The notes beneath the pieces were generated by a model. That model was not told the DNA's origin. It ran no database searches and was given only the letters and a program-made list of their open reading frames with translations. DNA of 37,746 nucleotides from Oscillospiraceae bacterium (GTDB lineage Bacteria > Bacillota > Clostridia > Oscillospirales > Oscillospiraceae): the NCBI GenBank assembly GCA_024691985.1, contig JAILNC010000066.1, positions 1 to 37,746 on the forward strand, read 5' to 3'. The position numbers and the translations under genes were made by a program. Within the stretch, counting starts at the first letter, position 1. Each line of letters starts with the position of its first letter. Of this stretch, positions 1-37,746 are shown one piece after another.

Positions 1-1
1 G

Positions 2-2095
2 GGGAAGGCCGCCGCGAAGCCCGCGGCCCCCGCGGCGCAGCCCGCTCAGCAGCACGCCGCGCCCGCGCGGGAGAAGCCGAACAAGCCGCACACCCCGCGC
101 CAGGTCGCGGAGAAGCGCGTCGTGGATACGCGCGGCGGCGCTGCGGTCAACATCGAAAAGTACAACGAGAAGTTTGAAGATATGGCCGGCGCGAAGGCGA
201 ACAACAGCAACATGCGCCGCGGCAACAAGGAGAAGATCGGCAGCAAGTCCAAGCAGCAGCGGCCGACGGGTCCGCAGGCCTCCTCCGCCAAGCGGCGTCA
301 GGAGGAGCGCGACAAGATGAACCGCCTCCAGCTCGAGATCGCCAAAAAGCAGCCGCTCAAGGTCCAGATCCCGGACGAGATCAGCGTGGGCGAGCTCGCC
401 GTGCGCATGAAGAAGACCGCCTCCGAGGTCGTCAAGCAGCTGATGAAGCTCGGCGTCTTCGCCTCGGTCTCGGAGATCATCGACTACGACACCGCGGCGC
501 TGGTCGCGATGGAGCTCGGCTGCAAGGTCGAGAAGGAGGTCATCGTCACGGTGGAGGAGCGTCTGATCGACGACTCCGCCGACAAGGAGGAGGATCTCGT
601 CCCGCGCGCTCCGGTCGTGGTGGTCATGGGCCACGTTGACCACGGCAAGACCTCGCTGCTCGACTATATCCGCCACGCCAACGTCGCCTCGGGCGAGGCG
701 GGCGGCATCACCCAGCATATCGGCGCCTACACCGTTGAGATCAACGGCAGCCCGATCACCTTCCTCGACACCCCGGGCCACGAGGCCTTTACCTCCATGC
801 GCGCCCGCGGCGCCATGGTCACGGATATCGCCATCCTCGTCGTCGCGGCGGACGACGGCATCATGCCCCAGACCATTGAGTCCATCAACCACGCCAAGGC
901 CGCCAACATCCCGGTGGTCGTGGCCATCAACAAGATGGACACCGTCGGCGCCAATCCCGAGCGCATCAAGCAGCAGCTGACCGAGTACGACCTCGTCAGC
1001 GAAGAGTGGGGCGGCGACACGATCATCTGCCCGATCTCCGCCAAGACCGGCATGGGCATCGACGATCTGCTCGAAAACCTCGTCGTCCTGGCCGAGGTGC
1101 AGGAGCTGCGCGCCAACCCGAAGCGCGCCGCCCGCGGCGCCGTCATCGAGGCGCGCCTCGACAAGGGCCGCGGCCCGATCATGACCGTCCTCGTGCAAAA
1201 CGGCACCCTCAAGCTCGGCGACATCATCATCGCGGGCTCCAGCGTGGGCCGTGTGCGCACGATGATCAACGACAAGGGCCAGCGCGTGACCGAGGCCGGT
1301 CCCTCCACCCCGGTGGAGATCTCCGGCATGGACTCCGTGCCAAGCGCGGGCGACACCTTCAACGCCGTCAACGACGAGCGCATGGCGCGCGAGCTGGCCG
1401 AGGAGCGCCGCATCTCCAGCGCCGGCAACGCGCTGGCGGGCGCCAAAAAGGTCAGCCTGGACGATCTGTTCAGCCAGATCCAAGCCGGCGAGATGAAGAC
1501 CCTGAACATCATCGTCAAGGCCGACGTGCAGGGCTCCGCCGAGGCCGTCAAGTCCTCGCTCGAGAAGATCTCGAACGACGAGGTCCGCATCAAGGTCATC
1601 CACAGCGCCGTCGGCGCCATCAACGAGTCTGACGTCATGCTGGCCGCGACCTCCGGCGCGATCATCGTGGGCTTCAACGTCCGCCCGGACAACGCCGCCC
1701 GTGACAGCGCGGCCAGGAGCAAGGTCGACATGCGCATGTACCGCGTCATCTACGACTGCATCAACGAGATCGAGGCGGCCATGAAGGGCATGCTCGCGCC
1801 CAAGTACAAGGAGGTTGTCATCGGCCATGCCGAGGTGCGCGAAACCTACAAGGTCTCCAAGGTCGGCACCGTCTGCGGCTGCTACTGCACGGACGGCAAG
1901 ATCCAGCGCGGGTGCGAGGTGCGCGTGCTGCGCGACAACATCGTCATCCACGAGGGTGAGCTGGCCTCGCTGCGCCGTTTCAAGGACGACGTGAAGGAAG
2001 TCGCCAGCGGCTACGAGTGCGGCATGCAGATCGAAAAATTCAACGACATCAAGGTCGGCGACGTGATCGAGTGCTTCGTCATGGAGCAGATCTGA
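2..2095 (+). CDS. infB: Translation initiation factor IF-2 (5' truncated by window edge)
   Basis: IF-2 is the GTPase that places initiator fMet-tRNA on the 30S subunit and promotes subunit joining. The reading frame is open from the first bases of the window, so the start lies upstream; about 697 residues are visible. They begin with an Ala/Pro/Lys-rich linker, followed by an IF2_N domain (the stretch around [19 protein letters not shown]). The G domain then shows G1 GHVDHGKT, G2 GGITQHIG, G3 DTPGHEAF, G4 NKMD and G5 SAKTG, and is followed by the usual domain II and C-terminal C1/C2 regions, ending in FVMEQI. It is the first visible gene of the conserved infB-rbfA-nrnA-truB-ribF operon. A GTG within the linker at 122 could be read as a start, but the in-frame sequence upstream has the same linker composition, so truncation is preferred. 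Confidence 0.97.
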
Positions 2096-2120
2096 GGCGC
2101 GGACCCGAACGGGATCATAC

Positions 2121-2144
2121 GGACGCTTTTCCCCAAAGGCGTCC
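2121..2144 (+). other. Hairpin in the infB-rbfA gap
   Basis: A 10-bp stem (GGACGCTTTT paired with AAAGGCGTCC, one G-U pair) closes a CCCC loop, 25 nt after the infB stop and about 20 nt before the rbfA start. It is followed by GTTTGC rather than a real T-tract, so it looks more like an attenuator, processing site or mRNA-stability hairpin than a full terminator. This function is inference. Confidence 0.55.
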
Positions 2145-2164
2145 GTTTGCATGGAGAATACGAC

Positions 2165-2536
2165 ATGGCATCCAACAAAATCGGAAGAATCAACGACGAC
2201 ATCCAGCGCGTCCTGGCAGCGAAGCTGCGCGACGTGAAGGACCCGCGCGTGCAGCAGGGCATGATCAGCGTGACCCGGGTCGAGACCACGGGCGATCTGC
2301 GCTACTGCAAGGTCTGGCTGTCGGTGCTCGGACTGGAGAGCGAGAAGGAGTTCCGCAGGGGGCTCAAGTCCGCCTCCGGCTGGCTGCGCAGGGAGCTCGG
2401 GTCGACGCTCGACCTGCGCTACACGCCCGAGCTCGTGTTCGAGGTCGATCACAGCATCGAATACGGCGCGCATATCAGCGAGATGATCAATTCCCTCGAC
2501 ATCAGACATGACGGGGATGAGAACGATGAATTATAA
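2165..2536 (+). CDS. rbfA: 30S ribosome-binding factor A
   Basis: RbfA is a small KH-like protein that binds the immature 30S subunit and helps 16S rRNA 5'-end maturation. The protein of about 123 residues has the family layout: N-terminal RINDDIQRVLAAKLRDVKDPR, central SVTRVETTGDLRYCKVWLSV, and the LGSTLDLRYTPELVFEVD segment near the C terminus, with a short acidic tail. ATG at 2165 is chosen because GGAGAA at 2153-2158 sits 6 nt upstream. A TTG at 2147 would extend the protein by six residues but would place the start before this Shine-Dalgarno. Its 3' end overlaps the nrnA start, consistent with translational coupling in the operon. Confidence 0.95.
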   Translation: MASNKIGRINDDIQRVLAAKLRDVKDPRVQQGMISVTRVETTGDLRYCKVWLSVLGLESEKEFRRGLKSASGWLRRELGSTLDLRYTPELVFEVDHSIEYGAHISEMINSLDIRHDGDENDEL

Positions 2537-3461
2537 ACAATGTGCAAAGCTCCTGCTGACGCATGAGAACATCCTCATCGTCACGCATCGGAACCCGGAC
2601 GGCGACACCGTCGGCAGCGCGGCGGCGCTGTGCAGCGCTCTCCGCCGCGCGGGCAGGACGGCCTGGCTGTACCCGAATCCCCAGATCGCGGGGAAGCTGC
2701 TCGAGTATTGCGGCTGCTTTTTCGCGCCCGGGGGCTTCACGCCGAAGTACGTCGTCTCTGTGGACGTGGCGGAGCAGACGCTTTTCCCGGACGGCTTTGC
2801 GGGCGCGGTGGACCTGTGCGTCGACCACCATCCCTCCAACAGCGGCTTTGCGGCCGAGAGCTTCGTCAAGCCCGAGAAGGCCTCCTGCGCCGAACTCGTG
2901 CTCGAGCTAATCCTGAACATCAACACGGAGCTGACAGCGCAAGAGGCGACGCTTCTCTACATCGGCCTGTCCACGGACACCGGCTGCTTCCTGTACGCAA
3001 ACACCAACGCCGCCGCCTTTCGCGCCGCGGCGGAGCTGCTGCGCTTCGGGGCGGACAGTCAGGAGATCAACCAGCGCTTTTTCCGCAAGGTCTCGCCCGC
3101 GCGTCTGAAGCTGGAGAGCATGATCTACGGCTCGCTGCGCTTTTACCGGGACGGGCAGATCACCGTGGCCTGCGTGACGCGGGAGATGATCGAAAAATCC
3201 GGCGTCACGGACGATGAGCTCGACGATCTGGCGGGTCTGGCCGGCCGGGCCGAGGGCAGCGAGCTGAGCATCACCATACGCGAGCTGAAGGACGGGACCA
3301 GCAAGGTCTCCGTCCGCTCCTCCGACAAGGTCAGCAGCTGCGCGATCTGCGAGGTCTTCGGCGGCGGCGGCCATGTCCGCGCCTCCGGCTGCACCATCTA
3401 CGGCGACGCGGAGAAGGCGCGCGAGATGCTGCTGAACGTGATCGACGAGGTCTGGAAATGA
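2526..3461 (+). CDS. nrnA: DHH/DHHA1 family phosphoesterase, NrnA-like nanoRNase/pAp phosphatase
   Basis: The DHH-family motifs are clear. VTHRNPDGDTVGSA near the N terminus provides metal ligands (H21, D25, D27 from the chosen start), the SVDVAEQ segment follows, and VDHHPSN is the DHH signature. A C-terminal DHHA1 domain carries the GGGGHVRASG substrate-binding loop. NrnA proteins degrade 2-5 nt RNA fragments and dephosphorylate pAp. The length of about 311 residues fits NrnA. Three in-frame ATGs lie at 2508, 2517 and 2526; 2526 is preferred because GGGGATGAG lies just upstream and the MNYKQ start matches family N termini. It overlaps the end of rbfA and shares an ATGA overlap with truB. 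The position between rbfA and truB is typical of Firmicutes. Confidence 0.93.
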   Translation: MNYKQCAKLLLTHENILIVTHRNPDGDTVGSAAALCSALRRAGRTAWLYPNPQIAGKLLEYCGCFFAPGGFTPKYVVSVDVAEQTLFPDGFAGAVDLCVDHHPSNSGFAAESFVKPEKASCAELVLELILNINTELTAQEATLLYIGLSTDTGCFLYANTNAAAFRAAAELLRFGADSQEINQRFFRKVSPARLKLESMIYGSLRFYRDGQITVACVTREMIEKSGVTDDELDDLAGLAGRAEGSELSITIRELKDGTSKVSVRSSDKVSSCAICEVFGGGGHVRASGCTIYGDAEKAREMLLNVIDEVWK

Positions 3462-4327
3462 ACGGCATCCTCCTGGTCGACAAGGAGCAGGGCTGGACAA
3501 GCAGCGACGTTGTCGTCAAGCTCAAGGGCGTCCTGCGCCAGCGCCGCGTCGGCCATGCGGGGACGCTCGACCCGATGGCGACGGGGCTTCTGGTCGTCTT
3601 CGCGGGCCGCGCGACCCGCGCGGTGGAATTTGCCGAACGGGATTCCAAGCGCTATCTCGCCTCGCTGCGCCTCGGCCTCGTCACCGACACCCAGGATATC
3701 TGGGGCACGGTGCTGGACAGGCGCCCGGCGGACGTGGACCGGGAGGCGCTGGAGGCTGTGCTCGCCCGCTTTCGGGGCGAGCAGGAGCAGCTTCCGCCCA
3801 TGTACTCCGCCCTCAAGGTCGGCGGGAAAAAGCTCTGTGACGTCGCGCGGCGCGGCGGCGAGCTGGAACGGAAGCCCCGCCGCATCACCGTCCATGCGCT
3901 CGAGCTTCTCGGCCGGGACGGGGAGGACTGGCTTCTGGATATCCGCTGCTCCAAGGGGACCTATGTCCGCACCCTCTGCCACGATATCGGCGCGGCTCTG
4001 GGCTGCGGCGGCTGCATGAGCGCGCTGCGCCGCGTCGAGGCCGGCGGCTTCTCGGTGGAGGACGCGCTGAAGATCGGCGAGATCCAAGCCCTCGCGGACG
4101 CGGGGGAACTGGAAGACCGGCTCCTGCCGGTGGACAGCCTGTTTGCCGACAGACCGGCATGCCGCGTCACACCGGAGGAGGAGCGCAAGCTGCGCTGCGG
4201 GAGCGTCTTCCCGACTTCTCTGCCGGACGGGGAATACCGCGTCTATGGCGAAAACGGCTCCTTCCTCATGCTCGGCCGCTGTGAGCGCGGCGGCATGCAT
4301 ACCGTAAAGAGCTTCTTCGAGGTATAG
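3458..4327 (+). CDS. truB: tRNA pseudouridine(55) synthase
   Basis: TruB isomerises U55 to pseudouridine in the T-loop of nearly all tRNAs. The N terminus NGILLVDKEQGWTSSDVV is followed by RRVGHAGTLDPMATGLL, in which the catalytic aspartate is D38. Further family segments are KRYLASLRLGLVTDTQD, the PPMYSALKVGGKKL loop and RCSKGTYVRTLCHDIG. The 289 residues match bacterial TruB with a short C-terminal extension. The start overlaps the nrnA stop as ATGA, so the two are translationally coupled; ribF follows after 6 nt. Confidence 0.97.
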   Translation: MNGILLVDKEQGWTSSDVVVKLKGVLRQRRVGHAGTLDPMATGLLVVFAGRATRAVEFAERDSKRYLASLRLGLVTDTQDIWGTVLDRRPADVDREALEAVLARFRGEQEQLPPMYSALKVGGKKLCDVARRGGELERKPRRITVHALELLGRDGEDWLLDIRCSKGTYVRTLCHDIGAALGCGGCMSALRRVEAGGFSVEDALKIGEIQALADAGELEDRLLPVDSLFADRPACRVTPEEERKLRCGSVFPTSLPDGEYRVYGENGSFLMLGRCERGGMHTVKSFFEV

Positions 4328-4333
4328 GCCTTC

Positions 4334-5230
4334 ATGATCAAACGATGCATTGCACTTGGCTTTTTTGACGGCGTACATATCGGCCACGGCGAGCTGCTCA
4401 AACGCGTGTGCGTGCGCTCTGCCGAAATCGGCGCGACGCCCTCGGTGCTGAGCTTCGACGTCCACCCCGACACGCTGGTGTTCGGCAAGGAGGTCAAGCT
4501 GCTCAACAGCTCTCTCAGCCGCGAGGAGATCATCCGCCGTCTGTACGGCATCGACAATGTCGTCTTCATCCACTTCAATCAGCATACCATGCGCATGCCC
4601 TGGCAGCAGTTTGCCGAGGCGCTGATCGAGGAGCTCAGCGTGGCCTGGATCGTGGTCGGGCACGACTTCTGCTTCGGCTACCGCGGCGAGGGCACGGCGG
4701 AAAAGCTCAAAGACTACTGCGCAGCGCGCGGCGTCGGCTGCGACGTCATCCCGCCCGTCATGCTGGACGGCCGCGTCGTAAGCTCCAGCTACATCCGCAC
4801 CCTCGTCGAGGCGGGGGACATGGAGCAGGCGCGGCGTTATCTGGGCCACCCCCATACCCTGCTGGACACGGTGCATTCCGGCTATCAGCTCGGCACGAAG
4901 ATGGGCGCGCCGACCATCAACATGCGCTTTCCCGAGGGCGTGATCGTCCCGCGGCACGGCGTGTACGCGGCGAAGGTCTACCTCGAGGACGGCTCGGAGC
5001 ATGTCGCGGTGACCAACGTGGGCGTGCGGCCCACGGTCAGCGCGGGCGAGAGCGTCTCCGTGGAGAGTCATCTGCTCCGCTATTCGGGCAATCTCTACGG
5101 ACGGCAGGCGCGGCTGGACTTTTACGGCTTTCTCAGGCCGGAAAAGAAATTTGCAGACTATGAGGAGCTCTCCGCGCAGATCCGAAAGGATGCGCAGGCG
5201 GCGGGCGCCTATTTTGAACAACATAGCTGA
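4334..5230 (+). CDS. ribF: Bifunctional riboflavin kinase / FAD synthetase
   Basis: RibF converts riboflavin to FMN and then to FAD. The N-terminal adenylyltransferase half shows GFFDGVHIGH (nucleotide-binding HxGH-type motif), a conserved VGHDFCFGYRGEG segment and SSSYIR. The C-terminal kinase half shows GYQLGTKMGAPTINM and VTNVGVRPTV, then VESHLL in place of the usual ETH-type segment, then LYGRQARLDFYGFLRPEKKF. At 298 residues it has the usual length. It begins 6 nt after truB and closes the conserved cluster; only a weak AGG precedes the start, so translation may depend on coupling to truB. Confidence 0.95.
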   Translation: MIKRCIALGFFDGVHIGHGELLKRVCVRSAEIGATPSVLSFDVHPDTLVFGKEVKLLNSSLSREEIIRRLYGIDNVVFIHFNQHTMRMPWQQFAEALIEELSVAWIVVGHDFCFGYRGEGTAEKLKDYCAARGVGCDVIPPVMLDGRVVSSSYIRTLVEAGDMEQARRYLGHPHTLLDTVHSGYQLGTKMGAPTINMRFPEGVIVPRHGVYAAKVYLEDGSEHVAVTNVGVRPTVSAGESVSVESHLLRYSGNLYGRQARLDFYGFLRPEKKFADYEELSAQIRKDAQAAGAYFEQHS

Positions 5231-5275
5231 AAGAGTCTCATCAAAAAAGAATCGCAACAGAAAGGGGAAACGATC

Positions 5276-6148
5276 ATGAGCGAAGCAAACAGCACCCCGG
5301 TGCAGGAGAAACCGAAGAAAAAGAAGCGCCATCTCTGGTGGCTGAACCTGCTGCTGGCTGTGGCCGTGTTCGCCGGAGGCGTGGTTCTCGGCCTGAAGCT
5401 GCCCGGCATGCCGCTGCCCTATGAGCTGGTGGAGCGCTATTTCCCGCAGCTCACCGCGCAGTCCGGCGCCGTGGCGACGGCTGCTGTGGAGCCGGTCAAG
5501 GCCAATGCGGAGGAGCTTCCGGTTGCGGCGCAGCCCGTCGCGACGCCTGCCCCGACCCAGGCGCCGAAGCCTGTAGAGACCCCCGCGCCGGTGGAGACGG
5601 TAAAGCCTGAGGAACCGGCGGAAGAGAAGACGGAGGCCGAGCCGGCTGAATCCGTCGAAGAGGCCGAGCCCGCCGAAGAGGCCGAGCCGACTGAATCCGT
5701 CGAAGAGGCCGAGCCCGCCGAGCCCGCCGAAGAGACCGAGCCTGAGTCTGTCGCGACCGTCGGAGGTTTTGACGCGCCCACCGACATCACGGAAGAACAG
5801 GCGGCGTCTGCGCAGGATGAGCCTGCCGAAGACGAGGCAAAGCCCGCTTTCATCGGCCTGGATGCGGCGCTCAATGCGGCGCTCGAGCATGCGAAGCTCC
5901 GTGAGAACGAGGCGGAGGTCTACGGCGTTTACAAAAGCACCAATGTGGATACCATCGTGTATGTGGTGGAGTTTTCCGCAAAGGACATGGACTATGTGTA
6001 CATGATCAACGCCGAGTCCGGCGAGGTCGAGGGGTGGCAGAAATCCCGCTCCTTCTGGGATATGGAGGGCTATGATTCCATTTTCCCCGAGACCTACGGC
6101 TTCACGTTCAAAACAGAGGACGGCGGGAACGACAACCAGGCGATCTGA
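5276..6148 (+). CDS. Membrane-anchored PepSY-domain protein with Pro/Glu/Ala repeat linker
   Basis: The 290-residue protein starts with a Lys-rich cytoplasmic stretch and one hydrophobic segment (about residues 19-42), so it is probably anchored with its C terminus outside. The linker is low-complexity Pro/Ala/Glu/Val sequence containing a 15-residue repeat. The C-terminal part (about residues 193-260) resembles a PepSY domain: an IGLDAALNAALEHA helix followed by strands ending in YVYMINAESGEVEGW. PepSY domains are often found in extracellular protease inhibitors or propeptides; the function here is unknown. AAAGGGG at 5261-5267 is a good ribosome binding site. The gene lies 45 nt after ribF and may be carried by its transcript. 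A 6-bp GC hairpin (6154-6171) lies just after its stop. Confidence 0.8.
   Translation: MSEANSTPVQEKPKKKKRHLWWLNLLLAVAVFAGGVVLGLKLPGMPLPYELVERYFPQLTAQSGAVATAAVEPVKANAEELPVAAQPVATPAPTQAPKPVETPAPVETVKPEEPAEEKTEAEPAESVEEAEPAEEAEPTESVEEAEPAEPAEETEPESVATVGGFDAPTDITEEQAASAQDEPAEDEAKPAFIGLDAALNAALEHAKLRENEAEVYGVYKSTNVDTIVYVVEFSAKDMDYVYMINAESGEVEGWQKSRSFWDMEGYDSIFPETYGFTFKTEDGGNDNQAI
5646..5735 (+). repeat. 45-bp in-frame tandem repeat (2 copies)
   Basis: Two adjacent 45-bp units start at 5646 and 5691, each beginning CTGAATCCGTCGAAGAGGCC. They encode 15 residues of the acidic Pro/Glu/Ala linker in the PepSY protein. Near-identity at the DNA level indicates recent duplication. Shorter GAGCCCGCC units continue beyond the second copy, so the linker length is probably variable between strains. 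Confidence 0.8.
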
Positions 6149-6198
6149 CGCCCGGCCGGAAAAGCCCGGCCACAGGGAAATGCTGAGGAGGGTGCCCC

Positions 6199-7254
6199 AT
6201 GATGAATCTCATACCGGCACTGGCGATCCTGCTTGCCCTGTGGGGCTGTCGGCCTGTCAGACCGCTGACCGCGCTTGACCGCGATTCGCTCTCACCGGAG
6301 CGCTGCCTCTCGCTGCGCGGGATCGTCGCGATGGTGCCCATACTCCATCATCTCGCGCAGAACACCGAGTCGGGCGCCCTGCTGCATTTCTATCTGTACT
6401 TTGGCCCGCCGCATATGTCTGTTTTCTTCTTCCTTTCGGGCTACGGACTGATGCGCAGCATGATGAAGAAAAGCGGATACGGACGCGGCTTCATCCTGCG
6501 CCATGTACCGCCGCTTGCCGCGCTGCTGCTTGCGGTGCTCTGCCTGTTTTCCCTGCTGCATGCGGCCATGTCCGACCCGATCGGCGTGCCGGAGCTGTTC
6601 ATGAGGATCTTTTCCGACGATCTGATCATGGTGATCTACTGGTATATGCTGGTATTGATCCTGTTCTATGTCGCCTTCGGTCTGCTTGCACGCCTTTTTC
6701 CCGGCCAGCCGAAGAAAGTGCTCGTCGGCATGGTGCTCTTCTGCCTTGCCTATCAGGGGATCTGCTTTGCCCGTCTTGTCGGACAGTGGTGGTATTTCAA
6801 CTGCCAGCTTATGCCGATTGGCATGGCCTGGGCCCTGTATGAGGAAAAGATCGACGCCTTTTTGGAGAGGTTCTGGCTGCCGGCCGTGCTTTTCTGCGCC
6901 GTGGGCTATGCCTGCCTCTATCAGTTCTTCGACGCGATCTTTGCCCTCGCGCCCGGCTACGCCATGCGCTTTGCGATCCTGGCGGCAAGCAACGTCCTGT
7001 TCTGCGGCGTTGTGATCCTGATGATGAAAAAGCTGTACATCGGAAACGGCGTTCTCCGTTTTCTGGGTTCGGTCTCGCTGGAGCTGTACCTGCTGCAGGG
7101 ACCGATGCTGCTGCTTTTCCACAGCCCGCTGATCTGGATCGAGAACGAATTCGTCTATGCGCTTGCCGTGATCGCGTCCACCGTTGCGCTGTCGGCGCTG
7201 GTCCATCCGCTCTACACCGCCGCGGTCAGGCGGTACAGAAAAAAGATCGCATAA
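6199..7254 (+). CDS. Acyltransferase-3 family membrane protein
   Basis: This 351-residue polytopic membrane protein resembles the acyltransferase-3 (OafA/OatA/NolL) family, which O-acylates surface polysaccharides, peptidoglycan or small molecules. The family's N-terminal pattern is visible as SLRGIVAMVPILHHL (R40, H50/H51), followed by HMSVFFFLSGYGL. About ten hydrophobic segments follow. There is no extracellular SGNH hydrolase domain, so it is the short form. AGGAGGG lies just upstream of ATGATG at 6199. The gene ends in a bidirectional terminator, and no separate promoter is evident, so it may be transcribed with the PepSY gene. The substrate cannot be read from sequence. Confidence 0.82.
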   Translation: MMNLIPALAILLALWGCRPVRPLTALDRDSLSPERCLSLRGIVAMVPILHHLAQNTESGALLHFYLYFGPPHMSVFFFLSGYGLMRSMMKKSGYGRGFILRHVPPLAALLLAVLCLFSLLHAAMSDPIGVPELFMRIFSDDLIMVIYWYMLVLILFYVAFGLLARLFPGQPKKVLVGMVLFCLAYQGICFARLVGQWWYFNCQLMPIGMAWALYEEKIDAFLERFWLPAVLFCAVGYACLYQFFDAIFALAPGYAMRFAILAASNVLFCGVVILMMKKLYIGNGVLRFLGSVSLELYLLQGPMLLLFHSPLIWIENEFVYALAVIASTVALSALVHPLYTAAVRRYRKKIA

Positions 7255-7286
7255 AAAATGAGCCGCTTCGTGCGGCTCACTTTTTT
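7253..7286. terminator. Bidirectional intrinsic terminator
   Basis: An 8-bp stem TGAGCCGC / GCGGCTCA (7259-7266 and 7272-7279) with loop TTCGT is flanked by six A on the left and six T on the right. It can therefore stop transcription from both the acyltransferase (plus) and the convergent exonuclease (minus). The left A-run overlaps the TAA stop at 7252-7254. Confidence 0.9.
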
Positions 7287-7290
7287 GCGA

Positions 7291-8277
7291 TCATTTTCCG
7301 GCGGGGCGGTTTTTCCGGGAGGAGTGGCTGCGGCTGCGGCGCCGCGCCTGCGAGGCTTTGGATTTATAGAAGCTCAGCATGTCCTCGTCCGCCTCGTAGA
7401 CGAGCTTGTTAGCGCTCCAGACGTCGCTGTCCTTGCCCTTGCGGCACTTGACGCGCACAAGGTAATTGCCGTGCTCGGGGCAGGCGTAGAGATTCATGTA
7501 GCGGTGGTCGCCCTGGTTAATCCATTTGAGACCCGAAATCGCACTGCCGCAGGCCGGGCACGAGAGCTCGGAGACCCGGGGATCGGCAAAGACGGCCGAC
7601 TTGCTCTCGAAGCCGTCGAAGCACTCGTGGAGCAGAGTGTCAGGCCCGTCGTTCTCCGCGGGCGGTTTGTAGTTCGGCATCCTTGCAGCGAGAATGCGCG
7701 CCGCGTCGTCGTACATGCGCAGCCCCTCCTCCATATCGAGGCGGGAGGCGATGAGCGCGGTGTTGTAGGCGTCGCCGAGCGCGTCGTGGGCGATGCGCGT
7801 CTGCTCGATCTCAAAATGCTCCATCGCGCTGGCGAGCGACTTCTGATTCTTGTCGCCGCCGGTCTGGAGATTGTAGATCATCTGCAGGTTGACCCAGCCG
7901 GAGATCCAGTCCCAGTCCAGATCGTGGATGATGATGTTCTGCTCCATGATGCGCTGGTCGTCGCAGCCCCAGGTGATGAAGGTGGCGTCGTCGCCGCACC
8001 AGGCGCGGAACTGCTCCATGGCCTCCGCGAAGGGGACGCCGCGCGCAAGCCGCTCCCGGTCAAAGCCGGTGATTTTCTTGACCTTGTAATGCATCCGGCG
8101 GAAGTACACGGGCTTGACGTCGATGGTGAATTCCTCGCCGGGGCGCATGTCCCCGGTGAGCTTGACCGCGCCGATCTCGATGATCTCCCCGCCGAGATGG
8201 ATCGGGAGCTTATTGAAAACGGAGGATTTGGAACTCATGGCCTGATTCCATTCCAGATCCACCACAATATAATTCAT
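7291..8277 (-). CDS. DEDDh 3'-5' exonuclease with C-terminal zinc-ribbon-like extension
   Basis: The N-terminal ~200 residues form an RNase T/DnaQ-type DEDDh exonuclease: VVDLEWN (D7, E9), GCDDQRIMEQN (D106/D107) and IAHDALGDAYNTA (H164, D169). This resembles KapD/ERI-1-like proteins acting on RNA or DNA 3' ends; the substrate is unknown. After the catalytic domain comes a Cys-rich module (CPACG ... CPEHGNYLVRVKC) that could bind zinc, then a strongly basic Ser/Arg/Lys tail suited to nucleic-acid binding. The start ATG at 8277 is preceded on the minus strand by AAAGGAAAAG. The gene is convergent to the acyltransferase and divergent from murF. Confidence 0.88.
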   Translation of the reverse strand: MNYIVVDLEWNQAMSSKSSVFNKLPIHLGGEIIEIGAVKLTGDMRPGEEFTIDVKPVYFRRMHYKVKKITGFDRERLARGVPFAEAMEQFRAWCGDDATFITWGCDDQRIMEQNIIIHDLDWDWISGWVNLQMIYNLQTGGDKNQKSLASAMEHFEIEQTRIAHDALGDAYNTALIASRLDMEEGLRMYDDAARILAARMPNYKPPAENDGPDTLLHECFDGFESKSAVFADPRVSELSCPACGSAISGLKWINQGDHRYMNLYACPEHGNYLVRVKCRKGKDSDVWSANKLVYEADEDMLSFYKSKASQARRRSRSHSSRKNRPAGK

Positions 8278-8367
8278 AGCACTTTTCCTTTATCTTAAGA
8301 GTAAGCGCTGATAGTATAACACAAGCGCAGCGTTTCTGCACCCCTTTTTTGCGAAAAGAAAAACTTT

Positions 8368-8396
8368 TTGCGTGTTGCCGGGGCATATGGTATACT
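8368..8396 (+). promoter_or_regulatory. Sigma-A-type promoter for murF
   Basis: TTGCGT (8368-8373), a 17-nt spacer and TATACT (8391-8396) lie 30 nt before the murF start. In the same gap the minus strand also has TATACT (8313-8318 read in reverse), a possible -10 for the exonuclease but with a poor -35. Confidence 0.65.
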
Positions 8397-8425
8397 GTGG
8401 ACTGTAAGCAAAGGGAGATGATTGC

Positions 8426-9781
8426 ATGAAAAGCATGACGATTTCCATGGCCGCTTCGGCCTGCGGCGGCCGTCTGGTCGGCTGCGGGAACCCGGACGCG
8501 CCGATCGGCCGCGCCGTGATCGACAGCCGGGCCGTGGAGCCGGGCGACCTTTTCGTAGCCTTCCGGGGCGAGCGTACCGACGGTCACCGCTTTATCGCCT
8601 CCGCGCTGGAGAAGGGCGCGGTCTGCGCGCTCTGCGCGTATCTGCCGGACGGTACGGAGGGACCGGCTATTGTGGTCGACGACGTCCAGCGCGCGCTGGA
8701 GCAGATCGCGGCCGCTTACAGACAGACGCTGCACATCCCCGTCGTGGGCATCACGGGCAGCGTCGGCAAGACGACTGCCAAGGAGATGATCGCGGCGGTG
8801 CTCTCGCAGCGCTGCCGCGTGCTGAAAACCGAGGGGAACCTGAACAATCAGATCGGCGTGCCGATGACCGTCTCGCGCATCGAGCGCGAGCACGAGGCCG
8901 CGGTCGTGGAGATGGGGATCTCCGGCTTCGGGGAGATGACGGCGCTCGCGCGCATCGCAAGGCCGACGGTCGCGGTGTTCACCGTGATCGGCCGGGCACA
9001 CCTGGAATTCCTGCACGATCTCGAGGGCGTGTTTCGCGCCAAGACCGAGATGCTCTCCGAGATGCCCGAGGACGGCGTCGTCATCGTCAACGGGGACGAC
9101 GCGTGGCTCAGGACCCTCTCCTGCCGTCAGCGCCTGCTCCGCTACGGCCTGGGCGAGAACTGCGAGGTCCGCGCCTGCGAGCCTGAGCTTCTGCCCGAGG
9201 GGAAGACCCGCTGCCGCATCCGCTTCGGTGAGCGCGAGCTTCTGGCCGAGGTCCCGGCCTTCGGCAGACAGATGATCTATGCCGCGCTGGAGGGGGCCGC
9301 GGTCGGCTTCGCGCTCGGTCTCGACGATGCCGAGATCGAGCGGGGCATCGCCGCCTATGAGACGGTGGGGCGCCGCGGGGCGATCCTGGACACGGGCTGT
9401 CTCACGCTCGTGGACGACTCCTACAACGCAAATCCCGAGTCCATGCGCTGCGCGATCGACTCGCTGACGCAGCTTCCGGGCCGACATGTGTGCGTGCTCG
9501 CGGACATGCTGGAGATGGGGCCGGAATCGGCGCAGATGCATGAGGATCTGGGCCGCTATGCGCAGGAGAAGGGCGTCGACCTGCTGCTTTGCTGCGGCAT
9601 GTTCGGCAGGGAGATCGCCCGCGGCGCGGGGGAGCGCGCGCACTGGTACCCCACGGTCGGGGAGCTGTGCGCGGCGCTGCCTCACACGCTGCACAGGGGG
9701 GACAGCGTGCTGGTCAAGGCCTCCCGGGGCATGCACCTCGAGGAGGCGGCGGAGGCCGTCAAGAGGGTGGAGCTGCCATGA
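8426..9781 (+). CDS. murF: UDP-N-acetylmuramoyl-tripeptide--D-alanyl-D-alanine ligase
   Basis: MurF adds the D-Ala-D-Ala dipeptide to UDP-MurNAc-tripeptide, the last cytoplasmic step of peptidoglycan precursor assembly. Visible signatures are the N-terminal substrate domain (VIDSRAVEPGDLFVAFRG), the ATP-binding loop GITGSVGKTTAKEM, TEGNLNNQIGVPMT, EMGISGFGEM, and the C-terminal DDSYNANPESM motif. The length of 451 residues is typical. GGGAG at 8413-8417 sets the ATG at 8426. It shares an ATGA overlap with the downstream HAD gene. It stands alone here rather than in a dcw cluster. Confidence 0.96.
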   Translation: MKSMTISMAASACGGRLVGCGNPDAPIGRAVIDSRAVEPGDLFVAFRGERTDGHRFIASALEKGAVCALCAYLPDGTEGPAIVVDDVQRALEQIAAAYRQTLHIPVVGITGSVGKTTAKEMIAAVLSQRCRVLKTEGNLNNQIGVPMTVSRIEREHEAAVVEMGISGFGEMTALARIARPTVAVFTVIGRAHLEFLHDLEGVFRAKTEMLSEMPEDGVVIVNGDDAWLRTLSCRQRLLRYGLGENCEVRACEPELLPEGKTRCRIRFGERELLAEVPAFGRQMIYAALEGAAVGFALGLDDAEIERGIAAYETVGRRGAILDTGCLTLVDDSYNANPESMRCAIDSLTQLPGRHVCVLADMLEMGPESAQMHEDLGRYAQEKGVDLLLCCGMFGREIARGAGERAHWYPTVGELCAALPHTLHRGDSVLVKASRGMHLEEAAEAVKRVELP

Positions 9782-10491
9782 GAGAGCGCGCGGGAAACGA
9801 CCGTCCGGTCATTCTGATCGACCTGGACAATACCATTCTGGATTTCAACGCCGCCGAGCGCTCGGCGCTCAGCCGCGCGCTGACAGAGCTGGGCGTGCCA
9901 TTCAGCGAGACGGTGCTGGAGCTCTACCACGTGCTCAACATCCGGCACTGGGAGATGCTGGAGGACGGCCTGCTCACGCGGGACGAGGTTCTTGTCAAGC
10001 GCTTTGAGGCGCTGTATCGCGAGCTGGGTATCGAGGCCGATGCTTTCCGGACGCAGCTGCTGTATGAGTCGAATCTGAGCGAGGGGCACTGGTTCGTGCC
10101 CGGCGCCGAGGCGCTTCTGGAGACGCTGTACGGGAAGTACCGCCTCTTCATCTGCTCCAACGGGGTCGGGAGCGTGCAGGACGGCAGGATCGCAAGCGCG
10201 GGGATCGCCCCGTATTTCGAGGATATTTTCATCTCCGAGCGCATCGGCGGCAACAAGCCGGAGCGCGCCTTCTTCGAGGCCTGCTTCGCGCGCATCCCCG
10301 GCTTTGACAGAGAGCGGGCGCTCATCCTCGGCGACAGCCTGACTTCCGATATCCGCGGCGGGGTGAACGCGGGGATCCGTACCTGCTGGTTCAACCCGCA
10401 GGGGCGGGCCAACAGCGGCCCGATCTTTCCAGACCGGGAGATCCGCAGCCTCGAAGAATTCCCGCCGCTGCTGGAGAGAATCTTCGGATAA
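9778..10491 (+). CDS. HAD family hydrolase, YjjG-like nucleotidase
   Basis: This 237-residue HAD phosphatase has motif I DLDNTILDF, a helical cap, motif II FICSNGV, a motif III lysine in the GGNKPERAFF region and motif IV ILGDSLTSDIRGG. The DxDNTxxDF motif and the overall arrangement match the YjjG subfamily of noncanonical pyrimidine nucleotidases, which clean mutagenic or modified nucleotides; the exact substrate is inferred. ATG at 9778 overlaps the murF stop as ATGA, and the motif I region follows directly. Frames extending further upstream lie inside murF and are shadow sequence. Confidence 0.87.
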   Translation: MRERAGNDRPVILIDLDNTILDFNAAERSALSRALTELGVPFSETVLELYHVLNIRHWEMLEDGLLTRDEVLVKRFEALYRELGIEADAFRTQLLYESNLSEGHWFVPGAEALLETLYGKYRLFICSNGVGSVQDGRIASAGIAPYFEDIFISERIGGNKPERAFFEACFARIPGFDRERALILGDSLTSDIRGGVNAGIRTCWFNPQGRANSGPIFPDREIRSLEEFPPLLERIFG

Positions 10492-10498
10492 AAAAGCA

Positions 10499-10527
10499 TT
10501 CACAATCAAAGAGAATGGGTGTATACT
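10499..10527 (+). promoter_or_regulatory. Strong sigma-A-type promoter of the glycosyltransferase operon
   Basis: TTCACA (10499-10504, five of six matches to consensus), an exact 17-nt spacer and TATACT (10522-10527) lie upstream of the gene at 10561. AGGAGG at 10548-10553 is its ribosome binding site. The promoter begins 8 nt after the HAD stop, marking a new transcription unit. Confidence 0.8.
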
Positions 10528-10560
10528 GGGTCCATATGAGAGCAGAGAGGAGGCGTCGGC

Positions 10561-12129
10561 ATGAAGCGGGAGAGCATGGACAGCTTTGCCCAGAACCTGG
10601 AAAAGGCTGCGGTGATCCTGATCCTGGTGCTGCTGGCGGTCTTCCTGCTGGGACTCGTGTACGCCGCCTACACGCAGACCTCCGATCTGAACACCAACGA
10701 CGTCTCCGGCGAGCATATCGACTTTAAGGATGACAACATCTTTCTCAACGGCATTCTGACGGCGATCGGGCTCTGTGCGCTGTATCTGTTCTACCGGCAC
10801 TGCGGGACCGTCCCCCTCCGGCGGATGGAGCGCGTCCTGCTGCTTTTCACCTTCGTCTTCGGCGCAGCTTTCATCGCCTCCACCAAGCTGGAGGCGCCGA
10901 TCTACAGCGATTCCTATCTGGTCACCTTCGCCGCGCAGCGTGCGGCGGCGGGCGATTATTCACAGCTGGCCGACGCCTATTTCCGCCGTTTCCCGTTCCA
11001 GCTCGGCTATGTGCTGTATTCGGAGCTTTTCTTCCACGCGGTCAGACTTGTCCTGCGCAGCGCGCCCGAGGGCTATCGCTGGCTGGCCCTGCAGGGGGTC
11101 AATCTGCTGTGGCTGCTGCTCGCATATCATGCGATCGTGGAGATCAGCGGCCTGCTTTTCCACCGGCCGCGTGTACAGAAGCTCACCATGCTGCTGCTTT
11201 TCGTCTGCCTGCAGCCTGTGCTGTCGGTCACCTTCCTCTACGGGAACACCCCGGCCTTCGCCTGCGGGACGGCCGCGCTGTGGATGTTCCTCCTCTTTCT
11301 GGAGCGCGGGAGGACCCGCTACGCCCTGCTCACGGCGCTGCTGCTGAGCCTCGCCGTGGCGCTGAAGCTCAATCTGCTCATCTTCTGTGTCGCCGTCGGC
11401 GGCGTCTGGGTGATCGAGCTTTTCAAAAAGCGCTCCCTGCGCTCGCTGCTCTGCCTGCTGCTTGCCGCCGCCTGTGTGCTGACGATCCCCAAGCTGCCGC
11501 AGCGCATCTATGAAAAGCGCACGGGCCTGGCCTTCGGAGAGGGCATCCCCATGATCGCTTGGATGGCCATGGGCTTCGATCAGGGCTACGCGGCGCCCGG
11601 CTGGTACCGCGAGTATCACACGGTCGCCGTCTACATCATGAGCGGGGAGGACGCAGCCGTCACGGAGGCGGAGGCGAAGGAGTATCTGACCGAACGCCTG
11701 CAGGAATTCCGGCGAAAACCCGCGGGCTGCGCGCGCTTTTTCTGGCAGAAGCTGTGCAGCCAGTGGAACGAGCCGAGCTATGAATCGCTGTGGGTCAACC
11801 AGGTCCAGCTCAGCTTCAGCGAGAAGGGGCGCTTCTACGACTTCCTCTGCGGGAGCGGCGCGCGGCGCACCGCGGCGTTCATGAATCAGGTGCAGCAGCT
11901 GATCCTGCTCGGCGCGCTTCTGGGCATGCCGGGCCTGTGGAGGAGAAAGCGCATCCGGCAGTGTCTCCTGCCGGTGATCGTACTCGGCGGGCTGTTGTAT
12001 CATCTGCTGTTCGAGGCGAAGAGTCAGTATGCGCTGCCGTACTTTGTCCTGCTGGTGCCGCTGGCGGCCTGGGGGCTCTCCCGCCTGTTCCACAGGATCG
12101 AGCACCGGCATGAGGGGAGTACGGGATGA
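10561..12129 (+). CDS. Polytopic membrane protein, GT-C-type glycosyltransferase-like
   Basis: The 522-residue protein has about 11-12 hydrophobic segments. A soluble stretch near residues 330-430 lies between the main membrane block and two or three C-terminal membrane helices. This topology, with an acidic loop (YSDSYLVTF, near residue 117) after the first helices, is that of GT-C enzymes (PMT/ArnT/GT39-like), which use polyprenyl-phosphate sugars to glycosylate surface polymers. I do not recognise a characterised relative, so substrate and activity are open. It begins the five-gene operon and overlaps the next gene by ATGA. GC content resembles that of the housekeeping genes. Confidence 0.75.
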   Translation: MKRESMDSFAQNLEKAAVILILVLLAVFLLGLVYAAYTQTSDLNTNDVSGEHIDFKDDNIFLNGILTAIGLCALYLFYRHCGTVPLRRMERVLLLFTFVFGAAFIASTKLEAPIYSDSYLVTFAAQRAAAGDYSQLADAYFRRFPFQLGYVLYSELFFHAVRLVLRSAPEGYRWLALQGVNLLWLLLAYHAIVEISGLLFHRPRVQKLTMLLLFVCLQPVLSVTFLYGNTPAFACGTAALWMFLLFLERGRTRYALLTALLLSLAVALKLNLLIFCVAVGGVWVIELFKKRSLRSLLCLLLAAACVLTIPKLPQRIYEKRTGLAFGEGIPMIAWMAMGFDQGYAAPGWYREYHTVAVYIMSGEDAAVTEAEAKEYLTERLQEFRRKPAGCARFFWQKLCSQWNEPSYESLWVNQVQLSFSEKGRFYDFLCGSGARRTAAFMNQVQQLILLGALLGMPGLWRRKRIRQCLLPVIVLGGLLYHLLFEAKSQYALPYFVLLVPLAAWGLSRLFHRIEHRHEGSTG

Positions 12130-13634
12130 CGAATCTGAATCTGCAAAGCCGCTTCCCGGACGTCTCCGGATGGCGGGAAGCGCTTGTGAAAAACAGGGCT
12201 CCCTTTCTCGCCGCCTTTTTCGCGGGGCTGGCGGCGCACGGCTACGCCTTTTCCAACAAGCTCATCAACCACGACGACATCGAATCCCTGTTCGGCAAGG
12301 GCGCGACGATCACCTCCGGCCGCTGGGGGCTGGAGCTGGTCAAGATCCTCTTTCCCGACTGGTCCATGCCCTGGATCTACGGCATATTGAGCCTGCTGCT
12401 GATCTCGGCGGCCGCCTGTCTGATGCTGCAGATCCTCGACATCCGCAGGCCGGGCCTTCGGCTGCTCACGGCGGCGCTGGTGACGACCTTCCCCTCGCTG
12501 ACGGGGAACTTCTGCTTCATGTTCACGAGCGCGCCCTATGCCTGGTCGTTTTTCCTGGCGGTGCTGGCCGTCCGGCTGCATTTGGACGGACGGCGCGTGC
12601 TCGCGCCGCTGGTGCTGGTGCTGGCGCTGGGGATCTATCAGGCCTACATTGCGGTCACGGCCAGTCTCTTTGTGCTGACGATGCTCGCGCAGGCGCTCGA
12701 CGGGGAAAAGCCGGTCCGCGAGATCGTGTTCGGCGGCCTGCGGGCGCTCGGCATGATGCTCTTTGCCGTTGCGCTCTATTACGGCGTGACGCTGCTCGTT
12801 CTGCACTTCACGGGCGAGAGCTTCAACACTTATGTGACGGACAATGTCAACGGCAGCGTGACGCTCCTGCGCCGTATCCGCATCGCGTACGACGCGTTCT
12901 TCTATGTGTTCTCGTTCAGGAATTTCTACCTGATCACGTCGGAGACGCTGCGATATATCCATATCGTGCTGGCGCTCCTGCTGCTCGCCTGCATGGCGGC
13001 GCTTGCCCTGCGCACGCGCAGCTGGCTGCATATTGCCCTGCTCGCGTTTTTGACGCTGCTGCTGCCGCTGGCGATCTGCTGCATGTTTCTGATCATGTCG
13101 CAGCAGTCCATCCACACCCTCGTGATGTACAGCTTTGTCGCCGTGTATCTGCTCACGGCGCTGGTGCTGGAGCGCGTGACGCCGCCGTCCAGCCCCGCGG
13201 TGCGGGCGCTGATGTCCTGCCTGCTCGCGCTGATCGCGGCGGGGAACATCTACTTCGCGAACATGACCTATCTCAAAATGCAGCTCCAGTATGAAAACGC
13301 CCATGCGTTCTATACGGTGCTTTTGACGCAGGTCATGCAGACGCCGGGCTTCAACGAAAACAGCCGCCTGGCCTTTCTCGGCGAGCAGAGCAATCTGCTG
13401 CACCGCTTTGACGAACTGGACACCGAGCTGCTGCAGGGCCCGAACCGGGATCTGGTGAACATCTATTCCCGCGAGAACTTCCTGCGCCTGTATCTGGGCT
13501 GCGATCTGCCCTTCGCCGACGAGGAGAGTCTGGATACACTGCGGGAGGATCCCCGCGTGCAGGCCATGCCGGAATACCCCTATGCGGGCTCGGTCGCGAA
13601 GATCGACGATTTCATTGTGGTCAAGCTCGGCTGA
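12126..13634 (+). CDS. GtrII-like glucosyltransferase-domain membrane protein
   Basis: This is a 502-residue polytopic protein. NHDDIESLF (H49, D50, D51), ITSGRW (about 62-67) and GIYQAYIAVTAS in a later helix match the pattern of the GtrII family (serotype-converting glucosyltransferases such as Shigella GtrII), which use undecaprenyl-phosphate-glucose. About ten membrane helices are followed by a C-terminal soluble domain of roughly 110 residues. Overlap with the preceding GT-C-like gene (ATGA) suggests that the two proteins act in one pathway. Family assignment is from motif memory, not a search. Confidence 0.75.
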   Translation: MTNLNLQSRFPDVSGWREALVKNRAPFLAAFFAGLAAHGYAFSNKLINHDDIESLFGKGATITSGRWGLELVKILFPDWSMPWIYGILSLLLISAAACLMLQILDIRRPGLRLLTAALVTTFPSLTGNFCFMFTSAPYAWSFFLAVLAVRLHLDGRRVLAPLVLVLALGIYQAYIAVTASLFVLTMLAQALDGEKPVREIVFGGLRALGMMLFAVALYYGVTLLVLHFTGESFNTYVTDNVNGSVTLLRRIRIAYDAFFYVFSFRNFYLITSETLRYIHIVLALLLLACMAALALRTRSWLHIALLAFLTLLLPLAICCMFLIMSQQSIHTLVMYSFVAVYLLTALVLERVTPPSSPAVRALMSCLLALIAAGNIYFANMTYLKMQLQYENAHAFYTVLLTQVMQTPGFNENSRLAFLGEQSNLLHRFDELDTELLQGPNRDLVNIYSRENFLRLYLGCDLPFADEESLDTLREDPRVQAMPEYPYAGSVAKIDDFIVVKLG

Positions 13635-13655
13635 GCGGACCGAAAGAGGACGCAA

Positions 13656-14255
13656 ATGAGAAAGAGAGCACTGCCTTGTCTGCTGTGCGCGCTGCTTTTG
13701 GGCCTGACGCTCTGCGCCTGCGGCCGCAGGGAGGAGACGACGGAGGTCCTGGTCACGGCGGCAGAACCTGCGCCGCGGGAGACGTACGCGGAGAGTCTGG
13801 CAGGGGACTGGTACGGCTGGTGGCACATCACGCACACGAGCGGCGACTGGGCGAAAATGTACGGCGATTTCTGGGACTGCTGCGCCGAGATCGATGAAGA
13901 CGGTCACCTGCTGCTCTGGGACGAGGTGCTGACGAAGGACAACTGCCTGGCGGAGACGACGCTGGTCCGCACGGACGGCGGACTGCGCTGCGTCGGCGGG
14001 AGCATGCTGGACGCCCCGCGCGAGCCGGAGAGCTGGGAGCTTGCGGTCACACAGGACGGGGACGGAACGCTGCTCACGATCAGCGGGCATTACGATGCGG
14101 TCGAGAAGGAGGGCGGCTTCTCCTACGAGATATTCCTGCGCCCCTGGGGGAGCCTCTGGCCGGGCAAGGAAAGCGAGATCCCCTATTATTACGAGGACTG
14201 GTACCTGCCGCTGATCCGCGCGGGCAGCGCCATGCCCGATACGATCGGACCCTGA
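13656..14255 (+). CDS. Predicted lipoprotein with WYGWW motif
   Basis: The 199-residue protein has a lipoprotein signal peptide: MRKR, a Leu-rich core and a Cys-containing lipobox (LCAC, lipidation most likely at C22). The mature part contains GDWYGWWHITHTSGDW, DCCAEIDEDG and PYYYEDWYLPLIRAG, aromatic-rich segments that I recall from uncharacterised clostridial lipoproteins. No enzyme motif is visible. It starts 21 nt after the GtrII-like gene and ends 14 nt before the PLP-fold gene, so it is a co-transcribed partner on the outer face of the membrane. Confidence 0.75.
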   Translation: MRKRALPCLLCALLLGLTLCACGRREETTEVLVTAAEPAPRETYAESLAGDWYGWWHITHTSGDWAKMYGDFWDCCAEIDEDGHLLLWDEVLTKDNCLAETTLVRTDGGLRCVGGSMLDAPREPESWELAVTQDGDGTLLTISGHYDAVEKEGGFSYEIFLRPWGSLWPGKESEIPYYYEDWYLPLIRAGSAMPDTIGP

Positions 14256-14269
14256 GAAGGGAGCATCCT

Positions 14270-15328
14270 ATGGAATACGGAAGCGAATTTGACGCGCGCG
14301 CAAACGATGCGTTTGTGCGCGCTTTCCCCGGCTTTGTTGAGGACGACTGGCTGCTTTTCCGCAGCGGCCGCGACGCGATGAAGGCGCTGGCCCGCGCCGT
14401 CAGACCGCGGCCCGTGCTGCTGCCCGCGCTCTGCTGCGACTCGATGATCGTCCCCTTCGCGCTGTGCGGCTGCAGGACCGTCTTCTACCGCATGCAGCCG
14501 GATCTGCGCGCGGACGAGGCGGACGTGCTGCGCCTTGCCGAACCCGGCGCGCTGCTGGTCTACTCGCCGTACTTCGGCGTGCAGCCCTTTTCGGAGGGCT
14601 TTCTGCAGCGGCTGCGGGAGCGGGGCGTCCTGCTCGCGGAGGACCGCACGCAGGATATCGTGATCCGCCGTGAGCCCGGCGGCTTTGAACCTGACGCCGT
14701 CTTTGCCAGCCTGCGCAAGTGGGCGGCCTTGCCCGAGGGCGGGATGCTCCGCACCGCCCTGTCGGTCGAGCCCGACCCCGCCGACAGCCGCTTCGGCGAC
14801 ATGCGGCAGGCGGCGATGGAGGAGAAGACCCGCTATCTGCAGGACGGAGATCCCGCGCGCAAGCGAGACTTCCTGCGCAGGCTGCACGAGGCGGAGGCGC
14901 TGCTGGATATATCTCCCGCCGCCCCGGCCATGAGCGCCGCGTACCGGGAGCAGCTGCTGCAGCTGGATCTGTATGAGGTCGGCAGGGTCCGCCTGCGCAA
15001 TCTGCGGCGCCTTGCCGAACGGCTGGAACCGCTGCGGCAGGCGGGCAGGCTCCGCTTTCTGAGCGCGTCGCCGGAGAGGAGCGGCCTGTATCTTCCGATC
15101 CTTCTCGAGGACCGGGAGCCGGTGAAACTGGCGCTCTGGGCGCAGGGCGCGTACCACCCCGTGATCTGGCCCGAGCCGGAGCAGGCGGTCGGCGTCTGCC
15201 CGGTCAGCCCTTACGTCGTGAACCACATGCTCGCTCTGATCTGCGACCAGCGATGCAGCCTTGAGGACATGGACCGCATCGCGGATCAGCTCATCGACAT
15301 CCTTTCCCTACAGGAGAAACAGCCATGA
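14270..15328 (+). CDS. DegT/DnrJ-like PLP-fold (aminotransferase-like) protein
   Basis: The 352 residues read as a fold-type-I PLP protein: FRSGRDAMKALAR near residue 30, PALCCDSMIVPFALCG, LLVYSPYFGVQPF, a candidate pyridine-nitrogen aspartate in LLAEDRTQDI (D125) and a candidate Schiff-base lysine K150 in ASLRKWAALPEGG. The pattern resembles DegT/DnrJ/EryC1/StrS sugar aminotransferases but is divergent, so the reaction (amino-sugar formation, or a non-catalytic role) is open. GAAGGGAG precedes the ATG. A strong hairpin sits in codons 9-18. It overlaps the next gene by ATGA. Confidence 0.65.
   Translation: MEYGSEFDARANDAFVRAFPGFVEDDWLLFRSGRDAMKALARAVRPRPVLLPALCCDSMIVPFALCGCRTVFYRMQPDLRADEADVLRLAEPGALLVYSPYFGVQPFSEGFLQRLRERGVLLAEDRTQDIVIRREPGGFEPDAVFASLRKWAALPEGGMLRTALSVEPDPADSRFGDMRQAAMEEKTRYLQDGDPARKRDFLRRLHEAEALLDISPAAPAMSAAYREQLLQLDLYEVGRVRLRNLRRLAERLEPLRQAGRLRFLSASPERSGLYLPILLEDREPVKLALWAQGAYHPVIWPEPEQAVGVCPVSPYVVNHMLALICDQRCSLEDMDRIADQLIDILSLQEKQP
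14294..14322 (+). other. Near-perfect hairpin inside the 5' coding region
   Basis: A 13-bp arm GCGCGCGCAAACG (14294-14306) pairs with CGTTTGTGCGCGC (14310-14322) with one G-U pair and a 3-nt loop. It lies 24 nt after the start codon of the PLP-fold gene. Such a stable structure near a start codon could slow or gate translation; that role is inference. Confidence 0.75.
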
Positions 15329-15888
15329 ACGTCGACCCTGTCCTGCACCGCGGACGGCCCGCGGACGAGCGCATCGAAACGGAGGAGCGCTGCTATGCCT
15401 TCCTCGACGGCCTCGGCCTTTCCTATGAGCGCGCCGACCACGCGCATGCCGACACCATCGAGGCCTGCCACGCGGTGGAGCGCGTGCTCGGCTGTGAGAT
15501 CTGCAAGAACCTGCTCTTGACCAACCGGCAGATGACGGAGCTGTATCTGCTGCTGATGCCGGGGGAGAAGCCCTTCAAAACCCGCCTCCTGTCCAGACAG
15601 ATCGGCACGGCGCGCCTGTCCTTCGCGACGCCGGAGCAGATGCGTGCCTCGCTTGGCGTCACGCCCGGCTCGGTCAGCGTCCTGGGGCTGATGAACGACA
15701 CGGGGAAGCGCGTACACCTTCTGATCGACCGCGATCTGCTTACCGGGGAGTATGTCGGGGTGCATCCCTGCATCAACACTTCCACGCTCAGGCTCTCCAC
15801 CGCCGATCTGCTGGGCAGGGTTCTGCCCGCCCTCGGCATCACGCCGCGCTTTGTCGAGCTCCCCTGGGATCCAGACACGGAAACATAA
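15325..15888 (+). CDS. ProX/YbaK-type aminoacyl-tRNA deacylase
   Basis: This 187-residue single-domain protein resembles the YbaK/ProX (PrdX) editing family, which hydrolyses mischarged tRNA such as Ala-tRNA(Pro). Family features are CKNLLLTNRQ with the key lysine (K61), the LYLLLMPGEKPFKTRLL strand-loop, RLSFATPEQM, TPGSVSVLGLMND and a C-terminal CINTSTLRLST segment. Its start overlaps the PLP-fold gene stop as ATGA. The stop TAA at 15886-15888 lies inside the first unit of the 14-nt tandem repeat, so the repeat abuts or has entered the 3' end of the gene. Confidence 0.85.
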   Translation: MNVDPVLHRGRPADERIETEERCYAFLDGLGLSYERADHAHADTIEACHAVERVLGCEICKNLLLTNRQMTELYLLLMPGEKPFKTRLLSRQIGTARLSFATPEQMRASLGVTPGSVSVLGLMNDTGKRVHLLIDRDLLTGEYVGVHPCINTSTLRLSTADLLGRVLPALGITPRFVELPWDPDTET

Positions 15889-16004
15889 TATTATTTACGT
15901 AATATAATATACATAAGTTAATTAACATATATCAGTAAACGGAATATAATTAACATAGTATTATTAACGTAAGAATATAAACATAATATAGTTTACATAA
16001 CGAA
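15879..16004 (+). repeat. Nine-copy 14-nt phased AT-rich tandem repeat (locus 1)
   Basis: Nine consecutive degenerate 14-nt units, consensus ATTAACATAATATA, run from the end of the deacylase gene to the terminator stem. The conserved core C of AC(A/G)TA falls at 15884, 15898, 15912, 15926, 15940, 15954, 15968, 15982 and 15996, a spacing of exactly 14 in every case. Unit 5 has a variant core (ACGGA). The last unit, GTTTACATAACGAA, differs from the others and is shared with locus 2. The composition is extremely AT-rich within a GC-rich chromosome. There are no spacers, so it is not a CRISPR. Confidence 0.9.
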
Positions 16005-16039
16005 AGGACTCCCGGGACGAACAGTCCCGGGAGTCCTTT
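16003..16039. terminator. Bidirectional terminator hairpin
   Basis: A perfect 16-bp stem (AAAGGACTCCCGGGAC with its complement, 16003-16018 and 16024-16039) encloses a 5-nt loop. A/T triplets at the base give short U-tracts in both directions. It separates the plus-strand deacylase from the convergent AEC transporter. Confidence 0.85.
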
Positions 16040-16053
16040 GACAATCGGCGCTT

Positions 16054-16956
16054 TTAACTGAAATACAGCGCCGCCCAGAGGGGGATGCTCGCGAGGGAGA
16101 GCGCCGTCGAGAGAAAGATCAGCTTCGCGGACAGGGCGCGGTTGCCGCCGTAGATCGTGCAGAGCATGGTGGAATTCGTCGCGGCGGGCATGGCAGCCAT
16201 GAGGATCAGCACGCCCTTGAGCACCGGGTCGATCGAAAGCGGCTTGAGCAGCAGGGCGGTCAGCGCCGCGATGCCGAACAGGCGCAGCAGCACGAAGGGG
16301 ACGGCGCGCCACTCGCTGAAGATCTCGCGGATCGGGACGCCGGCCAGTACCGAGCCGATCACCAGCATCGCGCAGGGGGAGGTCGCCTGCCCGAGGAAGG
16401 CGCAGCCGGAGAGCAGCACCGCCGGCAGCTTAACGCGCAGCATGTAGAGGATCGCGGCGGCGAGGCCAGCAAGAAAGGCGGGATTGAGTATCTTTTTGAA
16501 GGAGAACTTTCCGGCGAGCAGGAAAATGCCCAGCGAGAAACAGATCAGGTTGTAGGGGATGTTCAGCAGCGAGGCATAGAAGGAGGCCGAGCCGCCGAGC
16601 ACCGCCGCGCAGACGGGGATGCCGATATAGGTCACGTTGCCGCACATGAGCTCGAAGAGGTAAACGCCCCGGTCCTCGGCGCTCACGCGCAGCAGGGGCA
16701 CGACGATCAGCGCGACCAGCGCGCTGAGCAGGAACATCCCGGCCGAAAGCCCGACCGCGAGCGGGACGGCGCGCGCCTCCACGCCGACGTCGGTGCGCAA
16801 TATGGCGCTGAACAGATAAAAGGGGAGGATGATCTTGACCACGATATTCGACAGCGCGGAGGTGGACTCCTCGCTCAGCACGCCGAGCTTGCGGCAGACG
16901 AAGCCCGCGAGGATCGCGAGAAAGATGGTCAAAATCTGGGAGAGCGCGGCAGACAT
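16054..16956 (-). CDS. AEC (auxin efflux carrier) family transporter
   Basis: A protein of about 300 residues with some ten hydrophobic helices in two five-helix halves. It has AEC-type features: an N-terminal FLAILAGFVCRKLGVL helix, NIVVKIILPFYLFSAI, GNVTYIGIPVCAAVLG, and a C-terminal AAMPAATNSTMLC segment. AEC members export malate, other organic anions or unknown metabolites; the substrate cannot be predicted. GAAGGAG on the minus strand lies 1-2 nt before an ATG at 16962 but about 7 nt before the ATG at 16956, so the latter is preferred. It follows the EEP-family gene by 24 nt on the same strand. Confidence 0.88.
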   Translation of the reverse strand: MSAALSQILTIFLAILAGFVCRKLGVLSEESTSALSNIVVKIILPFYLFSAILRTDVGVEARAVPLAVGLSAGMFLLSALVALIVVPLLRVSAEDRGVYLFELMCGNVTYIGIPVCAAVLGGSASFYASLLNIPYNLICFSLGIFLLAGKFSFKKILNPAFLAGLAAAILYMLRVKLPAVLLSGCAFLGQATSPCAMLVIGSVLAGVPIREIFSEWRAVPFVLLRLFGIAALTALLLKPLSIDPVLKGVLILMAAMPAATNSTMLCTIYGGNRALSAKLIFLSTALSLASIPLWAALYFS

Positions 16957-16980
16957 GGACATGCTCCTTCCCGCGTTTGA

Positions 16981-18042
16981 TCAGTTGAGGACGACCTCGA
17001 CCTTCACCGGATTGTGGTCGGAGTTTTCAAACTTCGCGTCGACGGTCTCGGCGCTCTCGAGCGTCACATTCGGGGAGAGGATCAGACCGTCGATGACGTA
17101 GTACTGGGTCCCCACGGTATCGCTCGGGTCATAGGGCTGGTTGAGCAGGCGGCAGGTCGGCGTGCCGAGATCGTAGGCCAGCTGCCAGCCCTGCGGCAGC
17201 ATGTCGATATCCAGCACGCCCGGCTCCCAGTTCTCGGGGTGGGTGTTGGGGTAGCAGGTCAGACTGCCGGGGAAGACCTGGTTGAAGTCGCCGCCCGCGA
17301 TGACGTAGTTGCCCTTCTCATACTCCGCCGTGATGAAGTCCCGGAGCTGGTTGGTCTGGGCGATCTTGCCCTCGCCGTCGTCATAGGCCTCGAGATGGAG
17401 GTTGACCAGCACGAGCTGCTTGTCGCTGCCCTCGATCGGCAGGTAGCTGACGAGCAGGCAGCGCTTGAGATTGGCCACGCGCGTCGGCCAGGTGAAGGGG
17501 CAGGGGAGGGAGATGCGTTCCGCCCGTTCGATGGTGAGACCGTCCGTCATGGTGTACAGGCCGCTGTGCACCTTGCCGATGGGCGGCATGGGGATGGGCA
17601 CGAAGGGGCAGGAGTAGTTGAGGGCGAAGGTCTCGCAGCTCATGCCGCGGTCGAGCACCGTACGCTCGTCGATGCTGTAGGTGCGGTAGGAGTTGCTGTC
17701 GACCTCCTGCAGGATCACGAGATCGGCGTTCTGCTCGTCGATGGTGCGGCGTATGCCCTCGAGATAGCGGCCCACGGTCTCGCGGTCGGCGGAGCGGGTG
17801 TCCTTGCCGCCGTCCATAAAGAAGTCGGAGTCCTTGCCGAGTCCGGCGTAGCCGATGTTCCAGCTCAGGATCGTGAGCGGCTGACCGGGCTTGAGCCTGT
17901 CGACGTCCCCGCTGAGCTTGACCTCTGCGGCCTCCTCAGCGTCGGGCATGTACTCCACTGCGGTGAGCCAGCCGAAGAGCAGCGCAACGGCGGCGACGAC
18001 GACAAGAATGAGAATCAGGAGCGCTTTCAAAATCTTTTTCAT
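16981..18042 (-). CDS. Membrane-anchored endonuclease/exonuclease/phosphatase (EEP) family protein
   Basis: The 353-residue protein has an N-terminal Lys-Lys plus hydrophobic helix (about residues 5-27), so its catalytic domain is probably outside the cytoplasm. EEP (DNase I-like) motifs follow: ILSWNIGY, LVILQEVD, LVNLHLEAYDDG, IAGGDFNQVFPG and a terminal SDHNPVKVEV. These supply the metal and catalytic residues of phosphodiesterases ranging from nucleases to sphingomyelinases; the substrate is unknown. The start at 18042 is supported by GGAGGT at 18051-18056 (minus strand). TATACT on the minus strand at 18065-18070 is a likely -10, with a weak -35. It is probably co-transcribed with the AEC gene. 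Confidence 0.87.
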   Translation of the reverse strand: MKKILKALLILILVVVAAVALLFGWLTAVEYMPDAEEAAEVKLSGDVDRLKPGQPLTILSWNIGYAGLGKDSDFFMDGGKDTRSADRETVGRYLEGIRRTIDEQNADLVILQEVDSNSYRTYSIDERTVLDRGMSCETFALNYSCPFVPIPMPPIGKVHSGLYTMTDGLTIERAERISLPCPFTWPTRVANLKRCLLVSYLPIEGSDKQLVLVNLHLEAYDDGEGKIAQTNQLRDFITAEYEKGNYVIAGGDFNQVFPGSLTCYPNTHPENWEPGVLDIDMLPQGWQLAYDLGTPTCRLLNQPYDPSDTVGTQYYVIDGLILSPNVTLESAETVDAKFENSDHNPVKVEVVLN

Positions 18043-18133
18043 GGCAGAAAACCTCCGTCGATTTAGTATACACAGTGTATCACGGTGTAAAAAAACATGC
18101 AAGCGGAAGTACAGGTTTTGTGAAAACGGCGGA

Positions 18134-18162
18134 TTGCCAAGCACAACATCTTGTACTATAAT
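18134..18162 (+). promoter_or_regulatory. Sigma-A-type promoter for glyA
   Basis: TTGCCA (18134-18139), exactly 17 nt, then consensus TATAAT (18157-18162). The 5' leader would be only about 30 nt, too short for a riboswitch. GGGAGGAAG precedes the glyA start. Confidence 0.88.
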
Positions 18163-18200
18163 GAGAAACCAAGACTAGAGAAAACAGGGAGGAAGCCCCT

Positions 18201-19442
18201 ATGAGTTACGAATATCTCAAGCGCCAGGACCCGGAGGTCTACGCATCCATGATGCACGAGCTCCGTCGCCAGCGCGATCATATCGAACTGATCGCTTCGG
18301 AGAACTTTGTCTCTCCCGCCGTCATGGAGGCCATGGGCAGCCATCTGACGAATAAATATGCCGAGGGTTATCCCGGCGCGCGCTACTACGGCGGCTGCCA
18401 GTACGTGGACGAGGTCGAGAATCTCGCCATCGAGCGCGCCAAGAAGCTCTTCGGCGCCGAGCATGCCAACGTACAGCCCCACTCCGGCTCGCAGGCCAAC
18501 GTCGCCGTCTATCTCGCCCTTTTAAAGCCGGGCGACACCATCCTCGGCATGGACCTCAGCCACGGCGGCCATCTGACCCACGGCTCCAAGGCCTCCATCT
18601 CCGGCAAGTACTTCAACGCCTGCTTCTACGGCGTCGACCCGGAGACCGAGTGCATCGACTATGACAGCGTTCAGCAGCGGGCCGAGGAGGTCAAGCCGAA
18701 GATCCTGATCGCCGGCGGCAGCGCCTATCCCCGCTTCATCGACTTTAAGCGCATGCGTGAGATCGCGGACTCCGTCGGCGCCTACCTGATGGTCGACATG
18801 GCGCACATCGCGGGCCTCGTCGCCGCGGGCGAGCATCCGAGTCCCGTGCCGTACGCCCACGTCGTGACCACCACCACGCACAAGACCCTGCGCGGCCCGC
18901 GCGGGGCGCTGATCCTCTGCAAGGAGGAGCTGGCCAAGAAGATCAACTCCGGCGTCTTCCCCGGCTCGCAGGGCGGTCCGCTCATGCACATCATCGCGGC
19001 CAAGGCCGTCTGCTTCGGCGAGGATCTGGGCGTGGATTTCAAGGCCTACCAGCACCAGATCGTCCTCAACGCCGCCGCCCTCGCGGACGAGCTGAAGGCC
19101 AGCGGCGTCCGCCTCGTCTCCGGCGGGACAGACAACCACCTGATCCTGGCCGACGTGTACAGCCGCGGCAAGACCGGGGCCGAGGTGCAGGAGCTCCTGG
19201 ATCTGGCGAACATCACCGCCAACAAGAACACCATCCCCTTCGATACCCTGTCCGTGAAGGTGACCTCCGGCATGCGCTTCGGCTCGCCCGCCGTCACCAC
19301 CCGCGGCATGAAGGAGCCCGAGATGCGCCAGATCGGCCGTATGATCGCCCGCCTGATCGAGGAGGGCGAGTCCGCCGTCGACGAGGTGAAGGCCGAGGCC
19401 GTCGCCCTCTGTGAGGCCTTTCCCCTCTACCCGGAGATGTAA
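18201..19442 (+). CDS. glyA: Serine hydroxymethyltransferase
   Basis: GlyA is the PLP enzyme that converts serine and tetrahydrofolate to glycine and 5,10-methylene-THF. Visible signatures include [57 protein letters not shown], the PLP lysine K228 in [15 protein letters not shown], and GSQGGPLMH. The 413 residues match the bacterial enzyme. It has its own near-consensus promoter. Its codons are strongly GC-biased, as expected of a highly expressed gene here. A lower-GC acyltransferase gene follows within 25 nt with no terminator between. Confidence 0.98.
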
Positions 19443-19466
19443 GCGCTTTCGCGTTTGGTAGAACAC

Positions 19467-20540
19467 ATGGAAACGAAAAAGAACCGATGGGCGAACCTTG
19501 AGCTGCTTCGCATGCTGGTGATGTTCTATGTCGTGTTGGCGCACCTGCTGGGGAATGCAGAGCATGTGGAACGGATCGGTTTCGGGGGAGCGGGCTACTT
19601 CGCTCATTGGTTTGTCAGCGGGCTCTGCCATGCCGCGAATCCCTGCTTTATCCTGATCAGCGCGTTCTTTATGGTCGAGCTCCCGTTTCGTGCCTCGCGG
19701 CTTCTGCGCCTGTGGCTGATGGTTCTGTTCTATACCTTGTTCGGAACGCTGGCAGCACACTTTGTTTTTCACACACCGCTCGACCTGAATGCGCTGCTGT
19801 ATGCATTCTTCCCGATCACAAGAAGTGCTTACTGGTTTACTACGCAGTATTTTCTGCTGCTCGCGATCAGCCCTTTTCTGAACAAGTTCATACACAGCCT
19901 TTCCAAAAAGGAACTCATATGGGTGATCGCGGTTCTCGGTGTTTTGTTCAGCATTATCCCCACCTTCCTGTACTGGTCACAGTCTTATTTCAGCAAAGGC
20001 TTCGACCTGCACTGGCTTGTTCTGGTCTACTTTTTGGGCGCCTATATCCGGCTCTACGGTCTGGATGTGCCCAAGGGAGCTCTCTGGTATCTCGTTTCCT
20101 GCGTGTTTCTGTCGCTCAGCAGGCTGGTTATCGGGACGCTCGCCTTCCGCTTTACCGGCTCCCCCAAGGGGGCGGGCCTGTTCTTCCTCCCGACCTCACC
20201 CGTCTTCATATTTATGGGCGTCTGCCTGTTTTCCGCATTTCAGAAGCTGAAAGTGACAAAAGGGACAAAGCTCATCAATAAAATATCCTCCTGCATGATC
20301 GGCGTCTATCTGCTTCACATGCAGAAGTATCTGGACCTGAGGAACCGCGTGGGGATGGCGGAAACACAAAACGCCTGGACGGGGATCCTGTGGGCGCTGC
20401 TGATGGGCGCGGTCCTGTACCTTCTGGGCATCGGGGTAGAGGCGGCGCGAAAACAGTTTGCCAGGCTGTACCGTGAGAAGGCGCTGTGCCGCTGGCTCGA
20501 TGAAAAGACCGCAAAGCTCCTGCCGGCAGAGCAAATGTGA
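19467..20540 (+). CDS. Acyltransferase-3 family membrane protein (second copy, lower GC)
   Basis: The 357-residue polytopic protein has the acyltransferase-3 N terminus NLELLRMLVMFYVVLAHL (R15, H26) followed by CHAANPCFILISAFFMV and about ten hydrophobic helices. It probably O-acetylates a surface glycan; the substrate is unknown. It is not closely similar to the family member at 6199-7254. Sampled stretches have about 43-55 percent GC, against over 70 percent in adjacent glyA, suggesting acquisition by transfer. No Shine-Dalgarno is seen before ATG 19467, and a TTG at 19455 is an alternative start. It may be expressed by read-through from glyA. The stop is directly followed by the 14-nt repeat. 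Confidence 0.8.
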   Translation: METKKNRWANLELLRMLVMFYVVLAHLLGNAEHVERIGFGGAGYFAHWFVSGLCHAANPCFILISAFFMVELPFRASRLLRLWLMVLFYTLFGTLAAHFVFHTPLDLNALLYAFFPITRSAYWFTTQYFLLLAISPFLNKFIHSLSKKELIWVIAVLGVLFSIIPTFLYWSQSYFSKGFDLHWLVLVYFLGAYIRLYGLDVPKGALWYLVSCVFLSLSRLVIGTLAFRFTGSPKGAGLFFLPTSPVFIFMGVCLFSAFQKLKVTKGTKLINKISSCMIGVYLLHMQKYLDLRNRVGMAETQNAWTGILWALLMGAVLYLLGIGVEAARKQFARLYREKALCRWLDEKTAKLLPAEQM

Positions 20541-20581
20541 TTAACATAGTTCAGTAAACATAAAATAGTTGACATAACAGA
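20540..20581 (+). repeat. Three-copy 14-nt phased tandem repeat (locus 2)
   Basis: Units ATTAACATAGTTCA, GTAAACATAAAATA and GTTGACATAACAGA have core C positions at 20545, 20559 and 20573, again exactly 14 nt apart. They match units 4, 5 and 9 of locus 1 in sequence and order. The array shares the last base of the TGA stop of the acyltransferase gene and ends 8 nt before a terminator stem. Confidence 0.85.
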
Positions 20582-20589
20582 AGGGCATA

Positions 20590-20621
20590 AAACCGCCTGT
20601 ACCGAAGGGTACAGGCGGTTT
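20590..20621. terminator. Bidirectional terminator hairpin
   Basis: A perfect 14-bp stem AAACCGCCTGTACC / GGTACAGGCGGTTT closes a GAAG loop between the convergent acyltransferase and threonine ammonia-lyase genes. U-tracts are short (three to four) on both strands, so efficiency may be moderate. Confidence 0.82.
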
Positions 20622-20628
20622 GCCATGT

Positions 20629-21846
20629 TCAGTTCACTTCCACAGCGTAGCCCTGCGCGCGCAGGGCGTCGAGCACGGCGTCCGCGTGGGACTTGCCTCC
20701 CACCTCGCAGGCGATGTGCACGGAGGTCTCGTCGGGCTTGAGCCCGGCAGCCAGCTTGTCATGCTCGATGGTGAGGATGTTGGCGTTCTGCTTGGCCAGC
20801 ACGTTCAGCATCTGCACCAGACTGCCCGGCTTGTCGCGCAGCTTGACCACAAAGCGGATGCGGCGGTGCCGGGCGACCATGCCCTGCTCGATGATCGACT
20901 GGATGAAGCTTACGTCGATGTTGCCGCCGGAGAGGACGCAGACGACGTTCTTGCCCTTCACGTCGAGCTTCCCGCTCAGCACCGCCGCCACCGGGGCCGC
21001 GCCCGCGGGCTCGACGATCTGCTTGCAGCGCTCCATCAGCAGCAGGATCGCGCCGGAGATCTCGTTGTCCGAGACCGTGAGCACTCCGTCGCCGCAGCGG
21101 TTGATGATATCGACGGTCAGATCGCCAGGGGCCTTGACCGCGATGCCGTCGGCGATGGTGGAGGCGCTGTCCGTGGCGATGAGCCGCTTTTCGCGGAAGC
21201 TCTGCGCGACGGCGTCCGCGCCCTCGGCCTGCACGCCGTAGACCTGCACGCGCGGGTTGACCTGCTTGACCGCCGCGATCATACCGGCCAGCAGACCGCC
21301 GCCGCCCGCGGGGACGAGGATGACGTCGACCGTCGGCAGATCGCCGAGTATCTCCAGCCCCAGCGTGCCCTGTCCGGCCATGACCTCATAGTCGTTGTAG
21401 GGATGCAGGAAGGCCGCGCCCTCCTCTCTGCAGATCTCGCAGGCCTTCGCGTAGGCCTCGTCGTAGCAGGAGCCCGCGAGCACGACCTTCGCGCCGTAGC
21501 CCTCGGTCGCCTGCACCTTGGCGATCGGTGCCGCCGCGGGCATGACGATGGTGGCCGGGATATTGAACGCGCTCGCCGCGTAGGCCACGCCCTGGGCGTG
21601 GTTGCCGGCGGAGGAGGCCACGACGGGGACGCGCTCGCCCCGTTCGATCATGGCGCTGATCTTGTTGGTTGCGCCGCGGATCTTGAAGGAACCGGTCTTC
21701 TGCCGGTTTTCGCATTTGAGATAGATATTGCCGCCGCTCATGCGGGAGAAGGTCGCGGAGAGATCCAGCTCCGTGTGATGCAGGACGTTTTTCAGACGCC
21801 TCTGCGCGGTCATGATCTCGCTCAGGGGAAGGCATTCCAGATCCAT
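20629..21846 (-). CDS. ilvA: Threonine ammonia-lyase (threonine dehydratase) with C-terminal ACT domain
   Basis: This PLP enzyme deaminates threonine to 2-oxobutanoate, either for isoleucine synthesis or for catabolism. The PLP lysine is K55 in TGSFKIRGA; SSAGNHAQGVA and the glycine loop PAGGGGLLAG are also present. The C terminus (RIRFVVKLRDKPGSLVQMLNVL...) is a single ACT domain. At about 405 residues it is the short one-ACT type shared by TdcB-like and some IlvA enzymes, so the symbol could equally be tdcB. Start ATG 21846 is preferred because AAAGGAG lies just upstream; a longer frame upstream lacks support. It stands alone, not next to other branched-chain genes. Confidence 0.93.
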   Translation of the reverse strand: MDLECLPLSEIMTAQRRLKNVLHHTELDLSATFSRMSGGNIYLKCENRQKTGSFKIRGATNKISAMIERGERVPVVASSAGNHAQGVAYAASAFNIPATIVMPAAAPIAKVQATEGYGAKVVLAGSCYDEAYAKACEICREEGAAFLHPYNDYEVMAGQGTLGLEILGDLPTVDVILVPAGGGGLLAGMIAAVKQVNPRVQVYGVQAEGADAVAQSFREKRLIATDSASTIADGIAVKAPGDLTVDIINRCGDGVLTVSDNEISGAILLLMERCKQIVEPAGAAPVAAVLSGKLDVKGKNVVCVLSGGNIDVSFIQSIIEQGMVARHRRIRFVVKLRDKPGSLVQMLNVLAKQNANILTIEHDKLAAGLKPDETSVHIACEVGGKSHADAVLDALRAQGYAVEVN

Positions 21847-21877
21847 ACGCTCACTCCTTTGTGCTTTTTCTGCCCCT

Positions 21878-21906
21878 ATTGTAGCACAGCGCGCACGGCT
21901 TTTCCA
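21878..21906 (-). promoter_or_regulatory. Candidate promoter of threonine ammonia-lyase
   Basis: Read on the minus strand, TGGAAA (21906-21901) and TACAAT (21883-21878) are separated by 17 nt, about 30 nt before the start codon. The -10 matches five of six positions and the -35 four of six. Confidence 0.55.
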
Positions 21907-22022
21907 CAAAAAGTAGCGCGAAAGCGGAAAAGAATCGCCTTGTCTGTTTACAGTTTCTTCATATTTCCGACCCGGAATATGATAGTATAAAGAAAATTCC
22001 AGGCATATCGGGGGGATTGGCC

Positions 22023-23330
22023 TTGATTCCTGCGCTGATCGTATTTATCGTGACCTATGTCCTGATGCTGAGCTTCCAGAAGTACCGGCCCTACATCGCC
22101 CTGTGCTCCGCGGCGGTGATGCTGGTGATGGGCTATCTCGGCGTGTTTGAGATGACGCTGTCCTCCGCGCTCGCCGCGGTGGACTACAACGTGCTGCTGA
22201 TGATCTCGTCGACCATGTGCATCGTGGCGCTCTTTATCGAGAGCCGCATGCCCGCCCGCATGGCGGAGATCATGATGTCCAAGGTGCCGAACGTCCTCTG
22301 GGCCGTCACGGCGCTGAGCCTGTTTGCGGGCATCATCAGCGCCTTCATCGACAACGTGGCGACGCTGCTGATGGTCGCGCCTGTCGCGCTGGCGATCGCG
22401 CGGAAGCTCAAGATCTCGCCGGTGCCGGTGCTGATCGCCGTCGCGGTTTCCTCGAACCTGCAGGGCGCGGCGACCCTCGTCGGCGACACGACGAGCATCA
22501 TGCTCGGCGGCTTTGCGAACATGAACTTCATGGAGTTCTTCTGGATGCACGGCAAGCCCGGCATTTTCTGGGCGGTGGAGCTGGGCGCGCTGGCCTCCCT
22601 GCTGGTGCTGATCTTTCTGTTTCGCAAGAGCACGGAGCCCGTGGAGTGCGAGGTCGAGACCGTGGTGGACGATTACTTCCCGAGCTGCCTGATGCTCGGG
22701 ACGGTGCTGCTGCTGATCTGCGTCTCCTTCCTGCAGGAACCTGCGGACCCTGTCCTCAAAACCCTCTACGGCATGCGCAGCGGTCTGTGTTGTGTGTTCG
22801 TCGCCCTGGTCGGGCTTATCCGTGCCTGCTTGCGCGAGCGCTCCGGCGCGCCCTTCGGCCGCGCCTTCAAGGAGATGGATTTTCAGACCCTGCTGCTCCT
22901 GTTCGGCCTGTTCATCGTGATCGAGGGTATACGCTCCGCGGGTGTGATCGACGCGGTCGCGGCGCTGTTCTACCGCGTGGCGGGCAACAATCCGCTGACG
23001 CTCTATATTGCGCTCGTCGCGTTCTCGGTCGTGTTCTCGGCCTTTATCGACAACATCCCCTATGTGGCCACGATGCTGCCCGTGGTGCGGGGCATCGCCG
23101 CCCTGATGGGAGCGGACCCCCTGGTGTTCTACTTCGGCCTGCTGACCGGCGCGACGCTCGGCGGCAACCTCACGCCCATCGGGGCCTCGGCCAACATCAC
23201 GGCCATCGGCATCCTGCGCAAGAACGGCGAGACGGTCACGACCCGCGACTTCCTGCGCATCGGCGTACCGTTTACGCTCTCGGCCGTCATCGTCGGCGCG
23301 CTGGTCATCTGGCTCGTCTGGGGAGTCTGA
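22023..23330 (+). CDS. ArsB/NhaD/SLC13-superfamily ion transporter
   Basis: This protein of about 435 residues has some 11-12 hydrophobic helices and the two inverted halves of the ion-transporter superfamily. Each half carries a matching signature: AFIDNVATLLMVAPVALAI with SSNLQGAATLVGD in the first, and AFIDNIPYVATMLPVV with GGNLTPIGASANI in the second. Members carry arsenite, Na+/H+ or dicarboxylates; nothing here fixes the substrate. GGGGGGA at 22010-22016 supports TTG 22023; TTG 22017 is an alternative only two codons longer. A small imperfect palindrome (21960-21981) upstream could be an operator. It ends before an interspersed repeat and a terminator. Confidence 0.87.
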   Translation: MIPALIVFIVTYVLMLSFQKYRPYIALCSAAVMLVMGYLGVFEMTLSSALAAVDYNVLLMISSTMCIVALFIESRMPARMAEIMMSKVPNVLWAVTALSLFAGIISAFIDNVATLLMVAPVALAIARKLKISPVPVLIAVAVSSNLQGAATLVGDTTSIMLGGFANMNFMEFFWMHGKPGIFWAVELGALASLLVLIFLFRKSTEPVECEVETVVDDYFPSCLMLGTVLLLICVSFLQEPADPVLKTLYGMRSGLCCVFVALVGLIRACLRERSGAPFGRAFKEMDFQTLLLLFGLFIVIEGIRSAGVIDAVAALFYRVAGNNPLTLYIALVAFSVVFSAFIDNIPYVATMLPVVRGIAALMGADPLVFYFGLLTGATLGGNLTPIGASANITAIGILRKNGETVTTRDFLRIGVPFTLSAVIVGALVIWLVWGV

Positions 23331-23361
23331 CAGTGTATTCCGTATGACAAATCTCAAAGCA

Positions 23362-23462
23362 TGTCATCTTGAGCGAAGGCGAAGCCGGAGTCGAAAGATC
23401 CAAAGCGTTGGAAGTCTTCACGTGTCAGATCTCTCCGCTCGCTTCGCTCGGTCGAGATGACA
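23362..23462. repeat. Interspersed palindromic repeat (TGTCATCTTGAGCGAAGG type)
   Basis: About 101 bp begins TGTCATCTTGAGCGAAGG and ends TCGGTCGAGATGACA, so the ends form an imperfect inverted repeat of about 35 bp around a less structured centre. I recognise this end sequence as typical of small dispersed elements in many Clostridia and other bacterial genomes (recall, not a search). It carries no coding capacity. It sits between the transporter stop and its terminator. Confidence 0.8.
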
Positions 23463-23490
23463 TCATAAGAGTGCTTTGTCCGAACACTGA

Positions 23491-23526
23491 CCGTCTGCGG
23501 TTTTCCGCAGACGGTTTTCAGTTTTT
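23491..23526 (+). terminator. Intrinsic terminator
   Basis: A perfect 10-bp stem CCGTCTGCGG / CCGCAGACGG with a TTTT loop (23491-23514) is followed by TTTTCAGTTTTT. It terminates plus-strand transcription from the transporter gene, about 160 nt beyond its stop because the repeat element lies between. Confidence 0.88.
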
Positions 23527-23537
23527 CATATGGGGGC

Positions 23538-23587
23538 TTGCGGAAAGGAAAAACTTGTATTATTATAATAAACCGTTATTATAATAG
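23538..23587 (+). promoter_or_regulatory. Promoter region with duplicated 12-bp AT palindrome
   Basis: TTGCGG (23538-23543), 17 nt, then TATTAT (23561-23566) is a candidate promoter for the methyltransferase gene. The 12-mer TTATTATAATAA (23560-23571), a perfect palindrome, recurs as TTATTATAATAG at 23576-23587, 16 bp further on. The pair covers the -10 and the expected start of transcription, so it could be an operator or a second -10. Confidence 0.5.
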
Positions 23588-23603
23588 TATGGGAGAGAAC
23601 GGC

Positions 23604-24365
23604 ATGGAAGCGGAGCGGCTGAGCTCAAGAAAAAACCCGGTCATCGTCCGCCTCCGCGCGCTGGCTGCGGACGCGGCCCTTCGCCGTGCGGAGGGGGAGT
23701 ATATCTGCGACGGGGACAAGCTGCTGCGCGAGGCGCTGGAGAAGGGCGCCGCGGTCACCTCGGTTTTGTGGAAGGGGCGGGCGCAGGACCTGCCCGGCCT
23801 TGAGGACGTGCGGCAGTATGTCGTGCCCGAAGACCTCTTTGATTACGCCTCCCCGATGAAGAACAGCCCCGGTCCGCTCTTCACCCTGCGTATCCCGCCG
23901 GAGGAGAGGGAGCCGTGCTTTGACAGGGCGCTGCTGCTGGAGAACGTGCAGGACCCCGGCAATGTGGGTACGCTGATCCGCACGGCGGCGGCCATGGGGG
24001 TCGACGCGGTGCTGCTGTGCGGCGCGTGCGCCGACGTCTACAGCCCCAAGACCGCGCGTGCGACGATGGGCGCCGTCTTTCGCGAACGCCTGGTGCACAC
24101 GGATGCCGCCGGGGCAAAGGCCCTGTGCGAAAAAAACGCCCTGCCGCTCTACGGCGCCGCGCTCTCCGAGCGGGCGTCCGACATCCGCGTGCTTGACCTG
24201 CGCCGCGCGGTCGTCGCCATCGGGAGCGAGGGACACGGCCTGAGCGCGGAGCTGCTCGCCCTCTGCGACGGGGAGCTCATCATTCCCATGACACAGGGGA
24301 GCGAGTCGCTCAACGCGGCCTCGGCGGGAACGATCGTCCTCTGGGAAATGACGCGGGATAGATAA
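23604..24365 (+). CDS. SpoU/TrmH-family RNA 2'-O-ribose methyltransferase
   Basis: This 253-residue SPOUT-class enzyme uses SAM to methylate ribose in rRNA or tRNA. An N-terminal substrate-binding domain (SSRKNPVIVRLRAL, GEYICDGDKLLREAL) precedes the knotted catalytic domain with the three family motifs: LLLENVQDPGNVGTLIRTA, AIGSEGHGLS and IIPMTQGSESLNAASAGTI. It is closest in layout to TsnR/RlmB/YsgA-like proteins; the target nucleotide is unknown. ATG 23604 is chosen because GGGAGAG lies 6 nt before it; ATG 23589 is possible but lacks a ribosome binding site. dprA follows after 26 nt. Confidence 0.9.
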   Translation: MEAERLSSRKNPVIVRLRALAADAALRRAEGEYICDGDKLLREALEKGAAVTSVLWKGRAQDLPGLEDVRQYVVPEDLFDYASPMKNSPGPLFTLRIPPEEREPCFDRALLLENVQDPGNVGTLIRTAAAMGVDAVLLCGACADVYSPKTARATMGAVFRERLVHTDAAGAKALCEKNALPLYGAALSERASDIRVLDLRRAVVAIGSEGHGLSAELLALCDGELIIPMTQGSESLNAASAGTIVLWEMTRDR

Positions 24366-24391
24366 TACAAAAAGAAAGGCAGGGGAGAAGC

Positions 24392-25612
24392 ATGTCGATC
24401 CGGCACTGGGTATGGCTGTCGAGCGTGACCAACGCGAGCCCGAAGGCCCGGGCCGCGCTGTGCGCGTACTACGGCGGCGCGGAGCAGGCGTTCTTCGCCC
24501 CGTCCGGGGACTTTAAGAACGTCCCGGGCCTCACGGAGAACGAGGCCGCTTTGTTCGAAGCGCGCGATCTCACCGCGGCGGACCGCATCCTCGCCGACTG
24601 CGAGCGGGAGGGGATCGATGTCGTGACGATGCAGGACTCGCGCTATCCGCTCAGACTGAAAAACATCTTCGCCCCGCCGGTCGTGCTGTATGTCAAGGGC
24701 CGCCTGCCGGACGTGGACAGCGTCCCCTCCGTGGCTGTCATCGGCACGCGCAGGGCCACGCCCTACGGCCTCAAGATGGGGCGGGACGTCGCCTTTGAGA
24801 TCGTCAAATGCGGCGGCATTGTCGTCTCCGGCCTGACCGAGGGCGTGGACCGCGCCGCGGCGCGGGGCTGCCTGCTCGCGGGCGGGACCTGTATCGGCGT
24901 GCTCGGCACCTGCCACGGCACGGAGGGCGATCTGAGCCGCGACGTCGCTGTCTCCGGCGCGCTGGTCAGCGAATACCCGCCGGGCACACCGCCGCTGCGC
25001 CGCTTCTTCCGGGAGCGCAACCGCGTCTCCTCCGGCCTGTCGCACGCGGTCTGTGTGGTCGAGGCCCCGGAGACGAGCGGGAGTCTCCTCTTTGCACGCG
25101 AGGCCGTGGAGCAGGGGCGGGAGCTCTTCGCCGTGCCCGGCAACGCGGACGCGGTAAACAGCGCCGGGACCAACGCGCTCATCAAGCAGGGCGCACGCCC
25201 CGCGGTCTGCGGCTGGGACGTGATGGAGGATTTCGCCGCGGTCTATCCCGAGGCCGTGCACCGGCCCGGGGCCATCGTCCTGCCGCCGGAGGAAGCAGCG
25301 GAGAGCGCGGCGCCGCCCGCCGAAAAAACGCCGCCCGCGCCGTCCCGGCCCCCGGAATCGACAAAAAAAGAGATTGACAAGGAAAAAAGCGCGGGCTATA
25401 TTGACTGGAAAGAGCAGCTTGCGGGGCTGAACGCCGAGCAGCTGCAGATCATTTCGGCCATCGGCCGGGGAGAGACGCACATCGACGACATCATCGAGAC
25501 CACGAATCTGTCGGCGGCCAAGGTGCTCTCCCAGCTTACGATCCTGGAGATCAAGGGCTATGTCCGCCGCGCGGCGGGCAGGCGCGTGGTACTGAACGTA
25601 ACGAAAAAGTGA
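24392..25612 (+). CDS. dprA: DNA-processing protein DprA/Smf
   Basis: DprA binds incoming single-stranded DNA and loads RecA during transformation. The Rossmann-like DprA domain is visible from SVAVIGTRRATPYG through VVSGLTEGVDRAAARG and GALVSEYPPGTPP to FRERNRVSSGLSHAVCVVEA and SGSLLFAREAVEQGRELFAVPGN. After a Pro/Glu/Ala linker, the C-terminal ~70 residues (LNAEQLQIISAIGRG ... GYVRRAAGRRVVLNV) form a DprA-type winged helix. The length is 406 residues. The segment following GVLGTCHG departs from the usual YPxxN form. dprA-topA-trmFO is a conserved Firmicutes order; no other competence gene is visible here. Confidence 0.94.
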   Translation: MSIRHWVWLSSVTNASPKARAALCAYYGGAEQAFFAPSGDFKNVPGLTENEAALFEARDLTAADRILADCEREGIDVVTMQDSRYPLRLKNIFAPPVVLYVKGRLPDVDSVPSVAVIGTRRATPYGLKMGRDVAFEIVKCGGIVVSGLTEGVDRAAARGCLLAGGTCIGVLGTCHGTEGDLSRDVAVSGALVSEYPPGTPPLRRFFRERNRVSSGLSHAVCVVEAPETSGSLLFAREAVEQGRELFAVPGNADAVNSAGTNALIKQGARPAVCGWDVMEDFAAVYPEAVHRPGAIVLPPEEAAESAAPPAEKTPPAPSRPPESTKKEIDKEKSAGYIDWKEQLAGLNAEQLQIISAIGRGETHIDDIIETTNLSAAKVLSQLTILEIKGYVRRAAGRRVVLNVTKK

Positions 25613-25621
25613 GGAAAGAAC

Positions 25622-27886
25622 ATGGCAAGAGCGAAGGATCTCGTCATCGTGGAGTCGCCGGCCAAGGCGAAGACGATCGAGAAATATCTGGGCAGCGGCT
25701 ACAAGGTGACCGCGTCCATGGGACATTTGAGAGATCTGCCCAAGAGCAAGATGGGCGTGGATATAGAGCACGGCTTTGAGCCGCAGTACATCCCCGTGCG
25801 GGACAAGAAGGAGCTCATCAACGAGCTGAAGAAGGAAGCGAAGGACGCGTCGACCGTCTACCTCGCGACCGACCCCGACCGCGAGGGCGAGGCGATCTCC
25901 TGGCATCTCAAGGAGCTTTTGGAGCTGGACGACAGCAAGGCCAAGCGCGTGACCTTCAATGAGATCACCAAGCGCGTCGTCACCGAGAGCATCCGGAATC
26001 CCCGCAGCATCGACCAGGATCTGGTCGACGCCCAGCAGGCGCGCCGCATCCTCGACCGCATCGTCGGCTACGAGCTGTCGCCCCTGCTCTGGCGCAAGGT
26101 CAAAAAGGGCCTGAGCGCCGGGCGCGTCCAGTCCGTCGCCACGCGCATGGTCTCGGACCGTGAGGACGAGATCACGAGCTTCGTGCCCCAGGAGTATTGG
26201 CTGCTCGACGCGCGCCTCAACTGCGGCGAGGCGGATTCGAGCTTCACCGCCCGCTTCCACGGCCGCGGCGAGAAGAAGCAGGAGCTGCACAGCGAGCAGG
26301 AGGTCGACAAGGTAATCAAGGCTGTCGAGGGCGCGGACTTCACGGTTTCTTCCGTCAAGCGCGCCGACAAGCAGAAGGCCCCGGCCCCTCCCTTCATCAC
26401 CTCCACATTGCAGCAGGAGGCCTCGCGCCGCCTCGGCATGACGCCGCGGCGCACCATGTCCATTGCCCAGCAGCTCTATGAGGGCGTCGAGATCACCGGC
26501 CACGGCAGCATCGGTCTGATCACCTACATGCGCACCGACTCGCTCAGACTGTCGGAGGAGGCGCTCTCCGCCGCCCGCGCCTATATCACCGAGCATTACG
26601 GCGACGCCTATTATCCCGGCAAGCCGCGGCGCTACAAGACCAAGGCGGGCGCGCAGGACGCGCACGAGGCCATCCGGCCCACGGACATCGCCCTCTCGCC
26701 CGAGGTCGTGCGCAAGGATCTGACGCAGGAGCAGTACCGGCTCTACCGTCTGATCTGGGGGCGCTTCACCGCCTGCCAGATGGCCAACGCCGTCTACGAC
26801 AACGTGGCCGTCGAGGTCGAGGCCGCGGGCTACAGCTTCCGCGCCAATTATTCGGAGCTGAAATTCAAGGGCTACACCGCAGTGTATGAGGAGGCAAAGG
26901 ACGAGGAGTCGAACGAGCTCGCCAATCCGCTGCCCAGTCTGACGGAGGGTCAGCGCCTGTTTCTGGAAAAGCTCCTGCCCGAGCAGCAGTTCACCCAGCC
27001 GCCCGCCCGCTATACCGAGGCTACGCTCATCCGCGCCATGGAGGAAAAGGGCATCGGCCGCCCCTCCACCTACGCACCGACGATCTCGGCCATCACCGCA
27101 CGGGATTACGTCATCAAGGAGGGCAAGTACCTCAAGCCCACGCCGCTGGGCCAGGTGGTCACGGGGCTGATGAAGGAGCATTTCGCCGACATCGTCGACC
27201 TCAAGTTCACCAACCAGATGGAGTCTGAGCTGGACGAGATCGAGCACGGCAAGGCCGAATGGCGCAGCGTGCTCTCCGGCTTCTACGGCAGCTTCAGCAA
27301 GGAGCTAAAAGAGGCCGAGCAGGCCATGGACGGCGTGCGCCTCAAGGTGCCGGACGTGCTCAGCGACGAGTTCTGCGAGGTCTGCGGCCGCCAGATGGTG
27401 ATCAAGAAGGGGCGCTTCGGCCATTTTCTGGCCTGCCCCGGCTTCCCCGAATGTACCTTTACCAAGCCCATCGTGATCGAGATGCCCGGCAAGTGCCCCA
27501 AGTGCGGCGGCCGCATCCTCAAGCGCACCTCGAAGAAGGGCTATGTGTTCTACGCCTGCGAGCGCGGTACCGACTGCGGCTTCATCACCTGGGACGTGCC
27601 GACCAAGGACTTCTGCCCCGCCTGCGGCAAGACGCTGTTCAAGCACAGCGGCCGCGGCCCGCTGAAATCCTTCTGCATCAACGAGGCCTGCCCGAACTTT
27701 GTCCCCGAGGACAAGCGGGTATACAAGAGGAAGACGCCGGAGGAGAAGGCGGCCGCCGAGGCAAAGCGTGCCGGGAAGAAGACCGCCGGGACAAAGAAGG
27801 CCGCCGGGAAGTCCGCCGCGGCGAAGAGCGGCGCAAAGAGCACGGCGAAGAAGGCCCCGGCCAAAAAGAAGGCCGCCGAGGAATAA
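25622..27886 (+). CDS. topA: DNA topoisomerase I
   Basis: TopA relaxes negative supercoils by a type IA mechanism. The TOPRIM domain opens with LVIVESPAKAKTIEKYLG and has TDPDREGEAISWHL; the active-site tyrosine is Y302 in GLITYMRTDS. The C terminus carries three Cys4-type zinc modules starting near residue 585 (CEVCG...C, CPKCGG...C, CPACGK...C) and ends in a Lys/Ala-rich tail of about 50 residues. The 754 residues are slightly longer than B. subtilis TopA because of this tail. It starts 10 nt after dprA and ends 4 nt before trmFO. Confidence 0.98.
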   Translation: MARAKDLVIVESPAKAKTIEKYLGSGYKVTASMGHLRDLPKSKMGVDIEHGFEPQYIPVRDKKELINELKKEAKDASTVYLATDPDREGEAISWHLKELLELDDSKAKRVTFNEITKRVVTESIRNPRSIDQDLVDAQQARRILDRIVGYELSPLLWRKVKKGLSAGRVQSVATRMVSDREDEITSFVPQEYWLLDARLNCGEADSSFTARFHGRGEKKQELHSEQEVDKVIKAVEGADFTVSSVKRADKQKAPAPPFITSTLQQEASRRLGMTPRRTMSIAQQLYEGVEITGHGSIGLITYMRTDSLRLSEEALSAARAYITEHYGDAYYPGKPRRYKTKAGAQDAHEAIRPTDIALSPEVVRKDLTQEQYRLYRLIWGRFTACQMANAVYDNVAVEVEAAGYSFRANYSELKFKGYTAVYEEAKDEESNELANPLPSLTEGQRLFLEKLLPEQQFTQPPARYTEATLIRAMEEKGIGRPSTYAPTISAITARDYVIKEGKYLKPTPLGQVVTGLMKEHFADIVDLKFTNQMESELDEIEHGKAEWRSVLSGFYGSFSKELKEAEQAMDGVRLKVPDVLSDEFCEVCGRQMVIKKGRFGHFLACPGFPECTFTKPIVIEMPGKCPKCGGRILKRTSKKGYVFYACERGTDCGFITWDVPTKDFCPACGKTLFKHSGRGPLKSFCINEACPNFVPEDKRVYKRKTPEEKAAAEAKRAGKKTAGTKKAAGKSAAAKSGAKSTAKKAPAKKKAAEE

Positions 27887-27889
27887 ACC

Positions 27890-29212
27890 ATGGCGGAGAT
27901 CACCGTACTGGGCGCGGGCCTCGCGGGGAGCGAGTGCGCATGGCAGCTTGCCCTGCGCGGCATGCATGTGCGTCTCGTGGAGATGAAGCCCGCGAAGATG
28001 ACGCCCGCCCACGTCTCTCCCTGGTTTGGGGAGCTGGTCTGCTCCAACTCTCTGCGCAGCGACGAGCTGACGAACGCCGTCGGCCTTTTGAAGGCCGAGA
28101 TGCGCGCTCTGGGCTCGCTCATTCTGGACAGCGCCGACCAGAACCGCGTCGCCGCGGGCGGCGCGCTGGCGGTGGATCGCGAGGGCTTTGCCCGCTGCAT
28201 CACCGAAAAGCTCTGCGCCCACCCGAATATCGAGATCGTCGAGGCGGAGGCGACCGAGCTCCCGGAGGGAGAGGTCGTCGTCGCCACGGGCCCGCTCTCC
28301 AGCGACGCCATCGCCGAAAGGATCGCCGAACTCTGCCCGGGCTCCCTGCACTTTTACGACGCCGTCGCGCCCATCGTCACGCTCGAGAGCGTGGATATGG
28401 AAAGCGCCTTCTTCGCCTCCCGCTACAATAAGGGGACGGCGGATTATGTAAACTGCCCGATGGACCGCGAGGAATACGACGCCTTCGTGCGCGAGCTCGC
28501 CGCGGCGAAAGAGGCCCCGGTCCACGGCTTTGACGACGGCGGCGTGTTCGAGGGCTGCATGCCGGTGGAGGTCATGGCCCGCCGCGGCGCGGACACCCTG
28601 CGCTACGGGCCGCTCAAGCCGGTCGGTCTCGTCGATCCGCGTACCGGCCGCGCCAACTACGCGGTGGTCCAGCTCCGGCGCGACAATGCGGACGGGACGC
28701 TGTACAATCTGGTCGGCTTCCAGACGCATCTGACCTGGGGCGAGCAGAAGCGCGTGTTCTCCATGATCCCGGCGCTGAAGAACGCGGAGTTCGTACGCTA
28801 CGGCGTCATGCACCGCAACACCTATCTGAACAGCCCGCAGCTGCTGGACCGGTATTACAGACTGAAAAGCGATCCGCGCATCCGCTTTGCCGGCCAGATG
28901 ACCGGGGTGGAGGGCTATGTGGAGTCCGCGGCCTCCGGCATGCTGACCGGGATCGAGGCGGCGGCGGAGCTTCTGGGGCTCGCGCACGCCGACTTCCCGC
29001 AGGAGACCGCCATCGGGGCGCTGGCCCTCTACGTCTCCGGCGGCAGCGTCGGCGACTTCCAGCCGATGAACATCAACTTCGGCATCATCACGCCGCTGGA
29101 CCGTCGGGTCAAGGGAAAGAGAAACAAGAACGCCGAGATCTCTCAGCGTTCCCTCGCCATCATAGAACGTATGAAGGAGAAGGAGGTTTTCCGCTGTGCG
29201 AATCATCATTGA
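27890..29212 (+). CDS. trmFO: Methylene-THF--tRNA (uracil-5-)-methyltransferase (FADH2-dependent)
   Basis: TrmFO makes m5U54 in the tRNA T-loop using methylene-tetrahydrofolate and FADH2. ITVLGAGLAGSECAWQLA is the FAD dinucleotide-binding motif, followed by MKPAKMTPAH. The two mechanistic cysteines are present: C51 in ELVCSNSLRSDE and C223 in VFEGCMPVEVMARRG. The C terminus shows GQMTGVEGYVESAASG and NFGIITPL. At 440 residues it has the family length. ATG at 27890 is within 4 nt of the topA stop. Its 3' end overlaps plsX by 17 nt. Confidence 0.97.
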   Translation: MAEITVLGAGLAGSECAWQLALRGMHVRLVEMKPAKMTPAHVSPWFGELVCSNSLRSDELTNAVGLLKAEMRALGSLILDSADQNRVAAGGALAVDREGFARCITEKLCAHPNIEIVEAEATELPEGEVVVATGPLSSDAIAERIAELCPGSLHFYDAVAPIVTLESVDMESAFFASRYNKGTADYVNCPMDREEYDAFVRELAAAKEAPVHGFDDGGVFEGCMPVEVMARRGADTLRYGPLKPVGLVDPRTGRANYAVVQLRRDNADGTLYNLVGFQTHLTWGEQKRVFSMIPALKNAEFVRYGVMHRNTYLNSPQLLDRYYRLKSDPRIRFAGQMTGVEGYVESAASGMLTGIEAAAELLGLAHADFPQETAIGALALYVSGGSVGDFQPMNINFGIITPLDRRVKGKRNKNAEISQRSLAIIERMKEKEVFRCANHH

Positions 29213-30221
29213 CGCCATGGGCGGCGACAACGCCCCCGGCGAGATCGTAAAGGGTGCCGTCAGGGCACACAGAGAGCTCGGTGTGAGCGTCACGCTCGTC
29301 GGCCGGGCGGAGGAGGTGCGCGCCTGCCTTGAGCGGGAGGGCGCCGCCGAAGAGGCCGACGCGATTGAGATCGTGGACGCGCGCGAGGTCGTGACCATGG
29401 AGGACGATCCCAGCACGGCCACACGCCGCAAGAAGGATTCCTCCATGACCGTGGCGTTGAACCTGCTGCGCGACGGGAAGGGCGACGCGGTGGTCTCCGC
29501 CGGCTCCACCGGCGCGCTGCTGACCGGCGCGACGCTGATCGTCAAGCGCATCCGCGGCATCCGCCGCGCGGCCATGGCCCCGGTCCTGCCCGCGGGCGAG
29601 CACGGCATCATGCTCATCGACTGCGGCGCGAATGTGGAGTGCACCGCGGAGTATCTGCTGCAGTTCGCCTACATGGGCAGCTTCTACGCCAAAAAGATGA
29701 TGGGCTGCGACAATCCCCGCGTCGGCCTTCTGAACGTCGGCACCGAGGACAACAAGGGCGGCGATCTGCAGCATGCGGCCTTTGCCCTGCTCAGGCAGGC
29801 CCATGAGGAGGGGCGCATCAACTTTGTCGGCAACGTCGAGGGGACGGGCGTCTTCGCCGGCGCGGCCGACGTGGTGGTCACCGACGGCTTCACGGGCAAC
29901 GTGCTCCTGAAGGCCACCGAGGGGACCATCAAGTTCCTGATGAATTCGCTCAAGGGCGTGTTCTACAAGAGCACGAAGAACAAGCTCGCCGCGGCGGTTT
30001 TGAAGAACGACCTCAAAGAGATGAAGAAGTCCATGGACGTCAACGAGGTCGGCGGCACCGCCTTCGTGGGCATCTCCAGGCCCGTCATCAAGGCGCACGG
30101 CGCCTCGGACGCGGCCTGCATCTTCTCGGCCGTCCGCCAGGCCATCGCCTTTGTGGACGCGGGCGTCATCGGGGACATCGAGCGCAACATCGAATACATG
30201 AAGCTGAAAACGGAGAGCTGA
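29196..30221 (+). CDS. plsX: Phosphate acyltransferase PlsX
   Basis: PlsX makes acyl-phosphate from acyl-ACP for phospholipid synthesis. The GTG start at 29196 gives MRIIIDAMGGDNAPGEIV, the canonical N terminus, with AGGAGG at 29181-29186. Other family segments are STGALLTGAT, MLIDCGANVEC, LLNVGTEDNKGG, and VVVTDGFTGNVLLKATEG. It has 341 residues. It overlaps trmFO upstream and its TGA overlaps the ATG of rnc. An acpP gene commonly lies between plsX and rnc; here there is none. Confidence 0.96.
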   Translation: MRIIIDAMGGDNAPGEIVKGAVRAHRELGVSVTLVGRAEEVRACLEREGAAEEADAIEIVDAREVVTMEDDPSTATRRKKDSSMTVALNLLRDGKGDAVVSAGSTGALLTGATLIVKRIRGIRRAAMAPVLPAGEHGIMLIDCGANVECTAEYLLQFAYMGSFYAKKMMGCDNPRVGLLNVGTEDNKGGDLQHAAFALLRQAHEEGRINFVGNVEGTGVFAGAADVVVTDGFTGNVLLKATEGTIKFLMNSLKGVFYKSTKNKLAAAVLKNDLKEMKKSMDVNEVGGTAFVGISRPVIKAHGASDAACIFSAVRQAIAFVDAGVIGDIERNIEYMKLKTES

Positions 30222-30898
30222 TGGACAGGCTGGAACAAAAGATCGGATACCGCTTTCAAAACCGCAGCCTTCTGGAGACGGCCCTGACGCACAGCTCCTA
30301 TGCCAACGAAAAGCACGCTGAACAGGCGCAGAGCTACGAGCGCCTCGAGTTCCTGGGCGACTCCGTCCTCGGCCTCGCGGCGGCGGAGTTTCTCTACGCG
30401 CACGAGCCCGCCCTGCCTGAGGGGCAGATGACCCGTCTGCGCGCCGAGCTCGTATGCGAGGCGAGCCTGCACAGGGCGGCGCTCTCCCTCTCCCTGGGCG
30501 ACTATATGCGCCTCGGCAGGGGCGAGGAGCACACCGGCGGCAGGACCCGCCCCTCCATCCTGGCCGACATGGTCGAGGCCGTCATCGCCGCGATCTATCT
30601 CGACGCCGGCATGGACGAGGCCAGACGCTTCGTTTTGGATAAGATCCTCAAGGACGCCGAGATCAGCGACAGCCACCGCGGCGCGGACTACAAGACCCGC
30701 CTGCAGGAAGTGGTGCAGCGCCGCAGCGACCAGCACATCAGCTATGTGCTGGCGGACGAATCCGGCCCCGACCACGACAAGCGCTTCACCTTTGAGGTGC
30801 GCATCAACGGCGTCGCGGTCGGCTCCGGCAGCGGCCGTACGAAGAAGGAGGCCGAGCAGATGGCCGCGTGCAGAGCGCTGGAGAGCCTCTCTCAATGA
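30221..30898 (+). CDS. rnc: Ribonuclease III
   Basis: RNase III cleaves double-stranded RNA, including rRNA precursors. The catalytic signature is SYERLEFLGDSVLG (E40, E43, D47), with the second acidic pair in ILADMVEAVIAAIYLDAG. A C-terminal double-stranded RNA-binding domain spans about residues 153-222 (DYKTRLQEVVQR ... GSGRTKKEAEQMAACRAL). The 225 residues are typical. Its ATG overlaps the plsX stop, and its stop overlaps the radical SAM gene start as ATGA. Confidence 0.97.
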   Translation: MDRLEQKIGYRFQNRSLLETALTHSSYANEKHAEQAQSYERLEFLGDSVLGLAAAEFLYAHEPALPEGQMTRLRAELVCEASLHRAALSLSLGDYMRLGRGEEHTGGRTRPSILADMVEAVIAAIYLDAGMDEARRFVLDKILKDAEISDSHRGADYKTRLQEVVQRRSDQHISYVLADESGPDHDKRFTFEVRINGVAVGSGSGRTKKEAEQMAACRALESLSQ

Positions 30899-31905
30899 GC
30901 GCCCGCACTGACGTCATCCCGGTCTTTGTGCCGCATCTCGGCTGCCCGCACGCCTGCGTGTTCTGCAACCAGAACCGCATCTCCGGACAGGCGCGCCCCG
31001 CCTCCGCGGAGGACGTGCGCCGCGCCGTCGCCAATGCCGCCTTTCTCCCGCGGGGGGAAAAGCGGCAGCTGGCATTTTATGGGGGCAGCTTCACGGCCAT
31101 ACCGATCCCCGAGCAGGAGGCGCTGCTGGGCGCGGCAAGGGAGGCGATGGAGCGCGGCGAGATCGACGCGATCCGCCTCTCCACCCGCCCCGACGCCATC
31201 GACGAAGAAGTGCTCGCACGCCTGCGCGCCTACGGTGTGGAGACCGTCGAGCTCGGCGCGCAGTCTATGGACGACGAGGTGCTGCGCCTTTCCGGCCGCG
31301 GCCACACGGCGGCGGACGTGGAGCGCGCCTCCGGCCTGCTCCACTCGGCTGGCTTTCGCCTGGTGCTGCAGATGATGACCGGCCTGCCCGGCGACACGGA
31401 GGAAAAGGACCTCGAGACCGCCCGGCGCTTGATCGCCCTCAACCCAGACGCCGTGCGCATTTACCCCACGGTGATCGTGAGGGACACCGCGCTCTGCCGC
31501 CTGTTTGAGCGCGGGGAATACAGGGAACACACGGTGGAGGACGCGGTGGAGATCTGCGCAAAGCTCCTGCCGCTGTTTGAAAAGGCGGGCGTGCCCGTCA
31601 TCCGCCTCGGCCTCAATCCGACCGAGGAGCTTACCAATGGGGCGGCCGTCGGCGGGGCCTATCACCCCGCGCTGGGCGAGCTGGTCAAGAGCCGCATCCT
31701 GCGCCAGAAAGCCGCGGAGCTGCTGCAAAACGTGGAGCCCGGCAGCCGGGTCGAGCTCTCGGTGGGACGGGGAAAGCTCTCCCAGATGATCGGCCAGCAC
31801 CGCGAAAATATCGCCTGGCTCTGCCGCCGATACGGCCTGAGCGCTCTCAAAATCTCTGAAAACCCGGAGCAGACAGAGGAAATTCTCTTGTTTTCCGTTG
31901 ATTAA
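30895..31905 (+). CDS. Elp3-like radical SAM protein
   Basis: The 336-residue protein has a radical SAM cluster motif CPHACVFCNQ near the N terminus, the YGGSFT segment after it, and LGAQSMDDEVLRLSGRGHTAADV, as in Elp3/HemN-like enzymes. No acetyltransferase domain is present, so it is not full Elp3. The short C-terminal region (VELSVGRGKLSQMIGQHRENIAWL) may bind RNA. Location between rnc and smc is common in Clostridia, but the substrate is not known to me. ATG 30895 is chosen because it overlaps the rnc stop as ATGA; an upstream ATG lies inside rnc. Confidence 0.87.
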   Translation: MSARTDVIPVFVPHLGCPHACVFCNQNRISGQARPASAEDVRRAVANAAFLPRGEKRQLAFYGGSFTAIPIPEQEALLGAAREAMERGEIDAIRLSTRPDAIDEEVLARLRAYGVETVELGAQSMDDEVLRLSGRGHTAADVERASGLLHSAGFRLVLQMMTGLPGDTEEKDLETARRLIALNPDAVRIYPTVIVRDTALCRLFERGEYREHTVEDAVEICAKLLPLFEKAGVPVIRLGLNPTEELTNGAAVGGAYHPALGELVKSRILRQKAAELLQNVEPGSRVELSVGRGKLSQMIGQHRENIAWLCRRYGLSALKISENPEQTEEILLFSVD

Positions 31906-31926
31906 TTACCAAAACCGGGGTATAAT
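31898..31926 (+). promoter_or_regulatory. Sigma-A-type promoter for smc-ftsY
   Basis: TTGATT (31898-31903), a 17-nt spacer and consensus TATAAT (31921-31926). The -35 overlaps the 3' end of the radical SAM gene. GGGG at 31953-31956 is the ribosome binding site for the TTG start of smc. Confidence 0.8.
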
Positions 31927-31965
31927 AAATCGTTTTTTGCAAGAATAATCGTAGGGGTTACTGCT

Positions 31966-34900
31966 TTGTATTTAAAAGCGCTTGAGATCCAGGGCTTCAA
32001 GTCCTTTCCGGACAAGACGCGCCTGAGCTTTGAAAAGGATATCACCGCGATCGTCGGGCCGAACGGCTCGGGCAAGTCGAACATCGCCGACGCCATCCTC
32101 TGGGTCATGGGCGAGCAGCGCTCCAAGGCCCTGCGCGGCGGCAAGATGGAGGACGTCATTTTCGGCGGGACCGAAAAACGCGGGGCCTTGGGTTACGCCC
32201 AGGTCTCCCTGATCCTCGACAACTCCGCCCGGATCTTCGACTCCGACAGCAGCGAGATCATGCTCACCCGCCGCTACTACCGCAGCGGGGAGAGCGAATA
32301 TTATGTAAACCGAGAAGCCGTGCGCCTCAAGGACCTCAACGCCCTGCTGATGGACACGGGCCTCGGCCGGGACGGCTATTCCATCATCGGCCAGGGCCGC
32401 ATCGCCGAGATCGTCTCCGCCAGGAGCACCGACCGGCGCGAGGTCTTCGAGGAGGCCGCGGGCATCTCGCGCTTCCGCTACCGCAAGGAGGAGGCCGAGC
32501 GCAAGCTCGAGAGGACCGAGGAGAACCTGCTGCGCATCAGCGACAAGATTGAGGAGCTGGAGCTGCAGGTCGGCCCCCTGAAGGAGCAGGCCGCGGTCGC
32601 GAAGCGGTATCTTAAGCTGCGCGACGAGCTCAAGACGGCGGAGATCTCCCTCTGGATGGCGACGCTGGACAAGCTGCACAGCCAGAGCGAGAGCATTCGC
32701 GTCGAATACGCCCAGGTCACGGCGGAGCTGGAGACGGCGAAGGAGGGCCTGCAGGCGCTCTACGCCTCGTCCGAAGGCATCAGCGAGCGCATGCACCGCA
32801 AGGACATCGAGACCGACGAGGCCCGCGGCCGTCTGGGCGCGGCCGAGGCCGAGATCGCCCGCTGCGAGGCGGACGCGGCGGTCCTGCGCGCCGACTGCAA
32901 GAGCACCGAGGACGCGAAGGCGCGCATGCTGGACGACATCTCCGAGCAGGAAAACCGCGTGCGCGAGGTGCAGAAAAACATCGACGAGGCGAAAAAGCGT
33001 ACGGACGAGATCGACCGCGAGCTCGCCGCCTGCCGTGAGGAGAGCGGACGCTGCCGGAACGTGCTCGACGGCTGCCGCATGAAGCTGTCGAGCCGCGAGC
33101 AGATCCTGAACGGGCTGAGCGAGAAGGCGAACCGCCTCGCGGTGGACGGACGCACCATGGACGCGCGCATCCGCATGCTCGAGGATATGGAGCGCGAGTT
33201 CGAGGGCTACTCCAAGGCGGTGCGCAGCGTGATGCGCGAGAGCGCGCACGGCGTGCTGAAGGGCATCCACGCCCCGGTCGCAAACCTCCTGCGCACGGAC
33301 GAGGAGACCGCCCTCGCCATTGAGACGGCGCTGGGCGCCGCCTCCCAGAACATCGTCACCGATACGATGAACGACGGCCGCGCGGCCATCGAATATCTCA
33401 AGCGCACGGACGGCGGCCGCGCCACCTTCCTCGCGCTCGACACGATACGCGGCTGCGTGATGAAGGACGCGCCGGAGCGCGACCCCGGCTTCGTGGGGAT
33501 CGCCTCGGAGCTGGTGCAGTTTGAAGAAAAGTACCGCGGCATCGTGGAAAACCTGCTGGGCAGGACGGTCATCGCCGAGGCCCTGCCGGACGCGATCCGC
33601 ATGTCGAAAAACAGCGGCAGCCGCCTGCGCATCGTGACGCTCGACGGGCAGCTCATAAGCCCCGGCGGCGCCATGACCGGCGGCAGCAGCGCGAAGGGCA
33701 GCGGCATCCTCTCCCGCGCCAACGAGCTGGAAAAGCTCAAAAAGAAGCGCGGCTCGGCGCAGGCGGAGGAAAAGCTCTGCGCTCAGGAGCTGGAGCGCGC
33801 GAAGGCGAATCTCGCCCAGGTGCGCTACACGCTCGAGCGCGCACAGGAGGAAGAGGCGGAGCTGCGCAGCAAAAGCGCCTCGCTCGAAGCCGAGCGCCGG
33901 GCGGGGGAGAACAGCAGCGCGCAGCTGCGGCTGCTGCTGGAGAGCCTGTCGGGCGACAGCCGCGAGCGCCAGCGGGTCGTGGAGGCCTTCGACGAAAGGC
34001 TCGAGAGCTTCCGGAATCGGCTGGCGGAGAAGGAAAAAGAGCTTGCGCGCTGCCGGGCCGGAGCTGACGCCATCCGCGGCGAGATCGGGCAGATCAGCAG
34101 GTCCAGGCTCGAGCTCGAGGGCAAGCGGACCCGCGCCGAGAAGGAGGCCCAGACGCGCAACGCCGAGATTTTGGAGCTCGAGCGCCGTTCGGCCCGCATC
34201 GAGCAGAAGAAGCTCGCCGCCGATCTGGAGGAAAAGCAGATCCTCGACAGATTGTGGGAGGGCTACGAGCTCAGCCACAGCGCGGCGCAGGCGCTGCGCA
34301 GGCCCATCGAGAGCATGGCGAAGGCCAACCGCGCCGTTTCAGAGCTGCGCAGCCAGATCGGCGCCCTCGGCACGCCGAACCTCGGCGCCATCGACGAATA
34401 CGAGCGCGTCAGCACGCGCTATGAATTCCTGAGCGGCCAGCGCAGCGACGTGGACAAGGCGAAGGCGGAGCTGATCACTATCATCCGCGATATCACCGCC
34501 CAGATGGAGACCGTCTTCATCGAGCGCTTCAACCAGATCAGCGAGTGCTTCCGCGAGACTTTCCTGGAGCTCTTCGGCGGCGGCAAGGCGGCGCTGAAGC
34601 TGGAGGACGAAAACGACGTGCTGGGCTGCGGCATCGACATCCGCGTGCAGCCGCCCGGCAAGGCTCTGTCGACCATCAGCCTGCTCTCCGGCGGGGAGAT
34701 GGCCTTCGTCGCCATCGCGCTCTACTTCGCGATCCTGAAGGTGCGGCCCACGCCCTTCTGCGTCATGGACGAGATCGAGGCCGCATTGGACGAGGTAAAC
34801 GTCAAGCGCTTCGCGGACTACCTGCGGCGCATGGCGGACAGGACGCAGTTTCTGGTCATCACCCACCGGCGCGGCACCATGGAGGAGGCCGATATGCTCT

Positions 34901-34983
34901 ACGGTGTGACCATGCAGGAAAAGGGCGTATCCACCGTGATCGAGCTCGACCTTGAACAGGCGCAGAAGACGATAGAAGAATGA
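31966..34983 (+). CDS. smc: Chromosome segregation protein SMC (short-armed)
   Basis: SMC is the ATPase of prokaryotic condensin. The N-terminal head has LKALEIQGFKSF and Walker A GPNGSGKSN (about residues 31-39). The hinge spans about 414-583, ending LISPGGAMTGGSS. The C-terminal head begins near GTPNLGAIDEYERV (about 801) and holds signature LLSGGEMAF (about 906) and Walker B FCVMDEIEAALDEVN. Start is TTG at 31966 with GGGG upstream. At 1005 residues it is about 180 shorter than B. subtilis SMC (about 1186). Heads and hinge look complete, so both coiled-coil arms (about 250 and 220 residues) are shortened. The signature motif reads GGEM rather than GGER. Confidence 0.96.
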   Translation: MYLKALEIQGFKSFPDKTRLSFEKDITAIVGPNGSGKSNIADAILWVMGEQRSKALRGGKMEDVIFGGTEKRGALGYAQVSLILDNSARIFDSDSSEIMLTRRYYRSGESEYYVNREAVRLKDLNALLMDTGLGRDGYSIIGQGRIAEIVSARSTDRREVFEEAAGISRFRYRKEEAERKLERTEENLLRISDKIEELELQVGPLKEQAAVAKRYLKLRDELKTAEISLWMATLDKLHSQSESIRVEYAQVTAELETAKEGLQALYASSEGISERMHRKDIETDEARGRLGAAEAEIARCEADAAVLRADCKSTEDAKARMLDDISEQENRVREVQKNIDEAKKRTDEIDRELAACREESGRCRNVLDGCRMKLSSREQILNGLSEKANRLAVDGRTMDARIRMLEDMEREFEGYSKAVRSVMRESAHGVLKGIHAPVANLLRTDEETALAIETALGAASQNIVTDTMNDGRAAIEYLKRTDGGRATFLALDTIRGCVMKDAPERDPGFVGIASELVQFEEKYRGIVENLLGRTVIAEALPDAIRMSKNSGSRLRIVTLDGQLISPGGAMTGGSSAKGSGILSRANELEKLKKKRGSAQAEEKLCAQELERAKANLAQVRYTLERAQEEEAELRSKSASLEAERRAGENSSAQLRLLLESLSGDSRERQRVVEAFDERLESFRNRLAEKEKELARCRAGADAIRGEIGQISRSRLELEGKRTRAEKEAQTRNAEILELERRSARIEQKKLAADLEEKQILDRLWEGYELSHSAAQALRRPIESMAKANRAVSELRSQIGALGTPNLGAIDEYERVSTRYEFLSGQRSDVDKAKAELITIIRDITAQMETVFIERFNQISECFRETFLELFGGGKAALKLEDENDVLGCGIDIRVQPPGKALSTISLLSGGEMAFVAIALYFAILKVRPTPFCVMDEIEAALDEVNVKRFADYLRRMADRTQFLVITHRRGTMEEADMLYGVTMQEKGVSTVIELDLEQAQKTIEE

Positions 34984-35093
34984 GAGTGAAGAGTGGAGTG
35001 TGAAGAGTGAAATTGTTGTGCGCCTGCGGCGCGTTATAATTATCCGCGGAGCGGATACCACAACTTCACTCTCCACTCTCCAAACTCCACACT
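34984..35093. repeat. Interspersed inverted-repeat element between smc and ftsY
   Basis: About 110 bp starts right after the smc stop. Imperfect inverted arms (GAGTGAAGAGTGGAGTG... on the left, TTCACTCTCCACTCTCC on the right) of about 35 bp enclose two small perfect hairpins, CGCC-TGC-GGCG (35021-35031) and TATCCGC-GGA-GCGGATA (35041-35057). The design is that of a small non-coding dispersed element (MITE/REP-like). I recall similar GTGAAGAGTGAA-type elements in Oscillospiraceae genomes, but have not searched. Confidence 0.78.
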
Positions 35094-35115
35094 GAAAAAG
35101 GGATGAGGTTGAACA

Positions 35116-36021
35116 ATGGGTTTCTTTGACAAACTCTTTTCGGGCCTGAGCAAGACCCGCAGCAATATGGAGGATCTCGAGGAGATCTTCCGCAGCTACG
35201 AGCCGGATGACGACGAGTTCTTCGACGAGCTCGAGGAGCTGCTCATCATGGCGGACATGGGGGCCGAGACGGTCGACCGCGTGGTCACCTCCATGCACTA
35301 CCTCTGCTTTGACAAGAACGTCAAGCGCGGCGACAAGGCGCGGGAGCTGCTGATCGGGGAACTGGAAAAGGAGCTCGACGCGGGGGACAACAGCCTCAAG
35401 CTGACGACAAAGCCCTCGGTCATCCTGATGGTCGGCGTCAACGGCGTGGGCAAGACCACTACCATCGGCAAGCTGGCCGCCATGCTCAAGGGGCAGGGGA
35501 AGAAGGTCCTGCTCTGCGCGGGCGACACCTTCCGCGCCGCGGCCGCCGAGCAGCTGGCGGTCTGGGCCGAGCGCGCGGGCGTGGAGCTGGTGCGCCACGA
35601 GGAGGGCAGCGACCCCGCCGCCGTGGTCTTTGACGGTATCAGCGCCGGCAAGGCCCGGGGAACCGACGTCATCATCATTGACACGGTGGGCAGACTCCAC
35701 AACAAGCAGAACCTGATGAACGAACTCAACAAGATGCGCCGCATCATCGCCCGGGAGCTGCCCGACGCGGATGTGGAGACCCTGATGGTCCTCGACGCCA
35801 CCACAGGGCAGAACGGCCTCATCCAGGCCGAGCAGTTCCTGGAGACCGCCGGCATCACCGGCATCGTCCTCACCAAGCTCGACGGCACGGCCAAGGGAGG
35901 CGTGGTCTTCGCCATCGCCAACCGCCTGAAGCTGCCGGTCAAGTTTGTGGGCGTTGGCGAGGGGATGGACGATCTGATCCCCTTCGTGCCCAAGGACTTT
36001 ATTGAGGCGCTGTTTAAATAA
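35116..36021 (+). CDS. ftsY: Signal recognition particle receptor FtsY
   Basis: FtsY is the membrane-associated GTPase that docks SRP-ribosome complexes. The protein of 301 residues has a short acidic N domain ([23 protein letters not shown] begins near residue 15) without the long acidic A domain. The G domain shows [15 protein letters not shown] (from about residue 107), [21 protein letters not shown] and [12 protein letters not shown]. The G3 motif reads DTVGR (residues 189-193) instead of the nearly invariant DTAGR. GATGAGGT at 35102-35109 is the ribosome binding site. It is downstream of smc, as in many Firmicutes, but is not followed by ffh. Confidence 0.96.
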
Positions 36022-36037
36022 GCACAAACCAGAGAAA

Positions 36038-36085
36038 CCCCTCAGTCAGCCTGCGGCTGACAGCTCCCCTCAGGCAGGGGAGCCT
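36038..36085. repeat. Interspersed double-hairpin repeat (GTCAGCCTGCGGCTGAC type)
   Basis: Two adjacent perfect hairpins: GTCAGCC-TGC-GGCTGAC (36045-36061) and GCTCCCCT-CAGGC-AGGGGAGC (36063-36083). The arrangement CCCCTCAGTCAGCC...GCTCCCCTCA is one I associate with repeats scattered through Oscillospiraceae genomes. It lies between ftsY and yhbY and lacks a T-tract, so it is a repeat rather than a classical terminator. Confidence 0.78.
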
Positions 36086-36102
36086 GTAAGGAAGGAGATA
36101 CT

Positions 36103-36408
36103 ATGATAACAAGCAAACAGCGGGCGCAGCTGAGAAGCCTCGCCATGCAGGAGGATACCATCATTCAGGTGGGCAAGGGCGGTATCACCGACAGCGTGAT
36201 CGAGTCCGTGTCCGCCGCCCTCAAGGCCAGAGAGCTGGTCAAGGGCAAGGTGCTGGAGAATTCCATGCTCACTGCCCGTGAGGCCTGTGATGCACTTTGC
36301 CAAGCCTGCAAGGCGGACGCCGTCCAGGTGATCGGGACCAAGTTCGTTCTCTTTAAGCGCAACCCCAATGCTCCGAAGATCGAGCTGGTAAAGGAAAAGA
36401 AAAAATGA
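36103..36408 (+). CDS. yhbY: YhbY-type (CRM domain) ribosome assembly RNA-binding protein
   Basis: This 101-residue protein is a single CRS1-YhbY (CRM) domain: TSKQRAQLRSLAMQ, IIQVGKGGITDSVIESV (GKGG where GKNG is usual), a basic LKARELVKGKVLEN strand and IGTKFVLFKRNPN. Such proteins associate with pre-50S particles. AAGGAAGGAG precedes the ATG at 36103. Its TGA overlaps the start of the nadD fusion as ATGA, matching the conserved yhbY-nadD-yqeK-rsfS order. Confidence 0.95.
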   Translation: MITSKQRAQLRSLAMQEDTIIQVGKGGITDSVIESVSAALKARELVKGKVLENSMLTAREACDALCQACKADAVQVIGTKFVLFKRNPNAPKIELVKEKKK

Positions 36409-37595
36409 GGATCGTCCTGTACGGCGGCAGCTTCAATCCTCCGCACAGGGGACATGTGGCCGCCGCGCAAAGCGTATATGAGGCGCTGCACCCCGACCGC
36501 TTCCTGATTATGCCCACCAACATCCCCCCACACAAGGTGATGGAGGAGAACAGCCCCAGCCCGCAGACGCGGCTGGAGTTTACCCGCCTGGCCTTCGGGG
36601 ACATCCCGGGGGCGGAGATCTCGGACATGGAGATCCTGCGCGAGGGGAAGAGCTACACCGCCGACACGGTCGCCGTCCTGCGGGAGAAGTACCCCAAGGC
36701 GGAGCTGTGCATCGTGATGGGCACCGACATGTTCCTGAGCTTTCGCACCTGGTATCGCTGGGAGTATCTGGCCTCCGAGTGCAACCTGGCGGTGTTGAGC
36801 CGGGATGAGGACGACGGGCCGGAGATCGCCGCCTTGCGGGAGAGACTCGAAAAGGACTGCGGCGCGAAGGTGAAGCGGATCCCGCATGAGCCGCTGCCCA
36901 TGAGCTCCACCGAGATAAGGGAGAAGCTGCGGAGAGGGGAAGGCTCTGAGCTGCTGCCCGAGGCCGTGTACCGCCGCATCCTGCAGACAGGCAGCTACGG
37001 CGCAAAACCGGAGCTGACCTGGCTGCGCGCGCAGGTCCGGCCCTATTTGAAGCCCAAGCGCCTGCCCCATGTGGAGGGTGTGGAGGCCATGGCGGTCGGC
37101 CTTGCCGAGCGTTGGGGAGAGGACAGCCACACTGCCGCCGAGGCGGGGATCCTTCATGATATCACCAAGGCCCTTTCGCCTGAGAAACAGTTGAAACTGT
37201 GCAAAAAGTATGGTATCATACTGGACATCGCAGAGCGGGAGACCCCGGCGCTGCTGCACGCAAGGACGGGCGCGGCACTGTCCCGGGAGCTTTTCGGCAT
37301 CCCCGACGAGATCTATGGGGCGATCCGCTGGCACACCACCGGCAGGCCCGCCATGAGCCGGCTGGAGAAGATCATTTACCTGGCCGACTATGTGGAGCCG
37401 ACGCGGGACTTTGAAGGGGTCGAAGCGCTGCGGAAGCTGTGCTTTGAGGATCTGGATGCCGCCATGGAGCTGGGGCTTCGTATGAGTGCGGAGGAGATCC
37501 GCGCCCGGGGGGCCGAGCCCTTTCGGGATACCCTGGAGGCATACGCGTATTATAGAAATCTGAACTCACATAAAGAGGAGGAATCATCATGCTGA
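36405..37595 (+). CDS. nadD: NadD-YqeK fusion: nicotinate-nucleotide adenylyltransferase plus HD-domain hydrolase
   Basis: Two proteins that are separate neighbours in B. subtilis are joined in one 396-residue frame. Residues 1-~195 are NadD, which makes deamido-NAD: GGSFNPPHRGHVAAA (nucleotide-binding HxGH-type motif), PTNIPPHK, MGTDMFLSFRTWYRW and PMSSTEIREKL. Residues ~204-390 are YqeK, an HD-domain phosphohydrolase linked to Ap4A cleavage: LPHVEGVEAMA, AGILHDITKAL, HARTGAALS and RWHTTGRPAMSRLEKIIYLADYVEP. Motifs for both halves are present and no frameshift is needed, so it looks functional. It overlaps yhbY upstream and rsfS downstream by 7 nt. Confidence 0.94.
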   Translation: MRIVLYGGSFNPPHRGHVAAAQSVYEALHPDRFLIMPTNIPPHKVMEENSPSPQTRLEFTRLAFGDIPGAEISDMEILREGKSYTADTVAVLREKYPKAELCIVMGTDMFLSFRTWYRWEYLASECNLAVLSRDEDDGPEIAALRERLEKDCGAKVKRIPHEPLPMSSTEIREKLRRGEGSELLPEAVYRRILQTGSYGAKPELTWLRAQVRPYLKPKRLPHVEGVEAMAVGLAERWGEDSHTAAEAGILHDITKALSPEKQLKLCKKYGIILDIAERETPALLHARTGAALSRELFGIPDEIYGAIRWHTTGRPAMSRLEKIIYLADYVEPTRDFEGVEALRKLCFEDLDAAMELGLRMSAEEIRARGAEPFRDTLEAYAYYRNLNSHKEEESSC

Positions 37596-37746
37596 CAGCC
37601 GAACAGATTGCGGTCATTGCCGCAAAAGCGCTGGAAGACAAAAAGGCAAAGGATGTCAAGGTTCTCAAAACCCGGGAGCAGACGATCCTGGCCGACTATT
37701 TCGTAATCTGCAACGGCACCTCCTCCACGCACATCAAGGCGCTGGT
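37589..37746 (+). CDS. rsfS: Ribosomal silencing factor RsfS (3' truncated by window edge)
   Basis: The first 52 codons are visible, starting MLTAEQIAVIAAKALEDKKA and running through VKVLKTREQTILADYFVICNGTSS to the window end. The DYFVICNGTSS segment is the RsfS/DUF143 signature. RsfS binds ribosomal protein uL14 and keeps subunits apart when nutrients are scarce. GAGGAGG lies 8-10 nt before the ATG, which overlaps the nadD-yqeK stop by 7 nt. Confidence 0.94.
   Translation, partial: MLTAEQIAVIAAKALEDKKAKDVKVLKTREQTILADYFVICNGTSSTHIKAL

Follow-up and report, generated by a model that had tools for sequence, protein, structure and literature searches.

The recombinase XerD does its work late in the chromosome cycle. 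A second job, the removal of the chromosome-condensing complex SMC near the terminus, has been reported for it, and Karaboja et al. are said to have described in 2021 the XDS of Bacillus subtilis, to which XerD binds and which direct the unloading of SMC. In the available passages of five papers, XerD bound at its own sites unloads SMC in the terminus region of B. subtilis, and several such sites may be needed for unloading (PMC10945525, PMC8669397, PMC12322038, PMC8357415, PMC13342612).

We studied a window of 37,746 nucleotides, the whole stretch of DNA analyzed, from an Oscillospiraceae bacterium (assembly GCA_024691985.1, contig JAILNC010000066.1). It holds a tandem array, one of a genuine family of phased, XerD-arm-like arrays that spans the genus. 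With XDS, known here from the available passages of citing papers, the family shares an XerD-arm-like motif outside dif in a genome with XerD, SMC, and ParB; it differs in that its arrays run to as many as 15 units in strict tandem at 14 nt and occur at many loci, and the citing literature on XDS, in the passages available, mentions no tandem XDS array. With dif it shares the XerD arm and a distance of 14 between the inner halves (8 + 6). However, the layout of dif, inverted 11-bp arms around a 6-bp center, is absent from the arrays, which are direct repeats of one arm without an XerC arm and without an inverted pair. The constant-length tandem repeats of Bacillus (Subirana and Messeguer 2021, PMC8161180) likewise combine a fixed unit length with variable sequence, and a nucleoid-protein role has been proposed for them, but in the available portion of that paper their units measure 52 or 20 to 21 nt and carry no link to XerD. 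The matS/MatP system of MukBEF unloading in E. coli (PMC10945525, PMC8669397) resembles the proposed role in offering many sites to one condensin-displacing protein; in the excerpts at hand the protein and the motif are others, and matS sites are scattered rather than tandem. Searches limited to open-licence papers turned up no report of tandem XerD arrays, of XerD autoregulation, or of repeats in Limivicinus. Judging from sequence comparison, we think it probable that the arrays are rows of XerD-binding half-sites, most likely with the job of XDS sites, at which XerD unloads SMC.

Phased arrays in the window and across genomes

Nine ACRTAA-like cores start at positions 15883, 15897, 15911, 15925, 15939, 15953, 15967, 15981, and 15995, a pitch of exactly 14 nt; the core at 15939 deviates (ACGGAA). 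On the minus strand the unit reads TTAYGTWAAYW+NNN, and the first three of the nine units are TTATGTAAACTATA, TTATGTTTATATTC, and TTACGTTAATAATA. At period 14, the minus-strand core TTAYGTWA was matched at 7.22 of 8 positions on average; the other periods between 8 and 26 reached 5.33 at best. None of 3,000 dinucleotide shuffles reached 7.22 at periods 10 to 18 on either strand (best shuffle, 6.0), confirming the nine units in exact 14-nt phase that a sequence-only reading of the window had reported. TRF gave period 14 and 8.4 copies with matches of only 66%; the phase is strict and the letters drift. Two further statements of that reading hold: the array is AT-rich in GC-rich surroundings (17% GC versus 64% in the window), and it both supplies the stop codon of the preceding gene and reaches a hairpin, its last core stopping two bases short of it (Table 1). 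A second array, of three units, was absent from that reading's finding. An Rfam search returned five matches, all far under gathering scores, and hence no RNA family. Elsewhere in the window (24392 to 36021, plus strand), dprA, topA, trmFO, a plsX-like gene, smc, and ftsY stand together, and exact XerD-arm 11-mers sit inside trmFO and smc.

Table 1. Positions of the arrays, adjoining genes, hairpins, and isolated arm-like sites in the window
Feature	Positions	Strand	Remarks
Gene with aminoacyl-tRNA editing domain (PF04073)	15325..15888	+	YbaK/EbsC-like; far below TIGR00011 cut-off
Array of nine XerD-arm-like units in tandem, pitch 14 nt	15875..16000	-	Reads TTATGTAAACT+ATA ... on the minus strand
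TAA stop of the deacylase-like gene	15886..15888	+	Supplied by the array's last unit (minus-strand order), the first core on the plus strand
Bidirectional, terminator-like hairpin adjoining the nine-unit array	16003..16039		Self-match on the opposite strand
Convergent gene, auxin-efflux-carrier-type membrane transport protein (PF03547)	16054..16956	-	
Second array, three units	20536..20577	-	Flanked by the TGA stop of gene 19467-20540 and a hairpin
Terminator-like hairpin after the second array	20591..20620		Coordinates hand-counted from the sequence
Isolated XerD-arm-like 11-mer within trmFO	28444..28454	+	TTATGTAAACT; may be chance
smc gene	31966..34983	+	TIGR02168, 951 bits, above cut-off
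Isolated XerD-arm-like 11-mer within smc	32301..32311	+	TTATGTAAACC; may be chance

Further phased copies, whose absence the sequence-only reading had named as part of its refutation, are present in the source genome and in its genus. The source genome (2.39 Mb in 139 contigs, 79% complete) gave 108 matches to a two-unit pattern with up to three mismatches versus 54 to the reversed pattern. Three-unit arrays at the same mismatch limit were found in 28 of 37 genus genomes, the source included, and in 1 of 23 genomes from the order's other families, with the reversed pattern matching in 4 of the 60; many of the 37 are incomplete, and nine of them had no three-unit array. At up to two mismatches, the two-unit pattern did not clearly exceed its reversed control in G069, G064, and G065.

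An exact three-unit scan of GTDB genomes (84,980 species) yielded 77 stretches, and those beyond Oscillospiraceae and Eubacteriales MAGs looked, by eye, like exact satellites, AT-rich chance matches, or instances of a TTACGTWACG motif. This related but different motif forms three-unit 14-nt arrays in Bacteroidota and one Ignavibacteriales genome (L123, L134, L143, L145, L147, L149, L155, L166), some apparently just 5' of a start codon, and looks like a regulator operator. Similar three-unit 14-nt arrays stand directly before an apparent start codon in Woesearchaeota contigs L121 and L151. A phage version of the drifting arrays was sought and rejected, the viral scan giving four contigs with near-exact satellites instead. 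These IMG/VR contigs (L414 to L417; GC, 0.39 to 0.41) have a 14-nt satellite, TTATGTAAATSATT, common to all four in 3 to 4 copies; it may be a site of phage attachment or replication.

Of 102 genus genomes, 94 yielded the gene that precedes the window array, and junctions were compared at its 30 best loci. Phased sites stand directly at the gene end in nine of these, the source included: one locus each has 9, 6, 5, or 4 units, and the remaining five have 2. By our own count, locus L338 has seven units about 280 bases further downstream, and 20 junctions had no phased sites within the stretch scanned. At several junctions the first site provides the TAA stop, as in the window. Across the orthologous junctions, letters and the number of units change but the 14-nt phase holds, which supports the selection on spacing that the sequence-only reading had put forward. 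Three to six units also lie directly 3' of recG, at five loci with a full-length RecG match and one with a partial match; a seventh recG-type locus with such units (L217) was called without a family search.

The unit motif and the sites at xerD

A unit profile, with the consensus TTATGTWAAYWAWA, was built from 373 units in 86 nonredundant arrays (at least 3 units each) in fetched sequence of the genus and named relatives. Positions 1 to 8 are biased by the search core TTAYGTWA, and positions 9 to 14 are unbiased. Positions 9 to 11 (A in 77%; C or T in 87%; T in 42% or A in 31%) lie outside the search core and continue the XerD arm of dif. In the available parts of the sources, this arm reads TTATGTAAACT for B. 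subtilis and TTATGTTAAAT for E. coli (PMC3025954), and the 36 dif XerD arms that we transcribed follow TTATG(T/G)(A/T/C)A(A/C)(A/C/G)(T/C/G) (PMC3025954, PMC2731167). The first 11 bases of the unit resemble this arm; the sequence-only reading had known no named element with such a unit. The match, made with dif arms from other organisms, is good but not perfect: C at position 4 occurs in 17% of array units and T at position 10 in 54%, each versus 0 of the 36 arms transcribed from those partly available sources. Palindrome selection in the core (TTACGTAA) was considered and rejected, C4 being uncoupled from A7 (p 1.0).

The dif of the genus was sought and not found. Firmicutes-type dif patterns with up to two mismatches gave no recurring site in 41 genomes. 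A looser arm-6-arm pattern mostly returned the arrays again and, among the matches listed, ten candidates that included coding sequence. One arm-6-arm dif-like sequence (G002:C106:17810-17833) lies 300 bases from a tyrosine recombinase match (18150-18917); with this XerD-like recombinase beside it, it may be the attachment site of an integrated element.

XerD itself (TIGR02225, E up to 1e-30) was found in 19 of 21 genus genomes, in 16 over the cut-off. The protein of the source genome scored 326.5 bits, just under the cut-off of 329.6; its alignment to XerD of E. coli (1a0p, E 6.6e-54) runs along its length and takes in the regions of the catalytic motifs. SMC, within the window, and ParB are encoded in the same genome. 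The genus set comprised 17 xerD loci, three further, weaker recombinase loci having been left out. In all 17, GTAATATATTG stands upstream, either close to xerD or ahead of another gene at a distance of about 610 to 635 bases. In 15 loci it is followed after 11 to 17 bases by a TTATGT(A/T/C)A site, and an inverted site precedes it by about 50 to 64 bases in 14, whereas a reversed-motif control on the same stretches gave 0 and 0. The gene before xerD looked like spoIIM, an assignment that was dropped when Pfam gave it no family.

Across the order, 33 of 59 genomes had an XerD match at 1e-80, and 29 loci were examined besides the source's own. The strict motif occurred 48 times in their upstream 1.5 kb versus 7 for the reversed motif, and twice in the gene plus downstream sequence. 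At least one strict upstream site was present in 21 of the 29 loci; eight had none, one of which (L367) stops at a contig end. Site pairs exactly 14 apart were found in 8 of the 29, and under a score model 14 was the commonest direct spacing (10 pairs; next, 5). The commonest site at order-wide xerD loci is TTATGTAAAC followed by C or T, that is, the XerD arm of Firmicutes dif. In several L061-type loci (for example L355, L356, L359, and L361), a third, weaker core, NCATAA, follows the paired sites at +28, another 14 bases on; it resembles XerC arms by eye and is possibly an XerC-type site, a lead only.

Among six genomes from five other genera of the family, four have a single zero-mismatch tandem pair genome-wide, 764 to 822 bases upstream of xerD, and a fifth has a pair with two mismatches 823 bases upstream of xerD; G125 had no XerD match at that cut and no such pair. 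Two-mismatch pairs away from xerD in these genomes equal the reversed-control level. Within the order, the motif seems to have a long history as an operator of the xerD promoter. Together, the conserved xerD-promoter sites and the likeness to the dif arm point to XerD as the likeliest binder of the arrays, an assignment in which we have good confidence.

Chromosome position and a proposed mechanism

In G069 (11 contigs, about 2.03 Mb), pairs with at most one mismatch fall into 7 places after hand-merging within 10 kb. Six of the 7 are on contigs C4, C7, C9, and C10, which make up 21% of the length (post hoc P 4e-4). GC skew, sampled over 787 of about 2,032 kb, places the origin on contig C1 and resolved no terminus. 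The sole place on this 545-kb contig lies at its far end, and no pair with at most one mismatch occurs from 22 kb to the origin-side end. The pair pattern was seen 12 times and its reverse once in fetched stretches of G069, which were chosen partly around arrays; genome-wide, with up to two mismatches, pattern and control were alike (28 versus 27). A polarity toward replication, apparent by eye in G069, failed on 81 arrays: 48 of the 81 oppose the skew (p 0.12), showing no bias, and there was none relative to gene direction (26 of 52).

We propose that the window array consists of nine XerD half-sites, each the XerD arm of dif without the XerC arm, all in one orientation at a 14-bp pitch. XerD would occupy each 11-bp site, and neighbors would probably bind cooperatively. 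Since the pitch equals the distance between the inner dif arm halves (8 plus the 6-bp center), XerD neighbors would sit at a spacing that the family uses, though in direct orientation. No partner arm stands in inverted orientation, so recombination is not expected at these sites, which would serve as docking points. The most likely job of the bound XerD would be to unload SMC complexes, as at the XDS of Bacillus subtilis, although that the job concerns SMC at all is a tentative suggestion. The old xerD-promoter operator of the order would have become a dispersed, multi-unit array family in this genus. A bolder version has an ancient autoregulatory XerD operator turned into chromosome-wide poly-XerD arrays, with overlapping dif-spaced half-sites and cooperative XerD filaments that make strong, tunable SMC-unloading or domain-boundary elements, unit number setting their strength; this version we regard as rather doubtful.

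Placement, unit relatedness, and rival explanations

Read with a simple purpose-made gene caller, 82 of the 86 arrays lie between called genes, three at a stretch end, and one inside a called frame. Junctions are convergent for 26 arrays and divergent for 9, and between co-directional genes 26 arrays are sense and 21 antisense. Many adjoin hairpins, several end right before a ribosome-binding-site-like sequence of the following gene, and some of those between co-directional genes stand inside apparent operons immediately ahead of a start codon. Because both strands are used equally between co-directional genes, the element is not bound to the transcript strand, and the 3' UTR RNA sites that the sequence-only reading had entertained are weakened. 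Its other proposal, a DNA-binding array at a convergent-gene junction, fares well as to DNA binding, with the phase kept while letters change; convergent junctions, though common, are not the rule. Placement bears also on whether XerD-bound arrays might be local roadblocks or insulators against transcription or replication read-through, not acting on SMC. The intergenic location, the hairpins, and the convergent junctions suit such a function, but the sense and antisense arrays between co-directional genes do not, and a roadblock just before a start codon inside an apparent operon would cut the operon; we judge this quite unlikely. It is also unlikely, in our estimate, that a different DNA-binding protein, a lineage regulator or nucleoid protein, binds the arrays and controls xerD, with a coincidental or convergent likeness to the dif arm. 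Operators of any regulator could account for the xerD-promoter sites, the units depart from dif arms at positions 4 and 10, and the arrays that end before ribosome-binding-site-like sequences would agree with regulation. Yet the commonest order-wide site is the Firmicutes dif XerD arm and is located at xerD itself, and the genes adjoining arrays, where named, are of unrelated kinds (tRNA editing, recG, transporter, acyltransferase) and form no coherent regulon.

The remaining alternative, a neutral minisatellite that gains and loses units through slippage, we consider very improbable. Over the 86 arrays, adjacent units were no more alike than nonadjacent ones (0.445 versus 0.452), and a repeated 14-mer was present in only one array. 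The units are therefore not recent copies of each other, which tells against both the recent unit-wise duplication and the variable minisatellite raised by the sequence-only reading, despite the varying unit number at the orthologous junction. Same-array units are somewhat more alike than different-array units (0.450 versus 0.393; 0 of 500 permutations), as slippage would have it; shared local composition or old duplications can explain this residual likeness. Against neutrality stand the core positions, 82 to 99% conserved (a figure biased by the core search) versus drifting spacers, and the recurrence of the motif at xerD across families. Our reading is of old arrays maintained by selection on core and pitch, and XerD-binding half-sites are what we take them most probably to be.

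The xerD-promoter sites suggest autoregulation by XerD throughout an order of Clostridia, and the arrays, whose motif is shared with the xerD site, suggest a role in chromosome organization in one genus of gut bacteria. If they are XerD arrays, related species would hold a natural graded series, 2 to 15 sites at matched positions, in which the effect of site number and spacing on SMC unloading would be directly testable.
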